Part shown: piece by piece, positions 1 to 64,000 of the stretch
How the letters are laid out: every line of letters starts with the position of its first letter
Position numbering within the stretch: the first letter of the stretch is position 1
NCBI RefSeq assembly: GCF_014695715.1
Contig: NZ_JACJOT010000009.1
Span: forward strand, 248,001-312,000
Direction of reading: 5' to 3'
DNA: 64,000 nucleotides
Source: Microcoleus sp. FACHB-68
GTDB taxonomy: Bacteria > Cyanobacteriota > Cyanobacteriia > Cyanobacteriales > Oscillatoriaceae
The notes under the pieces: generated by a model
The model's database searches: none
The model's input: only the letters and a program-made list of their open reading frames with translations
What the model was told of the DNA's origin: nothing
Translations under genes and position numbers: made by a program

Positions 1-151
1 CCCATTTCTCTCTACCCCTTAATCCAGCTTAATTGTCTTCCTTCCCTAGAAAAGTGGAAATTGAGAATAGAGGGCAACCCATCAAATTCTTGCCCTTAGC
101 CGGCTTTTTCCGCTGACCAAAGCGCTGCTATTTTTTACTTTTACGTTTATA

Positions 152-223
152 TGGGTCGCCCGGGATTCGAACCCGGAACTATTCGGTTAAAAGCCGAGTA
201 CTCTACCGTTGAGTTAGCGACCC
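152..223 (-). tRNA. trnK: tRNA-Lys (anticodon TTT)
   Basis: Read on the minus strand this is a 72-nt cloverleaf. The acceptor arms GGGTCGC and GCGACCC pair perfectly, the T arm is CCGGG-TTCGAAT-CCCGG, and the anticodon loop CTTTTAA carries TTT, which reads lysine codons AAA and AAG. The discriminator base is A, and CCA is not encoded, as is usual in cyanobacteria. It is the only tRNA found in the window. Confidence 0.97.
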
Positions 224-282
224 AGTAACTGTGTCTTTAAAACACCTTTACTAGAGTAACAGAGGTTTTTCTAAAAGACAAG

Positions 283-1158
283 TTATTTTTCTAAAAAACT
301 TACCGTCATCCGAACGAGTGTCTCGCAACTGGCTCCTGGCTGTAAGCGAATCAAGGGCTTACCGACATTAAGGGCATTGCGGGGAGCGCTCCAAGGTTCA
401 ACACAGTAAAAATCTTTACCCTTTACCGTCCAGAAAACCACCGTGGAATAGGTGCTGTTGTAGCTGAGGGTGATCCGCATCTGCCGGCTGGCATCGGTGA
501 CACTTGTGGCTAAGCCCGTTAACTGGTTAAACGCCACATCAATTTCATCTTGCTCAAAATCAAAGGTGCCGGTGAACGGGTGTTTCGTTTGCGCTCTTTG
601 ATCTTGGTATTGGACAGCAGGAATATTAAAACGCAACTGAGTTTTGTCAAGCGCCAAAAAGTAGGGATGCAAGCCGGTGGAAAAAGGCATCGGCTCAGCC
701 GAGCGATTTGTATAGCGCTGAAAAATTTCCAAGGCATTACCTTTGATCTGGTAAGTAAAAGCCAGTTCAAAGTCAAACGGGTAAACAGCGCGTGTTTGGT
801 CATTGCTGGTCAAAACCAGCGTCATAGCGGCTCGCTCTTCAGTAATTTGCTCTCGCACTTCCCAGGGCAGATCGCGGGCAAACCCATGCTGTTTGAGGGT
901 GTATGGCTGGTCGTTGTGAGTGTAGGTGTTGTCTGGCAAGTTGCCACAGATCGGAAATAAAATCGGAATTCCACCTCGCACACTCAAGTCTGGGTTGGCA
1001 AACCGGGCGGTATCTAAGTAAAGGATGTCTTGCCCTTTTACCCGCCAGCCGGTGATGATGCCACCCCGTTCTGGAACGACCTCTAGCCGAGATTCTGCGG
1101 CTTGGTCAGTGAGAATGTAGGTTTTATACTGCTGCTTTTTGACGGCGATCGCAAACAC
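283..1158 (-). CDS. Aldose 1-epimerase-like (galactose mutarotase fold) protein
   Basis: A 291-residue cytosolic protein of the aldose epimerase superfamily, which interconverts alpha and beta anomers of sugars or hexose phosphates. Family marks are a GGIPILFPICGN segment near residue 62, HGFARDLPWEV with His91, GLHPYF with His164, and VEPW near residue 253, which supplies the Glu acting as base in the family. The length is normal for the D-hexose-6-phosphate epimerase-like branch. The start codon is GTG at 1158 and no strong ribosome site is visible. It stands alone, with its tail facing the tRNA gene. The substrate cannot be told from sequence. Confidence 0.85.
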   Translation of the reverse strand: MFAIAVKKQQYKTYILTDQAAESRLEVVPERGGIITGWRVKGQDILYLDTARFANPDLSVRGGIPILFPICGNLPDNTYTHNDQPYTLKQHGFARDLPWEVREQITEERAAMTLVLTSNDQTRAVYPFDFELAFTYQIKGNALEIFQRYTNRSAEPMPFSTGLHPYFLALDKTQLRFNIPAVQYQDQRAQTKHPFTGTFDFEQDEIDVAFNQLTGLATSVTDASRQMRITLSYNSTYSTVVFWTVKGKDFYCVEPWSAPRNALNVGKPLIRLQPGASCETLVRMTVSFLEK

Positions 1159-1196
1159 AGTGGTTATTTGTTAGTTATCAGTTGTCAGTCGGTACA

Positions 1197-1242
1197 AGTC
1201 AGTTGTCAAATATCAGTAGCGACTAACATTTAACAACTGACT
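1197..1242. repeat. Intergenic inverted repeat (agtcagttgt / acaactgact)
   Basis: Two perfect 10-nt arms (1197-1206 and 1233-1242) enclose a 26-nt loop just downstream of the CapA-like gene. There is no T tract, so it is not a classical intrinsic terminator, but it can form an mRNA 3' hairpin. The TTGTCA/TGACAA flavour recurs in the rpo operon spacers. Confidence 0.5.
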
Positions 1243-1261
1243 GCGAGGCGATTTATCTCGC

Positions 1262-3277
1262 CTAGGCGAACACCGGCAGTTGAATTGTCTTGCGACGACG
1301 CATTTGCTCGGCTGCTAAGGTGAGAGTTTCCGCTTCTTTCTGCTTCCAATTCGACAGATTAAAAGAAGGCGGTGGAATTGCGGGCAGTTGACTTTGTTGA
1401 TTTTCGGATGGCGGTGAGGGTAGGTTGGGAATGAACGGTTGTGTGATAAACGGCTGAGTGTTAATAAACTCATCCTTCGCAGCCGGTTCAGTTTCAGGAG
1501 AAGCCTCTAGCTGTTCCTCATTTTGAGGCACTTCAAGCTCTTTGGCATAGTTTCGCAGAATGATATCGCCAGGAAACACCGGCACTTTAATTGAAGAATT
1601 CGATTTCTGGGCCGGCGCTGGAGAAGGATTGGGTGTTTTTACAAGTGCCGGCGCAGAATTTTCGCCCCCTGTTGTAAATTGGGCATTCTCTAATGCCGGC
1701 GCAGAATTTGCACCTTCTGCTGCGGCAATGGATTCGGTTCGCCGAGTATTCAAGATCATCGGTGATGTCATTGGCCGCTCGAAAATATGAGAAATTTCCT
1801 CAATATAGTTGAGAATCTCGTCGCCTCGCTCATTCTTAACAACGGTTGGCTGATACTGCCTCACTTCCACCGGCAGAAACTCTACCTTCATTTTTTGCCC
1901 TTTCAGCGAGACTTTCAGCACGGCTGTATCGTAATCGCTGCGGGAATTTCCCCCGAAGATAAAATTTCCTAACGAGTAGGCAATGGGCCGGCCCTTATAA
2001 ATCTCTGCACCCTGCAACACGTGGGGATGATGGCCAACTACCACATCGGCCCCCTGATCGATTGTGAAATGAGCCAATTGCCGCTGCCAATCAGCCGGAT
2101 AATCGGCGAGTTCTGCACCCCAATGGTAGTTCACGATGATCCAGTCTACCTGGTTCCGGATCGCACTGATATCTTCAGCGATTTGAGCTTCGAGTAAAGG
2201 GTTGGTGCCGGCTACTTGCTCGGCGGCAGCATGAGATTCTGGATCGTAGTAACCCAGATAGGCAATCCGCTGACCTTTGACTTCAATAATTTCTGGGCGT
2301 CGTGCTTCTTTGATATCTCTGCCGGCACCCACATAGCGAATTCCTGCCCCATCTAATGTTTGCAGGGTTTCCTCTAGTCCGGGTGCCTCATAATCCATCG
2401 TGTGGTTATTGGCGAGATTGACAATATCTACACCCCCCTCTGTCAGGACTTGGACGGATTCGGGGTCGGCTTTAAAATTAAATTCTTTACCTGGTCTAAT
2501 TGTCTCGGATCGCGTCAGCGGATTTTCCAAATTGACCATCGCCACATCAACTTGCCGGTATAAATCCATTTGAGCGAAGGCCCATTTGTAATCGTTGCCG
2601 GCCACATCTGCAAAGGAATCTGACAAAGTGACATCGCCGGCAAACATCAGCGTCACGATCGGATCAGTCGGATCGGTTACCTGATTGTGATACTTCACAG
2701 GGATGGTTTCTAAAGCCGCCCGCACCTCTTTGGGGCGAGTTTGTTGGCTCAGCGTCACCGCCTCAGTCGGGATAGGAGTAGAAGCAATTTTATTATTTAG
2801 AATGGCGCGGTAACCAAACCAGCAGCCAAAGGTAAAAGAAGCAACTGCTGTGCCTACCACTAGCAGGGCACGCAGCACCTTAAAATTAATTTTCTCACCG
2901 GGCAGCCAGCCAATCGCAGGCTTTCTAGACACCCCTTGCACGCGCCGCTGCTGGTTAGCTGGGGTGACAATGCGGACTGATTCTTTCCACAGAATATCGG
3001 GTTGGCCGGCACAACGCGCCACAATCCGCACACCATCTATTTCGTCTGAGTTTAGTTTCCAAATTTGGTGACAGATTGATTGGACAGTCCGCTGCTTGTC
3101 CACTGCTTGTCGGAACTCTACAAAGATTTGTAGACAGCCGGCCTGAGCGTTTTCTACACGGGCGTGAATGCCTTGAGGCAACAAGTACGTGTTTATCCAA
3201 TACGTCAGCGCCCGGAAATTACCTGCTCGCGCTAAATCGATTACAGACGGTTGCCACACACTGTCTAGACTCGTCAT
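1262..3277 (-). CDS. CapA family membrane-anchored metallophosphatase-like protein
   Basis: A 671-residue protein with a cytoplasmic N-terminal region of about 130 residues, one transmembrane helix at about 134-157, and a CapA (poly-gamma-glutamate synthesis) domain at about 205-450. The domain has GDVTLSDS, NLENPLT, LANNHTMDY and GHHPHVLQG, the conserved segments of this calcineurin-like family. A Pro/Ala/Asn/Ser-rich low-complexity region precedes the C-terminus. A TTG at 3286 is also in frame, but ATG 3277 sits 9 nt after GAGG and is the better start. CapA proteins take part in capsule or polyglutamate export. No capB or capC lies nearby, so a role in surface polymer metabolism is only inferred. 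Confidence 0.85.
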   Translation of the reverse strand: MTSLDSVWQPSVIDLARAGNFRALTYWINTYLLPQGIHARVENAQAGCLQIFVEFRQAVDKQRTVQSICHQIWKLNSDEIDGVRIVARCAGQPDILWKESVRIVTPANQQRRVQGVSRKPAIGWLPGEKINFKVLRALLVVGTAVASFTFGCWFGYRAILNNKIASTPIPTEAVTLSQQTRPKEVRAALETIPVKYHNQVTDPTDPIVTLMFAGDVTLSDSFADVAGNDYKWAFAQMDLYRQVDVAMVNLENPLTRSETIRPGKEFNFKADPESVQVLTEGGVDIVNLANNHTMDYEAPGLEETLQTLDGAGIRYVGAGRDIKEARRPEIIEVKGQRIAYLGYYDPESHAAAEQVAGTNPLLEAQIAEDISAIRNQVDWIIVNYHWGAELADYPADWQRQLAHFTIDQGADVVVGHHPHVLQGAEIYKGRPIAYSLGNFIFGGNSRSDYDTAVLKVSLKGQKMKVEFLPVEVRQYQPTVVKNERGDEILNYIEEISHIFERPMTSPMILNTRRTESIAAAEGANSAPALENAQFTTGGENSAPALVKTPNPSPAPAQKSNSSIKVPVFPGDIILRNYAKELEVPQNEEQLEASPETEPAAKDEFINTQPFITQPFIPNLPSPPSENQQSQLPAIPPPSFNLSNWKQKEAETLTLAAEQMRRRKTIQLPVFA

Positions 3278-3709
3278 CCTGTTCAATCCTCAACACACGC
3301 TACGCTGCTTAAAACTAACACCCTATTGAAAGTCAACTCAAGTGTTCTCCGGCAATCGGAGGCATTTGTTTAATGGCAGTTCAATCGTAGTTTACAACGG
3401 CACCTATGATTCTACGGGCAGGTTTCATTAACCTAGCTGGGAGAAAGTGTATCGATTTTTATAGACACTGCGTTCCCATCTTGAGCGCTCAGCTCCCCCG
3501 TTCTTGCCGGCGAAAGCGTTTTCAGAACCCCAGCACCGTACAACCTCGTTCCCAGACTGCAAAGAGTGATACAAATTGTCAGTGACTTCAATCACTGTGA
3601 CACAAGCTTCACAATCACACCTATCGGGGATCGCTATCAACTGATCTCTCGCTAAAATCCAGGATATTTAAGGGTAAGGAATTCACAGATTCAGGATGCT
3701 CATACTGCC
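3278..3709. other. Intergenic region, no convincing gene
   Basis: A divergent spacer between the CapA-like gene and the small gene at 3710. It holds a near-perfect inverted repeat at 3577-3602 (tgtcagtga and tcactgtgaca around cttcaa), about 108 nt upstream of 3710, which could be a regulator site. A 70-codon minus-strand frame at 3428-3640 has no ribosome site or recognisable content and was not called. Confidence 0.4.
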
Positions 3710-3949
3710 ATGATTCGCACCCTTGTAGAATCCGCATTTCAAACAGGTTGCCTCAGCGTCGAATCGGAAGGTCTTATCCGCCAAGTTTTAGTCCTCAAGG
3801 GCTATCGCTCAGACGATTTAGACGCACTCGCTAACCTTTGTGACGCTGTCAAGGCTGGTTACATTCAACGTGAAAGTCGGGGGAGAGTCTCGCTCTTTTT
3901 AGAGGAATCCCGCAAACTCTCACAAAGTTTTCTTTTTGCGAACACTTAG
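3710..3949 (+). CDS. Small hypothetical protein (79 aa)
   Basis: A soluble 79-residue protein predicted to be mostly helical, with the charged core YRSDDLDALANLCDAVKAG. No signal peptide, membrane segment or catalytic motif is seen. The amino-acid composition and regular helical pattern look like real coding sequence, but no family was recognised. The start ATG 3710 has no clear Shine-Dalgarno sequence. It is read away from the CapA-like gene. An AT-rich inverted repeat (about 4053-4079, aaaaattata/tataattttt) lies downstream and might end the transcript. Confidence 0.6.
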   Translation: MIRTLVESAFQTGCLSVESEGLIRQVLVLKGYRSDDLDALANLCDAVKAGYIQRESRGRVSLFLEESRKLSQSFLFANT

Positions 3950-4167
3950 CGAGAAATCTTCACTTTAACGATTTCTATGAGGCGCTGGGAAAGTGGTTTC
4001 TCGGCGTTTTGTGTCGGTGAACGGCCCTAATCCCGCCCGCGACTTTAAGTAAAAAAATTATATTAAGTATATAATTTTTGAAAAAAGCGGTTGTTTCAGT
4101 GCCTTTTTAAGCATTCAAACAGTGGTAGGATTGGCGAAGTCGTTCATTACTTGGCTGAAATATTGCG

Positions 4168-4632
4168 ATGGCAACTGCCACTTCCTATCCCAACGCACCT
4201 GATGTGTCTACCGAAGACTACCTGGTAGTAGGCTTAGCCACTTGCTTTATCAAAGAAGATGGCGAAGTCCATGAAGTTAAAATAATTGAGCCTATCCCTT
4301 CGGCAGCTTTAGAAGCAATTCTCAAAGGAATTCCCACTTCTTACCAAATGGCTGTTAGCACAACCGTGGGGGCAGTGTTAGATGGTGAAACCCCTCAAAA
4401 ACCGGCCCAGTTTCCAGCAGATGCTCAATTCTGCGATGAGTTTTCCTTCCGGACGATCGCGGCGACTCGCACCTACAAAAGCCGTACCTCCGCTCAATCA
4501 CACCTTCCTTTAGGAACCGTGCGCGATGACTTTAATTATTCCTTGGAACGCAAGCGGGTGCTAAATTCCCACCGGATTATTAAAGCAGAAGACAATGTGA
4601 AGCAGCACGAGTACACCCACAAGGTACTGTGA
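4168..4632 (+). CDS. Conserved-looking cyanobacterial protein of unknown function (154 aa)
   Basis: A soluble 154-residue protein without signal peptide or membrane helix. It has the motif-like stretches DYLVVGLATCFIKEDGEV, EPIPSAALEAIL and a basic C-terminal half ending in HEYTHKVL. I have the impression of a widespread cyanobacterial family but cannot name a function. It is monocistronic: an AT-rich spacer precedes it and a perfect intrinsic terminator starts 2 nt after the stop codon. No catalytic motif can be pointed to. Confidence 0.75.
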   Translation: MATATSYPNAPDVSTEDYLVVGLATCFIKEDGEVHEVKIIEPIPSAALEAILKGIPTSYQMAVSTTVGAVLDGETPQKPAQFPADAQFCDEFSFRTIAATRTYKSRTSAQSHLPLGTVRDDFNYSLERKRVLNSHRIIKAEDNVKQHEYTHKVL

Positions 4633-4633
4633 C

Positions 4634-4684
4634 AAAAATCAGAATTCAGAAGGTTGACAAGGTTCTGAATTCTGATTTTTTATT
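4634..4684 (+). terminator. Strong intrinsic terminator
   Basis: A perfect 18-bp stem (4634-4651 with 4663-4680, core atcagaattcag) around an 11-nt loop, ending in a T-rich tract. It begins 2 nt after the stop of the 154-aa gene. The A-rich 5' arm means it could also work on the minus strand. Confidence 0.9.
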
Positions 4685-5533
4685 AAGATTTTAAGAGATT
4701 GCCGGCCCTGTCTCACCTCAAAGGTCAGCCGGCAGCTTCTGGAATGCTAAAAATACGCCGGCTTGAGTGACAGACGCCTGAAGGCTCGTTTCCCCTTGAA
4801 ATACGGCTTCCATTCCCCTGCCGGTTGGGGAAAAAAGATAATTCACGATTAAATTAATTTAACCTTAAAGATAGAGGAAATTTTTCTCTCTCTCGGATTT
4901 TAAAACACTTCAATAAAATTGAATGGAGTTATTTTGTATTCCTGCTTACTTTCTAAATTCACAGATAACTCTTTCTTGAGATATAAGTAACCCACAAGAA
5001 AAGCTGTTAATTTAAAAATAGGTAATAATTAACTCCAAAAACAAGCAAAAGTTGGAAAGCTTTGGGTGTTTCGCTTTGGCTTCATTGAAACTTCAAACAG
5101 TAAGGTATTCTCACTCTTAATTGGATAATTATGCACTGACTCCATGAAGCAAAATTAGGCAGGCAGTATTAAGTAGAGTTAGCAATAACAATTCTGTTTA
5201 GGGGAAGGAGTTCTAACAATAAATATAAAAACGCGAGCAATAAAGCCTGTTATTTGTTGGAAATTATATCTTGACAGCCAATTAACTTAGTCTTTGTCAA
5301 AAGTAAAGATGAAAAAATTAGGTTTTTAGCAATATAAAATTGATTAACTATAAAATGAAATATTTAACTTTGCAATAATATTTTATTAGTAAGTTTGAGG
5401 TATAGAAACCTATTACTTAATCAAACATTGATTAAAACCGCATTTAATTTTTCATGAATCATAATCAGAGGTTTTCAAATTTTTATAAAAATGAATATAT
5501 TTCTCGTTAAAAATCCAAGAATAGGGGAGAATA
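4685..5533. other. Long AT-rich leader region upstream of the terminal oxidase gene
   Basis: About 850 nt without a convincing open frame. The first 150 nt are GC-richer and carry GCCGGC motifs. The rest is AT-rich and lies directly upstream of the oxidase gene, so it probably contains its promoter and a long leader. No clear sigma70 pair, riboswitch fold or small RNA could be assigned by eye. Confidence 0.3.
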
Positions 5534-6232
5534 ATGATTCAGTTATTAGTTAATATCTTAGAAGTTACTTTGGGAACATTTTATGGAAAACGTTTTTACG
5601 CACGCTGCTTTGTGCTGGAAACAATCGCTCGTGTTCCTTACTTTGCTTATCTGTCAGTGCTTCACCTTTATGAAAGTCTCGGATTTTGGGATAAATCTGA
5701 TTGGCTGAAAATTCACTTCGCTGAAACTTGGAATGAATTGCATCACCTGCGAATTATTGAAGCGCTGGGGGGAAATGAGCGTGCCATTGACCGTTTTATC
5801 GCTCGCATAGGGGTTCTTTTTTACTACTGGGTTCTGGTTTTTATCTATATGATTTCACCCCGAGCTGCTTACTACTTTAACGAGTTAGTGGAAGAAAAAG
5901 CCCACCACACCTATGATAAGTATTTAAACGAGTGTGAGGCGGAACTTAAAAGCCAGCCGGCACCGGCAGTGGCAATTGCTTATTACCGAGATGGCGATCT
6001 CTATATGTTTGATGAGTTTCAAACGTCTCATCTGCCGGCACAGCGCCGGCCAAAAATCGAAAATCTCTATGATGTGTTTGTGGCTATCCGTAATGACGAA
6101 ATGGAACACGTTAACACGATGAAGGCTTGTCAGAGATCGGATGCGAAGGAGATTATAAATAGCCCTCATAGTGCTGAGGTTAAAGCTCAATCTCAAGAAG
6201 ATTCAGAGGTGTCCGATAAACATTTAGTTTAA
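5534..6232 (+). CDS. Plastoquinol terminal oxidase (PTOX/alternative oxidase type)
   Basis: A 232-residue di-iron oxidase that passes electrons from plastoquinol to oxygen, making water and acting as a safety valve at the thylakoid membrane. All six iron ligands of the family are present: Glu29 (LETIAR), Glu68 and His71 (NELHHL), Glu120 (LVEEKAHHTY), Glu189 and His192 (NDEMEH). PAPAVAIAYYRDGDLYMFDEFQTS and RRPKIENLYDVFVAIR match the chloroplast IMMUTANS-type branch rather than mitochondrial AOX. It has no transit peptide and is a monotopic membrane protein. A ribosome site AGGGGAG precedes ATG 5534. The tail after residue 200 is acidic and variable. It is monocistronic behind a long AT-rich leader. 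Confidence 0.93.
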   Translation: MIQLLVNILEVTLGTFYGKRFYARCFVLETIARVPYFAYLSVLHLYESLGFWDKSDWLKIHFAETWNELHHLRIIEALGGNERAIDRFIARIGVLFYYWVLVFIYMISPRAAYYFNELVEEKAHHTYDKYLNECEAELKSQPAPAVAIAYYRDGDLYMFDEFQTSHLPAQRRPKIENLYDVFVAIRNDEMEHVNTMKACQRSDAKEIINSPHSAEVKAQSQEDSEVSDKHLV

Positions 6233-6255
6233 TGGTTAGAGGATTTGGATTTTTT

Positions 6256-6353
6256 AACCGCAGATTAACGCAGATTAACGCAGATGAAGGCGATAGTCGG
6301 TTGTTGGGTATCAGATAAGCGCAGATGAAGGCGATAGCCGGCTATTAGGTATC
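6256..6353 (+). repeat. Short direct repeats downstream of the oxidase gene
   Basis: The decamer cagattaacg occurs twice in tandem (6261-6280). A 33-nt unit starting gcagatgaaggcgatag occurs at 6280-6312 and again, with a few changes, at 6321-6353, a period of 41 nt. It appears non-coding and looks like a small local duplication. Confidence 0.6.
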
Positions 6354-6438
6354 GCCTATAAGTTTGATGGTGGGTGGATGGGTTTTATCTGGGGTTTTTA
6401 AGATTTCACCGGCAGTCTTAGGTAAATGAGCCGTCTGA

Positions 6439-6657
6439 TTACTTTTCTGCGTCTTCAATTAGTTTTTTGAAGCGGAGATAGGCTTGTTCGGGTGTGAGGG
6501 GGGGAGATTCGTTTTCGTTGGGGATGTAGTATTGCCGGCTGTCTGGAAAATGACGCACGAGAAAACTTGGAATTAGCCCTAATTGCATTGCTTTTTCCCC
6601 AAGCTGATCTGCGGTTTCTGCGAGGGTGTATTCATCGTGAAAAGGCGCTTTACTCAT
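6439..6657 (-). CDS. Small hypothetical protein (72 aa)
   Basis: A 72-residue soluble, acidic protein beginning MSKAPFHDEYTLAETADQL. The frame is open further upstream, but ATG 6657 lies 8 nt after the strong ribosome site AAGGAG and is the likely start. The sequence suggests helices (ETADQLGEKAMQLGLIPSFL and TPEQAYLRFKKLIEDAEK). No family was recognised. It is the first of a row of minus-strand genes up to 11.8 kb, most with strong ribosome sites, so it may belong to that stress-related group. Confidence 0.7.
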   Translation of the reverse strand: MSKAPFHDEYTLAETADQLGEKAMQLGLIPSFLVRHFPDSRQYYIPNENESPPLTPEQAYLRFKKLIEDAEK

Positions 6658-6836
6658 TGATGTTTGTCTCCTTAATTCATAGTGTGTGCAATGTGTTCGG
6701 TTATAACCGGCCCTCTGCAATTTGAGGTGCCGGCAATACTTCTGGATCGTCGTCCAGCGATAGCAAGAATTAAATTAACTGATCTTGATCTTGGCTGGTG
6801 AAACCGGCTTTCTCCTCGACCCAATAGGAGTGTCCC

Positions 6837-7556
6837 CTACCTTCTGCATTCATTATTGCCGGCCATTGCGATCAGCAGGCCGGTGTTGAGGTCTGTATTG
6901 GGTGCGCCTTCTAGGATGCGACCCGTATCTTCTTTAACGGCTGCGTGATATAGGGCGCAGGTTACACCGGCTTTCACGCCACCCAAAGCAATTTTGGTGC
7001 GAATTCCCAACGGAATCAGGGAACTTGCGGGCACATCTAAGCCGGTGTTGAGGAGGGTGCCGGCTTTAAAGGTTTTTCCGCCAACCGTAATATCTTTATC
7101 TAGGGGCACTTGCAGGTTTTGTGTCGGTTTTCCTTGGAGTGCCAAAATTGCTTTTGTTAGACTGCCTACATTAATCGGGCCATCGAGAATGGCACTGACA
7201 TCGGTGAAGAAAACCTCATTACCAAAGGTTTGCGTGTAAAAACTCTTGCGACCGAGTGCTAGTAAATCTTCTGTAACCTCAACTGCACCATTTTGGGGTG
7301 ATAGAAACTCACGCCCCTCGTCGGTTTGCAGCAGGTTTGTGGCCTCTTCTGGGCTGACAGTGTGGCCCAACACATCGTATGAACCGATTTCCTTGGGTGC
7401 CGGTTTTGTGGAAGGGGTGTAGGTGAGGTATCCACTGGGCGGTCTTGCCGGCAATGCCAGTTCAAGGCGGTAAGCCAGAAAGCCAATCACGAGGAGAATC
7501 AGCGACAGTAAAATAGCTGTGCGCCATGATTTCCTTGTGGACTGTGTCTCACCCAT
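6837..7556 (-). CDS. Membrane-anchored protein with degenerate cytochrome c motif (CxxYH)
   Basis: A 239-residue protein with one N-terminal transmembrane helix at about 14-32 and an exported domain. Near the C-terminus a segment reads VTCALYHAAV. Cys200, Tyr203 and His204 align with the CxxCH haem c attachment motif, with the second Cys replaced by Tyr. The following RILEGAPNTDLNTGLLIAMA resembles the segment after the haem site in a group of bacterial c-type cytochromes, from memory. The codon is TAT, one change from Cys (TGT). The protein stops soon after this segment (NNECRR), so it may also be truncated. ATG 7556 is preceded by GAGG; a GTG at 7568 is possible. It lies just downstream of the Mn catalase gene. 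Haem binding is doubtful. Confidence 0.6.
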   Translation of the reverse strand: MGETQSTRKSWRTAILLSLILLVIGFLAYRLELALPARPPSGYLTYTPSTKPAPKEIGSYDVLGHTVSPEEATNLLQTDEGREFLSPQNGAVEVTEDLLALGRKSFYTQTFGNEVFFTDVSAILDGPINVGSLTKAILALQGKPTQNLQVPLDKDITVGGKTFKAGTLLNTGLDVPASSLIPLGIRTKIALGGVKAGVTCALYHAAVKEDTGRILEGAPNTDLNTGLLIAMAGNNECRR

Positions 7557-7741
7557 CAGATCCCTCACTCAACACTTTTTTGGTTGTTCAAAGCCGGTTT
7601 TTCACCCACTCCAAGTACACGGAAACTGAAGACAATTTGTTACAAACTGTTGGGGCAAATGTTGAGCGTTTAAATTTATCCTATTCCGCTCAAGGCAGAG
7701 ACATTTCTGCCTCAAACTTTGCCCCACTAAGAACTGAGAAC

Positions 7742-8623
7742 TCAAGAGTTAGGACTCATTCTTACCTGCTTGCCGGTGCCGTGCAATTTCGGATCAGGTA
7801 GTGGTGCATCAGGACCCGGATCTGGGCCTAGCGGCTGAGGATCTTCCACATACTTGAACTCGCCTTTGCCATCCATCGATTCGCCTTTCGCCCAGCGACC
7901 TTCTGCGCTGTCCGTACCGTCGGAGTGGTTCCAGAATTGATAAGAAAACTCTGTTTTTTCCAAGTCTTGCGGGAAAGAACTTGGCACCGGCGTTGTTTCC
8001 AGTCCGGAAGATTCCAAATCTTCAATCGCTGCTAACCACAGGTTTTGGTGCATGGTGTCGCGGGCGATCATAAAACTGAGGGTATCTTTCACCCCTGGAT
8101 CGTTTGACATTTCATACATCCGCACAGCCTGTAGCCGGCCTTGTGATTCCGCATGAAGATTTGAGCGGAAGTCTGCCAGTAAATTGCCGCTAGCGACGAT
8201 GAAACGACCGTTCCACGGATAACCGACGCTGTCAGCGGCTGTGGCACCCCCACCGGAGACAATGGCGTGTTGGGGGTTCATGCTTCCCAGGATCACATCG
8301 CGGGGGTTGCTGCCTCCCATCACCGCACCCACGACGGCATCTTTGAAGCCTTCCTCTTGCTGGGCAACCGGGGCTTTATCCAGCAAGTGGGCGATCATTG
8401 TAGCGAGCATTTCAATATGCCCGATTTCTTCTGTTCCCACATCAAGCAGCATATCGCGGTACTTAGCCGGCCCTCTGCAGTTCCATCCTTGGAAAAGGTA
8501 CTGCATCATCACCGTCATTTCGCCAAAGGTGCCGCCGATCAATTCTTGAATTTTCTTGGCGTAGACTGGATCGGGACTCTCAGGCCGCTTGTAATACTGC
8601 AGTTGCTTTTTGTGATAAAACAT
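7742..8623 (-). CDS. Manganese catalase
   Basis: A 293-residue ferritin-like non-haem catalase that splits hydrogen peroxide into water and oxygen in the cytoplasm using a di-manganese centre. Ligand residues are visible: Glu35 (GTFGEMTVMMQY), Glu66 and His69 (GTEEIGHIEM), Glu159 (LHAESQGR) and His192 (ARDTMHQNLW). The first three have the same numbering as in the Lactobacillus enzyme. The C-terminus is a Pro/Asp-rich tail (GPDPGPDAPLPDP), common in the family. ATG 8623 follows AGGAG by 6 nt; a GTG codon directly before it is less likely. The neighbouring cupin, dehydrogenase and SRPBCC genes suggest a peroxide or desiccation stress group. Confidence 0.95.
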   Translation of the reverse strand: MFYHKKQLQYYKRPESPDPVYAKKIQELIGGTFGEMTVMMQYLFQGWNCRGPAKYRDMLLDVGTEEIGHIEMLATMIAHLLDKAPVAQQEEGFKDAVVGAVMGGSNPRDVILGSMNPQHAIVSGGGATAADSVGYPWNGRFIVASGNLLADFRSNLHAESQGRLQAVRMYEMSNDPGVKDTLSFMIARDTMHQNLWLAAIEDLESSGLETTPVPSSFPQDLEKTEFSYQFWNHSDGTDSAEGRWAKGESMDGKGEFKYVEDPQPLGPDPGPDAPLPDPKLHGTGKQVRMSPNS

Positions 8624-8823
8624 CACGAACTCCTAAATTGGTGTTTGCTTGATTGATCGCACCGCACATTCTGCAACACAATCCTCAAAAGACAGCAACA
8701 CATTCACAAGTAATTGCTGTGTTGCTATTTAACTTTTAACGTTTTTGCGCGGCTAGAGTAATCGACCAATAGAAAGACAAAAACCTCAACAGGTGGTTCT
8801 ATTGCTATAACTTTGGATTAGGT

Positions 8824-9162
8824 TTATTCATCACGTCCGTGAATTTGTGCCGGCGGACTGGTCGCTTCAACTGCTGTGAATGCTTCCAAAATTTTGTAGC
8901 TATGGCTAGCTCCTTTTGGCACGATCCAAGAATTACCAGGCTCAAGTAAAAGTGTCTGACCTTCTATGTGTAGTTCAGCACGTCCTGCGATTACATAACC
9001 AACCGTTTCATACTCACGTTGCGCTTCTGGCTTGGCTTCGCCCGGTTGCTCATCTTCCCAAAGGCGCATGGAAACTGTTGTGCCTGATGCGAGATATTTT
9101 TGCCCCATTTCCCCTTTTGGAGAATGAGCCGAGTCTACTTTCTTCACACTGGTATCAGCCAT
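8824..9162 (-). CDS. Small cupin-domain protein
   Basis: A 112-residue single-domain beta barrel of the cupin superfamily. The two cupin motifs are recognisable in GYVIAGRAELHIEGQTLLLEPGNSWIVP and GASHSYKI. Few of the usual metal ligands are kept in motif 1, since Glu and Tyr replace the HxH pair, so enzymatic activity cannot be inferred. ATG 9162 (MADTSVKK) is preferred because GGAG lies 8 nt upstream; ATGs at 9174, 9168 and 9165 are in frame and would add up to four residues. It lies between Mn catalase and a small acidic protein in the same orientation. Confidence 0.8.
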   Translation of the reverse strand: MADTSVKKVDSAHSPKGEMGQKYLASGTTVSMRLWEDEQPGEAKPEAQREYETVGYVIAGRAELHIEGQTLLLEPGNSWIVPKGASHSYKILEAFTAVEATSPPAQIHGRDE

Positions 9163-9309
9163 CATCATCTCCATGTTTTTAAAATGTGCCGGTTAACACT
9201 AAAGTTTGAAACATTTAGAGCCGGCAGTAGTCTGGCCGTCGGGCAAAGCATTCGGATAACCTTTAGTTTGTTCGCTTACTTAGCGCCCCAAATACTTTGC
9301 CCCTAGAGT

Positions 9310-9519
9310 TTATGTGGTTGTATAATCTGCATCCATCCAGCAGCGCGGCAGGTCTTCTCCGGAGGGGAAAATCAATTGACTCTTCTTAAATGAAGCCGTG
9401 TTTTGTTCTTCTTGTCCATCTTGATCGCGTCCTTCTATCTCCTGTTGAGTCGGCTTAAACAGCGCTTCAACATTTTCAATTTTAATTAAGCTGCCCGTTT
9501 CTTTGTCTTTCAAAAACAT
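9310..9519 (-). CDS. Small acidic hypothetical protein (69 aa)
   Basis: A 69-residue hydrophilic protein beginning MFLKDKETGSLIKIENVEALF, with a Glu/Gln/Asp-rich centre. The strong ribosome site AAGGAG is 6 nt before ATG 9519. The first 25 residues look like a small beta hairpin, and the C-terminal half ends in a conserved-looking FPSGEDLPRCWMDADY. No function was recognised. It belongs to the minus-strand stress gene row. Confidence 0.7.
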   Translation of the reverse strand: MFLKDKETGSLIKIENVEALFKPTQQEIEGRDQDGQEEQNTASFKKSQLIFPSGEDLPRCWMDADYTTT

Positions 9520-9550
9520 GATTTCTCCTTATTTTGTGAGTGAAAAAGAT

Positions 9551-9583
9551 AAAATAAAGGCAAGTCAACCTTTATTTTTTTTG
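9551..9583. terminator. Bidirectional terminator-like hairpin
   Basis: A 10-bp stem aaaataaagg/cctttatttt around an 8-nt loop, followed by T residues on the plus strand and preceded by A residues, so it can act in both directions. On the minus strand it would end the transcript of the Zn dehydrogenase gene. Confidence 0.55.
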
Positions 9584-9738
9584 TGAGCCGGCACCCCATC
9601 CCCCTATTAAGAGAAACGTTAAATCTCTCTTAACAAGGAGGTTTGTTTGGTGGCACATCCATAATCCCTGACAGTTTAATGAGTGCCGGCAGCCGGTAAT
9701 TTTGGCATCAGCCATCCAAAATTGAAACGCTGCATCTC

Positions 9739-10932
9739 TTAAGGCTTCAAAACGATTTTGATGCAGTTGTCTTTTTTATTGCAGAAAATATCATAGCCGT
9801 GCGGGGCTTGGTCTATTGGCAGACGATGGGTAATCACAAACGTTGGATCGATGTCGCCATTTTGAACGTGATCGAGTAACTTCTCCAAATAGCGATGGAC
9901 GTGGGTTTGCCCGGTTTTCATGGTTAAGCCTTTGTTCATGAAGGCACCCATCGGCATCTTGTCTACAAAGCCGGTGTACACACCCGGAACCGATACAGTC
10001 CCGCCTTTGCGACAAGCCACAATCGCTTGACGTAATACATTAGGTCGATCAGTTTCTAAACGGACTGCTTGCTTCGCTTTGTCATAGAAGCCTTCTAAAC
10101 CCAGTCCGTGCGCTTCCATGCCGACCGCATCCATCACTGAATCTGGCCCGCGCCCTCCAGTCATTTCTTTGAGGGCTTCCCCTACCTCAATTTCCTCATA
10201 GTTCAAGACTTCTGCCCCGCCGTCTTTGGCCATCTGGAGGCGTTCCGGAACGCGATCAATCGCAATCACTCGTCCCGCGCCTAGCATCAGGGCACTTCTA
10301 ATCGCAAACTGCCCAACCGGCCCGCAACCCCAAATTGCAACGGTATCTCCAGGTTCGATGTTGCAGTTTTCTGCGGCCATGTAGCCGGTGGGGAAAATAT
10401 CTGTGAAAAATAGGACTTGGTCATCTGTCAGTCCATCGGGAATCTTGAACAACCCGACATCTGCAAAGGGAACGCGGGCATACTCTGCCTGACCGCCGGC
10501 ATACCCGCCGGTTAGGTGGGAGTAGCCAAACAGACCGGATGGGGAATGACCCAGCATTTTTTCCGCCATCCAAGCATTGGGGTTGGAATTGTCACATAAT
10601 GACGATAAACTGCGGTTGCAAAAGAAGCAGTTACCGCAAGAAATGGTGAAGGGGACAACAACGCGATCACCAACAGCGAGGTGTTTGCCTTTGTCATGGA
10701 TATTTCCATTCTTAAAAGCACTACCCAACTCAACAATTTCCCCCATGAATTCATGACCCAGGATGTCGCCTGGTTGCATGGTGGGATTGTAGCCGTTATA
10801 CAGGTGCAAATCAGACCCGCAGATTGCAGTTGATGTGATTTTGATAATCGCATCACGCGGATTAATGAGTTTGGGATCGGGAACTGTTTCAACTTTTATA
10901 TTGTTTGTGCCTTCCCAGCAAACTGCTTTCAT
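9739..10932 (-). CDS. Zinc-dependent alcohol/formaldehyde dehydrogenase family protein
   Basis: A 397-residue medium-chain dehydrogenase of the glutathione-independent formaldehyde dehydrogenase-like group, cytosolic and NAD(P)-dependent. Catalytic zinc ligands are Cys38, His60 and Glu61 ([12 protein letters not shown]). The structural zinc site is Cys99, Cys102, Cys105 and Cys113. The Rossmann motif is [17 protein letters not shown], and the family insertion [20 protein letters not shown] is present. ATG 10932 (MKAVCWEG) follows AGGAG; the frame is open further upstream but that part has no ribosome site. In this context it probably detoxifies aldehydes or oxidises alcohols. The substrate is not determined by sequence. 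Confidence 0.9.
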
Positions 10933-11090
10933 GGAATTATTTCTCCTAAATATAAATGAGGTTGGCAAATCGTAAGTTCGCAACAAGCAAGCACAAGCGC
11001 GTTTTGTCAGAAAAAAGTCGCAGCTTGCGCTTTTTGTTCAGTTGAGCTTTTTAAACTTGCACGAGCCGATTTTATAAACGGTGCTTCCGT

Positions 11091-11792
11091 TTATTTGCGG
11101 CCCGAAGTTTGGCCTTCTGTGGTTGCTAGTTCGCCGGCTTCCATGAGTTGTTTGAATCGGCCCAAATCATCGGAAATTTGCTGTTTGGGTTCTTCTCCAA
11201 AAAGTTTGGCAAATGCGGCAGCTAGTCCGCCTCCAGGCGGGTTATATTCCAGCACAACTTTTACTTCTGTGCCCTGATTTGCCGGTGCCGGTTTAAAGCG
11301 TATAAACCCAGAATTTTCGATATCAGCACCTTCGACAGACGCCCAAGCAATCAATTCATTTTCTCGCTCGTCGATAATTTCTGCATCCCATTCGACGCTG
11401 TTACCTAAAGGCGCGTTAGCAATCCAGTGTGAGCGCTTGTCATCGCTAATGGTTACAGATTTGAGATGCTTCATGAAACGCGGCAGATTTTCAAAGTTGC
11501 GCCAGTAGCGATACAGTTCATCTGCCGGCTTATTAATCGTGACGGTTCTTTCTACTTTGATGCTTTGGTTCATCCCAATTGCTTCCTGTGCTTGCTGTAC
11601 GGTGCTTTGTTTCGTGGCACCTTGATAAATCAAACCGCTTCCAGCTACAGCCATCAAAGCGCCTCTCAAAGAGCGTTCTTTTAAGCCCATGAGGACTAAA
11701 GCACCACCGCCAATTAAGGACGCCCAGCGTTCGGTTTCGCCGGCTTCTGTTTTATTTTGTTGCTGGCTGCTTTCGTTTGATATATTTTCCAT
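11091..11792 (-). CDS. DUF2892-SRPBCC (polyketide cyclase-like) membrane protein
   Basis: A 233-residue fusion. Residues about 20-65 (ERWASLIGGGALVLMGL through LIYQGATKQ) form two short hydrophobic helices of the DUF2892/YgaP-like type. Residues about 75-215 form an SRPBCC/Bet v1-like hydrophobic-ligand domain (VERTVTINKPADELYRYWRNFENLPRFM). ATG 11792 follows AAGGAG. Such fusions are common in bacteria tolerant of drying or oxidative stress, often near catalase or ferritin-like genes, as here. It may bind lipids or quinones at the membrane, which is inference. Confidence 0.85.
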   Translation of the reverse strand: MENISNESSQQQNKTEAGETERWASLIGGGALVLMGLKERSLRGALMAVAGSGLIYQGATKQSTVQQAQEAIGMNQSIKVERTVTINKPADELYRYWRNFENLPRFMKHLKSVTISDDKRSHWIANAPLGNSVEWDAEIIDERENELIAWASVEGADIENSGFIRFKPAPANQGTEVKVVLEYNPPGGGLAAAFAKLFGEEPKQQISDDLGRFKQLMEAGELATTEGQTSGRK

Positions 11793-12420
11793 CGATCTAC
11801 TCCTTTCGCTTAAGTTCATCTAGATAAGTTGATTTAGCTTAATTTTTATGAAAATTAATACTTTCAATAAATCATCTATCCTAATTCGATCAAAACTGGT
11901 TTGAAGAAGTCCGGGATAAATGTTTATTGTTGTCAGTAATTTTTGAGAAATGAAGCCAAGATTAGGAACTTAGGGAGCGAACGCGGCTTTATTTAAAAAA
12001 TTGAGGAATTTAGATAACCGCATCAGACCTCGCAAGCTGTCAGTTACTAAAGACATACTTTAAAGGTATAAGTAACTAGGCGTCGTCTATCTGAAGAAGT
12101 AAACTGGCTAATTTTAAGCTGCTTGGGGAAATTTTTGGAAAAAATGACTGCCTGTGATGTTGTTACCGATACACTCATTCTGCAAAACGAGTTGCAATCG
12201 CTACATCGGTCAAGGAATGCGATTGCTTTGCACCCTTTTATAGCTTTTAGTCATCCTCATGGGGACACAATTTCTTTGCCAGAAGTCTCAGTCTTTTGTA
12301 AGATAATTTTCTGGATTAATTTCCCAAAGTAGCCGTTTGAGATTTATTCTTGACTAAAACAGATAATTTGAAGGCGGATTGATGTCGATTCGCCTTTACT
12401 TCCTGCTATTTTTGAGTTTT
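11793..12420. other. Intergenic region between stress row and peptide synthetase locus
   Basis: About 630 AT-rich nt. A 69-codon plus-strand frame (12123-12332) lacks a ribosome site and recognisable content and was not called. No terminator-quality hairpin was found directly after the synthetase stop. Confidence 0.3.
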
Positions 12421-15400
12421 TCAGGTAGACTGACCTTCTATTTCTTTAGATAGAGAAGAGAGTTTCATCCGGCGACTTTCACGAGAAATCGGTATTAAGG
12501 CTGGAGGTTTATTGATAACATTGCTATTTTGATAATTCTCAATTAATTTTGAAAATTCTGCAATGGTTGGCGCTTCAAATACACTACGCAAAGGCAATTC
12601 TATTTCCAAGGCATCGCGCACTCTGGAAATTAGCTGCGTTGCTAATAAAGAATGACCCCCTAATTCAAAGAAATTATCGTGAGTACCTAAGCGTTTGAGT
12701 CCCAGAATTTCAGCCCAAATTTTTACCAGCATTTCCTCAACCGGCGTGCGAGGTGCGACATAAGATCCAGACAGTTCTGGTTTCATCGGTTCAGGTGCCG
12801 GCAGTGCACGGCGATCTACTTTTCCATTAGGTGTGATCGGCAGGTACTCTAACACGACAAATGCTGAGGGAACCATGTATTCAGGCAATTTTTCGGTTAA
12901 ATAACTCTGTAATTGGGGTACTAATTTACGCGCAGCTTTTGCTTGCAGAGGATTGTTTGCATAAGAATGCAAATTACCCTTCTTTGCCATAAAACCGGCA
13001 TCCTTTGTCCTTCCTTGGCTACTAAGAGGAATTCTTTGATTGTTTATAGCTTCTTTTCGGACAAAAATCGCGTCATAGCACCCATTACCGCCGGCATCTG
13101 ACCAGGTAATATTAAGCGTATAGGATAATTCCTCACTCATCCCATACAAATCTTCTGGTTCAACTCCAGAATCTTGAAATTCTTGCAAAGCTTTCTGCAA
13201 TTGACTCGCTGTTTTAAATTTTCCGCTTTCTGACAGCCATTCTGCGGTTTTAACGGCTGCCACGACTCGCGCATTCGGTATTCTATTAATGCCTATTGCT
13301 TCGGGTTTAGTGGCAGTTAATAACTGGTGAATTGTAGAGAGTGTCAAATTATCTTCAATCCAGTCTAGACACTTTACTTCATCGCTAGTTCTGTTAATCG
13401 TTGATTTTTTTGCCTTAATATGGAGTATGACATTATAACGAAACTGCGTTAATTCATTATGATGCCGGCCTCGTACTAGCTGAATCTCTACGTCGCTAAT
13501 TTCTGGCAAATGTTGCTTTAATGCACTAAAGAAACCTGGATCGATGACTAACTCTGTTTCTTGGAAAACTTGCATTTGCACTCGTTGCTGCAAGTGTTCG
13601 CAGGGAAGAGAAGGTTCTGCTTGATAAAGTTGTACCGAGGCGTGAAAAGCTTCCAGTAAGGGAAGGCTACGCACATCTCCGATGAAGATAAGTCCACCCG
13701 GTGCAGTTGCTTGCACTGCGCCTTTTAAAACTTGCGCTAAATAGTCAATATTGGGAAAATATTGCACAACTGAATTGAGAATGACTGTATCAAATGCTTC
13801 GGCTTCAATTCCCTCAAAATCCGTTGCTATTTTCTGAAGTAGCGTTACTTGGGGCATTTCTTGCTTTGCCACTTGCTGCTGAATATAGTGGAGTGCCGGC
13901 GCAGAGAAATCTGTTCCGCAATATTGTGTGCAATGCGGCGCAACTCTAAACAAAACTAAACCTGTACCGCAACCAATTTCTAATACTCGTTTCGGTTGCA
14001 AAGCGAGAATTTGTGCGACTTGATTATTTACCCACTCCCGTACCTGTTCTGCTGGGATCGGTTGGTCAGTGTAACTGCTATTCCATCCAATAATATTGAA
14101 GGTTGGATCTGCCTCGGCTGCCGGTTGTTTATAAGTCTCGTCGTAAAGCATTTGCCACTGCAAAACCTGTTCATCTTGCAATTGCACCGGCTGTATAGAT
14201 GCCGGCTGTTCCTTGCCTTCAGAATTCAGTGTAAGATAAGCAACTAAACGTTTTTCGCCGGCAGCGTCCTCTCGCTCAACTGCCACGGTTTGCAATACGG
14301 CTGGATGCTGATTTAATACTGACTCAATTTCTCCTAATTCAATGCGAAAACCGCGAATCTTTATTTGATCATCACTTCGCCCTAAAAATTCAAGGTTTCC
14401 ATCACCTCGATAGCGAACTAAATCACCCGTTTTATAAAGTCTTGATCCCTTTTTATCACTAAAAGGATTCGGAATAAATCTCTCAGCGGTTAAATCAGGT
14501 CGGTTAAAATATCCTCGCGCTAATCCATCACCACTAATATATAATTCCCCAGAAACTCCAATAGCTGCCGGCTGTAAATTCGCATCCAGAACGTAAAGTT
14601 GAGTATTGGCAATCGGACGACCAATAGGCGGCGCTACATCTGGGTGATTTTTAACAGTAATCTGACCGGAAGTTGTAACCACGGTATTCTCAGCCGGCCC
14701 GTAATTATTCACCACCTGAAAAGGATATGAGTTTAAAGGATACTCATGAAGTTTATCGCCGCCGGTGAGTAATAATCTTAATTCAGTATTTGTCGGCCAT
14801 TCTATTTGCAAAACCTTCTCTGCTAAAGGCGTTGGTAAAAAGCTAATCGTAATCGCTTTTAAAACTAACCAATCTCGCAATTTTTCCGGCGATAGACGAG
14901 TTTCATCTTCTGGGAAATAAATACTCGCGCCGGCAGTTAAATACGGCCAAATTTCCCACACGCAAGCATCAAACGCAACACCGGCAATTTGTGTCACTCG
15001 ATCAAGCGGTGAAACGCCAAAGGCTTGCTGATGCCAAAAGACGAGATTTAATAAGCTGCTGTGTTGAATTTGAACGCCTTTTGGCTTGCCGGTTGAGCCA
15101 GAAGTGTAAATCACATAAGCCAGGTTGCCGGCGGTGACGTTGCTAATAAGATTGTCTTCACTTTCTTGGGCAATTTTCTCCCAATCTTGATCCAAGCAAA
15201 TGACACGGGATAACTCTATAGATGCAAACTTTTCTTTTTCTACCCAATCAGAAGAAGTCAAGACCACCGGCACTTGAGCATCCTTGAGGATAAAATTCAA
15301 CCGATCAGAAGGATAAGTGGGATCTAAAGGCAGATAAGCCGCACCGGCTTTGAGAATGCCTAATATTCCCACCACCATTTCTATCGATCGCTCAACGCAA

Positions 15401-17190
15401 ATTCCAATTAAATCTTCGGCTCCAAAACCCTGTTTTTTCAAGTAATGTGCTAATTGGTTGCTGAGTGTGTTGAGCTGCCGGTAAGTGAGTTGTTTATCTT
15501 CCAAAACAAGCGCAATAGCATCCGGTGTGCGTTCTACTTGCGCTTCAAATAACTGCTGCACGCACAAATTTTTAGGATAATCTGTTTCAGTCTTATTCCA
15601 CTCCACTAATAGCTGATGTAACTCAGATTCACTTAAAATTGGTAAATCGGCTATTTTCTGTTCGGGCTTAGCAACGATGCCTTCTAAAAGTGTCTGAAAA
15701 TGCCCTAACATCCGTTCGATTGTCGCGTGATCGAATAAATCGGTACTGTACACAACTAACCCGCTGATTCCTTCTGAGGGATTCACCCACAAATCATTAC
15801 CGGCAGATTGTTGCCACAGATGAAACTCTAAATCAAACCGAGTTGTGCCGCTATCAAATTGCTGCGGACTTAATATTAATCCAGGCAGTTCTAATGCTTC
15901 TACAGGTGCGTTTTGCAACGCAAAAACTACTTGAAATAAGGGATTTTGGTTCAAATTGCGCTCTGGATGCAACTCCTCTACCAGCTTCTCAAAAGGCAAG
16001 TCTTGATGGGCATAAGCTCCTAGGGCAACCTCTCGAACTCGGCTCAACAATTCCCGAAAGGTTGGGTTTCCCGAAAGGTCAGCACGCAGCACTAAACTAT
16101 TAACAAAAAAACCAATTAACGGTTCTATATCACTGCGGTTACGATTAGCAATGGGTGAACCGATTGCAATATCTTCAGTGCCGGTGTAGCGGTAGAGCAA
16201 AGTCTGAAATGCCGCTAGCAAAGTCATGAATAAAGTTGCCCCTTCCTGCTGACTCAAGGCTTCTAGCGCTTCACTCAAAGGCTTGGGTAAGCTAAGGGTT
16301 TGCGTTGCACCTCGATAAGTTTGAATAGCAGGTCTTGGTCTGTCTGCCGGCAAATTTAATATAGAAATATCGGCTAATTGTTTCTGCCAATAAGTTAACT
16401 GAGTTTCTAACACTTTCCCTGGCAACCATTCACGCTGCCAGAGAGCAAAATCTGCATATTGAATGGGTAGCGCCGGCAGCGGAGAAGGCTTGCCGGTGAC
16501 AAACGCAGCATAAAGCGCCCCCACTTCCCGAATTAACACGCCAATTGACCAACCATCGGAGACAATATGGTGTAGATTCAACAATAAAACGTGTTCTGTC
16601 TCATCAAATTGCAACAATTTCACGCGCAGCAAAGGGCCATTTGTCAGATTAAAAGGACAGTGAGCTTCCTCAGTGGCAATGCGACGCGCTTCGGTTTCCC
16701 GTTTCTGTGCCGGCACTTCTCGCAAATTTATAACAGGTATCGATACCGTTAAAATGGGTGCGATTTTTTGCACCGGCTGCCCATCTACTAACTGAAATGT
16801 AGTGCGTAAAGCTTCATGCCGGCGTACAATTTCGTTAAAAGTTTGCTGTAGCGCTGTTAAATTTAGCGTGCCGGTTAATCGAAATGCCGTGGGAACATTA
16901 TAGAAAGCACTCCCCGGAACCAATTGGTCAAGAAACCACAACCGTTGCTGAGCAAAAGAAAGTGGAAAAGTTTTGTCATCCCCTCTAGAGACAGGGCTTA
17001 TAGAAGTCGCATTTATATTAATATTAGCTTGACGTAAAAATAAAATAATTTCTGCTTTGCGTTCAGCTAGCTGTGCCCGAATTTCTGGCGTTAGAGTTCC
17101 TTCCGGAGCATTACAGCGCAAACGATCTCCATCCACAAAAACCTGAATATCCAAGCTCCGAAGCTCTGATAGAAACTCAACAATATTCAA
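12421..17190 (-). CDS. Non-ribosomal peptide synthetase: TubC dock-C-A-MT-PCP (predicted N-methyl-Leu)
   Basis: A 1589-residue synthetase subunit. Residues 1-55 (MNIVEFLSELRSLDIQVFVD) are a TubC-type N-terminal docking domain. The condensation domain, about 74-500, has HHIVSDG at 207-213. The adenylation domain has YTSGSTGKPKG near 695-705, and its ten specificity positions (Asp741, Ala742, Trp745, Phe784, Leu808, Gly810, Asn829, Val837, Val838, Lys1457) spell DAWFLGNVVK, a published leucine code in cyanobacterial synthetases. A SAM methyltransferase (VLEIGCGTG near 1069, NSVVQYFP near 1139) is inserted before motif A10. The carrier domain has LGGHSLL with Ser1514. There is no thioesterase. 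The start is TTG 17190 after AGAGG. The tail PISRESRRMKL resembles a module linker, so a partner or release enzyme may be elsewhere. Confidence 0.93.
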   Translation of the reverse strand: MNIVEFLSELRSLDIQVFVDGDRLRCNAPEGTLTPEIRAQLAERKAEIILFLRQANININATSISPVSRGDDKTFPLSFAQQRLWFLDQLVPGSAFYNVPTAFRLTGTLNLTALQQTFNEIVRRHEALRTTFQLVDGQPVQKIAPILTVSIPVINLREVPAQKRETEARRIATEEAHCPFNLTNGPLLRVKLLQFDETEHVLLLNLHHIVSDGWSIGVLIREVGALYAAFVTGKPSPLPALPIQYADFALWQREWLPGKVLETQLTYWQKQLADISILNLPADRPRPAIQTYRGATQTLSLPKPLSEALEALSQQEGATLFMTLLAAFQTLLYRYTGTEDIAIGSPIANRNRSDIEPLIGFFVNSLVLRADLSGNPTFRELLSRVREVALGAYAHQDLPFEKLVEELHPERNLNQNPLFQVVFALQNAPVEALELPGLILSPQQFDSGTTRFDLEFHLWQQSAGNDLWVNPSEGISGLVVYSTDLFDHATIERMLGHFQTLLEGIVAKPEQKIADLPILSESELHQLLVEWNKTETDYPKNLCVQQLFEAQVERTPDAIALVLEDKQLTYRQLNTLSNQLAHYLKKQGFGAEDLIGICVERSIEMVVGILGILKAGAAYLPLDPTYPSDRLNFILKDAQVPVVLTSSDWVEKEKFASIELSRVICLDQDWEKIAQESEDNLISNVTAGNLAYVIYTSGSTGKPKGVQIQHSSLLNLVFWHQQAFGVSPLDRVTQIAGVAFDACVWEIWPYLTAGASIYFPEDETRLSPEKLRDWLVLKAITISFLPTPLAEKVLQIEWPTNTELRLLLTGGDKLHEYPLNSYPFQVVNNYGPAENTVVTTSGQITVKNHPDVAPPIGRPIANTQLYVLDANLQPAAIGVSGELYISGDGLARGYFNRPDLTAERFIPNPFSDKKGSRLYKTGDLVRYRGDGNLEFLGRSDDQIKIRGFRIELGEIESVLNQHPAVLQTVAVEREDAAGEKRLVAYLTLNSEGKEQPASIQPVQLQDEQVLQWQMLYDETYKQPAAEADPTFNIIGWNSSYTDQPIPAEQVREWVNNQVAQILALQPKRVLEIGCGTGLVLFRVAPHCTQYCGTDFSAPALHYIQQQVAKQEMPQVTLLQKIATDFEGIEAEAFDTVILNSVVQYFPNIDYLAQVLKGAVQATAPGGLIFIGDVRSLPLLEAFHASVQLYQAEPSLPCEHLQQRVQMQVFQETELVIDPGFFSALKQHLPEISDVEIQLVRGRHHNELTQFRYNVILHIKAKKSTINRTSDEVKCLDWIEDNLTLSTIHQLLTATKPEAIGINRIPNARVVAAVKTAEWLSESGKFKTASQLQKALQEFQDSGVEPEDLYGMSEELSYTLNITWSDAGGNGCYDAIFVRKEAINNQRIPLSSQGRTKDAGFMAKKGNLHSYANNPLQAKAARKLVPQLQSYLTEKLPEYMVPSAFVVLEYLPITPNGKVDRRALPAPEPMKPELSGSYVAPRTPVEEMLVKIWAEILGLKRLGTHDNFFELGGHSLLATQLISRVRDALEIELPLRSVFEAPTIAEFSKLIENYQNSNVINKPPALIPISRESRRMKLSSLSKEIEGQST

Positions 17191-17323
17191 AATTACACCT
17201 CTGTTAGCCTATTCGTAAAAGCCATCGCTCATATCCTAACCTACTCCAAAAAAAGAGATAAGTCATCTGTGGTTAAAAAAACACCCTCCAATTTTACAGT
17301 TTCATGCCCAAACACAATTACCC

Positions 17324-17956
17324 TTAAACACTCATTGCCAATTGACCCAAACCCTTCAACACACTCAGAACATTATACAAATCATTCCCAGGATTGAAAA
17401 TGTCCAATATCTTAGACAAAGCGTACTGTGGAGCCGGCCCTTTGACTAATTTAATAAATCGAAAACTTGCACCATTTGTGATCAGCCCAAAGGTAGATTT
17501 ATCCGAGTTAGGATTTGCCTGCATATAACCAAGTAACTGCGCTCTCCCTGTATCCAGAGAGAAAGCTGCTTGCGTGGACTCGATGACCAGAATCCAAATC
17601 TGTTCAAATAGAGTTAATACATCCATCTGTCCTTTGTAGATAATTCCTTCATCTTCAAGAGAAATCTCCACAGACTTTTCTGACGTGATATGAAAGGGAG
17701 GTAGATAGAAGCCGGCTAAATCCAATAGCGGAGAGAGTACCACCATTTTGACAGTATTTTCCAGCAGCGGAGGGTACTTTAGCAAATTTGAATAACTTGC
17801 CTTAACTCGGTCAAGTTGTTGCTTTTCTAACTCGCTAATTTCTGGCAAGTTATCTTGCCACTCCCGGAAAAATTGGTCATTCTCAACGAGCTGCAGTCCA
17901 AATTTTGTTTCTAAATCATGCAGGGTAATATTTTTGATTGCAATTGTTTGAACCAT
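17324..17956 (-). CDS. Orphan type I restriction R-subunit-like (PD-(D/E)XK fold) protein, catalytic Lys missing
   Basis: A 210-residue soluble protein resembling the stand-alone 'restriction endonuclease subunit R' proteins of cyanobacteria. Nuclease-fold marks are Glu67 with VVLSPLLDLAGF, Asp112 in GQMDVLTL, the ExK strand WILVIEST (126-128), and Gln140 with LLGYM. In the family the strand ends ExK. Here position 128 is Thr (ACG), one change from Lys (AAG), so cleavage activity is doubtful. No helicase, methylase or specificity subunit lies nearby. It lies between the two synthetase genes in the same orientation, probably without a functional link. Confidence 0.65.
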   Translation of the reverse strand: MVQTIAIKNITLHDLETKFGLQLVENDQFFREWQDNLPEISELEKQQLDRVKASYSNLLKYPPLLENTVKMVVLSPLLDLAGFYLPPFHITSEKSVEISLEDEGIIYKGQMDVLTLFEQIWILVIESTQAAFSLDTGRAQLLGYMQANPNSDKSTFGLITNGASFRFIKLVKGPAPQYALSKILDIFNPGNDLYNVLSVLKGLGQLAMSV

Positions 17957-18129
17957 AACTTTTGTGGGTAAAGGTGGGGAAACAGGAATTGAGAAAAGAA
18001 GATAACCGCTGCCTCATCCTTTAGAAAGACTTGTGGCGGCTAACACTTGCTATTGATTTAACTGTGATCTAATCTCATTATGACGTTGAAAGACAACGCT
18101 GTGAACATCCTATCGTAAGGTTTAAGCTC

Positions 18130-19239
18130 ATGATATTTATGCCTCTCAATATCCCGTTAATATGGCTAGTTGGACTACTGTCCACCGGCATACTTGGCGG
18201 TGGGATCTACATTCTCTATGAGTGGTATGAAGGTGAACTTGAGGGAATGTCCTACTTATTGGGCGGACTAGCGATGGTTTTGTGGTCTTTTGGCGGTCGT
18301 TTTATCAGTTTGCCACTGTTGCGCCGGCCTGGAAATGATGAACCCAAGCGAATGCGTTCTGAGACTGTAAAACGTGTGCCGCGACCCGATGGTAGTGTGC
18401 TTCAAGTAGAGTTTTATGGCCCTGAAGATGGTCAACCAATTATCCTGTCACATGGTTGGGGTCCTAACAGTAACGTGTGGTACTATGCCAAGCGACAATT
18501 GAGCAAACACTTCCGAGTCATTGTTTGGGATATGCCGGGTTTAGGAAAATCAACTAGACCGAACAACAAGGACTATTCGGTAGAAAAATTTGCTAGAGAT
18601 TTGGAAGCTGTTCTTGCCATTGCAGGGGATAAGCCGGCGATTTTACTTGGACACAGCATGGGTGGCATGGTTGCCTTAACATTTTGCCGGCTGTTTCCTG
18701 AACTGTTGGGAAAAAGAGTTGCCGGTTTAATTTTGGTTGATACTACTTACACCAATCCCGTTAAAACTTCTATTTTGAGCCGGTTGTTACGCAAATTGCA
18801 AAAGCCAGTTTTAGAACCGTTGCTCTACCTTGCTATTTTGATCTCGCCCATTTTTTGGTTGATGACTTGGCTGAGTTATCTCAACGGTTCGCTTTATATT
18901 AGTGTAGAAATATCTGGGTTCACCGGCACTGAAACACGCGGCCAACTCGATTTTTCTGCCCTATTATCTGCCTTCGCTTCGCCCGCTGTTCTCGCTCGTG
19001 GTACGTTGGGAATGTTCAACTACGATGAAAGCCAAACGCTGCCAACCGTTAACGTGCCGGTGTTGCTTATTTGCGGCGCATCAGATATCGCTACGACTCC
19101 TCCAGCCAGCGTCCGCATGAATGCGGAATTACCTCAATCCGAACTCGTCATTTTAAAGCCGGCTGGACACATGAGTTTGATGGAGCAAAATGCTCAGTTT
19201 TCTGAAGCGGTTAGCACCTTTTGCCAGACGCGCTTGTAA
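18130..19239 (+). CDS. Membrane-anchored alpha/beta hydrolase
   Basis: A 369-residue protein with two N-terminal hydrophobic segments (about 8-30 and 40-58), then an alpha/beta hydrolase domain. Seen are the oxyanion-hole region LSHGWGPNSNVWY, the nucleophile elbow GHSMGGM (Ser about 178), CGASDIATTP for the acid and AGHMSL for the catalytic His. A hydrophobic cap segment near 235-255 may sit on the membrane. ATG 18130 follows AAGG. It runs against the synthetase gene with only 8 nt between the stop codons. It could be a lipase/esterase, or a hydrolase acting on the peptide product; the second is only a guess from position. Confidence 0.8.
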   Translation: MIFMPLNIPLIWLVGLLSTGILGGGIYILYEWYEGELEGMSYLLGGLAMVLWSFGGRFISLPLLRRPGNDEPKRMRSETVKRVPRPDGSVLQVEFYGPEDGQPIILSHGWGPNSNVWYYAKRQLSKHFRVIVWDMPGLGKSTRPNNKDYSVEKFARDLEAVLAIAGDKPAILLGHSMGGMVALTFCRLFPELLGKRVAGLILVDTTYTNPVKTSILSRLLRKLQKPVLEPLLYLAILISPIFWLMTWLSYLNGSLYISVEISGFTGTETRGQLDFSALLSAFASPAVLARGTLGMFNYDESQTLPTVNVPVLLICGASDIATTPPASVRMNAELPQSELVILKPAGHMSLMEQNAQFSEAVSTFCQTRL

Positions 19240-19247
19240 CTCATGTT

Positions 19248-22200
19248 TTAAAATTCGATTTCTTCTCGCTCGTTTATCGCAGATTGGGTGGTATCTAAAC
19301 CTTTTGCCGCCCAACAAATTGTTTCAATATATTTAGCAAGATGCGCCACAGTTGGTGCTTCAAATAGGTTGCGTAACGGCAATTCTACCCCAAAAGAGTC
19401 ACGCACGCGGGAGACTAACTGGGTTGCGAGTAGAGAATGACCTCCTAATTCAAAGAAATTGTCGTGAATACTTACTTGTTTTAATCCCAAAATTTCAGCC
19501 CAAATGCCGGCTAACACTTCTTCAGCAGCAGTGCTAGGTGCAACATAATTTTCGTTTATGTTTTGAACGATATCTATCACCGGCAGCCGACGACGATCTA
19601 TTTTGCCGTTGGGTGTGAGGGGTAAAGACTCCAGCACCACAAAAGCTGAAGGCACCATATATTCTGGCAACTTTTCTGCTAAAAATTGACGCAAAGTTGA
19701 GAGGAGGGATGAGGGATGAGAAATGAAAGATGAGTTAGAAGGAACAATGTAAGCCACGATGCGCTTATTAGCAGAGATATCTTCAATCGCAATTACAACT
19801 GTTTGTTGAATTGCTGGATGTTGACTGAGGATTGCTTCAATTTCTCCCAATTCAACGCGAAAACCGCGAATTTTTACTTGTTCATCAATCCGACCTAAGA
19901 ATTCAATATTTCCGTCAGGCAAATAACGCGCTAAATCACCAGTTTTATAAAGCCGGCTTGAAGCATTAAGCGATGATTTCCCTCTCTCTCCCTCTTCAAA
20001 AAAAGGGTTCGGAATAAATCGATCAGCCGTTAAATCTGGCCGGTTGAGATAGCCTCGTGCTAATCTTTCACCACTGATATACAGTTCGCCGGCAATACCG
20101 ATGGGTGCCGGTTGTAGTTGTTGATCTAGCAGATAAATTTGTGTATCCGTAACAGGGCGACCGATGGGAATAGATGTAGTAGATTCTGGAATATCTTGGA
20201 CGCAGTAAAAAGATGAAAATGTTGTATTTTCTGTTGGGCCGTAAAGATGAATTAGTTGTTCGGGCGCACCTTTTTTTAGCACCTCTTGCACCCACTTCGG
20301 ATCGGCACTTTCACCGCCAAAGAGCAAATATCTTAACTTATTGAAGGCTTGCGGAATCACGCTTGCCATCTGATTCACTAAAGCGGTGGTTAAAAACAAA
20401 ACGCTGATGTTATCGGTTCGCAGTTGGGCTGTAAAATCTTCAGGTGAAAGGATAACATTTCTGTTAATGATAACAAGCTGAGCGCCGTGAAGTAATGCAC
20501 CCCAAATCTCAAAAGCTGCGGCATCAAAGGAAGTATTGGAGACTTGAGCAATTTTATCTGCCGGTTCTATCTTGATATAATTTGGGTTTAAAAACGTCCT
20601 GACAACAGCTTTGTGAGGAATTGCCACTCCCTTCGGTTTTCCTGTAGAACCAGAGGTGTAGATGACATAAGCTAAATTTTCTTCGTTTGTACTGTTCTTA
20701 AGATTTTTCTCGCTTTCTCGGTTAATCACCTCCTCATCTTTATCTAAGCAAACAACTTTTGTTTTTCCATAATCAATATCTAATAATGAATGAGTGATTA
20801 CCAAGGATACTTGAGCATCTTCTAACATAAAGCTCAAGCGTTCACGAGGATAACTGGGATCTAAAGGCAGATAAGCCCCACCGGCTTTCAAAATTCCCAG
20901 CATTGCCACGATGAGGCCGGCAGAAGGTTCTAGACAGATGCCGGTGACAACTTCTGAACCAACGCCCAATTTTTTCAAGTAGTGGGCTAGTTTGTTGCTG
21001 CGAATGTTTAATTCACGGTAGGTGAGTTTTTCTTCTTCAAAACTGAGGGCTATTTTATCTAGATTTTGCTCAACTTGTGCTTCAAACAATTGAGGAATAG
21101 TTCCCTTTATTTTAGAGGTAAAATTATGAACACTTAGAAAATTCGAGTTGAACTCTACCAAAATTTGATGTTGTTCTACTTCGCTCAAAATTGATAAATC
21201 ACCAATACGCTGTTCTGGATTAGCAATAATTTTTTTTAACAGGATTTTAAAATGCTCCAACATTCGGGTAATGGTTGCGTGATCAAATAAATCAGTGTTA
21301 TATACTACTATGCCCCTAAATCCTTCAGAATTTTGCCACTGCTCCCCATAAATGCTTCTAAAATCTGATGAGGATTTCCACAGATGCAGTTCTAAATCAA
21401 ATCGCGTTGTTTGCGTTTCTATATTAACCGAACTTACCGCTAATTCGGGTAATTGTAGTCCCTCCATCGGAGAATTTTGGAGAGCAAACACGACTTGAAA
21501 GAGGGGATGCCGGCTCAAATTCCGCTCTGGCTGTAGTTCCTCAACTAGCTTTTCAAAAGGCAAATCTTGGTGGGCATAAGCTCCTAGCGTTACCTCTCGC
21601 ACTCTGGCTAGTAATTCTCGAAATGTGGGATTTCCAGATAAATCAGTCCGCAACACCAAAGTATTGATAAAAAAACCAATGAGTTTTTCAATTTCGCTGC
21701 GATTGCGATTAGCGATGGGTGAACCAATGGCAATATCTTCTTGGTATGTGTGGCGGTAAATTAGCGTCTGAAATGCTGCTAGCAAAGTCATAAATAGGGT
21801 GACTTCTTCGCGCTGTGAAAGCTTCTCTAGTGCCTCACTCAGCTCTTGTGAAATCTCCAAATATTGAGTAGAGCCTCGGTAAGTTTGGGTAGCAGGTCTC
21901 GGTCGATCAACCGGCAGGTTTAATACCTCAATCCCGGCTAATTGCTGCCGCCAGTAAGCCAACTGGGTTTCTAACACCTCTCCTTGCAACCATTCGCGCT
22001 GCCATTCTGCAAAGTCGGCATACTGAAGCGGTAACGCCGGCATCAATGCAGGCCGGTTTTCAGCAAAGGCTGTGTAAAATATCCCTAATTCCCGAATCAG
22101 CACACCGATAGACCAATCATCGGCAACAATATGGTGCATATTCAGTAATAAAATATGTTCGCTCTCGTCTAGCCGCAGCAGTGTCACTCGCAATAATGGC

Positions 22201-22607
22201 CCTTGAGACAGATTGAAAGGACGCTCACATTCTGCTTTAATTAATCGCTTTGCTTCCGCCTCTCGTTCTGTTGCCGGCAACTGTTGCAAATCTAACACCG
22301 GCACAGATACGCTCAAACTCGGTGCAATTGCTTGAAAAGGTTGCCCTTCTACGATCACAAATGCCGTGCGTAAGACTTCATGCCGGCGCACAATTTCGTT
22401 CAATGTCCGCTCTAAAGCCGTTAAATTTAGCGTGCCGGTTAAGCGAATCACGGTCGGCACATTATAGGCAGCAGTGCCGGGAATTAACTGGTCAAAGAAC
22501 CAAAGTCGCTGCTGCGCGAAAGAGGCTGGAAAAATAAAAACTTCCTCTTCAGGAAGATTGACTTTTGTTTCTACATCTGTATTAGAATTTTTAGAAATAT
22601 CCGGCAT
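19248..22607 (-). CDS. Non-ribosomal peptide synthetase: C-A-PCP (predicted branched aliphatic residue)
   Basis: A 1119-residue single-module subunit. The condensation domain, about 27-460, starts at FPASFAQQRLWF. Its active-site motif reads HHIVADD (158-164) where HHxxxDG is usual, so the final Gly is Asp. The adenylation domain, about 505-1010, has YTSGSTGKPKG. The specificity positions (Asp695, Ala696, Phe699, Phe738, Leu762, Gly764, Leu788, Thr796, Phe797, Lys1002) give DAFFLGLTFK, closest in pattern to Ile/Val-type codes. The carrier has LGGHSLL with Ser1058. The C-terminus ends in acidic EREEIEF, suited to dock the TubC domain of the synthetase at 12421. Two low-complexity inserts (about 870-884 and 957-970) carry repeat-like DNA. 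No starter module or thioesterase is seen. Confidence 0.92.
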   Translation of the reverse strand: MPDISKNSNTDVETKVNLPEEEVFIFPASFAQQRLWFFDQLIPGTAAYNVPTVIRLTGTLNLTALERTLNEIVRRHEVLRTAFVIVEGQPFQAIAPSLSVSVPVLDLQQLPATEREAEAKRLIKAECERPFNLSQGPLLRVTLLRLDESEHILLLNMHHIVADDWSIGVLIRELGIFYTAFAENRPALMPALPLQYADFAEWQREWLQGEVLETQLAYWRQQLAGIEVLNLPVDRPRPATQTYRGSTQYLEISQELSEALEKLSQREEVTLFMTLLAAFQTLIYRHTYQEDIAIGSPIANRNRSEIEKLIGFFINTLVLRTDLSGNPTFRELLARVREVTLGAYAHQDLPFEKLVEELQPERNLSRHPLFQVVFALQNSPMEGLQLPELAVSSVNIETQTTRFDLELHLWKSSSDFRSIYGEQWQNSEGFRGIVVYNTDLFDHATITRMLEHFKILLKKIIANPEQRIGDLSILSEVEQHQILVEFNSNFLSVHNFTSKIKGTIPQLFEAQVEQNLDKIALSFEEEKLTYRELNIRSNKLAHYLKKLGVGSEVVTGICLEPSAGLIVAMLGILKAGGAYLPLDPSYPRERLSFMLEDAQVSLVITHSLLDIDYGKTKVVCLDKDEEVINRESEKNLKNSTNEENLAYVIYTSGSTGKPKGVAIPHKAVVRTFLNPNYIKIEPADKIAQVSNTSFDAAAFEIWGALLHGAQLVIINRNVILSPEDFTAQLRTDNISVLFLTTALVNQMASVIPQAFNKLRYLLFGGESADPKWVQEVLKKGAPEQLIHLYGPTENTTFSSFYCVQDIPESTTSIPIGRPVTDTQIYLLDQQLQPAPIGIAGELYISGERLARGYLNRPDLTADRFIPNPFFEEGERGKSSLNASSRLYKTGDLARYLPDGNIEFLGRIDEQVKIRGFRVELGEIEAILSQHPAIQQTVVIAIEDISANKRIVAYIVPSNSSFISHPSSLLSTLRQFLAEKLPEYMVPSAFVVLESLPLTPNGKIDRRRLPVIDIVQNINENYVAPSTAAEEVLAGIWAEILGLKQVSIHDNFFELGGHSLLATQLVSRVRDSFGVELPLRNLFEAPTVAHLAKYIETICWAAKGLDTTQSAINEREEIEF
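19698..19737. repeat. Heptamer-like tandem repeat inside the synthetase gene
   Basis: Plus-strand sequence is built from variants of GGGATGAG/AGATGAG (tcatccc on the coding strand), typical of cyanobacterial short tandem repeats. It is read in frame as the Ser/His/Pro-rich insert FISHPSSLLS between adenylation motifs A8 and A10. Confidence 0.6.
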
Positions 22608-22643
22608 TATTTTTATTTCGTTTCACTGCTTTTCTTGTCAAAA

Positions 22644-22672
22644 ATTGTAGTGGTATAACCATAATTTTTCAA
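22644..22672 (-). promoter_or_regulatory. Sigma70-type promoter of the synthetase locus
   Basis: On the minus strand: -35 TTGAAA (22667-22672), exactly 17 nt spacer, -10 TACAAT (22644-22649). Transcription would start about 30 nt before ATG 22607. Confidence 0.6.
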
Positions 22673-23043
22673 ACCAATTATATTTAAATTCTCAAACAAG
22701 TGAAACAACGCCAAGCACAGCAGTTGAGACAATTTAATGCAAAAGGCGGTCAGTGAATTGCACTAACCGCCAATGACAGAATATTCAAAGCCGAGTGATC
22801 TGCATTTGGTCTGGCGTCAGGCCGGCAAAATGTCCTTCCCACGCAAGATTGATTTTTTGGGTTGAGGGAGTGGGAGATAAGCGTTACTTTGAAAAGAAAT
22901 TTCTCTCGCCGGCATTTGTCGTAACTCTGCTTTGCCGGCACTGCAGTCTATGCTCTATATGAACTACCCTAAAATTACCCGGATTAATTTCTCTCCCCAT
23001 CCATGCCTCAATTCCCATTAAAAATCATCAGCGAAACTTGATA
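22673..23043. other. Intergenic region, no gene recognised
   Basis: It holds a hairpin with ggcggtcagtg/cactaaccgcc arms (22745-22771) without a T tract, and several GCCGGC sites. A 63-codon minus-strand frame here has no support. Confidence 0.35.
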
Positions 23044-23532
23044 TTAGTGCGGTTTCTTGCTCAAAGCGTGCCAAGTGCGAGAACCTACAATGCCATCAGC
23101 AATTAAACCACTGTACTTTTGGAAAGCGCGTACAGCTTCTTCAGTTTTCGGCCCAAAGTTACCGTCAAGGTTTCCACCATAAAAACCGGCAATTTGAAGA
23201 ACCCGTTGCACTGTGAGAACTGACTGACCTAGGCTGCCTCTTTGCAACACCAGCATATTGACAGGCGCACCGCTATAAAGCGCTTGCCAAGTCACCTCCC
23301 CAACGATGCCATCTTCTTTCAGGAAAACACGGTGCTGGAAAGCTTTTACTGCTGTTTCCACCGGCAGATCGAAAATTCCATCTAGGGTATCCGTATAAAT
23401 TTCCCAATGTCCTAAGAGTTTTTGTAATTCTACGACTGCTGTTCCTTTAGAACCGCGCTGAAGAACCGGCTTGGTAGTTTTAGCTTGAGTTGTAGCGGTA
23501 GAGGTTGCTTTCGGATTAATTGGAGTTTGCAT
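23044..23532 (-). CDS. Peptidoglycan-binding protein with two PG_binding_1 domains
   Basis: A 162-residue protein with a Thr/Lys/Ala-rich N-terminal stretch and two helical peptidoglycan-binding repeats: about 25-85 (LQRGSKGTAVVELQKLLG through DGIVGEVTWQAL) and about 95-155 (LQRGSLGQSVLTVQRVLQ through DGIVGSRTWHAL). Such domains hold proteins to the cell wall. There is no catalytic domain and no clear signal peptide, so how it would reach the periplasm is unclear. ATG 23532 is chosen; a TTG at 23541 adds three residues. Neither has a strong ribosome site. Confidence 0.85.
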   Translation of the reverse strand: MQTPINPKATSTATTQAKTTKPVLQRGSKGTAVVELQKLLGHWEIYTDTLDGIFDLPVETAVKAFQHRVFLKEDGIVGEVTWQALYSGAPVNMLVLQRGSLGQSVLTVQRVLQIAGFYGGNLDGNFGPKTEEAVRAFQKYSGLIADGIVGSRTWHALSKKPH

Positions 23533-24118
23533 TTGAGTCAACTTGAATGTGTGTTCTTACCTTTTCAAGATACTCTGGCTTTCCCAGCGCCGACTTCACC
23601 GCATCGGCTCATCCAATAGGGTGAACTTGAGCGTAAATGCGTAGATTATTGAAATAAATTTAGTTACCCAATTTCCAATAAATTCAAATTGCTGTAGCAA
23701 TCACTCTAATGGGTGAATCCATAGGATGAAGTACGTTTACGCTTGCGTATTGTACTTTTGTTAAAAGCCGAGATGATGAATAAATCCTATGTATTTACTA
23801 TTTTTGTACGCGCTAGTTTCAGATTCCCTCACCTGTGGATGTGAACTGATTTTTTCCAACCCTAACAGAAAATTAGACCCAGAAGAACCTGACCACAGCC
23901 ATCAAACTAAAATAGATAATGATTTGCGCCGGCTTCAACAAAACTATTCCCTAGAACGCCGGTTCTTGTTATAAGTTTTTAGTTGATTAAACGCAGATAA
24001 ATGCCGCTAAGGTTAATTCCGATGCGCTAGATTTTTGCCTTTTAATTGTAATAGGTTTTATGTAATGTGGAGCGTTCCCAAGCAGAAGCCTGGGAACAGA
24101 AAAAAGTTAACCCTGATT
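23533..24118. other. Intergenic region, no convincing gene
   Basis: About 590 nt. A 61-codon plus-strand frame (23789-23974) starts with a hydrophobic stretch but has no ribosome site and no family resemblance, so it was left out. Confidence 0.3.
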
Positions 24119-24796
24119 TCAAACAATGCCGGCACGAAGCGCTACTACAGCCGCTTGAACTCGATCATCGACCGCTAATTTATTCATAATGCCACGGACG
24201 TGAGTTTTGACTGTGTTGGGACTAAGGTAAAGGTGAGCGGCAATTTCTGGATTGCTCAATCCTTCTACCATCAATTTCAGCACTTCTAACTCCCGTTGCG
24301 ATAGTTGAGCGAAGTTGCCGGTGGGTGTCGGTGGTTTAAGATGATCGATGACTTTGCGAGCAATTTGGGGATCTAAATAGGTGGCTCCTTCATAAGCTGC
24401 TTCAATTGCCGTAAGCAGCCGGTCAACACTGGCTCCTTTAATACAATAAGCGTCTGCACCACTAGAAAGCGCTGCAATAATTTCTGTTTCAGTGGTGTGG
24501 GAAGTCAGCATAACCACTCGTACATTAGGAAGTGCTTCCTTAATTTTTTGAGTGGCAGCAATGCCATCAAGACGTGGCAAACCAATATCCATCACCACCA
24601 CATCCGGCTTGAGTTCGAGTGCGGCTGCTACGCCTAAATAACCGTCTTCAGCCTGTCCTACGATAGTGAGTTGGGGGTAAGCGGCTAAGGATTGCTCCAA
24701 ACCCAGTTGCATCATGGGATCGTCTTCTACAATCAAAACTCTTAAAACTAGAGTTTCAAGGGGAAGTTTCAGGGGAATTACAGTTTCGGGGGCCAT
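24119..24796 (-). CDS. NarL/FixJ-type response regulator
   Basis: A 225-residue DNA-binding regulator. The receiver domain, about 18-135, has acidic pair Glu24-Asp25-Asp26, phosphoacceptor Asp70 (VVVMDIGLP), switch residues in MLTSH and the conserved Lys in YCIKGAS. The LuxR-type helix-turn-helix, about 160-220, reads LSQRELEVLKLMVEG and NTVKTHVRGIMNKLAV. ATG 24796 (MAPETVIP) is preferred over an in-frame TTG at 24811. No histidine kinase is adjacent, so the signal is unknown. Confidence 0.92.
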   Translation of the reverse strand: MAPETVIPLKLPLETLVLRVLIVEDDPMMQLGLEQSLAAYPQLTIVGQAEDGYLGVAAALELKPDVVVMDIGLPRLDGIAATQKIKEALPNVRVVMLTSHTTETEIIAALSSGADAYCIKGASVDRLLTAIEAAYEGATYLDPQIARKVIDHLKPPTPTGNFAQLSQRELEVLKLMVEGLSNPEIAAHLYLSPNTVKTHVRGIMNKLAVDDRVQAAVVALRAGIV

Positions 24797-24966
24797 AAGA
24801 ATCGACAACAATTAGGGGTAAGACCGATAGCCAGATAAAAATTAGGACTCGATGCTAACACAAGGAATGCAAAAAGCAATAGTGAGATCCAAGCTATAAC
24901 CAATTCTTCCGGAACATAGAAGCTTAATGTAACAAAAGTTATTGTGTAATTGCCAACAACAGCCAT
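24778..24966 (-). CDS. Possible small membrane protein (62 aa)
   Basis: A 62-codon frame whose product has a hydrophobic helix (about 23-40, LVIAWISLLLFAFLVLA). Its last codons overlap the start of the response regulator gene in another frame. Only a weak purine-rich site precedes ATG 24966. It may be translationally coupled to the regulator, or chance. No homologue comes to mind. Confidence 0.25.
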   Translation of the reverse strand: MAVVGNYTITFVTLSFYVPEELVIAWISLLLFAFLVLASSPNFYLAIGLTPNCCRFLWPPKL

Positions 24967-25166
24967 CGTAGAGGCAAAGTATTCAGATGATAAGTTATGG
25001 CTCGAACTACAGATTTATTAACCCAATCCTATGCCCTCTGGGCACGCTGCGCTACCGTCCCTACACCCCAGCAAAAATCTAATCCCCGGTTATCCTATCG
25101 GGATTATGTTGTATGCTTCAGGGAATTCTGCTACAATTCCTTTCAAAATAAAATTTATAGCAGTAT

Positions 25167-25751
25167 ATGACTGTTCAGCCTGGACATCTTCAAGCAATCC
25201 GGACACAACCTGTTAATCTCTCCTCACAACAGCCGGCCCAGAGCGAGCCAATGTTTTACTACTTTGCCTACGGTTCTTGTATGTGTCCTGTGGATTTGAA
25301 GCGTTCACTGGGCGAACACACTCATCCCTATGTCATCGGGCCTGCCACGCTTCAAGGCTACCGGCTGGGTTTTTACTGCCGGTCGCACCGGCGCAACTGT
25401 GGCGTCCTAGACGTGGTAAAAGACGCAGCAGCCTCAGTGGAAGGCGTCCTCTACCAATTGCCGTGGCGCTTGAGTGAACTACTAGATGAGCGGGAAGACG
25501 TTCCCCGTGGCGGCTACCGGCATGAAATGGTAGAGATTAACTGCCGTAACCAGGTATACGCCAACGTGCGTACCTATGTCGTGGTCGATAAATTAGCCGA
25601 AGAACTCGCCCCCAACGACTGGTACTTTAACGTTGTCCTGCGAGGCGCATTAACCTGCGGACTCCCCGAACAGTATTGCTGGCGCTTGTTCAATCATATG
25701 CACCAGCTACAGCAACGCGAATGGCAAACCCCCGTCCGCCGATCCGCCTAA
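25167..25751 (+). CDS. Gamma-glutamylcyclotransferase-like protein
   Basis: A 194-residue protein of the GGCT/AIG2-like fold. The phosphate- or substrate-binding loop YFAYGS is at 32-37. A catalytic-type Glu lies in the LDEREDVPRGGYRH segment near 108-120. Family members release 5-oxoproline from gamma-glutamyl peptides. The first 28 residues are not needed for the fold, and ATG 25251 (MFYYFAYGS) is a possible internal start. Neither start has a strong ribosome site. It is convergent with the uracil-glycosylase-like gene, 17 nt away. Confidence 0.8.
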   Translation: MTVQPGHLQAIRTQPVNLSSQQPAQSEPMFYYFAYGSCMCPVDLKRSLGEHTHPYVIGPATLQGYRLGFYCRSHRRNCGVLDVVKDAAASVEGVLYQLPWRLSELLDEREDVPRGGYRHEMVEINCRNQVYANVRTYVVVDKLAEELAPNDWYFNVVLRGALTCGLPEQYCWRLFNHMHQLQQREWQTPVRRSA

Positions 25752-25768
25752 GCCGGTTTTCAAATCCC

Positions 25769-26440
25769 CTAATCCCCATTTAGAAACACTTCAGCTAAGC
25801 GCTGCTGTAACATTTGGGGAAATTTCGCGTAGTATTTCTGATTCAGCGGTGAAGGGTGCGGCAGCGGTTGCAGCGTCACTTCCCGTTGGCTATCCCCCGA
25901 TTTCAGGTTAATTTGAATGCTGCCGGTGTAGCGATCGCTTTGCTCAAAAAACTCCTTCATCGCTCCTTTTTCGCCATAAGGCAAAAACCATTTTAAAGCT
26001 TCATTTCCTAATGTAATTATCCGATTTCCTTGCCAATGAAAAATAAGAAATTGTTCTAGGAACGGACGAAATCGCTTTTTGACGGCTTCTGAATAAGCTT
26101 TATTTCCAGGTGGTTTGTAAGGAACTGTGTTAGTAAATACAACCTTATCTAGTACAGAGTTCAAATCGGTTGTTTTGTCTGGTTCTTGATGATAGATCGC
26201 CCGATATAACCCTTTGCGAACATGAGTGCCGGCAGCCCCACGAAGCGGTTGTTTGGCGTGAACTTCATCGGTTCCTAAGTCACGGGCAAAGAAACATAAA
26301 TTGCTATTAAGATTGCCGGCATATAAAATTGGCTGGGTTGGTTCGATGCTGGCAGCTTGATAAACCGGCTCATCGATGGGAAATGTTTCCCGTTGCGCTT
26401 CTTGCTGAATTTGGGCAATTAATTCTTGAATGTCTGACAT
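25769..26440 (-). CDS. Uracil-DNA glycosylase superfamily protein
   Basis: A 223-residue protein with the uracil-glycosylase-like fold: motif 1 FFARDLGTDE (50-59), VVFTNTVPYKPPGN (100-113) and the DNA-intercalating motif HPSPLN (195-200). The family removes uracil or related bases from DNA. The N-terminal cysteine pair expected for the iron-sulfur cluster of family 4/5 enzymes is not seen, so it belongs to an iron-sulfur-free branch or has another substrate. Start ATG 26440. Confidence 0.78.
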   Translation of the reverse strand: MSDIQELIAQIQQEAQRETFPIDEPVYQAASIEPTQPILYAGNLNSNLCFFARDLGTDEVHAKQPLRGAAGTHVRKGLYRAIYHQEPDKTTDLNSVLDKVVFTNTVPYKPPGNKAYSEAVKKRFRPFLEQFLIFHWQGNRIITLGNEALKWFLPYGEKGAMKEFFEQSDRYTGSIQINLKSGDSQREVTLQPLPHPSPLNQKYYAKFPQMLQQRLAEVFLNGD

Positions 26441-26828
26441 AGTTGTTGATGTTTATTGCAATCGCTGACAGCCGGTGTGTCAAAAGCTAGAGTAGCTTTG
26501 TGCCAGAATAACGGCAAGAGTGCGGGAGGCATGAAAGATGGTTTTGAGTAGGTATTGGTGAAATCATTGAAGGCTAGGCTTAAATTCGATAACTCTTTCT
26601 TCTCGGAATCGGCTCAATGATTAGCTGCTTTTACCATTATTAGAGTTTCTTTTAATTAGGAAGTCAGAAGCCAGTAGTAAGCCTGTAAGACTAAGTGCTA
26701 GCTCCTGAACAAGATTTGCAAGAGAGTCAAGTCATCTGTTTTCTAGTAATTTGATAACTCACTTCAGTATTGTAGAAAAATTTATTATGTATTTGCTATC
26801 CTGTAACCATGCATACATATATACAGGC
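26441..26828. other. Intergenic region, no gene recognised
   Basis: About 390 AT-rich nt between the glycosylase-like and the GIY-YIG genes. No hairpin, repeat or promoter could be assigned with confidence. Confidence 0.3.
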
Positions 26829-27512
26829 TTACACTTTTCCTTTTCGGTTAACACCTTCCTGATTAAGCAACGAGTCAGGAAATACAGTGTTAGCTACAAA
26901 AATTAGATGATATTCCAAAGCTGTCAAAGGAGTGGAACCACACTCTTGCAAGATTCCCAGTGCGCCACTTGCCCAAGCGTGAATCCAGAAGTATGTGGCG
27001 CGTCGTAATGTAGGATAGGGCGTGGGATAAGACTCAAATAAGCGATTTGCCCAATTTTTATATTTTGGATGCATCTTTAAAATTGAATGATTAGGACAGA
27101 CTACAGCACTTAAATCACCAATATGGTAGGCATAATTATCTCCCCATCGACAAAAAAAGCATTTGTTTCTAGAAATATTTTGGATGTTTCTAGACAAATT
27201 GTCACCCTGCCTTCCATACTTCTCAGATTTTCCTATATACAAAGGAATAACCTGCTGCTCCTCAAGCCAATACATCATGTAAATTAATCCTTCATATACA
27301 TTTTTCCCCTGTTTGAAATCTGTCAATACTTTGCTAACTTCTTCAATTACCAGAGCTTGCATTTGGTCAGAGCGTTTCAGTATAATGCGATTATCATTAC
27401 CATAATTTATTGTATCAACAACTTTTCCATTTGTACTAAATAACGGTACAGCAAATTTATTTTGAAAATACTGCTTACAAAACTCATTCCAGCGATTGAG
27501 TGGTGGCTCCAT
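26829..27512 (-). CDS. GIY-YIG nuclease-like protein with possible zinc site
   Basis: A 227-residue protein. GLIYMMYWL (75-83) and PLYIGKS (90-96) form the GIY-YIG signature. Arg101, close after it, matches the family's catalytic Arg, and Glu200 (TALEYHLI) is a candidate for the metal-binding Glu. Between them CFFC (118-121) and CPNH (139-142) make a possible CxxC/CxxH zinc site, unusual inside this fold. The first 60 residues are not recognised. Codon use is more AT-rich than in its neighbours, and a decayed Uma2-type gene lies next to it, both suggesting a mobile or defence-related origin. ATG 27512 has no clear ribosome site. Confidence 0.65.
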   Translation of the reverse strand: MEPPLNRWNEFCKQYFQNKFAVPLFSTNGKVVDTINYGNDNRIILKRSDQMQALVIEEVSKVLTDFKQGKNVYEGLIYMMYWLEEQQVIPLYIGKSEKYGRQGDNLSRNIQNISRNKCFFCRWGDNYAYHIGDLSAVVCPNHSILKMHPKYKNWANRLFESYPTPYPTLRRATYFWIHAWASGALGILQECGSTPLTALEYHLIFVANTVFPDSLLNQEGVNRKGKV

Positions 27513-27786
27513 ATTTTTTTAGTGCTTAGCAGGCTGAGTGAGGGCTTTCTTTTAAAATTCCCTGAAATCCTCCAAAGGTAACTGTCCTGACTCAACGATC
27601 AAGAACACAATCAACCTGGAAAGCTGATGAGACGGAAGCTTGAGGCGTTTTCTCACTCAAGTAAATGCCTATGTTATCTTGGAGCAAGGCTTCATACTGC
27701 TTATAAAATACACATTATGGAAGCCAGGTCTACGATTGCGATCATTGTTTCCCGCTCTGATACACTAGCTTCCAGCAATCCCTTAA

Positions 27787-28041
27787 ATTGATATTACTTC
27801 CCGCACTCATTTAAATAACTATGAAGCTTTGGGCGTGCCTGAATTGTGGCGATATAATGGAAGCCGGCTGCAAATCAATGTATTGCAAGCGGGAAAATAT
27901 ATTGAATCTGACATTAGTTTTAACTTCCCCGAAATCCCGCAGTTAAAATCAGTGATTCCCCAGTATGTTGAGCAAAGTAAAACGGCTGGAAGAAACGCGA
28001 GTGTAAAAGCATTCCGAACTTGGGTGCGGGAGCAATTATAA
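27787..28041 (+). pseudogene. Remnant of a Uma2 family (DUF820) endonuclease gene, 5' part missing
   Basis: The frame encodes ITSRTHLNNYEALGVPELWR, then LQINVLQAGKY, FPEIPQL and GRNASVKAFRTWVREQL. This is the C-terminal third of Uma2 proteins, a PD-(D/E)XK family greatly expanded in cyanobacteria. A TAA stop (27784-27786) precedes the homologous part, and the N-terminal catalytic region is absent upstream, so the gene is truncated. A downstream ATG or GTG could allow a short product, but not a nuclease. Confidence 0.8.
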
Positions 28042-28098
28042 TTATGTTGAATTAATTTTGTGAAACCGGCAAGAAAGATGCCGGCCCCATCATTTTTC

Positions 28099-28404
28099 CT
28101 ACTTGCCGCCGTAATAAAAAGCGATTTCTTTCTCTTTAAGCGGTGCGAAATCGGCATCGGCGAGCATTTTGTTGAGTTCTTCCTGAGAAATGTGCTTTGC
28201 GCCAATCCGCACAATTCTCGAACGCATGGTATTTGACACACCACTGCGTTGCCGGCCGGCTTCCAGCCCCATGACTTTGTGATACAGTTCTAGTTTGGCA
28301 GCAGGAATCGGAGATCCATCAAAATCAGTTCCCTTTGCGATCGCTACATCAATCGCATCAGCGCCGGTGGTTGTTTGAGTTTCTGGATTGGTTTCGGGGG
28401 ACAT
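28099..28404 (-). CDS. Small conserved cyanobacterial protein (DUF4090-like)
   Basis: A 101-residue soluble protein with a Thr/Glu-rich N-terminus and a conserved-looking core: ADAIDVAIAKGTDFDGSPIP, MRSRIVRIGAKHISQEELN and the C-terminal FAPLKEKEIAFYYG. This strongly resembles a small cyanobacteria-specific family that I believe is DUF4090; the name is from memory. No enzymatic motif. It lies 67 nt downstream of the universal stress gene in the same orientation and may be co-transcribed. Confidence 0.75.
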   Translation of the reverse strand: MSPETNPETQTTTGADAIDVAIAKGTDFDGSPIPAAKLELYHKVMGLEAGRQRSGVSNTMRSRIVRIGAKHISQEELNKMLADADFAPLKEKEIAFYYGGK

Positions 28405-28471
28405 AGCAAAAAGGTAAACGGTAAAAGCAAATACATATTACCCGTTTACTTGCCCCTTTAAAAACTGCCGG

Positions 28472-28891
28472 CTATCTCGGCTTGACGACGAGAACCGAAC
28501 AGGGTGCATCCGCAACAACCTGGCTGCTGACTGATCCTTGCAAAATCCGATTCATGCCGGTTAACCCCCGGCTACCGAGTACAATCAGGTCGGCTTGGTA
28601 AATATTTGCCAAACGGATAATTTCTTCGGCTGGATCGCCGGTAACAATTTCCAATTCACTCTGACAAGGTAAATCAGCTTGGTACGCTTGCAGCTGTTTT
28701 TCAATTTGTCGGTAGGGTTCCTCGACAAGTCCTGGCCGATCTGCCTCTATTTCCAGATCAGGACTTCGCGGAGGTATCACATTGCTGAGGATGATTTTGG
28801 TTGCCGGCTGGAGTTGGAGTTCGCGTAGCGTCTGAATAACTTCCTCTGATAAGTCTGAACTATCAAGGGCCACCAAAATTGTCTTGAGCAC
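28472..28891 (-). CDS. Universal stress protein (UspA family)
   Basis: A 139-residue single-domain Usp. The N-terminal strand ILVALDSSDLSEEV and the ATP-binding loop GSRGLTGMNRILQGSVS, which fits the G-x2-G-x9-G-S/T pattern, are both intact, so nucleotide binding is expected. The start is GTG 28891 with AGGAG 9 nt upstream. Such proteins help cells survive starvation, oxidants and other stresses. The small gene at 28099 follows it. Confidence 0.92.
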   Translation of the reverse strand: MLKTILVALDSSDLSEEVIQTLRELQLQPATKIILSNVIPPRSPDLEIEADRPGLVEEPYRQIEKQLQAYQADLPCQSELEIVTGDPAEEIIRLANIYQADLIVLGSRGLTGMNRILQGSVSSQVVADAPCSVLVVKPR

Positions 28892-29134
28892 TGCTCAAAT
28901 CTCCTGAAAAGTGAAATGATTGCAGCCTAAATTTTACCCAAACCTCGTTTCAGATCCAGCGCAGCCATGTTAGCTTTGCTCGTTCATCTGAGTAGAGGAT
29001 ATTGAGACACTTGTTACCACAATCAGTTTAGCGGCATTTTGGTGTTAAATTTTTTGCGCCGGCAGATCCAACATCTCCCCGCATTTTCTCACCCATGTGA
29101 GATTTTAACAATCAAAGTGAGAAAAGAAACCAGA

Positions 29135-29290
29135 CATCTTGCACCCTTCTCACTCAGCCCCTCTCATCGCAAAAGCCAATTGTAATCGGCTAAATTTCCG
29201 ATCCCTGAAGGATTGAGTCCTTTTAAGGAGGACTTTCGCTATTCGCCAAAGATTGGAATCCCTGACAGTTAGTGAGAGGGGTGCAAGATG
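29135..29290. repeat. Inverted-repeat element with internal hairpins (MITE-like or structured RNA)
   Basis: Outer arms catcttgcacccttctcact (29135-29154) and its complement at 29271-29290 match at 19 of 20 positions and enclose 116 nt. Inside are two smaller hairpins: atcgg/ccgat (29185-29202) and agtcc/ggact (29216-29234). The string atccctgacagtt near the right arm also occurs near 9664. There is no open frame inside. It could be a small non-autonomous transposon or a structured RNA. Confidence 0.6.
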
Positions 29291-29349
29291 TGAGGAGAAA
29301 AAGTGCTGATTGCTTTTCCCCTCTAATTTCCCATCCTACTCGTCATGCT

Positions 29350-30696
29350 TCATTCTTCATCCTGCGTCCGATCCCCGTCCCCTAACTCCCAGGTTCCATC
29401 CTTGTTTTGGGTTCTCAGTCGCACCGAGTCGGCGTGAGAGGGAAGCCCTTCAGCAGTGGCTAATAGCTGGATCGCACTCGCTACCTTTTGCAAGGCTGCC
29501 GGTGAATACTGAATCAGGCTGGAATGTTTCATAAACGTTTCCACCCCCAGCGCTGAGGCATAACGCGCCGTCCCGGAGGTCGGCAATGTATGGTTAGGGC
29601 CGGCCAGATAATCTCCCACCGCTTCCGGCGTGGAATTACCCAAGAAAATCGCCCCAGCATGGCGAATTGATTCTAGCAGTGCCCAAGGATCAGCAACTTC
29701 TAGCTCTAAGTGTTCGGGAGCAAACTCGTTAGAGAGTTCTGCCGCCACGGTTAGCGACTCCACAATCACCACCAAGCCGTAATGGGCGATCGCTTTTTCC
29801 GTCAGGGTGCGACGAGGGTGTTCTGCCAGTTGTCGCTCGACTTCCGCCACAACTTGCCTTGCCAGTTGAGAATCGGTTGTCAGTAAGATCGCCGCCGCCA
29901 TTGGGTCATGTTCTGCTTGGGCCAATAAGTCTGCCGCGACGTGTACCGGATTTGCCGCCCCATCAGCAATGACCAGCACTTCTGATGGCCCAGCTAAGGA
30001 GTCAATTCCCACGGTGCCGTAAACCAGCTTTTTGGCCAAAGTCACGTAGATGTTACCAGGGCCGGTGATCACATCTACATTCGGAATAGTTTCGGTGCCA
30101 TAAGCCAAGGCAGCAATTGCCTGAGCGCCGCCCACCCGATAAATTTCGTGGACGCCGGCTTCCTGGGCCGCGACTAGCACCGCTGAGTTGATCGTTTTCT
30201 CTGAACCTGGTGGCGTACACATAATAATGCGCGGCACACCGGCCACTTTTGCTGGGATGGCATTCATCAACACCGTACTGGGGTAGGCGGCCCTGCCCCC
30301 AGGAATATAAAGCCCAGCTTTATCGACGGGCGTATATCGCTTGCCGAGGACGATTTCATCGTCGCCAAACTTCACCCAAGATTTAGGGACGCGCTGCCGG
30401 TGAAACGCTTCGATCTGTCTTGCGGCTAACCGTATTGCTTGTAATAACTCTTTAGAGACTTGTTGATAGGCTGCATCTAATTCTGAGCCGCTGACACGCA
30501 GCTGCTCGGCATTGAGCGTTTGCCCATCAAATTCTTCTGTGTAATGCAGGATAGCTCGATCGCCTTGGCGCTTCACGGCTTGGAGCACCTCCCGAACCGT
30601 TGCCTCTTTATGAACGACAGCGTCGTCATGGGTGCGATCGCAGATCCGCCGCAGTTCAGCCTCTGCCTCAGCCCGCTGAGTAATGATTCGCAGCAT
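29350..30696 (-). CDS. hisD: Histidinol dehydrogenase
   Basis: A 448-residue enzyme for the last two steps of histidine synthesis, oxidising L-histidinol to histidine with two NAD+ in a zinc-dependent cytosolic homodimer. Family segments include VGGAQAIAALAYGTETIP, ITGPGNIYV, AEHDP, EFAPEHLEL (catalytic Glu and His) and LPTSGTARY. The length is normal, with a short extra C-terminal tail rich in Asp/Gln. ATG 30696. It is divergent from rpsT, as in many cyanobacteria. No other his genes are in the window. Confidence 0.97.
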   Translation of the reverse strand: MLRIITQRAEAEAELRRICDRTHDDAVVHKEATVREVLQAVKRQGDRAILHYTEEFDGQTLNAEQLRVSGSELDAAYQQVSKELLQAIRLAARQIEAFHRQRVPKSWVKFGDDEIVLGKRYTPVDKAGLYIPGGRAAYPSTVLMNAIPAKVAGVPRIIMCTPPGSEKTINSAVLVAAQEAGVHEIYRVGGAQAIAALAYGTETIPNVDVITGPGNIYVTLAKKLVYGTVGIDSLAGPSEVLVIADGAANPVHVAADLLAQAEHDPMAAAILLTTDSQLARQVVAEVERQLAEHPRRTLTEKAIAHYGLVVIVESLTVAAELSNEFAPEHLELEVADPWALLESIRHAGAIFLGNSTPEAVGDYLAGPNHTLPTSGTARYASALGVETFMKHSSLIQYSPAALQKVASAIQLLATAEGLPSHADSVRLRTQNKDGTWELGDGDRTQDEE

Positions 30697-31062
30697 GGAG
30701 TAGGAATGCCAATCTAGGACTTACCCGTGAGAACGATTGGTCTAACATCGTGAATGAACTTTCAGCTAGCTGCCAGATGTTCGGCGGTCAGTTGTTTGCC
30801 CAAAGACCGCTGTAGGGGTGGTTTGCGTCCCAATAAGTTAGTGAAGCTTACCGCCCTTACTGACCCCCGCCCGAAGTTGAGGGCCAAACATAACTGATGC
30901 CGGCTAAGTGTCCTTCCGATCCCAGACGAACCTTTGCTCGTTGTTTCTATAAGCTTAACTCGGATTTTCCGCCTGGTGCGCGATCTTGTCCGAGTTGATG
31001 TTATAGTAGTTTGTCCAGAGTTAAAATGTTCGTGCACTAATAGAGCTGTTTCAGGATCGACT
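30697..31062. other. Divergent promoter region of hisD and rpsT
   Basis: 366 nt without a supported gene. A -10-like tatagt at 31002-31007 lies about 55 nt before the rpsT start, but no matching -35 is evident. Frames that read through from here into rpsT are artefacts of its upstream open frame. Confidence 0.35.
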
Positions 31063-31392
31063 GTGGCCAATATTAAGTCTGCCGTTAAACGCGTCAAAAT
31101 TGCCGAACGCAATCGGCTACGCAACAAATCGTACACATCAGCGGTCAAAACGCTGATCAAGAAGTATTTTGCATCTGTGGATGAGTACGCTGCCAATCCG
31201 ACTCCAGAGTTGATGCAACAAGTGCAAACTCGCATGGCAGATACTTACAGCAAAATTGACAAAGCGGTGAAAAAAGGTGTTTTGCATCCCAATAATGGGG
31301 CGCGGAAAAAATCCCGCTTGGCGAGAATACTCAAGCAACACACGCAAAGCCAGTCTGCCGGCACCTCGACAGAGGCAGCCCAAGCCTCCTAG
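31063..31392 (+). CDS. rpsT: 30S ribosomal protein S20
   Basis: A 109-residue basic helical protein that binds 16S rRNA early in assembly of the small subunit. It starts [21 protein letters not shown], the S20 signature, from GTG 31063, with AGGA 6 nt upstream. KTLIKKYF and the [16 protein letters not shown] segment are conserved. The Thr/Ser/Ala-rich tail after residue 95 is a species-specific extension. A longer upstream frame was rejected because S20 begins at MANIKSA. Confidence 0.96.
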
Positions 31393-31418
31393 GCTACCCC
31401 AAAATCATTGCTGAAAGT

Positions 31419-31480
31419 GAGAAGTGAGACGCGGGAAGTGAGAATTCTTCCCCGGTCTCTCGCTTCTCAATTTTGTCTTT
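31419..31480 (+). terminator. Hairpin after rpsT, terminator-like
   Basis: An imperfect long stem (gagaagtgagac with gtctctcgcttctc, inner gggaag/cttccc) followed by the T-rich tract ttttgtctttttccc. It lies between rpsT and tatD and may reduce read-through. Confidence 0.5.
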
Positions 31481-31503
31481 TTCCCCATTTCGTCTTTTCG
31501 CTC

Positions 31504-32301
31504 ATGCAGTTGATCGATACCCACGTCCATATCAACTTTGACCTCTTTCAACCCGATCTGGAGGCCGCAGCTGGACGGTGGCGGGAGGCAGGCGTTGTCC
31601 GCCTGATCCATTCCTGTGTCGAGCCGGCTGAGTTTGCCGGCATTCAAGAACTGGCCAACCGTTTCCCGGAACTGGCCTTTGCCGTTGGCCTTCATCCCCT
31701 CGACGCCCATAAGTGGACGCCGGCAACCCAAACCGAAATTCTGGAGTTGGCAAGTTCCGATCCCAGAGTCGTGGCCATTGGGGAAACCGGCTTAGACTTT
31801 TATAAAGCAGACAATCACGATCTGCAACAAACCGCGTTTGAGGCGCAGCTAACCATCGCCCAGCAGTTGCAGTTGCCGGTGATTATTCACTGTCGGGACG
31901 CGGCAGAAGCGATGGCGAAGTTGCTGCAAGATTTCACAGATCGTCAAGGTTCGGTACGTGGAGTGATGCACTGCTGGGGCGGAACCCCTGAAGAAACCCA
32001 ATGGTTTCTCGATTTGGGCTTCTATATCAGTTTTAGCGGCATTGTCACCTTTAAAAATGCCACTCAAATCCACGCATCCGCTGCGATGGTTCCGGGCGAT
32101 CGCCTGTTAATTGAAACCGATTGCCCGTTCCTCGCCCCAGTTCCCAAACGGGGCAAACGCAACGAACCGGCTTACGTGCGCTATGTCGCCGAACAAGTTG
32201 CCCAAATCAGGAATGTTTCCCTAGAAACCCTAGCGGCACAAACCACTGAGAATGCGTGCAATTTATTTGGGCTTTCAGTAGCATTGCCGGTGCCGGCATA
32301 A
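31504..32301 (+). CDS. tatD: TatD family metal-dependent hydrolase (DNase)
   Basis: A 265-residue TIM-barrel hydrolase. Metal-binding marks are DTHVHINF near the N-terminus (HxH), GETGLDFY (Glu), PVIIHCRDA (His), GVMHCWGG (His) and [12 protein letters not shown] (Asp). Family members act as 3'-5' exonucleases or DNases in repair. ATG 31504 (MQLIDTHVH) gives the family's usual length; an upstream extension is open but not homologous. It precedes rpoB, the usual cyanobacterial arrangement. Confidence 0.95.
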
Positions 32302-32760
32302 AAGGCAAAACGTCGGGCGGAAAAGTCCCGTATCCTTTCTCTGTTGCAACAGACGTAGATCGGTTATTTTGCCCCACCAATGCCGCAAGCTTGCGCCATA
32401 ATGTATAGGAGGGAGAAATGGAATGAATAAATTGGTACGCTCAGTCTGCACGGTCAATACTTGGAAACGTCGAACTCCCCCACATCATAAAGCGTGAAAA
32501 GTGAGTCAGGGGGAGGCAGCGAGTCAACCCTATACAAAAGTGCCAAGCACATCTATTTCGGCTTGTGCGATTGATTTATCCTGGTTCGACTTTTCACCTT
32601 GAAGCTTTCTAATAAACGTCGTTAAAGCCAAATAATCAGCCTCCAGAGATTGAAAAATCCCAGAAATCCCTGCCAAAACCATCTCTGTCTAGACGCACTA
32701 GGGCGCGTCTGGAATCTGCTATTAGGCACTTTTCAACTCGGACTCCCATCTGGGAGTTAG
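32302..32760. other. Intergenic region upstream of rpoB with paired hairpins
   Basis: No gene is seen. Two compact inverted repeats lie near its end: agacgc/gcgtct (about 32691-32711) and actccca/tgggagt with a 2-nt loop (32742-32757). The second ends 3 nt before the -35 box of the rpoB promoter and could be a regulator site or the terminator of tatD. Confidence 0.45.
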
Positions 32761-32789
32761 TTGACATAATTGTGTAAATAATGTAAATT
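32761..32789 (+). promoter_or_regulatory. Sigma70-type promoter of the rpoB-rpoC1-rpoC2 operon
   Basis: A consensus -35 TTGACA (32761-32766), a 17-nt spacer and a -10-like TAAATT (32784-32789, four of six consensus bases) lie about 40 nt before rpoB ATG. Confidence 0.7.
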
Positions 32790-32829
32790 ACGGGGTTCGC
32801 GATCTCGCTAACCCGATCCTAGGAGACGC

Positions 32830-35800
32830 ATGACTACTCAGACTCCCACCGCACCAGCCTTTATCCTGCCAGACCTCGTAGAAATCCAGCGCTCTAGCTT
32901 TCGCTGGTTTCTGGAAGAGGGACTTATTGAAGAACTCAACAGCTTCTCGCCAATCACAGACTACACCGGCAAGCTAGAACTGCATTTCCTGGGCAAAGAC
33001 TACAAACTCAAGCGCCCTAAATACGACGTTGACGAAGCCAAACGCAGGGACAGCACCTACGCCGTTCAGATGTATGTGCCCACCCGCCTGATCAACAAAG
33101 AAACCGGCGAAATCAAAGAACAAGAAGTCTTCATCGGCGACCTGCCCCTGATGACAGACCGAGGCACCTTCATCATCAACGGTGCCGAACGCGTCATCGT
33201 TAACCAGATCGTCCGCTCTCCCGGAGTCTACTACAAATCCGACACCGACAAAAACGGACGCCGTACCTACAACGCCAGCCTCATACCCAACCGGGGCGCG
33301 TGGCTGAAATTTGAAACCGACAAAAACGACCTCGTTTGGGTGCGGATTGACAAAACCCGCAAACTGAGCGCCCAAGTGCTGCTAAAAGCTTTGGGACTCA
33401 GCGACAACGAAATCTACGACGCCCTGCGCCACCCGGAATACTTCCAAAAAACCATCGAAAAAGAAGGGCAGTTCAGCGAAGAAGAAGCCCTGATGGAGCT
33501 TTACCGCAAACTGCGTCCGGGTGAACCTCCCACCGTTTCAGGGGGCCAGCAGTTGCTCGACTCTCGCTTCTTTGATCCCAAACGCTATGACCTCGGTCGC
33601 GTGGGCCGGTACAAGCTCAACAAAAAGCTGCGGCTCAACGTGCCAGATACCATGCGGGTGCTCACCCCCCAAGACATTTTGGCGGCGGTTGACTACCTGA
33701 TTAACTTAGAATTCGACATCGGCCAAACAGACGACATCGATCACTTGGGCAACCGGCGCGTCCGCAGTGTGGGTGAGTTGCTGCAAAACCAAGTGCGGGT
33801 TGGATTAAACCGGCTCGAACGCATTATCCGGGAACGGATGACCGTATCAGACGCCGACGCCCTCACCCCAGCTTCCCTTGTCAACCCCAAACCCCTAGTC
33901 GCGGCGATCAAAGAATTCTTCGGGTCGTCCCAGTTGTCCCAGTTCATGGATCAAACCAATCCCCTGGCAGAACTGACCCACAAGCGCCGGCTATCCGCCC
34001 TTGGCCCAGGCGGTCTGACACGGGAACGCGCCGGCTTTGCGGTGCGCGACATTCACCCCTCCCACTACGGGCGCATCTGCCCTATCGAAACGCCTGAAGG
34101 CCCGAATGCCGGTTTAATCGGCTCCTTAGCCACTCACGCACGGGTGAACGCCTACGGGTTTATCGCCACGCCCTTCTACCCAGTCGAAAATGGCCGGGTG
34201 TTGCGAGATCGGCCTCCCCAGTTCATGACGGCAGATGAGGAAGATGACCTCAGAGTCGCACCGGGGGATATTACGGTCGATGAAAATGGCTACATCCAGG
34301 GTGAAACGGTGCCAGTGCGCTACCGGCAAGACTTTACCACCACCACACCCGACCAAGTAGACTACGTCGCCGTGTCGCCGGTGCAGATTATCTCAGTGGC
34401 GACCTCCCTGATTCCTTTCTTGGAACATGACGATGCTAACCGCGCCCTGATGGGTTCTAATATGCAGCGGCAAGCGGTGCCTTTGCTGCAACCAGAGCGG
34501 CCCCTAGTGGGAACCGGCCTGGAAGCGCAAGCAGCGCGGGACTCCGGGATGGTGATCGTGTCGCGCACGGATGGAGTAGTCACCTATGTGGATGCAGAGC
34601 GCATCCGGGTGAAACCAACGCCAGCGAACGGGCACAGCAATCAGTCAGACGGGGCGACAAGCCGGCCCTCCCCTGAGCCGAAAGAACTTGAATACCAGCT
34701 TCAGAAGTACCAGCGTTCCAACCAGGATACCTGTCTCAATCAGCGCCCGCTGGTGTTTGAAGGCGATGAGGTCGTTGCCGGCCAAGTGCTAGCAGATGGT
34801 TCGGCAACGGAAGGCGGAGAAATCGCCCTGGGCCAAAACATCCTAGTGGCTTATATGCCTTGGGAAGGCTACAACTATGAAGACGCGATCCTGATTAGCG
34901 AACGCCTCGTCATCGACGATGTCTACACCTCAATTCACATTGAAAAATATGAAATTGAGGCACGGCAAACCAAACTCGGTCCAGAGGAAATCACGCGGGA
35001 AATTCCCAACGTTGGGGAAGATGCACTGCGCCAACTAGATGAGGGCGGCATCATCCGGATCGGGGCGTGGGTCGAGTCGGGCGATATTCTGGTGGGTAAG
35101 GTGACGCCGAAGGGTGAATCTGACCAACCGCCTGAAGAGAAACTGCTGCGGGCGATTTTCGGGGAAAAAGCTCGCGACGTGCGCGACAATTCCCTGCGAG
35201 TGCCCAATGGAGAAAAAGGCCGCGTCGTTGATGTACGGGTGTTCACCCGCGAACAAGGCGATGAGCTGCCTCCCGGCGCAAATATGGTGGTGCGCGTATA
35301 TGTGGCCCAAAAACGGAAGATTCAAGTGGGCGACAAGATGGCAGGCCGGCACGGCAATAAGGGGATTATTTCCCGAATTCTGCCGGCAGAGGATATGCCG
35401 TATCTGCCCGATGGCAGGCCGGTTGATATCGTCCTCAACCCCCTGGGTGTGCCGTCACGGATGAACGTGGGCCAGATTTTCGAGTGCCTGCTCGGTTGGG
35501 CCGGCGAAAATTTGAACGCGCGGTTTAAAATCGTGCCGTTTGATGAAATGCACGGATCGGAAAAATCGCGGGAAACCGTGCATTACAAGTTGCAGCAAGC
35601 GCGTGAGAAAACCGGCAAAGATTGGTTATTTAACCCGGACAATGCCGGTAAGATTACCGTCATGGACGGACGCACCGGCGAACCCTTTGACAGGCCGATC
35701 ACGGTGGGCAAAGCCTATATGCTGAAGCTGGTTCACTTGGTGGATGACAAGATCCACGCCCGTTCCACCGGCCCTTATTCTCTGGTGACGCAACAGCCTC

Positions 35801-36183
35801 TTGGTGGCAAGGCGCAGCAAGGCGGCCAGCGTTTTGGAGAAATGGAAGTGTGGGCACTGGAGGCGTTTGGCGCAGCCTACACCTTGCAAGAATTGCTGAC
35901 GGTGAAGTCAGACGATATGCAAGGTCGGAACGAAGCGCTCAATGCGATCGTTAAAGGCAAGGCTATCCCCCGTCCGGGAACGCCAGAATCTTTCAAAGTG
36001 CTGATGCGCGAGTTGCAATCGCTGTGCTTGGATATTGCAGTCCACAAGGTGGAAACCAAGGAAGACGGCACCTCACGCGATGTGGAAGTCGATCTGATGG
36101 CGGATGTGTCCACCCGCCGCGCCCCTTCAAGACCGACTTACGAGTCAGTTTCACGGGAAGCGTTTGACGAAGCAGACGAATAG
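32830..36183 (+). CDS. rpoB: DNA-directed RNA polymerase subunit beta
   Basis: An 1117-residue catalytic core subunit. It begins [22 protein letters not shown]. Conserved segments include the rifampicin region [52 protein letters not shown], and the C-terminal [12 protein letters not shown] and [24 protein letters not shown]. The length matches cyanobacterial RpoB, which lacks the large insertions of the E. coli protein. AGGAG is 4 nt before ATG 32830. The rifampicin loop residues look wild-type. It heads the rpo operon, but 764 nt separate it from rpoC1. Confidence 0.99.
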
Positions 36184-36197
36184 TTGTCAGCAGCCAT

Positions 36198-36238
36198 CTG
36201 TCAGCAGTCCGTTGTTTTTGACGGCTGACTGCTGACAG
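36198..36238 (+). repeat. Hairpin in rpoB-rpoC1 spacer
   Basis: A perfect 12-bp stem ctgtcagcagtc/gactgctgacag with a 17-nt loop, 14 nt after the rpoB stop. It has no T tract. It may stabilise the rpoB mRNA end or be a processing site, and belongs to the same TGTCA-type palindromes as 1197 and 38828. Confidence 0.6.
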
Positions 36239-36335
36239 AAGAAGCGCTAACCAATGAGACAATGAATTATCTCGCCGGTGCGATTAACACCGCGAGATTC
36301 AAACCAACGTCATCTGTTTCAATCTCACGTTGATC

Positions 36336-36826
36336 ATGTCTCATTTTGTTACAGTTCCCCCCGGACTTGCAGGTTTAATGACGGCAGCCGGTTGTATAGA
36401 ATGGCAAGGTAATAAGCTGAGAAACGGTTACGGGCGCAAATGGATTAATGGCAAATCGGTATTCGTTCACCGATTAGTTCTCGAATCTAAAATCCCAGGA
36501 TTCTTAGAATCGGGTTATTTAGCTTGCCACGCTTGGGATAACCAAAGCTGTATTAACCTAGACCATTTAGTACCGGGAACCGCCGCTGAAAATAGCCGGC
36601 AAATGATCCAGCGAGACCGCAAAACCTCTCGCAGTCAAATTATTGCCGGTAGCAGCAAATTGAGTATTGGCCAACTTCGAGAAATTGATCTCAAATATTC
36701 CAACAGGTTCAAGCTGTGCGGAGTCGCCGAATGAATGGCTGCATTCCCGATATTGCTCGCGATTTTGGAGTGTCTAGAAGTGTCATTTACGACATTAAAA
36801 ACGGAGTCACCTATAAAGAAGTTTAA
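36336..36826 (+). pseudogene. Frameshifted HNH (homing-type) endonuclease gene between rpoB and rpoC1
   Basis: From ATG 36336 the frame encodes an HNH nuclease: GCIEWQGNKLRNGYGRKW, VHRLVLESK, CHAWDNQSCINLDHLVPGTAAENSRQM, then KLSIGQLREIDLKYS. It then stops at 36732. The helix-turn-helix that normally follows continues in another frame: NGCIPDIARDFGVSRSVIYD and KNGVTYKEV, ending at TAA 36824-36826. A frameshift between about 36695 and 36735 therefore splits the gene. The HNH part (His, Asn, His in WDN-LDH) is complete and might still be expressed as a 132-residue protein. Such free-standing endonucleases come from phages and introns. Confidence 0.75.
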
Positions 36827-36905
36827 CTTTATTAAGAATACCGTCAGCCCCCCTTTTGTTAGCAACCAGCTAAGAAAGCTGATAACTGAAGCGAGACTGA
36901 TGATA

Positions 36906-36941
36906 CCTGGTAAAACTTGGAAGCACATTGAAGGGAGATAA
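36906..36941 (+). pseudogene. Second C-terminal HNH/HTH remnant touching the rpoC1 ribosome site
   Basis: Just before rpoC1 the sequence encodes PGKTWKHIEGR and a stop. GKTWKHI is the usual last strand of HNH endonucleases with a C-terminal helix-turn-helix. It is not part of the frame of the first remnant, which already has its own end, so it may be left from a duplicated or rearranged copy. Its last codons supply the GGGAG used as ribosome site by rpoC1. Confidence 0.4.
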
Positions 36942-36947
36942 AGATAA

Positions 36948-38816
36948 ATGGCAAAGCTTGAACAAAGATTTGACTACGTCAAAATTGGCTTAGCGTCCCC
37001 AGAAAGAATTCGGCAGTGGGGCGAAAGAACCCTACCGAATGGTCAAGTCGTGGGCGAAGTGACGAAGCCAGAGACCATCAATTACAGGACATTAAAGCCT
37101 GAAATGGATGGCTTATTTTGCGAGCGAATTTTCGGGCCGGCAAAAGATTGGGAATGCCATTGCGGGAAATACAAACGGGTTCGTCACAGAGGTATTGTTT
37201 GTGAGAGATGTGGCGTAGAAGTTACCGAATCAAGAGTGCGCCGGCATCGCATGGGCTATATCAAGTTAGCCGCACCCGTCGCCCACGTTTGGTATCTCAA
37301 AGGCATCCCCAGCTACATGGCCATCCTTTTGGATATGCCCCTGCGGGATGTCGAACAAATCGTCTACTTCAACGCCTACGTCGTTCTCTCCCCCGGCAAC
37401 GCCGACAACCTCCAATACAAACAGCTACTGACAGAAGATCAGTGGATGGAAATTGAGGATCAGCTTTACAGCGAAGATTCTCAACTCGCCAACATCGAAG
37501 TCGGGATTGGCGCGGAAGCACTGCAACGCCTGCTGCAAGACATTGAGCTGGAAAAAGAAGCGGAACAACTGCGCGAAGAAATTGCCAACGCCAAAGGCCA
37601 AAAACGAGCCAAACTGATCAAGCGCCTGCGCGTGATTGACAACTTTATCGCCACCGGCTCCCAACCCGATTGGATGGTGCTGTCCGTAATTCCAGTAATT
37701 CCGCCGGATCTGCGCCCGATGGTGCAGCTTGATGGTGGACGTTTTGCCACCTCTGACCTTAACGACCTCTACCGGCGTGTCATCAACCGCAACAACCGGC
37801 TGGCCCGACTGCAAGAAATCCTCGCGCCAGAAATCATCATCCGTAACGAAAAACGGATGCTGCAAGAAGCCGTTGACGCCCTCATCGACAATGGACGCCG
37901 GGGACGGACAGTCGTAGGAGCTAACAACCGGCCCCTTAAATCCCTCTCAGACATCATTGAAGGTAAACAAGGCCGGTTCCGCCAAAACTTGTTAGGTAAG
38001 CGCGTTGACTACTCCGGACGTTCCGTTATCGTCGTCGGGCCAAAACTCAAAATCCACCAGTGCGGCTTACCGCGTGAAATGGCCATCGAGCTATTCCAAC
38101 CCTTCGTAATTCACCGGCTGATTCGTCAGGGACTGGTCAACAACATTAAAGCCGCCAAAAAACTCATCCAGCGCAACGATCCCAGCGTATGGGACGTGCT
38201 AGAAGAAGTCATCGAAGGGCACCCAGTCATGCTAAACCGGGCACCCACCTTGCACCGGCTAGGGATTCAAGCCTTTGAACCGATCTTGGTGGAAGGACGC
38301 GCCATCCAGTTGCATCCCCTCGTTTGTCCCGCCTTCAACGCCGACTTTGACGGTGACCAAATGGCCGTTCACGTCCCCTTATCCTTAGAATCTCAGGCAG
38401 AAGCACGGTTACTGATGCTGGCATCCAACAATATCATGTCACCGGCAACCGGACGGCCCATCGTGACGCCCAGCCAAGACATGGTGTTAGGCTGCTACTA
38501 CCTAACCGCCGAAAGCCACGATCAGCAAAAAGGAGCCGGTCGCTACTTTGCGAACTTAGACGACGCGATCATCGCCTACGAACAAAAACAAATCGACCTC
38601 CACGCCTATATTTGGGTGCGCTTTGATGGAACCGTAGAAACAGATGAGCCGGATAACAGCCCCAAGGTCGAAAAATCCCCAGACGGTATCGTAACGAAAC
38701 TCTATAAATACCGTCGAACTCGGGAAGACGCAACCGGCAACATCGTCAGCCAATACATCAAAACAACCCCAGGACGAATCATCTTAAACAAGACGATTCA
38801 AGAAGCGCTCAAATAG
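36948..38816 (+). CDS. rpoC1: DNA-directed RNA polymerase subunit gamma (N-terminal part of beta')
   Basis: A 622-residue subunit corresponding to the N-terminal half of bacterial beta', split off in cyanobacteria and plastids. The zinc-binding domain [20 protein letters not shown] is near residue 65. The bridge to the active site carries [16 protein letters not shown], whose three Asp bind the catalytic Mg2+. [16 protein letters not shown] is conserved. The start is ATG 36948 with GGGAG upstream. It is followed by rpoC2 after a 136-nt spacer. Confidence 0.99.
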
Positions 38817-38827
38817 TCATTTGTCAT

Positions 38828-38896
38828 TTGTCACTTATCAATTGTTAATTGTCAGCCGGTAAAAACCCAAAACAAAAGACAAAAGATAAGTGACAA
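38828..38896 (+). repeat. Hairpin in rpoC1-rpoC2 spacer
   Basis: Perfect 12-nt arms ttgtcacttatc (38828-38839) and gataagtgacaa (38885-38896) enclose a 45-nt loop containing further ttgtca and acaaaa repeats. It fills the spacer and is followed by ggacaaa-type repeats up to the rpoC2 start. Confidence 0.6.
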
Positions 38897-38952
38897 AGCA
38901 TCAACAACCAAGGGCAAAAAACGACCGGACAAAGGACACAGGACAAAAAAAC

Positions 38953-41900
38953 ATGGCAGATCAAAAGTCAATGGTTTTTCGCAATCGAGTTGTTGACAAA
39001 GGTGTCTTAAAAAAACTCATTGCCTGGGCCTTCACCAACTACGGGACAGCGCGGACAGCCCAAGTCGCCGACCTTCTTAAAGATTTGGGATTCCGCTACG
39101 CTACAAAAGCCGGCGTCTCCATCTCGGTAGACGACCTCAAAATTCCCCCCGGCAAACGTCAGCTGCTCGCAAAAGCCGAAGACGAAATTCGTGATACAGA
39201 AGCCCGCTACACGCGTGGAGAAATCACCGAAGTCGAGCGCTTCCAGAAAGTTATCGACACCTGGAACGGCACCAGCGAAGAACTCAAAGACGAAGTCGTG
39301 CGTCACTTCAAAGCCGCCGATCCCCTGAACAGCGTCTACATGATGGCCTTCAGTGGAGCGCGGGGGAATATTTCCCAAGTCCGGCAGTTGGTGGGAATGC
39401 GGGGACTGATGGCAGATCCTCAAGGGGAAATTATCGACTTGCCCATCAAAACCAACTTCCGCGAAGGCTTAACCGTAACCGAATATATTATTTCCTCTTA
39501 CGGCGCACGTAAGGGCTTAGTTGATACCGCCCTGAGAACAGCCGACTCTGGCTATCTCACCCGCCGGCTCGTAGACGTATCCCAAGACGTGATCGTGCGG
39601 GAAATTGACTGCGGCACTAACCGAGGAATTCCAGTACGGGCAATGACCGATGGGGATCGGGTGTTGATCCCGCTGAAAAACCGCTTGCTCGGTCGCGTAT
39701 TAGCATTAGATGCGCCCCACCCCAAAACCGGCAAAATTATTGTCACCCGTAACCAACCGATATCGGAAGAACTCGCCCAAGAAATTGGCGATGCCAAAGT
39801 AGAAGAGGTGTTCGTCCGCTCTCCCCTTACCTGCGAAGCCACCCGCAGTTGCTGCCAGCATTGCTACGGCTGGAGCCTTGCCCACGCTCACTTAGTAGAC
39901 ATGGGTGAAGCCGTGGGGATCATCGCCGCCCAGTCCATCGGCGAACCGGGGACTCAGCTAACGATGCGTACCTTCCACACCGGGGGCGTCTTCACCGGCG
40001 AAATCGCCCGTCAAGTTCGCGCACCCTTTGAAGGCACGATTCGCTATATTGGCCAACTACGAACTCGGCCCTTCCGTACCCGCCACGGGGAAGAAGCACT
40101 GGTTGTAGAAAGTGCTAACGCCGAATTAGCCGTAGAGCGAGATGGACGGCGCGAAGTTTTTGCCATCACCCAAGGTTCCACCCTGTTGGTGCAAGATGGC
40201 GGCCAGGTCAAACCTGACGCGATTATCGCCGAAGTGCCGATTGCCGGTCGTACCGCCCGCAAAACCACGGAAAAAGCTACCAAAGACGTGGCTTCCGACT
40301 TGGCCGGCGAAGCGCTGTTTGCCGACCTGGTGCCCGAAGAAAAAACAGATCGGCAGGGCAACACCACCCGCATCGCCCAGCGCGGCGGCTTAATCTGGAT
40401 TCTGGCCGGCGAAGTTTACAACTTGCCACCAGGGGCCGAACCCATCGTCAAAAACGGCGACCGGATTCAGCCAGGGAGCGTTTTGGCAGAAACCAAACTG
40501 ATTAGCGAACACGGCGGCGTTGTGCGCTTGGGTGGGGAAGACACTTCCGGCGAACATCCGCGCGAAGTGGAAATTATCACCGCTTCTGTCCTGCTCGACC
40601 GGGCCACTGTCCGGGAGGAAAGCTATCAGGGCCGGGAACACTATGTTATTGAAACCACCAATAACCAGCAGTTTTCGCTGAAAGCCACCCCAGGCACAAA
40701 GGTGCAAAATAATCAAGTGGTCGCTGAGTTGATGGACGGTCGCTATCACACCCAAACCGGCGGGATCATCAAATATGCCGGCGTGGAAGTGGCCAAGCGT
40801 GGTAAAGCCAAGCAAGGTTACGAAGTCGTTAAAGGCGGCACCCTGTTGTGGATTCCCGAAGAATGTCATGAAGTGAACAAAGACATTTCTTTGCTGCTGG
40901 TTGAAGATGGCCAGTATGTAGAAGCCGGCACAGAAGTTGTCAAAGATATCTTCTGCCAAAACAACGGGGTCGTGGAAGTTACCCAGAAAAACGATATCCT
41001 GCGGGAAATTGTCGTCAAGCCCGGTGAACTCCACATGGTAGATGATCCGGAAGAAGTGCTCAGTGCCGATGCCACTTTGGCGAATCCAGGCCAAGAAGTT
41101 ATAAAAGGTCTGACGGTGCCAGAGTTACGCTACATCGAGTATGTGGAAACCCCAGAAGGCCCAGCCCTCCTGCTGCGTCCGGTGACTGAGTTCCACGTGC
41201 CCGATGAGCCGGCTGTTCCTTCCCAAGAATCGCGCAAAGACCAAGACGGTTCCGCAATTGAGTTGCGTGCCGTACAGCGTCTGCCTTATAAGGATGGGGA
41301 GCGGGTTAAATCCGTTGAAGGTTTGGAGTTGCTGCGAACCCAGCTTGTGCTGGAAATTGGCAAAGACGCCCCTCAACTGGCAGCCGATATTGAGCTGGTG
41401 CCAGATGCGAATGACCCGTCTGTGATGCGGCTGCAATTGGTGATTTTAGAATCGCTGATCATTCGCCGGGATATGGCGGCAGACGCCCTGCAAGGCAGTA
41501 CCCACACTCGGCTCTTGGTGGAAGATGGCCAGCGCATTGCCCCGGGTGCCGTTGTAGCCCGAACTGAAATTCAGTGTAAAGAAGCTGGTTTGGTTCGCGG
41601 GATTCGCGAGGGTGCGGAAGCAATTCGCCGGATTCTGGTGGTGCGGGATGCTGATTTGCTCACCCTAGAAGTCCCAGAACTCTCACCCACTGTTAAAGTC
41701 GGCACTTTGCTCGTTGCCGGTAAGGATGAGATCGCGCCCGGAGTCGGACTTGAAGAGTCTGGCCAAGTGCTGTCGATCATCAAAGATCAATCTTCACCGG
41801 CAGAGGGAGATGCCGAATCCAAGCTGCAAAAACCAACCAGCAAAGTCGTGATGCGGATCGCCCGCCCCTATCGCGTTTCTTCGGGTGCAGTGCTGCACGT

Positions 41901-43011
41901 TGAGGATGGCAGTTTGGTGCAACGGGGTGACTTGTTGGTGCTGCTGGTGTTTGAGCGTACAAAGACGGGGGACATTATCCAAGGTTTGCCCCGGATTGAG
42001 GAACTGCTGGAAGCCCGGAAGCCCAAGGAAGCTTGTGTTCTGGCTAAACGACCGGGGACAGCTCAGGTTGAGTATGGTGACGATGACTCGGTTGAAGTCA
42101 AGGTCATTGAGTCCGATGGGGTGATTACAGAGTACGTGATGGGTCCGGGACAGAATGTGATGGTGTCTGATGGCCAGGAAGTCAAAGCCGGCGAACCACT
42201 TTCAGATGGGCCTTCAAATCCCCATGAAATTCTGGAGGTTTTCTTTAATATCAACCGGGAAACGATGGGCGCGTATGATGCGGCGTTGAGTAGTTTCCAA
42301 GCCTGCCAGACATTTTTGGTGAATGAGGTGCAGTCTGTATATCAATCTCAAGGGATTGATATTTCTGACAAGCACATTGAGGTGATCGTTCGTCAGATGA
42401 CTTCTAAGGTTCGGATGGATGACGGCGGCGATACAACGATGCTGCCCGGTGAACTGGTGGAGTTGCGTCAGGTTGAGCAGGTGAATGAGGCAATGTCCAT
42501 CACCGGCGGTGCACCGGCTCAGTACACGCCGGTGTTGCTGGGGATTACGAAGGCATCGCTGAATACGGATAGCTTTATCTCGGCGGCTTCTTTCCAAGAA
42601 ACCACACGGGTGCTTACAGAAGCGGCGATTGAAGGTAAGTCTGACTGGTTGCGTGGACTCAAGGAAAACGTGATCATCGGGCGTCTGATTCCTGCCGGCA
42701 CCGGCTTCAATGCCTACGAGGACTTGATGAACAGTCAAGCCGATATGGATATGGGTTATGACTCTGCCGGTGTTCTGGATGAGGATGACGATCTTAAGGA
42801 TGTCGTTCTCGATGACCGCAGCGCCCGTACCTTTAGCAGTAATGGCATCTTTGGCGACCGGACTGAGGAATTGCCTGAACGTCCCCCTCGTGCTGCCGGT
42901 ATCGGCTTTGACTTGGCCGGCGCTGACGCTTTCTCTCCCATCCTCGAAGATGATGTCTTGATAGATGATGAGGAAGAAGAAGACGATGACGACGACGACG
43001 ACGACTTTTAA
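38953..43011 (+). CDS. rpoC2: DNA-directed RNA polymerase subunit beta' (C-terminal part)
   Basis: A 1352-residue subunit equal to the C-terminal half of bacterial beta'. It begins [22 protein letters not shown]. The trigger-loop region [26 protein letters not shown] is near residue 315, followed by the large cyanobacterial insertion (SI3, roughly 340-970) made of repeated small beta domains. [22 protein letters not shown] and [19 protein letters not shown] lie near the C-terminus. The tail is extremely acidic (runs of Glu then Asp, last about 16 residues). A longer upstream frame was rejected. A terminator follows. Confidence 0.98.
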
Positions 43012-43058
43012 ATAAGTCAAGGGTGAAGGGCAAGAAATTGCTCTTCGCTTTTTCATTT

Positions 43059-43115
43059 AAAAAGTGAACAGTAAAGAGGCAAAGATTAACCTTCTTTACT
43101 GTTCACTTTTTTTTA
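43059..43115 (+). terminator. Intrinsic terminator of the rpo operon
   Basis: An 18-bp perfect stem aaaaagtgaacagtaaag with its complement (43094-43111) around a 17-nt loop, followed by a T run. It lies 47 nt after the rpoC2 stop and, being A-rich at its 5' side, can also stop minus-strand transcripts. Confidence 0.9.
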
Positions 43116-43160
43116 TTTACAGTTGTATAGTAAAGGGATGAATTGCGCCAGGTAAGTTCG

Positions 43161-44693
43161 CTAGAGAATGGCGCTTGCAAGATCCGTTGGTTTAAAACTT
43201 ATCTGCATCTCAATAATAAACTGGGTTCCCTGCTCTGGCGTAGAAATACAATGCAATTGAGCGCCATGTTTTTCTAACAAAATTTTTCGGCTAATTGACA
43301 ACCCCATGCCTGTCCCTTTTCCAATCGGCTTGGTTGTAAAGAAGGGGGTAAAAAGTTTAGCGCGAACTTCCTCAGTCATGCCAATGCCATTATCAGCAAT
43401 TGTGATGCGAATGCGTGAGCCGGCAGCTATCCCGTCAGACAAATTATGCGAGATGACTTCAGTGCGAATCAAAATCAGGGGTTGAAAAATTTGATTCTTC
43501 TCTTGGTTTACCCGTTCTTCTAAGGCATCTATAGCATTGGCGATCAAGTTCATAAACACCTGATTAAGCTGGCCGGCATAACAAGACACCAGCGGCAAGG
43601 CACCATAGTCTTTGATGACGTTAATAGCCGGACGATCTGACTTAGCTTTAAGCCGGTGTTGCAATATCATCAAGGTGCTATTAATACCTTCGTGGATATC
43701 GACCGTCTTGCTTTCAGTTTCATCCAAGCGCGAAAAATTTCGCAGAGACTGCACAATATTGCAGATCCGTTCGATCCCTAACTGCATAGAAGAAAGCAGT
43801 TTAGGTAAATCATCTATAACAAATGGCAAGTCTGCATCTTCCATCTCATGGAGAATTTCTGGTTCGGGTTGCGGATAATGCCGGTGGTAGAGATTCAACA
43901 GATGGATGAGTTCCTTACTATAATCATTGGCGTGGGCGAGATTGCCGTAAATAAAGTTCAACGGATTGTTAATTTCATGCGCTACACCGGCAATGAGTTG
44001 ACCCAAACTAGACATTTTTTCACTTTGCACAAGCTGAAGTTGCGCTTCTTGCAGCTCTTTTAAAGAATGCTCTAAGGCAATCGTTTTTTCGCGTTCTTTT
44101 TCCTGGCTGCTTCGCAGTGCTATTTCTACTTGCTCACGTCGCTCTATTTCAGACTGTAACTTTTGACTCAAAGAAAAACTTCTTAACGCAGTCAACACGG
44201 TCGTATATAGCTTTGATGTCGTTAATTCAGTCTTGGTTTTATAGTCGTTGATATCATAGTTAATAATTATGTTTTTTTCAGGTACTTGTCCCGGTTGACC
44301 TGTGCGTAAAATAATTCGCACTAATTGATTATTAAGGACTTCCCGGATATATTGAACCAACTCTAAGCCCGCATCATCAGTTTCCATAATGACATCAAGC
44401 AGAATAATGGCAACATCCGGATGTTCTTGAAGTAATTGTTTAGCTTCCCGAGCGGAGTAAGCACTAATAAAATTCAAATGCTTGCTTTCAAAAGCAAACT
44501 TTTTCAATGCAATGGTCGTAGCCGTGTGAACTTGAATTTCATCATCTATAATTAAAACTTTCCAACTTTCTTTTGGTTGTTTTTCCTCCTCTTCATCTGC
44601 AAAAAATAATTCATAATTTGATTCGTCTTCAAAAGTTAATAAATCTTGATCAGGAGATTGTTTAATTATAAAATTGCCAGTTACGTTTGCCAT
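43161..44693 (-). CDS. Receiver-histidine kinase signalling protein
   Basis: A 510-residue soluble protein. The acidic N-terminus is followed by a receiver domain (about 44-165) with Asp50, Asp51, phosphoacceptor Asp100 (ILLDVIM) and the NDYKTKTEL Lys region. A coiled coil follows (about 175-225). The histidine kinase has H box GVAHEINNPLNF with His239, N box QVFMNLIANAIDAL, and ATP-lid motifs DNGIGM and GKGTGMGLS. Having the receiver first, it probably receives phosphate from another kinase and then signals onward. It starts 26 nt after the giant kinase gene, with GGGAG before ATG 44693, so the two form an operon and probably one pathway. Confidence 0.93.
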   Translation of the reverse strand: MANVTGNFIIKQSPDQDLLTFEDESNYELFFADEEEEKQPKESWKVLIIDDEIQVHTATTIALKKFAFESKHLNFISAYSAREAKQLLQEHPDVAIILLDVIMETDDAGLELVQYIREVLNNQLVRIILRTGQPGQVPEKNIIINYDINDYKTKTELTTSKLYTTVLTALRSFSLSQKLQSEIERREQVEIALRSSQEKEREKTIALEHSLKELQEAQLQLVQSEKMSSLGQLIAGVAHEINNPLNFIYGNLAHANDYSKELIHLLNLYHRHYPQPEPEILHEMEDADLPFVIDDLPKLLSSMQLGIERICNIVQSLRNFSRLDETESKTVDIHEGINSTLMILQHRLKAKSDRPAINVIKDYGALPLVSCYAGQLNQVFMNLIANAIDALEERVNQEKNQIFQPLILIRTEVISHNLSDGIAAGSRIRITIADNGIGMTEEVRAKLFTPFFTTKPIGKGTGMGLSISRKILLEKHGAQLHCISTPEQGTQFIIEMQISFKPTDLASAIL

Positions 44694-44719
44694 TGCTTTT
44701 CTCCCTTAAAATTCAATGC

Positions 44720-47700
44720 TCACTTTGAGTAACCAAACGCTTCTTTTGGATCTATCTGCATGGGCAACTTAATCACAAATTGCGTGCCTTTACCCACCTC
44801 ACTTTGACACTCAATTTCACCTTTAAGTTTTTGTGTCACTAAATTGTAAACAAGATGTAATCCCAATCCGCTCCCTCCTTGAGAGCGTTTAGTTGTAAAG
44901 AATGGCTCATAAACTTTGCTTAAATTTTCAGCAGGAATCCCTTGACCATCGTCAGAGTATTTTAGGATTAAGTGCTCGTCTTCTTGCTGAAAATGAATCT
45001 GAATTTTGCCCTCACTATCTCCTTTATACGCATGAGTCAAAGAGTTGATCAGCAAGTTAGTCACGATTTGCGAAAACGCACCTGGATAAGAATCTAGACT
45101 AATATTAGTGTCACCTAAAACCTCTATCAGATGTTTGGTATGTCGCAATTTTGGCTTTAATTGCAACAAAATTTCATCTAGATAATCTTTGACATGAAAA
45201 ATTCGCCGTTCTTCGCTTGACTGATCGACTGCCACCTGTTTGAAACTTTGAATCAATGCCGCCGCCCGCTGTAAATTAATCAGCAGGGTGTTGCTACTTT
45301 GGATCGCTATATCCAAGAATTCTTCTAGCTCAGAGCGCTTCATTTTGCCGCTCTTATAAATAGAACAGAATTCTGTGGTATGTTCTGCCAAAGCTGAAGC
45401 AACGGTGACTCCTACGCCAACAGGTGTATTAATTTCATGGGCAACGCCGGCGACTAATCCTCCTAGCGAGGCCATTTTTTCCGCTTCCACCAGTTTACTT
45501 TGAGCCGCTTTTAAGTTATCTAGGGCATCCGATAATTCTTGAGTGCGATCGCCAACTAATTGCTCTAAGTTTTGATTAAACTCCTGTAAGTTTTTGTACA
45601 GTTGGGCATTTTCAATGGAAATTGCAATTTGGGCAGATAAGAGTTTTAACAACTCTAACCTATTGGTGGTGAAAGCCCCTTCTGTCAGGTTATTCTCTAG
45701 GTAAAGAATGCCGGTGAGCTTGCCTTGGTGCAGTAGAGGCGTGCAGAGAATTGATTTCGGTTGAGTCGCAACCACATAAGGATCGCGAGTAAATTGTCCC
45801 TCTTGAGTCGCGTTATTTAAAACAACGTTTTCCTGGGTACGGATGACATAGTTGGCGATCGCACCGACAAGTTTAGAAGTGTTCCCAGAAGCCGCTGTTG
45901 CATTGAGAGGAAGTGATCGCAGCACACTTACCTCCTCTTCTTTAACCGAACCTTCCGCCTCGATAACCCAGCTTCCAGCTTTTTGCAAAATCAAAAAGCC
46001 TTTTTCAGCTCCAGCATTTTCGATGGCAATTTTCATCAACCGTGTTAGCAACTTGCTCAAAACAATTTCACCTGAAATTGCTTGTGCTGCTTTCATTACT
46101 GTTGTCAAATCTAGTGTAGCTTCTAAGTTAGTAGTAGTGGTCGTAGGCTGAGCAGTTGTTTGAGTAACTTTTGTTTTATTCGCACTTTGGTTTGAAGTCC
46201 TCATGATTAATTGGGGATATTTCTTTTCTAAATTCTCTACTTTGCGTTTAGCCCCCCAAAGTTGATACCCATAGTGAGCCTTGGTGAGGTAGAGTTGGGC
46301 AAACTCCTCTTTGCCTTTCACTAACCAGAATTTAGCTGCGAGTTCTGCCCCCAGGGCTTCATTCTGAGTAAAATTGTGTTCTCTAGCTGAAGCAATCGCC
46401 CGATCATACATATCCATTGCTTCTAAATCTTGGCCTGAAATTCGGGCGATCTCTGCCGCCACCAGCCAAAATTTGTGTGCAAAATTTTCTGGGCAGTTAT
46501 CTGCCCAAGTTTTCATTTGTTTCTGATTTGCTTCTAGTTGCTTTAAGTAATCTTTTTGCTCCGATTCAGAGCCGGCTGAAAAGAGAGCTGTTAAGATAAG
46601 CGAACGATAAAAATTATGGTGAGCGCTTGAAATGTGCCCCATTAGATAATCAATGATTTCCGACGCTTGCTCAGAGGCTTGCTTTGCCTCAATGTACTGT
46701 TCATCAAGATAAAAAATCTGCGCTTTTAAAACATAAAACTCGCAGAGAGCGGCCATGCTCTTCCGGTTGTTAAAATTTTCTAAATACTGTTCTTCACTAA
46801 CTTCATCTTGTAAATCCATCAAATTTAAAATGGCTAATTTATTGGCATTAATGATATCAATTGACCACAAATTTTGGGTTTGATGACAGAAATGAAGCGA
46901 GTTAGAAATATCTTCCAATAAGCTGTTTAAATTTATTCCTTGGAAGAAATAAGTAATGGTTTGAAACATTCTGTTGTAGCCCGTCCATTGCAAATTGCCA
47001 GATTGCAAGCCAATTTTATACCCTTCGTTATTAATCTCGGCAGTCGTTTTGATTGGTTTAATCCAGCAGTTTAAGTAATTGGCAAAGATAACGCTATCTT
47101 GGCAGTTTTGCGACAGGTTATTTGAATTTTCGCTGAGGGTGAGAGCGAGCCGGCCAAACTCATAAGCCGAGTGGTAATCTCCTAAAATTGAATTCAGAAT
47201 AATTCCATAACATGAGTAGCAGTAAGACCCTCCCGCTACAAATCCATATTTTAGAGAAATGTTAATGGCTTTGATCACAGTCAGTTTCCATAGTTCTTGA
47301 GACGAAAAAAATGTCAATGGACCCATGTTGCCTAATAGCTTCAAGGCCATCTTTTTTGACGGATCTTTCATCTTTTCGGCATTAATTAATGAAGAAATTT
47401 CTCTACTTTCTAAATTAGCCTTAGCTTCAGCAAGTTCGGCATTTACCGCCCCTGCTAAGTTGTCTTCAGCTAAGTCTATTTCTAGCAAACGAAGTGCTTG
47501 TAACCCCGTTTGAATTGCTTCTTCATATTTAGTCAGTAAGGTGTACTGTACGATCAGAATGTTGTAAACTTCGGCTTTTTCTAGATTTGATTTGGACTGA
47601 GCCAAAGCAACTTCGATTAAAATCTTAGAATCTGCAAAATTTCCGTTTAAATACTCCACATCGGCCAGTTCCTTGTGCAAGGTAAAAGCCAGTTCGTAGT

Positions 47701-50053
47701 AGTCCTGCCAAATATTGCCCGGTAAAATTTCCAGCCCGGTTCTTAAGTAGTTTCTGGCAGCGGCATAAGCCGTTGCATCTTTGGCTTTCCTCGCGGCAGT
47801 TACATTTAAAAGAGTCAGCTCAACTTTTTCTCGATCATCAGCAATTAACTTCCGCCCGGAATTTAAATGATCAACGATTTCAAAAATTCTTTCTGCTTGT
47901 CGATCTGGAGAAATATTTGCTAATAATAACCGGCCTATTTTGAGGTGAACGGCTGTTTGTAGGTTTGAATCAATCAAAGCATAACCCGACTGCTGCACCC
48001 GGTCATGCAAAAACTTATAAGTTGTAATTACAAGTTGTGAATCAATGATCTCTTCTTCTGTTACACCCAATTCAGAAGTTGCAAGAATTAATCCATCTTG
48101 GATTGCCGGCAATAGCTCTTCAAAAGTTTGACCCGGAGACTTTTCATTAATAATTGCGAGAGTATTTAAATCAAAACTATTGCCAACGCAAGCGGCTAAG
48201 CGTAAAACTTGTTGAGTTGCTTTTGGCATTTTTCTCAATTTGCCGATCATCAATTCGACGACATTATCGGTAATATCTAATGCTTCAATTTCTGAAAGGT
48301 TCCATTCCCAGGTTCTTTTTGCAAAATTGAAATTAAGAAGATTTTCTTGATAAAGCGTTTTAAGAAATTGATTAACAAAAAAAGGATTACCTTGGGTTTT
48401 ACTGACGACTAACTCGGCTAAGGGCATCACTGAGTCTCTGTCTTTGTGTACGGTATCCGCAATCAAGTTACCGATTTGCTGAAGGTGCAAGGGAGTTAAG
48501 ATAATTTGGTCGATCTTTGCACCTTGCTTTTGCAGTTCATCCAGAGTCATGGTTAACGGATGAGCGGGGTTAACTTCGTTATCTCGATAAGCACCCATTA
48601 GAAATAGATATTTTGTTTCCTCATCTGTCATCATGACTTGGAGCAGTTTTAGAGTGGCGGAGTCAGCCCATTGCAAATCGTCTAGAAAAATGACTAAGGG
48701 ATGCTCAACAGAGCAAAACACGCGAATAAATTTTTGAAAAACTAAGTTAAAACGGTTTTGTGATTCTGTCGCTCCTAATTCTTGTACAGATGGCTGCTTG
48801 CCAACGATGAGTTCTACTTCGGGAATAACATCGATAATGATTTTACCGTTTGCTCCAAAAGCAGCTAGAAGCTTTTCTTTCCAGGCATTGAGTTGGGTTT
48901 CATTTTCTGTGAGGAGTTGCTTGACGAGTGACTTGAATGCTTTGACAACAGCCGCATAAGGAATATTGCGTTGAAATTGGTCGAATTTGCCGGCAATGAA
49001 ATAACCCTTTGCTTTAGTAATTGGTTTATAAACTTCTTGTACTAAAGCGGATTTGCCTATGCCAGAGTAACCTGACACTAACATCATTTCTGTTGTGCCA
49101 TTGCTAACGCGATCAAAGGCGACTAATAAAGCTTCAACTTCTTGCTCCCTTCCATAGAGTTTTTGCGGAATATGAAACTTATCTGTAATATCTTTTTTGG
49201 CGATCTCAAACTCTGCAATTCTTCCCTCAGTTTGTAATTGCTGTAAGCATTCTTCTAAGTCAGCAATGATTCCCCAGGCACTTTGATATCTTGCTTCTGC
49301 CGTTTTAGCTAACAGCTTCATCACAATATGAGAAACCGCTAGGGGAATTGTGCGGTTAATTTCATGGGGCGGTACTGCTTGTTTAGCAATGTGACAGTGG
49401 ATTAATTCCATTGGATCGCTGCAATCGAAGGGCAGTTGTCCAGTCAGTAGTTCGTAAAAAGTGACTCCTAATGAGTAAAAGTCTGTGCGGTAATCGATTT
49501 CGCGGTTCATTCTGCCGGTTTGTTCCGGTGAGATATAGGCCAGGGTGCCTTCCAAAACATTGGGGTTTTTAATAGTTGGATTCTCGCGGGTTAAGACCGT
49601 AGAGATGCCAAAATCTATAATTTGAATCAGACCGATAACTGGGTTAATAATAATATTGCTGGGATTAATGTCTTTATGGATAATATTATGTTGATGAATT
49701 TTACCTAATGCTTTGGTTATTTCAATGGCTGTCGATAAAAAAATCTTTAAAGGAAGGTTTTTATGGTCTATCCATTTTTTCAAAGATTCTCCATTGCAAT
49801 CCTCGAAAACGATTACTAAAGTGTTTTGATATTTTTCTAAGCTGTAGGCTTTCGGAACGCTGTCTACGTTGAGGTTGCAGGTAATTTCGTATTCTTGTTT
49901 ATATCTGACTAGGGAAGCCGGTGTTGGATAATCTTGCTTGAGAAACTTAAGAATAATCGGTTGATTGTCTAACTTTCTCAAGCCCCGATAAACCAAAGAA
50001 TTATTACTCTCATGAACAGTATTAAGAATTTCGTAGCCGGCTAAATTAATCAT
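44720..50053 (-). CDS. Ser/Thr kinase-AAA ATPase-GAF-histidine kinase multidomain protein
   Basis: A 1777-residue signalling protein of a type typical of filamentous cyanobacteria. The kinase domain, about 1-270, has Lys36 (ILKFL), catalytic loop HKDINPSN (Asp128, Asn133) and DFG at 147-149. The P-loop ATPase has VSGYSGIGKSALVQEV near 330 and Walker B-like LVIFLDDLQWAD, as in AAA_16/LuxR-type STAND proteins. A long helical repeat region follows, then a GAF domain at about 1340-1490 (ENAGAEKGFLIL through ILCTPLLHQGKL). The C-terminal histidine kinase has GVAHEINTPVGV, NLLINSLTHAY, DDGQGIP and GGSGLGLH. No membrane segment. It is first in an operon with the receiver-kinase. The signal is unknown. 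Confidence 0.95.
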   Translation of the reverse strand: MINLAGYEILNTVHESNNSLVYRGLRKLDNQPIILKFLKQDYPTPASLVRYKQEYEITCNLNVDSVPKAYSLEKYQNTLVIVFEDCNGESLKKWIDHKNLPLKIFLSTAIEITKALGKIHQHNIIHKDINPSNIIINPVIGLIQIIDFGISTVLTRENPTIKNPNVLEGTLAYISPEQTGRMNREIDYRTDFYSLGVTFYELLTGQLPFDCSDPMELIHCHIAKQAVPPHEINRTIPLAVSHIVMKLLAKTAEARYQSAWGIIADLEECLQQLQTEGRIAEFEIAKKDITDKFHIPQKLYGREQEVEALLVAFDRVSNGTTEMMLVSGYSGIGKSALVQEVYKPITKAKGYFIAGKFDQFQRNIPYAAVVKAFKSLVKQLLTENETQLNAWKEKLLAAFGANGKIIIDVIPEVELIVGKQPSVQELGATESQNRFNLVFQKFIRVFCSVEHPLVIFLDDLQWADSATLKLLQVMMTDEETKYLFLMGAYRDNEVNPAHPLTMTLDELQKQGAKIDQIILTPLHLQQIGNLIADTVHKDRDSVMPLAELVVSKTQGNPFFVNQFLKTLYQENLLNFNFAKRTWEWNLSEIEALDITDNVVELMIGKLRKMPKATQQVLRLAACVGNSFDLNTLAIINEKSPGQTFEELLPAIQDGLILATSELGVTEEEIIDSQLVITTYKFLHDRVQQSGYALIDSNLQTAVHLKIGRLLLANISPDRQAERIFEIVDHLNSGRKLIADDREKVELTLLNVTAARKAKDATAYAAARNYLRTGLEILPGNIWQDYYELAFTLHKELADVEYLNGNFADSKILIEVALAQSKSNLEKAEVYNILIVQYTLLTKYEEAIQTGLQALRLLEIDLAEDNLAGAVNAELAEAKANLESREISSLINAEKMKDPSKKMALKLLGNMGPLTFFSSQELWKLTVIKAINISLKYGFVAGGSYCYSCYGIILNSILGDYHSAYEFGRLALTLSENSNNLSQNCQDSVIFANYLNCWIKPIKTTAEINNEGYKIGLQSGNLQWTGYNRMFQTITYFFQGINLNSLLEDISNSLHFCHQTQNLWSIDIINANKLAILNLMDLQDEVSEEQYLENFNNRKSMAALCEFYVLKAQIFYLDEQYIEAKQASEQASEIIDYLMGHISSAHHNFYRSLILTALFSAGSESEQKDYLKQLEANQKQMKTWADNCPENFAHKFWLVAAEIARISGQDLEAMDMYDRAIASAREHNFTQNEALGAELAAKFWLVKGKEEFAQLYLTKAHYGYQLWGAKRKVENLEKKYPQLIMRTSNQSANKTKVTQTTAQPTTTTTNLEATLDLTTVMKAAQAISGEIVLSKLLTRLMKIAIENAGAEKGFLILQKAGSWVIEAEGSVKEEEVSVLRSLPLNATAASGNTSKLVGAIANYVIRTQENVVLNNATQEGQFTRDPYVVATQPKSILCTPLLHQGKLTGILYLENNLTEGAFTTNRLELLKLLSAQIAISIENAQLYKNLQEFNQNLEQLVGDRTQELSDALDNLKAAQSKLVEAEKMASLGGLVAGVAHEINTPVGVGVTVASALAEHTTEFCSIYKSGKMKRSELEEFLDIAIQSSNTLLINLQRAAALIQSFKQVAVDQSSEERRIFHVKDYLDEILLQLKPKLRHTKHLIEVLGDTNISLDSYPGAFSQIVTNLLINSLTHAYKGDSEGKIQIHFQQEDEHLILKYSDDGQGIPAENLSKVYEPFFTTKRSQGGSGLGLHLVYNLVTQKLKGEIECQSEVGKGTQFVIKLPMQIDPKEAFGYSK

Positions 50054-50547
50054 TGTTCAAGTCTTCCTTCAGTATTAATACTGAATTTTTATCTGAGATT
50101 GTTACCACTAAAACAATTTATTCCAATCATTAGATTACTCTACTTTTTTATCAAAATTTATTATTGTTAAGATAAATTTACCTATAGTTAACATTTCGTT
50201 AAAATTAGTTGTAATAATTTTTAATGAAGACTAAGTGTAAGTACAGGTTCTAGAGAAAAATTCCAGGATGTCAAGGAAGCTACCACTGATTTATGATAAA
50301 AAAATGCCTCTTGTTGTTAAGAAGCTTTCTCCAATGAATTCAAATTTTATGGGTTATAGCGCTTCTGGGTCGCATTTATGCCTGATGTTGGGACGCCAAG
50401 TCAGGGATCTAAGCATTGCGCCCCAACTTTGCGCCCCAAAAGATGTATTGCCTCGAATTGAAAATCGCTCAGTTATTAACAAGAGATTTTCTACCAAAGG
50501 CGAAAAGTCAGAAGCATTTCATAACTTTAGGGATGGGAAACCGGCAA
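50054..50547. other. Intergenic region upstream of the giant kinase
   Basis: Very AT-rich next to the kinase start (runs of taatt and ttatta), so it probably contains its minus-strand promoter. A 95-codon plus-strand frame (50268-50555) has no ribosome site or recognisable fold and was not called. Confidence 0.35.
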
Positions 50548-51765
50548 TTATCTAGCATTGCTTTCCAGTTGTGCTGTCCGCACCGCTAAGGGGGGCAGGG
50601 TTTGGTTGCCACGCCGCACTTCAAACTGCAATTGCTGGCCCACCTTGCTATTTTCAACAATATTCTGCAACTCTTCTGCACTAGAGACCGTTTGGTTATT
50701 AACCTCAGTAATTACATCCCCGATGCGAATATCGGCAGCCGCAGCCGGCGTATTTGGCAGCACTCCCATCACTAAAACGCCATTAATTTCTGGCACAGTG
50801 AATGGAGAATTTGGAGCCTGATTATTTTCTCTGGCAATTTGTGGGGTTAGCGTCACCATTTGAACGCCCACATAAGGATGGGCGACTTTTTCACCTTTTA
50901 CCAATTGGGCGGAAACTGTTTTGGCTTTATCAATAGGAATGGCAAAGCCAATTCCATTGGCACCGGCACGAATGGCGGTATTAATCCCAATAACTTCTCC
51001 TCGCTCGTTGAGAAGTGGCCCACCAGAGTTTCCGGGGTTAATCGCAGCATCGGTTTGAATGAAGTCCAGGCGCTTATCCGGAATGCCGGCCTGAGCGCTA
51101 GAGCGTTTCAGGGTGCTGACAATTCCCAAGGTGACGGTGTTATCCAATCCCAAGGGGTTGCCGAGTGCGATCGCCCAATCTCCCACCTGCACCTGAGTAG
51201 AATCTCCCAAGGGGGCAACCGGCAAATTGCCTCCATTGACTTTAACCACTGCCAAATCCGTGACTTCATCGGTACCGCGCACTTGCCCTTCTAAGGTGCG
51301 CCCATCCTTGAGTGTTACGGTTACTTTATCGGCATTGTCAACCACATGGGCATTCGTCAAAATCACGCCACTACTATCAATGATGAAGCCCGATCCCTGT
51401 CCACGCAGATGCTGTTCGCGGGGCAGTTGTTGCGCTAAGTCGTCGCCAAAAAACCGGCGGAAGAAGGGATCATCAAACAAGGGATCGACGTTACGGGTGA
51501 CGGTGCGTTCTGTATCGATTCTCACCACAGCAGGACCCACCAAATTAACTGCGGCGGTAACAAAGCTACCACCCTTGGTTGCAGGAGCGTTTGAACCCTG
51601 AAGGGCGACGGGTGATCCCTGCAAGGGAGCCGGTGCCGCCACAGATGGCAGCACTTGTAGCGTACTCACGGTTAAAATGGCTCCTAACAAGAGGGCCACC
51701 ACTGGGCTGAGGGTGTGCCCCAAAGCGCGAAAAAACTTGAAAAATCCCATAGTCTTAATTGCCAT
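50548..51765 (-). CDS. HtrA/Deg-type serine protease with PDZ domain
   Basis: A 405-residue exported protease. The N-terminus has a signal anchor or signal peptide (about 15-40, LSPVVALLLGAILTVSTLQVLPSVAA). The trypsin-like domain has catalytic His in TNAHVVDNADKV, Asp in TDLAVVKV and Ser in INPGNSGGPLLNE. One PDZ domain (about 300-400) has GVLVMGVLPNTPAAAADIRIGDVI. It resembles cyanobacterial HhoA/HhoB/HtrA, which degrade damaged periplasmic or thylakoid-lumen proteins under heat and light stress; which paralogue is not decidable. The start is ATG 51765 or 51750; neither has a strong ribosome site. Divergent from the nickel sensor gene. Confidence 0.94.
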   Translation of the reverse strand: MAIKTMGFFKFFRALGHTLSPVVALLLGAILTVSTLQVLPSVAAPAPLQGSPVALQGSNAPATKGGSFVTAAVNLVGPAVVRIDTERTVTRNVDPLFDDPFFRRFFGDDLAQQLPREQHLRGQGSGFIIDSSGVILTNAHVVDNADKVTVTLKDGRTLEGQVRGTDEVTDLAVVKVNGGNLPVAPLGDSTQVQVGDWAIALGNPLGLDNTVTLGIVSTLKRSSAQAGIPDKRLDFIQTDAAINPGNSGGPLLNERGEVIGINTAIRAGANGIGFAIPIDKAKTVSAQLVKGEKVAHPYVGVQMVTLTPQIARENNQAPNSPFTVPEINGVLVMGVLPNTPAAAADIRIGDVITEVNNQTVSSAEELQNIVENSKVGQQLQFEVRRGNQTLPPLAVRTAQLESNAR

Positions 51766-52001
51766 CGGCCTAAATTTGTTGCAAATTTTCGTGATAATTT
51801 TTTCATCACGAAAAGTATTGCTACAGCTATTCTGACAATTCTGTGACCCCCAAGGCTGACGGATTTCAACCCCAATGCAGGATCGGGGAAAGTCGCACAG
51901 GGATATCACCCAGTTCGCAGTAACGCTTTAACTTTTTCTCTAACTCAGAACTTGGTTTTGCCCCTAGGCTAGAATCTTATTTACTATGCAGCTCAAAACG
52001 A

Positions 52002-52436
52002 ATGATTGGAACTAACTCGTTAACTGATAAAACCTTGTCCTTAGCCGGCAAAGATGAACTGGGCCGGCTTCAGGAGAAAGACGACCTCTACAGCGCTCAC
52101 ACTCATGGGGATGGCCATACCGCTCACCATCACGTTCACACTGAAGAATCCCTGCGACGCCTTGTGAACCGGCTTTCTCGCATTGAAGGACATATCCGGG
52201 GCATTAAGACAATGGTGCAGGAAAGCAAACCCTGTCCAGATGTCTTAGTTCAGGTTGCCGCAGTTCGGGGGGCGCTTGATCGCGTGGCCCGGATCATTTT
52301 AGATGAGCATTTAACCGAATGTATTGCACGAGCCGCAAAAGAGGGAAATATTGATGATGAAATTGAGGAATTAAAAGCAGCGCTAGACCGATTTTTGCCT
52401 CGTGAAAAGAAAAAAGATTCGGGAACAAAAAACTAG
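52002..52436 (+). CDS. InrS-like nickel-responsive CsoR/RcnR family repressor
   Basis: A 144-residue DUF156 helical repressor. After a charged N-terminal extension comes a His-rich stretch (HTHGDGHTAHHHVH, 33-46) and the core RRLVNRLSRIEGHIRGIKTMVQE. Cys78, His103 and Cys107 have the same spacing (25 and 4 residues) as Cys53, His78 and Cys82 of Synechocystis InrS, and His46 falls where InrS has its fourth ligand His21. So nickel sensing is the best prediction; copper sensing as in CsoR is the alternative. InrS represses a nickel exporter, but none is adjacent here. The N-terminus is about 25 residues longer than in InrS. Confidence 0.85.
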   Translation: MIGTNSLTDKTLSLAGKDELGRLQEKDDLYSAHTHGDGHTAHHHVHTEESLRRLVNRLSRIEGHIRGIKTMVQESKPCPDVLVQVAAVRGALDRVARIILDEHLTECIARAAKEGNIDDEIEELKAALDRFLPREKKKDSGTKN

Positions 52437-52445
52437 AAAAGGTAA

Positions 52446-52480
52446 AAGGAAAAAGTGAATCATTTTTTCCCTTTTTCCTT
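52446..52480. terminator. Bidirectional terminator between converging genes
   Basis: Arms aaggaaaaag and ctttttcctt (10 bp) around a 15-nt T-rich loop, between the stops of the nickel sensor gene and the CHAT gene. It is A/T-rich on both sides, so it can serve both. Confidence 0.55.
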
Positions 52481-52483
52481 CTG

Positions 52484-54340
52484 TTAGTTCCAATTACCAA
52501 TTAATGTAAACGCAGACCAGAAATAGGGATGCGATACATTCACACTTTTCGTTGCCACACCGCTGGGTAGAGTAAGAACTTGCTGGTCTGAACCCCGCAA
52601 CTGACCTGCCTCAACTTGAACGGTTCCTTTCAACATAGCCAATTGTGCTTGCCGAAGCGCCTCTGCCTTATTCGCTGTTAGTTTCAACTGTTTATAAAAC
52701 TCATTCATTAGGGCGAGTGTGCCGGCATCACTGACGTACCAAAGACTTGCTAAAGCCGATTTGATGCCGGCTTGAACGGTTAATCCTGCAAAACCCAATT
52801 CCGCCTGTTCATCTCCCAAGGCAGTTCGACAAGCACTCAAAACCAGCAGTTCCACCGGCGTTGTGGAAGCGGCATTCCAACCTAATTCTTGGGCGATTTG
52901 TGGCAATTCATTCATCCGGAGTTTCTCATTCCAAAACTGGATATAAGAATTACTGACATTTCCCGGTTGGAATTCTCCGTGAGTGGCGAGGTGAATAATC
53001 TGGAAATGTTGCTGCCTGTTTAGTAATTTAAAGTTTTCGAGAGTAAACGCTTCATTAAGCAACTTTTGACCGCTCCACTTTCCCCCCTCTCCAACAATTT
53101 CAGATAACTCCACCGGCACTGCCGGCAAAGGATTTTGCTCAGTAAATTCTGAAGCCCCCATAGCTAAAACCTGCGCGTCCTTCAAGTTGATATAACGACT
53201 GTCCGTTAGGCCAAAGCTAGGAATTAAAGCAACTCCATATTTTTCAATGAGAAACTGTTTGCCATCGTGCAAAGCTGCGATTGGCGTTGAGCGCAAACCA
53301 GCATCCATCGCAAATACAATAATATCGATATTGTTCGCTTGTAATTCAGGCTCAATCGGAGCGATGATCCACTGATAAAGTTGTTGAGCAGATTTTAAGT
53401 AACTGGTGCTGCGGATATTTCTGGAATTGGTAACTTGAGAACGGAACTCTTGCAGAACTTTTTCAAGAGTAGGTCGCTTTGCTTCGGGGGTGAATTTCCG
53501 AGCAAATGGTTCATTAACTTGTTCAGTAGCCGCTGTTAGGCATTGCGGAAAAATTGTTAAAGTATCCAACCCTTTTTCGCCGGCAAAAACATAATTGATG
53601 GCAGGCTTTTTACCCGTGGCTTGATGGATATTACACAGTGCTTTTGCGATCTCATCAATTGTCGGCGCTTTTCCATAAAGCCCTGTGCCAAGTTGGTTGC
53701 CAAAATCTACCGCTTGTACTTCTTCAAATGCCTGGACTGCCTGATCCGTCTGTCCACCTTCTACGATCGCCTCAAAACCGCCTCTGTCAACTTCTTTTCC
53801 TGCGGTTACTGACGATGAGCTAGATGAGCTAGACGAACTAGATGAGCCAGACGAACCCGATGAGCCAGACGTTTCTGAAGACTCAGCGGTTGGATTAGTT
53901 CTTTGTGAGGGATCTGTAGATGAGTTAAATCTTGGGGGAGTATTAGGACCTCCTGGAGGATTGGGACCGCTATTAGGACCTCCTGGAGGATTGGGACCGC
54001 TATTAGGACCTCCTGGAGGATTGGGACCGCTATTAGGACCTCCTGGAGGATTAGGACCGCTATTAGGACCTCCTGGAGGATTGGGACCGCTATTAGGACC
54101 TCCTGGAGGATTAGGACCGCTATTAGGACCTCCTGGAGGATTAGGACCGCTATTAGGAGTTTCTGGAGGATTAGGACCGCTATTAGGAGTTTCTGGGGGA
54201 TCAGGAAAGACGTTAGTCGTATCAGGGAGATTCGGAAAGCCATCGGACTGGTTTCCACTTTGGGTGAGAGCCGGACCGGCAGCAACTAAAACAAAGAGCA
54301 AAGCTAAACAAAAATTCCGTAAAAACTTGAATTTTTTCAT
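52484..54340 (-). CDS. Exported CHAT-domain (caspase-like) protein with Pro/Gly repeat and Ser-rich linker
   Basis: A 618-residue protein. A signal peptide (MKKFKFLRNFCLALLFVLVA) is followed by a low-complexity region with nine 10-residue units (GPNPPGGPNS or GPNPPETPNS, about 50-140), then a Ser-rich linker, a helical part, and a C-terminal CHAT domain (about 320-618). The caspase-type dyad is present: His454 in HLATHGE and Cys504 in LSACRTA, with GFAGLTVQAGIKSALASLW after it. CHAT proteases usually work inside the cell, and this one is predicted to be exported. ATG 54340 lies 10 nt after the stop of the SLH-barrel gene, so the two form an operon. The substrate is unknown. Confidence 0.88.
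   Translation of the reverse strand: MKKFKFLRNFCLALLFVLVAAGPALTQSGNQSDGFPNLPDTTNVFPDPPETPNSGPNPPETPNSGPNPPGGPNSGPNPPGGPNSGPNPPGGPNSGPNPPGGPNSGPNPPGGPNSGPNPPGGPNSGPNPPGGPNTPPRFNSSTDPSQRTNPTAESSETSGSSGSSGSSSSSSSSSSSSVTAGKEVDRGGFEAIVEGGQTDQAVQAFEEVQAVDFGNQLGTGLYGKAPTIDEIAKALCNIHQATGKKPAINYVFAGEKGLDTLTIFPQCLTAATEQVNEPFARKFTPEAKRPTLEKVLQEFRSQVTNSRNIRSTSYLKSAQQLYQWIIAPIEPELQANNIDIIVFAMDAGLRSTPIAALHDGKQFLIEKYGVALIPSFGLTDSRYINLKDAQVLAMGASEFTEQNPLPAVPVELSEIVGEGGKWSGQKLLNEAFTLENFKLLNRQQHFQIIHLATHGEFQPGNVSNSYIQFWNEKLRMNELPQIAQELGWNAASTTPVELLVLSACRTALGDEQAELGFAGLTVQAGIKSALASLWYVSDAGTLALMNEFYKQLKLTANKAEALRQAQLAMLKGTVQVEAGQLRGSDQQVLTLPSGVATKSVNVSHPYFWSAFTLIGNWN
53938..54196 (-). repeat. 30-bp coding tandem repeat
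   Basis: Nine near-identical 30-bp units (core ggacctcctggagga). Seven encode PPGG and the two 5'-most in the gene encode PPET. Differences are mostly g/a at one position, which points to recent expansion and likely length variation between strains. Confidence 0.9.
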
Positions 54341-54350
54341 AGAATTTAAC

Positions 54351-56144
54351 CTATTTAAAATAAAATCCATAACCGATACCGAGGATAAATCTCGCCCCAT
54401 CACCGGCATTGTTCGTAACATCCGTAACTGCCGGCGTAATGACTAAAGGCACGTTCTGGAACGGAACAAAAGAAACGCCTAGGGTTAAATCCTGCCCCGT
54501 CCACTCAGCAATTGCATTCACCGGCTGAGCCACTCGCACTGCAACACTGCCGAACACACCGATTGTATCGCTATTGTCATTAATATCAAACTCAGAGCGA
54601 AATTGCCCATTCCCGATACCCGCAGAAAGATATAGCCGGCTAAAGGGTTTTTCCGTACTATCTTGAAGACGAAACATTTTACTAGCGACACCATAAACAC
54701 TGCTGCCGGCATCCGTCAAACCCCAAACAATCGCATTTTGCCACCCAATTGCCACCGCAAAATCATCGGGAAGGGCACGGTGCAATTTGAAACTTACGCC
54801 TCCGCGATCCCCAAAACTATCTGAAAGATTAAAAATAGCAACCCCAACATCCAAACCTACCGCTTTTTGAGCGTTCCCTAATCCGAACCCAACAGCAATT
54901 CCCCCATCAGATTCATCTGTAAACCGAGTTCGCGCCTGAAAACCGGCACCAACACCAACGCTTCTCCAAGATTTGCCATAAGCAGATGGGGTAACAGAAG
55001 TTGTCCCAGGAGATGCTAGTAATCGCTGTCGCTGCGAAGTTTGGGGAACTGGACGAAGGGGTATTCTTTCTGGTACAAATTGTTCTCGTCCCGGTACAAT
55101 TGGCTGTGGTGTTAAATTCGGCGCTTCACCGCCACTGCTAGAGGCGATGGGCGGAGGCGGCGTTTGTGGGGGTTCGTAACCCACAATATACTGAGATGCC
55201 CTGTCAGAAACGCTCAGTTGCGGAACTGCGCCGTTGCTTACCAATGCTTGATAAATAAAAGCTGCTGCATCCGCCCGTGTGGCAACTTGATTGGGGTTGA
55301 GATTTTGCACATTAGGGTAATTGACAATTAGTTGATTTTCTGTGGCAACGGCGATACTATTTTGGGCGTAGTTTGGAATACTAGAAGCATCTTGAAACGA
55401 GCCGGTTAAAATTGTTGTTGTCTCACCCGTTTTTGCTAGATTCAATCCATTTGCTAGCGAGACTAATACTTCAACGCGAGGAATATTTTGATCCGGCGCA
55501 AACACATTATTGGGGTAGCCTTCTAAAAATCCAATGCTGTAGGCTTCCTGAATTGCATCATAAGCCCAATAAGTCGCCGGCACATCGGTAAATTGAATCG
55601 GGCTACGAACCGAATTTCTAGCAAAAGCTGTTCGGATCAGTGCAGCAAACTGCGCCCGCGTCACCGGCGCTTCAGGGCGAAATGTACCATCAGGAAACCC
55701 GCGAATGATATCCTGAGCGGCAAGGATTTCGATAAAACTTTGTGCCCAGTGATCCCGCACATCTGAAAATGTCAAATCTTGCGCCAACAACTCCGGTGTT
55801 TGAGCAACTTGTGGGGCAGTGAGTGCCGGCATCAATAACTCAGCGCGACTGGTTGCAAAGACTTGCGGCAACTCCTGCTTCAAAAGGCGGGAGTTAGAAA
55901 TAACCGGCTTAAAAGAAGTGACTTTTTTGACTGCTTCTGCAAAAGATGCCGGTTGAGAAGCAATGAGTGAATTTTGTAATGAAATAGAGGCTGCCGGTTG
56001 CGCTGGCGAAACAATCTCTTCATCAAGCAAAGCAGGTGGTTCAGGGGTTGCCGGCTGTGCGTGGCTGGTTTGAGAACTCACAACAACCGCAGTAGCGCCC
56101 ATTAGACTCAAGATTATAAGCTTAGAAACCAAAATTTGTGGCAT
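54351..56144 (-). CDS. Triple SLH-domain outer-membrane beta-barrel-like protein
   Basis: A 597-residue exported protein. The signal peptide (MPQILVSKLIILSLMGATAV) is cleaved after about SHA. Three S-layer homology domains follow: FSDVRDHWAQSFIEILAAQD (about 125-175), FTDVPATYWAYDAIQEAYSI (about 190-240) and SFQDASSIPNYAQNSIAVAT (about 250-305). After a Pro-rich linker, the last 210 residues have alternating hydrophobic strands ending in an aromatic GYGFYF, as in outer-membrane barrels. SLH domains bind the peptidoglycan-linked polymer, so it may tie wall and outer membrane together. It is first in the operon with the CHAT protein. Pore activity is not known. Confidence 0.85.
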   Translation of the reverse strand: MPQILVSKLIILSLMGATAVVVSSQTSHAQPATPEPPALLDEEIVSPAQPAASISLQNSLIASQPASFAEAVKKVTSFKPVISNSRLLKQELPQVFATSRAELLMPALTAPQVAQTPELLAQDLTFSDVRDHWAQSFIEILAAQDIIRGFPDGTFRPEAPVTRAQFAALIRTAFARNSVRSPIQFTDVPATYWAYDAIQEAYSIGFLEGYPNNVFAPDQNIPRVEVLVSLANGLNLAKTGETTTILTGSFQDASSIPNYAQNSIAVATENQLIVNYPNVQNLNPNQVATRADAAAFIYQALVSNGAVPQLSVSDRASQYIVGYEPPQTPPPPIASSSGGEAPNLTPQPIVPGREQFVPERIPLRPVPQTSQRQRLLASPGTTSVTPSAYGKSWRSVGVGAGFQARTRFTDESDGGIAVGFGLGNAQKAVGLDVGVAIFNLSDSFGDRGGVSFKLHRALPDDFAVAIGWQNAIVWGLTDAGSSVYGVASKMFRLQDSTEKPFSRLYLSAGIGNGQFRSEFDINDNSDTIGVFGSVAVRVAQPVNAIAEWTGQDLTLGVSFVPFQNVPLVITPAVTDVTNNAGDGARFILGIGYGFYFK

Positions 56145-56672
56145 TGGCGATTTATATAATAAAACCCATGAAACAGCTCAAAGGTAGGCAACCGTCAGAG
56201 TAGGCTCACCTGATGGGATCACGCTCTGCTTGAGCCTGCTTGAGGCTCTGGTCTTATTATTGAATTTCAGCTTATTGTTTAGTGGATTTTTAACTAATCT
56301 TTTAATTTTTGGCTCAATCTGGATTCCATAGCTTTTTCAAAAGAAAAGTTTCAACTCTCGTTAACCTTAAAACCATACTGCGAAGCCTGTCTGAAAGCTC
56401 TCTTAGGGGTGCACAAACGCGGAAAGTGCCAATGCCGGCTCACAACCTCGCTTTACATTTCTTCATATTTTTCATGCATCAAGTGCAATTGCCACCGGCA
56501 CCTTAAAAAAAATGATCTGGATCACATGGGTTTAAAGTCACTTATCACCCACCCGCCATACAATTATCACCCTTCCTCCTAGGAATAAATCACTTTCTGC
56601 TAAACAAAAGCCCCCGATACTATGAAACAGGATGCAGTGTATAAACTTAAAACACCAGGAGAGAATTAAAAT
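56145..56672. other. Intergenic region between SLH gene and small gene at 56673
   Basis: 528 nt holding promoters for both directions. No supported gene. The CRP/FNR-like palindrome at 56513 and an AT-rich zone before 56673 are the notable parts. Confidence 0.35.
56513..56524. promoter_or_regulatory. CRP/FNR-type palindrome TGAT-N4-ATCA
   Basis: TGATCTGGATCA is a perfect two-fold symmetric site of the form bound by FNR/CRP-family regulators. It lies 149 nt upstream of the small gene at 56673 and about 370 nt upstream of the SLH gene on the other strand. Chance occurrence of an 8-base half-site pair is not excluded. Confidence 0.35.
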
Positions 56673-56951
56673 ATGAAAACTTGGAACGTTTGCTATCACA
56701 ACTGGTTAATTTTAGCAATGCCTTTAGAAGGCGGATGGGCGATCAAGTGCTTGCCACCAGCGAGACACAAAACCAGCACAAATTGGCAAGCCTACAAAAC
56801 TATTGAAGAGGGAATGGCCAGCGCGAAAGAATACATTGACCGGGCGATTGCGCTTTATGTTCTAGCAGACACACTTTTGGAGCTGTGCGAAACCGGCAAG
56901 ATCCAAGAGAATGAATGTCACGGCTTACTGCTATCTCTTGGCTATTGTTAA
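56673..56951 (+). CDS. Small hypothetical protein (92 aa)
   Basis: A 92-residue protein starting MKTWNVCYHNWLILAMPLEGGW. It has Trp/Cys-rich N-terminal strands and a helical second half (KEYIDRAIALYVLADTLLELCETG), with five Cys in all. The good ribosome site AGGAGAG lies 10 nt before ATG 56673. No family was recognised. It is monocistronic, downstream of a possible FNR-type site, so redox control is conceivable. Confidence 0.7.
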   Translation: MKTWNVCYHNWLILAMPLEGGWAIKCLPPARHKTSTNWQAYKTIEEGMASAKEYIDRAIALYVLADTLLELCETGKIQENECHGLLLSLGYC

Positions 56952-57195
56952 GTGATAGTGACTTCAATCTCGCATAATTTGCCTGCTAGTTGTTAATCTT
57001 TCGGTTAATTACTTTTAATGTGTATTCAAAGGTTATTTAGGTGTGAATGGATGTACGCTTTTGTGAGTCGGCTTTTTATTCCGATTTTAGAAGAGATAGA
57101 CTTTATTATTAAGTTAGTATTTATACGGAAGCAGTAAAATTTTGTCCCCTTATTCAGCGGGGGACACCGGCATTCGCCAGCATCTCAACAAACGT

Positions 57196-57852
57196 TCAGC
57201 TTGCCGTCCGCAGCTCCTCTTGCAACATTTCTTGATAAACTGCCGGTAAAGAGCCGGTCATCGAATTGTCTTCGATTCCGTAGCCCAAACTCGTCCAAGT
57301 GCCAGAAAGCAATTTCAACACCTCTTGTAATCTTCCTTGGCGCAGCAGTTCGGGAATGTCCGTTCCCCAAGCCTCAAAGTCACTCAGCCAAGCGTAAACC
57401 ACCGCATCTTGAAACTCTGGCTCAAAACTGTAGGAGTGCCAAAACAAAAACTGCGACGGATCAGGATGGTAGCGTTGTGCCATTTCATGCCACGTCGTTG
57501 TCAGCATCTGATAGCGACCGGCAGCCGTGGTGCAATTATTCACATTCGGGCCATTGACAATCCTCACACAGCGGTCAGGATGATCGCTCAAATCACCTGC
57601 ATCCTCGCCGCCATACAGAACAGAATAAGGTCTGGAAACATTAGACTCACTGGCCGAGATCGTTCGCATCAGCGCCCGCACATAGGGATCGCCGCCGCGC
57701 ATTGCCAGCGGTTGGGGCTTAACAACATAGTCAAAACCCGATTGCGGCCACCGATCCCCCGGCCAGTGCGATAGCAAAAAAACCAAACCGGCAGCAGCGG
57801 CACTGCCGGCAATAATACGCTTGAGTCTGGTCACGTTACTTGTCAGTTCCAA
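57196..57852 (-). CDS. Lambda-endolysin-like muramidase/lytic transglycosylase
   Basis: A 218-residue exported enzyme with an N-terminal membrane helix (about 11-28, RIIAGSAAAAGLVFLLSHW). The catalytic domain (about 50-215) has ALMRTISASESN with the candidate catalytic Glu, PYSVLYGG, FSDHP-like LSDHPD, and TTAAGRYQMLTTTW, the pattern of lambda R-type (GH104-like) peptidoglycan-cleaving enzymes. A cell-wall remodelling role in the periplasm is likely. The start is TTG 57852 with GAGGGTGAG upstream. No holin or phage genes lie nearby, so it is probably a resident gene. Confidence 0.82.
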   Translation of the reverse strand: MELTSNVTRLKRIIAGSAAAAGLVFLLSHWPGDRWPQSGFDYVVKPQPLAMRGGDPYVRALMRTISASESNVSRPYSVLYGGEDAGDLSDHPDRCVRIVNGPNVNNCTTAAGRYQMLTTTWHEMAQRYHPDPSQFLFWHSYSFEPEFQDAVVYAWLSDFEAWGTDIPELLRQGRLQEVLKLLSGTWTSLGYGIEDNSMTGSLPAVYQEMLQEELRTAS

Positions 57853-57928
57853 AACTCACCCTCGTGCGTCACCCGCACACTTACTCAACAAAGGGTAACT
57901 CCAGTGGCTGACCGGCAGTTTCCGCAAA

Positions 57929-58588
57929 TCAAGCAACGCTGGCAAATAGCTGCTCAAAGGATTTCTCAGGAGCCTCTGCTGCTGCAACGATTTCTACAAT
58001 TTTATTACGGGATGCCGGTTGAAACAACGCTTCAACACACACCTGCGCCACCTTTGTCCGGGGAATTCTGCCATCAAACTGGGTATCCGCTGAAGACATC
58101 TTCACCGGCAAATCATTATCCTCATTCTGAAGACCACCAGGCCGCACAATTGTGTAAGTCAGCCCACTACTCTGGATATACTCTTCCGCGCGTTTTTTCC
58201 ACACCAAAATTAGCCAAAACAAATTCAGCGGATGGAAAAACTGGGAGGTACAGAGGGAAGACACCAAAACAAAATGCTGGATTCCCTTTGTTTTAGCAAG
58301 ATCCACTAGATTTTTCGTACCTTCAAAGTCCACCTTGTAAGGGCCGGTGGGATCGAAACCAGGACTTGCGCCGGTGGCACACAACACGACCGTACTGTCG
58401 CCAATCGCAGCGCTGAGGCTGTCTGCGTTCAGAACATCCCCAGTCACGAATTCCACCTCTGCCGGCAAAATTTCTCTAGCAGCCTCTACATTCCGAACCA
58501 AAGCCCGGACGGGAATTTGGCGTTTGACTAGCTCTTTGACGATCCGGCGACCTGTTTGGCCGGTAGCTCCTGCTACAAATGCTTTCAT
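57929..58588 (-). CDS. Atypical short-chain dehydrogenase (NAD(P)H-binding, TIC62-like)
   Basis: A 219-residue Rossmann-fold protein. The dinucleotide loop GATGQTGRRIV is at residues 7-17, VTGDVLNADSL follows strand 4, and FVLVSSLCTSQ replaces the usual catalytic Ser-Tyr-Lys region, as in atypical SDR-a5 proteins. TYTIVRPGGLQNED is a family hallmark. These proteins bind NADP and act as redox sensors or chaperone-like factors in cyanobacteria and chloroplasts. The true substrate is unknown. ATG 58588, no strong ribosome site. Confidence 0.88.
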   Translation of the reverse strand: MKAFVAGATGQTGRRIVKELVKRQIPVRALVRNVEAAREILPAEVEFVTGDVLNADSLSAAIGDSTVVLCATGASPGFDPTGPYKVDFEGTKNLVDLAKTKGIQHFVLVSSLCTSQFFHPLNLFWLILVWKKRAEEYIQSSGLTYTIVRPGGLQNEDNDLPVKMSSADTQFDGRIPRTKVAQVCVEALFQPASRNKIVEIVAAAEAPEKSFEQLFASVA

Positions 58589-58938
58589 AAGTAATTGTTA
58601 GTTGTTAGTGGTTAATCGCAACGGGTGAACGCTAAAGTAAAAATCTCTCCTTTTCTTTCTCTGGATAGGGGGGCCATACTCTTGTTTAAAGATATATGTA
58701 TTGATAGAGATCACAAACCAGGCCGTAATTCAAGCACAAGAGAGCTTTCTAGAACCATCTATGGTGATTGAAACAGGAATTTCTCAGTACAGCCTCTACT
58801 GTTGGTTAGAAATCGCTCAAAACTCGGGCAAAATTACGGATTTCGCTTCCGGGCACAGAAATCTAAAGTAGGAAACAACTGTCGCCTCACAGCATTCTCA
58901 ATCTAAGCAAACCGCAGTCATCTCAAGGATAGGGTGTC
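58589..58938. other. Divergent spacer, no gene recognised
   Basis: 350 nt between the SDR and DUF1997 genes. It begins with the ttgttagttgttagtggtta type of cyanobacterial spacer repeat. No promoter pair was clear enough to call. Confidence 0.3.
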
Positions 58939-59682
58939 ATGCAGTCGCAAGCCAGTCAACCTCAAATGTTTCAAGCTCCCGATGCCATTTTAGCTCCAGC
59001 CTCCATCGCAGTTAGCGAGCAATCAGAAGCCACTTCAGCGGAAGCGGCGGAACCGATCTGGTTTCGTACACGCTTTGTTGGCAGCATGGTCATGTATGCC
59101 GGCGCTCAAACCGTTGCCAACTATTTTGACGCCCACCAAGATTGGTTTCGCCGGTGCGCTCATCCGATGAAAGCAGATCCCATTGGAGAGAGCGGTTATG
59201 CTTTGACAGTCGGGCGATTTGGGGCGCTTGGCTATCAGGTAGAGCCGAAAGTGGGTCTTGACTTGTTACCGCAGCAAGACGGCGTTTACCTGATCAAGAC
59301 GATCCCTGTGCCGAATTATACCCCTCCAGGCTATGAAGTTGACTTTCAAGCCGCCCAAACGTTCGTAGAAGTCCCCGCCGATCTTTCCGATGCCACACAA
59401 GGACAAGCCGGCAAACTCAGCACTGCCATGACTCGCGTGGAGTGGAAGTTAGACTTAGCCGTTGGCGTGTGCTTGCCCAAGTTTATCCGGGCGTTGCCCC
59501 AGTCCACGATTCAAAATAATGGGGATCGGTTGTTAGCCCAAATCGTTAAACAAGTGTCCCGCTGCTTAACCCATAAAGTGCAGGAAGATTTTCACGCGTC
59601 TTTAGGCAAGCCGGCGTTGGAATTCTTTAAGAAACAATCTTCTCAGAAGCGGAATGTGGCCACTTGCGAACAGTGTCATTAG
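58939..59682 (+). CDS. DUF1997 family protein
   Basis: A 247-residue soluble protein of the DUF1997 family found in cyanobacteria and plants. After a variable Ala/Ser/Gln-rich N-terminus, the conserved part starts at IWFRTRFVGSMVMYAGAQTV and runs through HQDWFRRCAHPMKADPI, GRFGALGYQVEPKVGLDL and RVEWKLDLAVGVCLPKF. The fold resembles START/SRPBCC-like ligand-binding proteins (inference). Two Cys in the tail (TCEQCH, the last six residues) could bind metal. ATG 58939 follows an AGGG site. Confidence 0.85.
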   Translation: MQSQASQPQMFQAPDAILAPASIAVSEQSEATSAEAAEPIWFRTRFVGSMVMYAGAQTVANYFDAHQDWFRRCAHPMKADPIGESGYALTVGRFGALGYQVEPKVGLDLLPQQDGVYLIKTIPVPNYTPPGYEVDFQAAQTFVEVPADLSDATQGQAGKLSTAMTRVEWKLDLAVGVCLPKFIRALPQSTIQNNGDRLLAQIVKQVSRCLTHKVQEDFHASLGKPALEFFKKQSSQKRNVATCEQCH

Positions 59683-59706
59683 GGCATTGGGCATGGGGCA
59701 AGGCTT

Positions 59707-59823
59707 CGCCAACCTAAAGGTATGGGCATGGGGAATGGCGCATTGGATCAGAATTCACTAGGGCATAGGGAATGGCTGCGCCAACCTAAAGGTACGGGAA
59801 TAGCGCATTGGATCAGAATTCAC
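59707..59823 (+). repeat. Direct repeat pair downstream of DUF1997 gene
   Basis: The phrase cgccaacctaaaggta is followed by gcgcattggatcagaattcac in both copies (59707-59758 and 59779-59823), separated by a short spacer. Copy 1 contains an extra heptamer-like gcatggg insertion. Non-coding. Confidence 0.75.
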
Positions 59824-59838
59824 CCTCTCCCTTCTCCT

Positions 59839-59909
59839 ATGCCCCATGCCCCATGCCCCATGCCCCATGCCCTATGCCCTATGCCCCATTCCCCATTCCC
59901 CATTCCCAT
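59839..59909. repeat. Heptamer short tandem repeat (ATGCCCC/ATTCCCC)
   Basis: About ten consecutive 7-nt units of atgcccc, atgccct and attcccc end at the stop of the DUF4079 gene. Such repeats are characteristic of filamentous cyanobacterial genomes. The preceding gggcatgggg stretches at 59687-59740 are complementary, so a large imperfect hairpin could form and serve as the 3' end of both converging transcripts. Confidence 0.85.
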
Positions 59910-60379
59910 TACATTTTGCTGATAATCCTTTGAACAATATCCATGCCGGTTACAGCCTGCCACCCAAACAAACCCAGCAGCGCTAAATTCAGAACGATGT
60001 GGGTGTATCGCGCCCAATTTTGTCCTTTTTGCATATAAGGCGACAGGGACGCAGCAACGGCAATGAGTCCTGTCATGCCCAAACCGGCCAGTAAGTGAGG
60101 CCCGACAAACAGCTTACCGTTATTGATATAAGTCACGCCCATGCCAATTAGTGTGGTGACAACCATCGCCCCTAAGAGCAACGAACCGACTTGGTAGTGC
60201 TTGACATTGAACTTACCTTTAATTAGCTCTTTCTTTTTCTCACCGTCTGCGTTGCGAGTGCGCCGGACTAGCACACCCAAATACAGGGCGTAAAGAGAAG
60301 CCGCGAACAGCACCCACATCACGATGGGGTGGATAAATTGGCTCCAAACTTTAACTTCTGCCGGGATTTCCAAGCTCAT
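59909..60379 (-). CDS. DUF4079 integral membrane protein
   Basis: A 156-residue membrane protein with four predicted helices: about 13-35, 62-83, 92-110 and 126-145. His residues in IHPIVMWVL, GPHLLAGLG and YTHIVLNL sit within helices, as in cytochrome b561-like folds, so haem binding is conceivable but unproven. It matches the cyanobacterial/plastid DUF4079 family. Its stop lies in a heptamer repeat, and it converges with the DUF1997 gene. Confidence 0.85.
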   Translation of the reverse strand: MSLEIPAEVKVWSQFIHPIVMWVLFAASLYALYLGVLVRRTRNADGEKKKELIKGKFNVKHYQVGSLLLGAMVVTTLIGMGVTYINNGKLFVGPHLLAGLGMTGLIAVAASLSPYMQKGQNWARYTHIVLNLALLGLFGWQAVTGMDIVQRIISKM

Positions 60380-60435
60380 AGGATTCGGACAATTTTTTAA
60401 GGAACTTTATAAAAATTATCATAATCGCTCTCACT

Positions 60436-60630
60436 TTAGGTGTAGTTGCCATTGCTACTAATCGTGGGCGGACGTGAGCCGGCCCTGAATAGAGTGCCGG
60501 CACCGACACCACCGACTCCCTCTTCGCGCTCGCACTTAATTTGCCACAGCAGCATCAGCAGGACAGCCGGTAGAGCGATAATTTCGATTGAACCTGAGTT
60601 GAGTAGAATGAGGAGTTTTTCTTCGGGAAT
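60436..60630 (-). CDS. Possible small membrane protein with AUU start (or gene remnant)
   Basis: The minus-strand frame is open from 60666 to the TAA at 60436-60438 without any ATG, GTG or TTG in its first part. It encodes IPEEKLLILLNSGSIEI, then IALPAVLLMLLWQIKCEREE (a membrane helix ending in charged residues) and a Gly/Thr/Ser-rich tail. An AGGGGAAGAG ribosome site lies 8 nt before an ATT codon at 60630, giving a 64-residue product. AUU starts are rare but known (infC). Otherwise it is a 5'-truncated gene. No homologue is recalled. Confidence 0.35.
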   Translation of the reverse strand: MPEEKLLILLNSGSIEIIALPAVLLMLLWQIKCEREEGVGGVGAGTLFRAGSRPPTISSNGNYT

Positions 60631-61044
60631 CGAACGATCTCTTCCCCTAGAACTTCCAGAAGCAAATCAGTCTACGCCACATCTTTGATCCCCAAATCAC
60701 TCGTGTACTCACTTTCCTTGACAGGAGTAGTCGAAATATCTAACTTTGGTTGGGTGGACGAAAATTAAATCCGCTGCAAAATTAAAGTATTCAAGTTTTT
60801 TTTACCGCTTGAAAAATAACCCAATGAAACTCTGACTTGTTGGCGCTCACGCCTCAGAGCGGAATCGTTGACGAGCATAATTTCCATGAGTAAGGTAATT
60901 TTGTTCGAGCCGATTCTCGACGTAAAGTGTGAACAATGCCTCTTGGAGTTCTATGAAAAATATTTGGGACACTCGTTTTGAGCTAATTTAGCTCAGCACA
61001 GATTTAAATATCAATCAGATTATTTTCTTGAAGGAGAACTCAAC
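60631..61044. other. Promoter region of the hemerythrin-like gene
   Basis: AT-rich and mostly featureless. It contains a cgag/ctcg hairpin near 60905-60920 and the perfect palindrome at 60979. No supported gene on the plus strand. Confidence 0.35.
60979..60995. promoter_or_regulatory. Perfect 17-nt palindrome, candidate operator
   Basis: TGAGCTAA-T-TTAGCTCA, 8+1+8 perfect symmetry, 49 nt upstream of the hemerythrin-like start codon. Its position fits a repressor site overlapping or just after the promoter. Confidence 0.45.
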
Positions 61045-62091
61045 ATGGCTACAACGATAGATGATACAAAGCGGCTGGCAATTGGCGAAAGATTGGCAGA
61101 CCTCTTAGCATTTCAAAAATTTGTGATCTCTAACGATCAAAAACTATTGGCGGACTGCCCTTACGAAGATATTCGTGAACGTCTCCAAAATATGCTTGAG
61201 GATGACCAAAAAAACCTAGGCATTGTAGAGACTGTAATCGTTCAATACGGCATCCAGTCTGAGTCGAATGATGCAACCAAGAAATTTCTTCAGCAGTTTG
61301 AGCAGATGATGGCCGGCGAGGGGTTGTCTTACTACCAGCGGCTGATTCAGCATGAACTGCTCAAACATGGTCAAGCCATGAGTGGAATCGTTATCCACAA
61401 AGCCGCGCAGGTAGTGGGGGCTGATATTGAAGTCGCAATTGGGCCTTTAAATACCGTCAATTTTGAGGGTCGCGCTCATCAAGAACAACTCAAAGGAATG
61501 CTTGAATTGGTGGGTGTCCGCGAAATGACCGGCAAAGATCCAGATCAAGGACTCTGGGCGCGGGTGCAAGACGCGATCGCTGCATTTTCAGGTGTTGCCG
61601 GCAGCGTCATGACCCAAAATACTGACAAAGAGGATATGAATATCCAGACCCTTATCCGTCTGGATCACAATAAGGTGAATACTATCTTCACCGAAATTGG
61701 AGCGACGAAAGATCCTCAAAAGCTCCAAGAGTATTTCGCACAACTCTACAAAGATTTGTTAGCACACGCTCAAGCTGAAGAAGAAATCGTCTATCCAAGA
61801 GTTCGCTCCTTCTATGGCGACGATAATACTCAAGAGCTATTCGATGAGCAAAAAGAAATGAAGCGGATGCTAGACGAAATCAAGTCTATTGATACCGCTT
61901 CAGCCGACGAATTCCGCTCAAAAGTAAAACAGCTCATGGAGGCTGTTGGCGATCACATTCGTCAGGAAGAAAGCACGATGTTCGCAGCAATCGATAAAAA
62001 TTGCAACGACTCGCAAAAAGAGCAAATGGCAACTGAATTCAAGGCCGCTAAAAAGAAAATTCAGGAAGAAATGGCAGCCTCTATGAAATAA
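61045..62091 (+). CDS. Hemerythrin-like (HHE) domain protein with N-terminal helical domain
   Basis: A 348-residue all-helical protein. Residues 1-180 form a ferritin-like or helical domain not identified further. Residues about 200-320 form a hemerythrin/HHE domain: His208 (RLDHNKVN), His241-x3-Glu245 (AHAQAEEEIVYP), then position 269 where a fourth His is usual but Gln is found (DEQKEMKRM), and His304-x3-Glu308 (DHIRQEESTMF). Loss of one ligand may weaken the di-iron site, or this may be a subfamily trait. Such proteins bind oxygen, iron or reactive species. AAGGAG precedes ATG 61045, a palindrome lies upstream and a terminator follows. Confidence 0.88.
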   Translation: MATTIDDTKRLAIGERLADLLAFQKFVISNDQKLLADCPYEDIRERLQNMLEDDQKNLGIVETVIVQYGIQSESNDATKKFLQQFEQMMAGEGLSYYQRLIQHELLKHGQAMSGIVIHKAAQVVGADIEVAIGPLNTVNFEGRAHQEQLKGMLELVGVREMTGKDPDQGLWARVQDAIAAFSGVAGSVMTQNTDKEDMNIQTLIRLDHNKVNTIFTEIGATKDPQKLQEYFAQLYKDLLAHAQAEEEIVYPRVRSFYGDDNTQELFDEQKEMKRMLDEIKSIDTASADEFRSKVKQLMEAVGDHIRQEESTMFAAIDKNCNDSQKEQMATEFKAAKKKIQEEMAASMK

Positions 62092-62264
62092 GACCAAGCA
62101 TTTTGATGGACTGAGGGCTGAGAAAGCTATTGTTGAGCGTTAACTAACAATGCTCAAGCAAAGTTTCAAGCATTTGCTAGAACAGTAAAAAAGCTGAGAT
62201 CAGTTTTAACAGCCCAAAATTTCAGTTTATTCAAGAAAAGCTTTCTGGGTTCCATGTTAAGCTT

Positions 62265-62296
62265 AAACCCGGTAGTTTATGAAACTATCGGGTTTT
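62265..62296 (+). terminator. Intrinsic terminator
   Basis: A 14-bp stem (aaacccggtagttt with aaactatcgggttt, one G-T pair) and a 3-nt loop, ending in TTTT. It probably ends the hemerythrin-like transcript before the cupin gene. Confidence 0.75.
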
Positions 62297-62324
62297 ACCT
62301 CGTTAGAATGATCATTGTTTTTTT

Positions 62325-62690
62325 ATGCCACAACTCATTGAACAACCAGTCCGTATTGAAGCAGCCGGTAACAAACCCAAACTGATTGACGAGTACATCG
62401 GTCGGGTTAACACTGAAACCGAAGCACTTAGCATCGCTCTCATGCGTTCTCCGAGCGGGTGGGTTGAACCGGGGCAACGCCCGGAGTTTGATGAATTTAC
62501 TATAGTTCTTAAAGGCACGCTTAGCGTCGAGTTTGAAGGCGGAAAAATGGAGGTGCGTGCAGGACAGGCTGTGATTACGAAAAAAGGAGAGTGGGTGCGT
62601 TACAGCACACCGACTGAAGAAGGAGCAGAATACATTGCTGTTTGCCTGCCGGCATTTTCGCCCGATACTGTCTGTCGGGATTCAATTTAA
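62325..62690 (+). CDS. Cupin-domain protein
   Basis: A 121-residue beta-barrel protein. The cupin core reads RPEFDEFTIVLKGTLSVEFEGGKMEVRAGQAVITKKGEW. Typical metal-binding His residues are lacking (Glu and Asp stand in the first motif), so it is more likely a sugar- or small-molecule-binding cupin than a dioxygenase. ATG 62325 comes right after a T run, with no visible ribosome site. It lies alone between a terminator and a hairpin. Confidence 0.78.
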   Translation: MPQLIEQPVRIEAAGNKPKLIDEYIGRVNTETEALSIALMRSPSGWVEPGQRPEFDEFTIVLKGTLSVEFEGGKMEVRAGQAVITKKGEWVRYSTPTEEGAEYIAVCLPAFSPDTVCRDSI

Positions 62691-62704
62691 AGGTTTACTC
62701 CTAT

Positions 62705-62741
62705 TATGTTGGTTAACGAGTTATTTACCGTTACCAACATA
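62705..62741. repeat. Inverted repeat between cupin and phaE
   Basis: tatgttggttaacg pairs with cgttaccaacata (one bulged T) over a 10-nt loop. There is no T tract, so it is either an mRNA 3' hairpin or a regulator site for the PHA genes. Confidence 0.45.
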
Positions 62742-62950
62742 TAATGGCAAAAGATTTAAAAAAAAAGGCTTTGAAACGATTGCCGGCTTAAACAAATGAT
62801 TGTCACAATCAATAAATTAAATCGAATTTAGCTATCCAAAGCCAAACAAGCCCTCAGACTGATGGCTCCTTTAAGGCTCAAGGATAATAATTGGTTAAAC
62901 CAAGAAATAATCTATTATTCGAGATTTTCTATTTTGGTAGAAAGATAAAC

Positions 62951-63625
62951 ATGAATAGCTCAGATGTAAAGACGACTCCAGATCAGGCCGAGTTGTGGCA
63001 AATTTACCTGAAGGGAATGCAAAAATTAGCTCAGCTTTGGGCAGAATCAATAGAGGAATCATTAAAGATTGCCGGCAAAACGATGGTTGGCGAACACTCA
63101 GCATTTCTCGAAATAACTGAACTCTATTGGAGCATCTATGAAAAAACCTTTGGCAGCGCTCTGCAAAGCCCAAACTTCGGGTACAGCCGTGAGTTTAACA
63201 ACAAACTGCTAAAGGGTTTTGATGCTTGGATACAATTTACTAAGGCAACTTTTGATTATCAAGGGGAGCTGGTTGAGGTTTGGATGAAAGCCTTTGAGGA
63301 GTTGATGCGGGAATTAGCATCTTCCGAGGAAACGGGTAAAACCGTTCAAAACTGGCAGCAGCTTTTGCAAGTCTGGAGTCGCGTATTTGACCGAGTATTT
63401 GCACAGAAATTTGGTTCAGAAGATGCTGTTGCACTCCAGGGGAAGTTCTTAAACGCAGCCATGAGCTATAAATTCCAGCAGCAACAGCTCATGGAAGTAT
63501 TTTTGAAAATGTATAACTTGCCGACTCGAAGCGAAGTAGACGAGATTCATCGCAACATTTATGAGTTGCGTAAGGAAATTAAAAGCCTTAACAAAGCTTT
63601 GGGAGAATCCCAGGCTAAAGGTTGA
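62951..63625 (+). CDS. phaE: Class III polyhydroxyalkanoate synthase, PhaE subunit
   Basis: A 224-residue helical protein that partners PhaC to polymerise hydroxyacyl-CoA on storage granules. PhaE signs are ELWQIYLKGMQKLAQLWAES, the central helical WQQLLQVWSRVFDRVFAQKFGSE, and the C-terminal LPTRSEVDEIHRNIYELRKEI coiled coil. It is shorter than the roughly 330-360 residues of other PhaE proteins, mainly in the middle. ATG 62951 is used; an upstream in-frame extension to 62891 is not homologous. phaC starts 98 nt later. Confidence 0.88.
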   Translation: MNSSDVKTTPDQAELWQIYLKGMQKLAQLWAESIEESLKIAGKTMVGEHSAFLEITELYWSIYEKTFGSALQSPNFGYSREFNNKLLKGFDAWIQFTKATFDYQGELVEVWMKAFEELMRELASSEETGKTVQNWQQLLQVWSRVFDRVFAQKFGSEDAVALQGKFLNAAMSYKFQQQQLMEVFLKMYNLPTRSEVDEIHRNIYELRKEIKSLNKALGESQAKG

Positions 63626-63723
63626 ATGATCAAAAACTACTTCGTCTTAACTTTGTAATTCTCTTCAGTGTATTTTTCTACTTCTATAATCAGAGTAAAC
63701 CAGCGATTGAATGACTATCCGCT

Positions 63724-64000
63724 ATGACTGCAAAATACCAAGTTAGCGATTGGGATCTAACCCAAAAGCTGGGCAGAGGCATGGAGATTTTAAACCGGCT
63801 GCGCGAGGAGGACATTCAGGTTGGGTTGACTCCCAAAGAAGAAGTCTACCGAGAGGACAAGGTGGTGCTTTACCGCTTTATGCCAAAGGTGGAATCTTCG
63901 CTTAATATTCCCATCCTGATTAGTTACGCTTTACTTAATCGTCCCTCTATTGTTGATTTACAGGAAGGGCGATCTCTCGTTGCGAACCTACTCAACCTTG
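63724..64000 (+). CDS. phaC: Class III polyhydroxyalkanoate synthase, PhaC subunit (partial, cut by window end)
   Basis: The first 92 codons of the catalytic subunit. After MTAKYQVSDWDLTQKLGRGM come VYREDKVVLYRF, IPILISYALLNRPSIVDLQEGRSLV, the conserved N-terminal segment of class III PhaC just before the hydrolase core. The catalytic Cys, Asp and His lie beyond the window. It follows phaE in the same direction. Together they make poly-3-hydroxybutyrate-type storage polymer; phaA and phaB are not in view. Confidence 0.92.
   Translation, partial: MTAKYQVSDWDLTQKLGRGMEILNRLREEDIQVGLTPKEEVYREDKVVLYRFMPKVESSLNIPILISYALLNRPSIVDLQEGRSLVANLLNL

Follow-up and report, generated by a model that had tools for sequence, protein, structure and literature searches.

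The two peptide synthetase (NRPS) genes in the window, that is, the whole stretch of 64,000 nucleotides of Microcoleus sp. FACHB-68 DNA analysed here, probably encode the first two modules of an NRPS line that is split over three proteins and is found in many cyanobacterial families, a judgement that applies jointly to the whole explanation given below. The initial annotation regarded the pair as a compact two-protein dipeptide system. However, the same genome encodes a third protein, NRPS3, with condensation (C), adenylation (A), PCP and thioesterase (TE) domains. Because this protein completes the pair, the core product is predicted to be a tripeptide, Ile/Val-N-Me-Leu-aromatic, perhaps with an N-terminal cap, made by an orphan line. 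The genes and domains of the pair are located as follows.

19248..22607, minus strand: NRPS1 (P0002), C-A-PCP, 1119 aa, the predicted Ile/Val module
21159..22532, minus strand: first condensation domain of NRPS1 (C1)
22110..22136, minus strand: active-site motif HHIVADDWS of C1, residues 158-166, HHxxxDD versus HHxxxDG, the altered residue being Asp164
19602..21086, minus strand: adenylation domain of NRPS1, code DAFFLGLTFK
19326..19517, minus strand: PCP of NRPS1 (GGHSLL)
19251..19268, minus strand: acidic C-terminal tail of NRPS1, REEIEF, a putative docking tail with the NRPS2 TubC_N domain as presumed partner
18130..19239, plus strand: a/b hydrolase P0003, a pathway partner by co-occurrence, whose N-terminus shows two hydrophobic segments by eye
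17324..17956, minus strand: P0004, 210 aa, between NRPS1 and NRPS2
12421..17190, minus strand: NRPS2 (P0001), TubC_N-C-A(N-MT)-PCP, 1589 aa, the predicted N-Me-Leu module
17029..17184, minus strand: TubC_N docking domain of NRPS2 (Pfam)
15607..16974, minus strand: condensation domain of NRPS2 (HHIVSDGWS)
14212..15549, minus strand: part of the NRPS2 adenylation domain that precedes the methyltransferase insertion, code DAWFLGNVVK, whose final Lys follows the insertion
13624..13992, minus strand: SAM-binding core (VLEIGCGTG) of the N-methyltransferase inserted in NRPS2
12541..12729, minus strand: PCP of NRPS2 (Pfam)
12451..12486, minus strand: C-terminal tail of NRPS2, SRESRRMKLSSL, a putative docking tail with NRPS3 as presumed partner

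Both frames lie on the minus strand with the ends given in the initial annotation, and their Pfam domain matches are far beyond chance: Condensation (2e-117), AMP-binding (6e-83) and PP-binding (6e-20) in P0002, and TubC_N (7e-23), Condensation (3e-116), AMP-binding (2e-80), Methyltransf_12 (8e-17) and PP-binding (1e-17) in P0001. Methyltransf_12, a SAM methyltransferase domain, bears out the insertion that had been read in NRPS2; it is placed between A8 and A9/A10 in our reading of the translation, as in an N-methylating A domain. Both proteins had been said to begin with a C domain, which holds for NRPS1, but in NRPS2 the TubC_N domain precedes it. As had also been claimed, Pfam finds a thioesterase in neither protein, and no release domain occurs in the window. 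The interval contains two further genes that had been passed over, P0003 on the plus strand and P0004 on the minus strand. P0004 matches no Pfam family above the cut-off and is also located between NRPS1 and NRPS2 in four genomes of the comparison (G001, G002, G038 and G108). Across 17000-23100, a scan for promoters gave no excess of promoter- or terminator-like sites over shuffles.

The codes DAFFLGLTFK and DAWFLGNVVK were recovered when A-domain codes were read out by motif anchors. Among the NRPS1 rows, 35/40 have DAFFLGVTFK and 3/40 have DAFFLGLTFK, the latter in G000-G002, where G000 is the window genome, and the two codes differ by one residue. DAFFLGVTFK is described as an Ile/Val code in OciB/OciC of cyanopeptolin and as an Ile code in lines of the aeruginosin type (PMC2533009; PMC13122637), and DAWFLGNVVK, which is the A2 code in 32 of 43 rows, with 4 truncated rows in addition, is described as the commonest Leu code (PMC12283262); the predicted order of Ile/Val followed by N-Me-Leu agrees with both. 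The A3 code of NRPS3 is DAFTIAAVWK in 34/41, and no literature match was found for this exact code. It resembles a Phe code, DAWTIAGVCK, which is reported for N-Me-Phe in OciB (PMC2533009), and the residue of NRPS3 is probably aromatic.

In the window genome, NRPS3 is located at G000:C6:914687-918844, outside the window and at least 267 kb from the pair. Pfam and motifs identify its C, A, PCP and TE domains, the last with GWSFGG, so that the release step expected from elsewhere is found in the same genome, and C, A and PCP are present in every module of the line (Pfam). Since NRPS3 is unlinked here, the partnership rests on relatives, for which 243 genomes of the order were compared. An NRPS1 ortholog (at least 58% identity, at least 960 residues) occurs in at least 33 of them, a set that we selected with NRPS3-type rows left out; 32 of the 33 have a clear NRPS3, and the remaining one, G201, has a truncated NRPS3 adjoining NRPS2. 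Among the matches listed, NRPS1 and NRPS2 are present in all 38 genomes with a clear NRPS3, with interrupted frames in G053 and G229, and two genomes (G146 and G011) have NRPS1-type genes and no NRPS3. These lists are lower bounds, because each search scored two to three candidates per genome; for example, the NRPS1 of G009 was missed and is present on inspection of the locus. The identity matrices of NRPS1-3 correlate with r of 0.94-0.96 over 38 genomes, to which shared species history contributes. Many relatives have the three genes in a cluster or an overlapping operon, as does G051, where they are consecutive with a 4-bp overlap and then a 3-bp gap, and in a record matching the complete Microcoleus vaginatus HSN003 genome they lie with the hydrolase gene within about 16 kb.

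In the proposed pathway, NRPS1 would activate Ile/Val, NRPS2 would activate and N-methylate Leu, and NRPS3 would add a third, probably aromatic, residue and then release the chain. The REEVEF-like tail of NRPS1 would dock on the TubC_N domain of NRPS2, and the SRRMKLSSL-like tail of NRPS2 on NRPS3; with the order set by docking, the three genes could lie apart. Tails like that of NRPS2 are found in most of its orthologs, linked ones included.

The distance of NRPS3 and the hydrolase gene adjoining the pair would also suit a pair that works alone in the window genome, with release by the a/b hydrolase or spontaneously to a dipeptide or diketopiperazine and with NRPS3 belonging to another line, and some relatives (G024, G103, G119, G123 and G132; Pfam on G024 only) do have a two-protein form, with a TE at the end of the second protein. 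This is improbable, however: none of the three genomes from the genus of the window has the two-protein form, the NRPS3 frame is intact in the two other genus members, at about 90% identity and with code and TE motif conserved, the three genes co-occur, the NRPS2 tail matches those of its linked orthologs, and genomes with an adjacent NRPS3 (G004, G174 and G228) carry the hydrolase too. It is very unlikely that NRPS2 returns chains to NRPS1 to build repeated Ile-N-Me-Leu units before release. An EVFVFPASF-like N-terminal start is common to most NRPS1 and NRPS3 orthologs, and the C domains of NRPS1 and most of those of NRPS3 are sisters in the tree, but common descent explains the likeness, another NRPS of the same genome starts similarly (GEVFVLPTSF), and the changed active site of NRPS1 described below argues for another donor. 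Fragmentary copies, which the initial annotation had named as grounds against its reading, do occur in relatives (NRPS1 in G053, G146 and G229; NRPS2 in G032, G229 and G011; NRPS3 in G201), as does a remnant of the family in G240, and they show decay in some lineages or else assembly errors. Within the window's genus, however, NRPS1-3 are all open and 90-92% identical across the three genomes, with the examined catalytic motifs intact, and a decaying remnant without a product is highly unlikely there.

The first condensation domain of the three-protein line deviates from the canonical HHxxxDG of LCL elongation domains. In all 40 NRPS1 rows longer than 900 aa, the Gly is replaced by Asp or Glu while HH and D are kept, whereas the Gly is kept in module 2 (43/43) and module 3 (41/41). 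C1 groups with the C domains of NRPS2 and NRPS3 in a tree built without a labelled starter reference, and NRPS1 orthologs keep RHExLRTxF and QYxDF, which are C2/C4-type motifs. The solved sequences closest to C1 are Txo2, Txo1, 5u89 and TycC, and 7c1k/7c1h, which we take to be starter C domains with solved structures, rank among the weakest matches listed. Judged by its sequence, C1 descends from elongation C domains of the same pathway and retains its catalytic His159, and it is most likely an active initiating C domain that uses a small starter delivered in trans. It would condense this starter onto Ile, and such an N-cap would also prevent loss of the N-methylated dipeptidyl thioester as a diketopiperazine.

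Starter C domains are described as a clade apart from elongation C domains, with the C2/C4 motifs unconserved (Rausch et al., 2007, PMC1894796); this identity was rejected for C1 on the retained motifs and the clustering with its own elongation domains. Ureido-forming C domains are likewise specialised and near the line start, but their EHHXXHDG motif (PMC11212132) is lacking in C1, where NRPS1 has NMHHIVADDWS, and this identity was rejected too. FscG C3 (HHxxxDE) resembles C1 in having an acidic residue for Gly with His and Asp retained, but it is a mid-line domain with a Gly acceptor, whereas C1 is the first C domain of its line with a predicted Ile/Val acceptor (PMC8097023). The small-acceptor account of the acidic residue in that source was dropped, because the acceptor code of NRPS1 is Ile/Val.

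Alternatively, C1 may be an unused relic, with Ile loaded directly on the NRPS1 PCP to give an uncapped tripeptide, perhaps with a diketopiperazine by-product. In favour of such a relic, no cap-donor gene was recognised near the NRPS operons and clusters fetched, including the trimodular operons, C1 is not of the starter type, and the Gly of HHxxxDG is counted as catalytically important in VibH (PMC1894796). C1 is also less conserved than the NRPS2 C domain (mean pairwise identity 66% vs 72%, lower in 683/703 genome pairs), and than the NRPS3 C domain in most pairs, being higher in 227/703. Its conservation nevertheless equals that of its own A domain (66% vs 65%), giving no support to relaxed decay, HH...D is invariant, the substituted residue is acidic every time, which is not random, and HHxxxDE is reported as catalytically competent in FscG (PMC8097023). 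On balance, an unused C1 is a possibility that we consider doubtful.

The acidic motif is not exclusive to the NRPS1 family. Searched as HHI only, it gave 75 sites in 67/243 genomes; the G240 remnant has one of these, and another 24 lie outside the family. Of these 25, 20 were fetched (one each in G023, G072, G104 and G210 and one of two in G173 were left out), and 19 remain without the G240 remnant (L211). Their contexts follow our reading, from which regex classes differ, for example for L201 and L208, placed after a loading A-T. Eleven of the 19 follow an A-PCP unit that opens its protein or sits in the preceding protein (L199, L200, L203-L206, L209, L210, L212, L215 and L216); L200 is truncated where its contig begins, and a further NRPS gene lies some kb upstream of L205/L206. 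Two (L202 and L217) follow FAAL-ACP, as read from sequence, one (L207) follows a PKS protein, and five (L201, L208, L213, L214 and L218) have other contexts. Since L205/L206, L215/L216 and L201/L208 are orthologous pairs, the independent cases are fewer. Tallies over all fetched loci were set aside, the choice of loci being biased; an unbiased check of 119 HHIxxDxWS sites in 10 genomes found Asp or Glu in 5, all NRPS1. We tentatively suggest that HHxxxD[D/E] marks C domains repeatedly re-specialised for the first condensation of a line, with a lone starter unit and not a growing peptide. In the NRPS1 family, it would have arisen in a duplicate of the line's own elongation C domain, which would now cap Ile with a small trans-delivered donor in a dispersed, docking-held synthetase, and a membrane hydrolase would later trim or transfer the cap.

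The hydrolase P0003 is a likely partner of the pathway and would take part in some step of it. Its orthologs occur in 27/243 genomes, all among the 50 scored as family carriers (27 of 50) and in 0/193 others. They are unlinked in 9 of the 27, and 23 of the 50 family genomes have no ortholog at E 1e-90.

Cyanopeptolin lines combine an N-methylated residue with TE release, as is predicted for the NRPS1-3 line. The Ile code DAFFLGVTFK of collinear cyanopeptolin/aeruginosin-type lines (PMC2533009; PMC13122637) is identical or near-identical to the code of NRPS1. Unlike them, the NRPS1-3 line has three modules, one per protein, a modified C domain first, and genes scattered in some genomes. No known product or matching gene set was named in the titles and abstract openings covered by a literature search. 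In one survey, 452 cyanobacterial NRPS/PKS clusters are grouped into 286 families, many of them orphan (PMC4247773), and the line may be among these.

Local cluster-reading tools would probably call the pair a truncated dipeptide synthetase, whereas comparison points to an orphan tripeptide pathway that is widespread, its genes being dispersed in some lineages yet retained as a set. As the linked set occurs in the record matching M. vaginatus HSN003, the product can be sought directly. The hydrolase partner indicates that position alone would not always reveal pathway membership, and HHxxxD[D/E] may be a testable marker, within the active site, of condensation domains that initiate a line.

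The window (G000:C9:248001-312000), which belongs to the 6.5-Mb genome of Microcoleus sp. FACHB-68 (G000), encodes two peptide synthetase proteins, and a third is found outside it. The genes of the locus are as follows.

19248-22607, minus strand: NRPS1, C-A-PCP (Pfam)
18130-19239, plus strand: a/b hydrolase, between NRPS1 and NRPS2, convergent with NRPS1
17324-17956, minus strand: P0004, between NRPS1 and NRPS2, directly upstream of NRPS2
12421-17190, minus strand: NRPS2, TubC_N-C-A(N-MT)-PCP (Pfam), N-MT being an inserted N-methyltransferase
L110:6685-10845, on contig C6: NRPS3, C-A-PCP-TE

Apart from the TubC_N domain, the two domain orders are those noted in the initial annotation, and no thioesterase match was obtained in the Pfam search of either NRPS1 or NRPS2. 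Its prediction of Ile/Val and Leu codes is also supported, but the proposed two-protein system is not, as G000 also encodes NRPS3. Since the hydrolase and P0004 intervene on opposite strands, NRPS1 and NRPS2 are probably separate transcription units. The flanking genes are ordinary, namely SRPBCC-type and alcohol dehydrogenase (the latter by sequence) on one side, and PG-binding, response regulator, GGCT, UDG-like, hisD and rpoB on the other. A 134-aa HNH-like frame (36330-36734, +) separates rpoB from the next long downstream frame; it matches Pfam HNH_3, only below the family cut-off. The window also contains an alternative oxidase (AOX) homolog (5534-6232, +), a 1777-aa protein kinase-AAA-GAF-histidine kinase hybrid (44720-50053, -) followed by a separate histidine kinase (43161-44693, -), and a CHAT-domain protein adjoining an SLH-domain protein, with overlapping open frames (52484-56144, -).

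There are 20 Condensation family matches in G000, and those besides NRPS1 and NRPS2 are all on C8, C15 and C6. The pair and NRPS3 are at least 267 kb apart on different contigs (the sum of their distances from the closer contig ends, 48.8 kb on C6 and 218.7 kb on C9). Different contigs are likewise involved in G001, G002, G018, G021, G032 and G083, and in G165 the distance is 1.1 Mb on one contig. In many relatives NRPS3 sits together with the pair. The three genes are back to back in G051, and are ordered NRPS1-NRPS2-NRPS3 on one strand in nine genomes (G004, G231, G081, G139, G150, G171, G183, G174 and G154), where NRPS1 and NRPS2 overlap by at least 4 bases and NRPS3 overlaps or starts within 200 bp, as measured from longest-frame starts. 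Other genes are interposed in G045, G039, G027, G038, G009 and others, and NRPS3 is upstream of NRPS1 in G212, G178, G229 and G091. The glycine-zipper/apolipoprotein-like gene adjoining NRPS3 on C6 (L110:11405-13048, +) is part of the linked cluster in G038 and G027. This suggests that the genes were once clustered and have been dispersed to give the arrangement in the window. Homologs of this gene occur in the NRPS loci of G001, G002, G027, G032, G038, G053, G108, G146 and G178. A phosphopantetheinyl transferase adjoins NRPS1 in G038 (L114:2331-3083, +), and homologous genes occur at the loci of G108, G146 and G201; another is on C8 of G000 (L179:4766-5506).

Among 243 genomes drawn from the order, each at least 95% complete, NRPS1 is present in at least 33 (at least 58% identity over at least 960 residues), of which 32 have a clear NRPS3 and the remaining one, G201, a truncated NRPS3. 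Among the matches listed, NRPS1 and NRPS2 are present in 38/38 genomes with clear NRPS3; in G053 and G229, both with clear NRPS3, their frames are interrupted. These counts are lower bounds, since 2-3 candidates were scored per genome. Against the co-occurrence, NRPS1-type genes are present in G146 and G011, for which NRPS3 does not appear among the matches listed. In the subgroup G024, G103, G119, G123 and G132 the system consists of two proteins, the second of which terminates in a TE-like tail (MT and TE confirmed by Pfam for G024).

The hydrolase adjoins NRPS genes in 18/43 genomes whose loci were fetched around NRPS matches. Its ortholog was found in 27/243 genomes at E <=1e-90 (weakest, 7e-148), all 27 among the 50 scored as carrying the family, G060 and G135 from search rows only (hypergeometric 2e-22, ignoring shared ancestry); it is absent at E 1e-90 in the other 23/50. 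Because the ortholog still co-occurs in nine genomes where it is on another contig or at least tens of kb away (G009, G027, G038, G053, G115, G132, G143, G165 and G183), the association points to a functional link and not just to proximity. Its solved relatives include esterases, an epoxide hydrolase, haloperoxidase-like enzymes and others, so the reaction is not fixed.

The NRPS1 adenylation code is DAFFLGVTFK in 35/40 rows and DAFFLGLTFK in three, from the window genus, with two single variants. DAFFLGVTFK is reported to load Ile/Val in OciB/OciC (PMC2533009) and Ile in aeruginosin-type lines (PMC13122637). The NRPS2 code is DAWFLGNVVK in 32/43 rows (four truncated, one DAWFLGNVIK, six DAF[I/L]IGAIWK); it is described as the commonest Leu code (PMC12283262) and is carried by predicted Leu domains of scytocyclamide synthetase (PMC7524897). 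The NRPS3 code is DAFTIAAVWK in 34/41 rows; DAWTIAGVCK is given at the N-Me-Phe position of OciB/OciC (PMC2533009), and by similarity the NRPS3 substrate may be aromatic. In family f18 (L126, L167, L172-L174) the second code differs (the rows listed read DAFIIGAIWK), and in the tree three of its NRPS2/NRPS3 pairs branch away from the rest; together these suggest recombination.

In the first condensation domain, HHxxxDG is replaced by HHxxxDD or HHxxxDE in 40/40 NRPS1 rows (>900 aa), with the catalytic His and Asp invariant, and is kept in 43/43 NRPS2 and 41/41 NRPS3 rows. D/E occupies 5/119 HHIxxDxWS sites in 10 genomes, all five in NRPS1. Over 703 pairs of 38 genomes, mean identity of this domain is 66%, close to the 65% of the A domain in the same protein, versus 72% for the NRPS2 C domain (NRPS1 higher in only 20/703 pairs) and 68% for that of NRPS3 (higher in 227/703). 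In a FastTree of 92 sequences, the NRPS1 C domains and the G011 ortholog form one clade (0.95), nested in the NRPS2/NRPS3 C clade (0.98) and sister to most NRPS3 C domains, indicating that they arose from the pathway's own elongation domains. Domains of other lines in which D or E replaces this Gly (D[D/E]WS domains) are scattered in the tree, indicating convergence of the motif. Outside the family, an A-PCP or FAAL-ACP start unit precedes 13/19 readable D[D/E]WS domains; this tally was read by eye and includes some domains that are orthologous to one another. An acidic residue at the equivalent position of FscG is reported to touch the amine of the acceptor and to help without being essential (PMC8097023); the acceptor is Gly in FscG and predicted Ile/Val here.

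In the proposed mechanism, NRPS1 would load Ile/Val, and its C domain would join to it a starter unit from a donor. The REEVEF-like tail of NRPS1 may dock to TubC_N of NRPS2, which would N-methylate Leu and extend the chain, and the SRRMKLSSL-like tail of NRPS2 may hand it to NRPS3 for addition of an aromatic residue and TE release; the hydrolase would act on donor, intermediate or product. The NRPS1-2-3 line is a widespread version of a well-known type of machinery, with its genes dispersed in some genomes, and the active-site change in its first condensation domain is unusual, conserved and worth a bench test.
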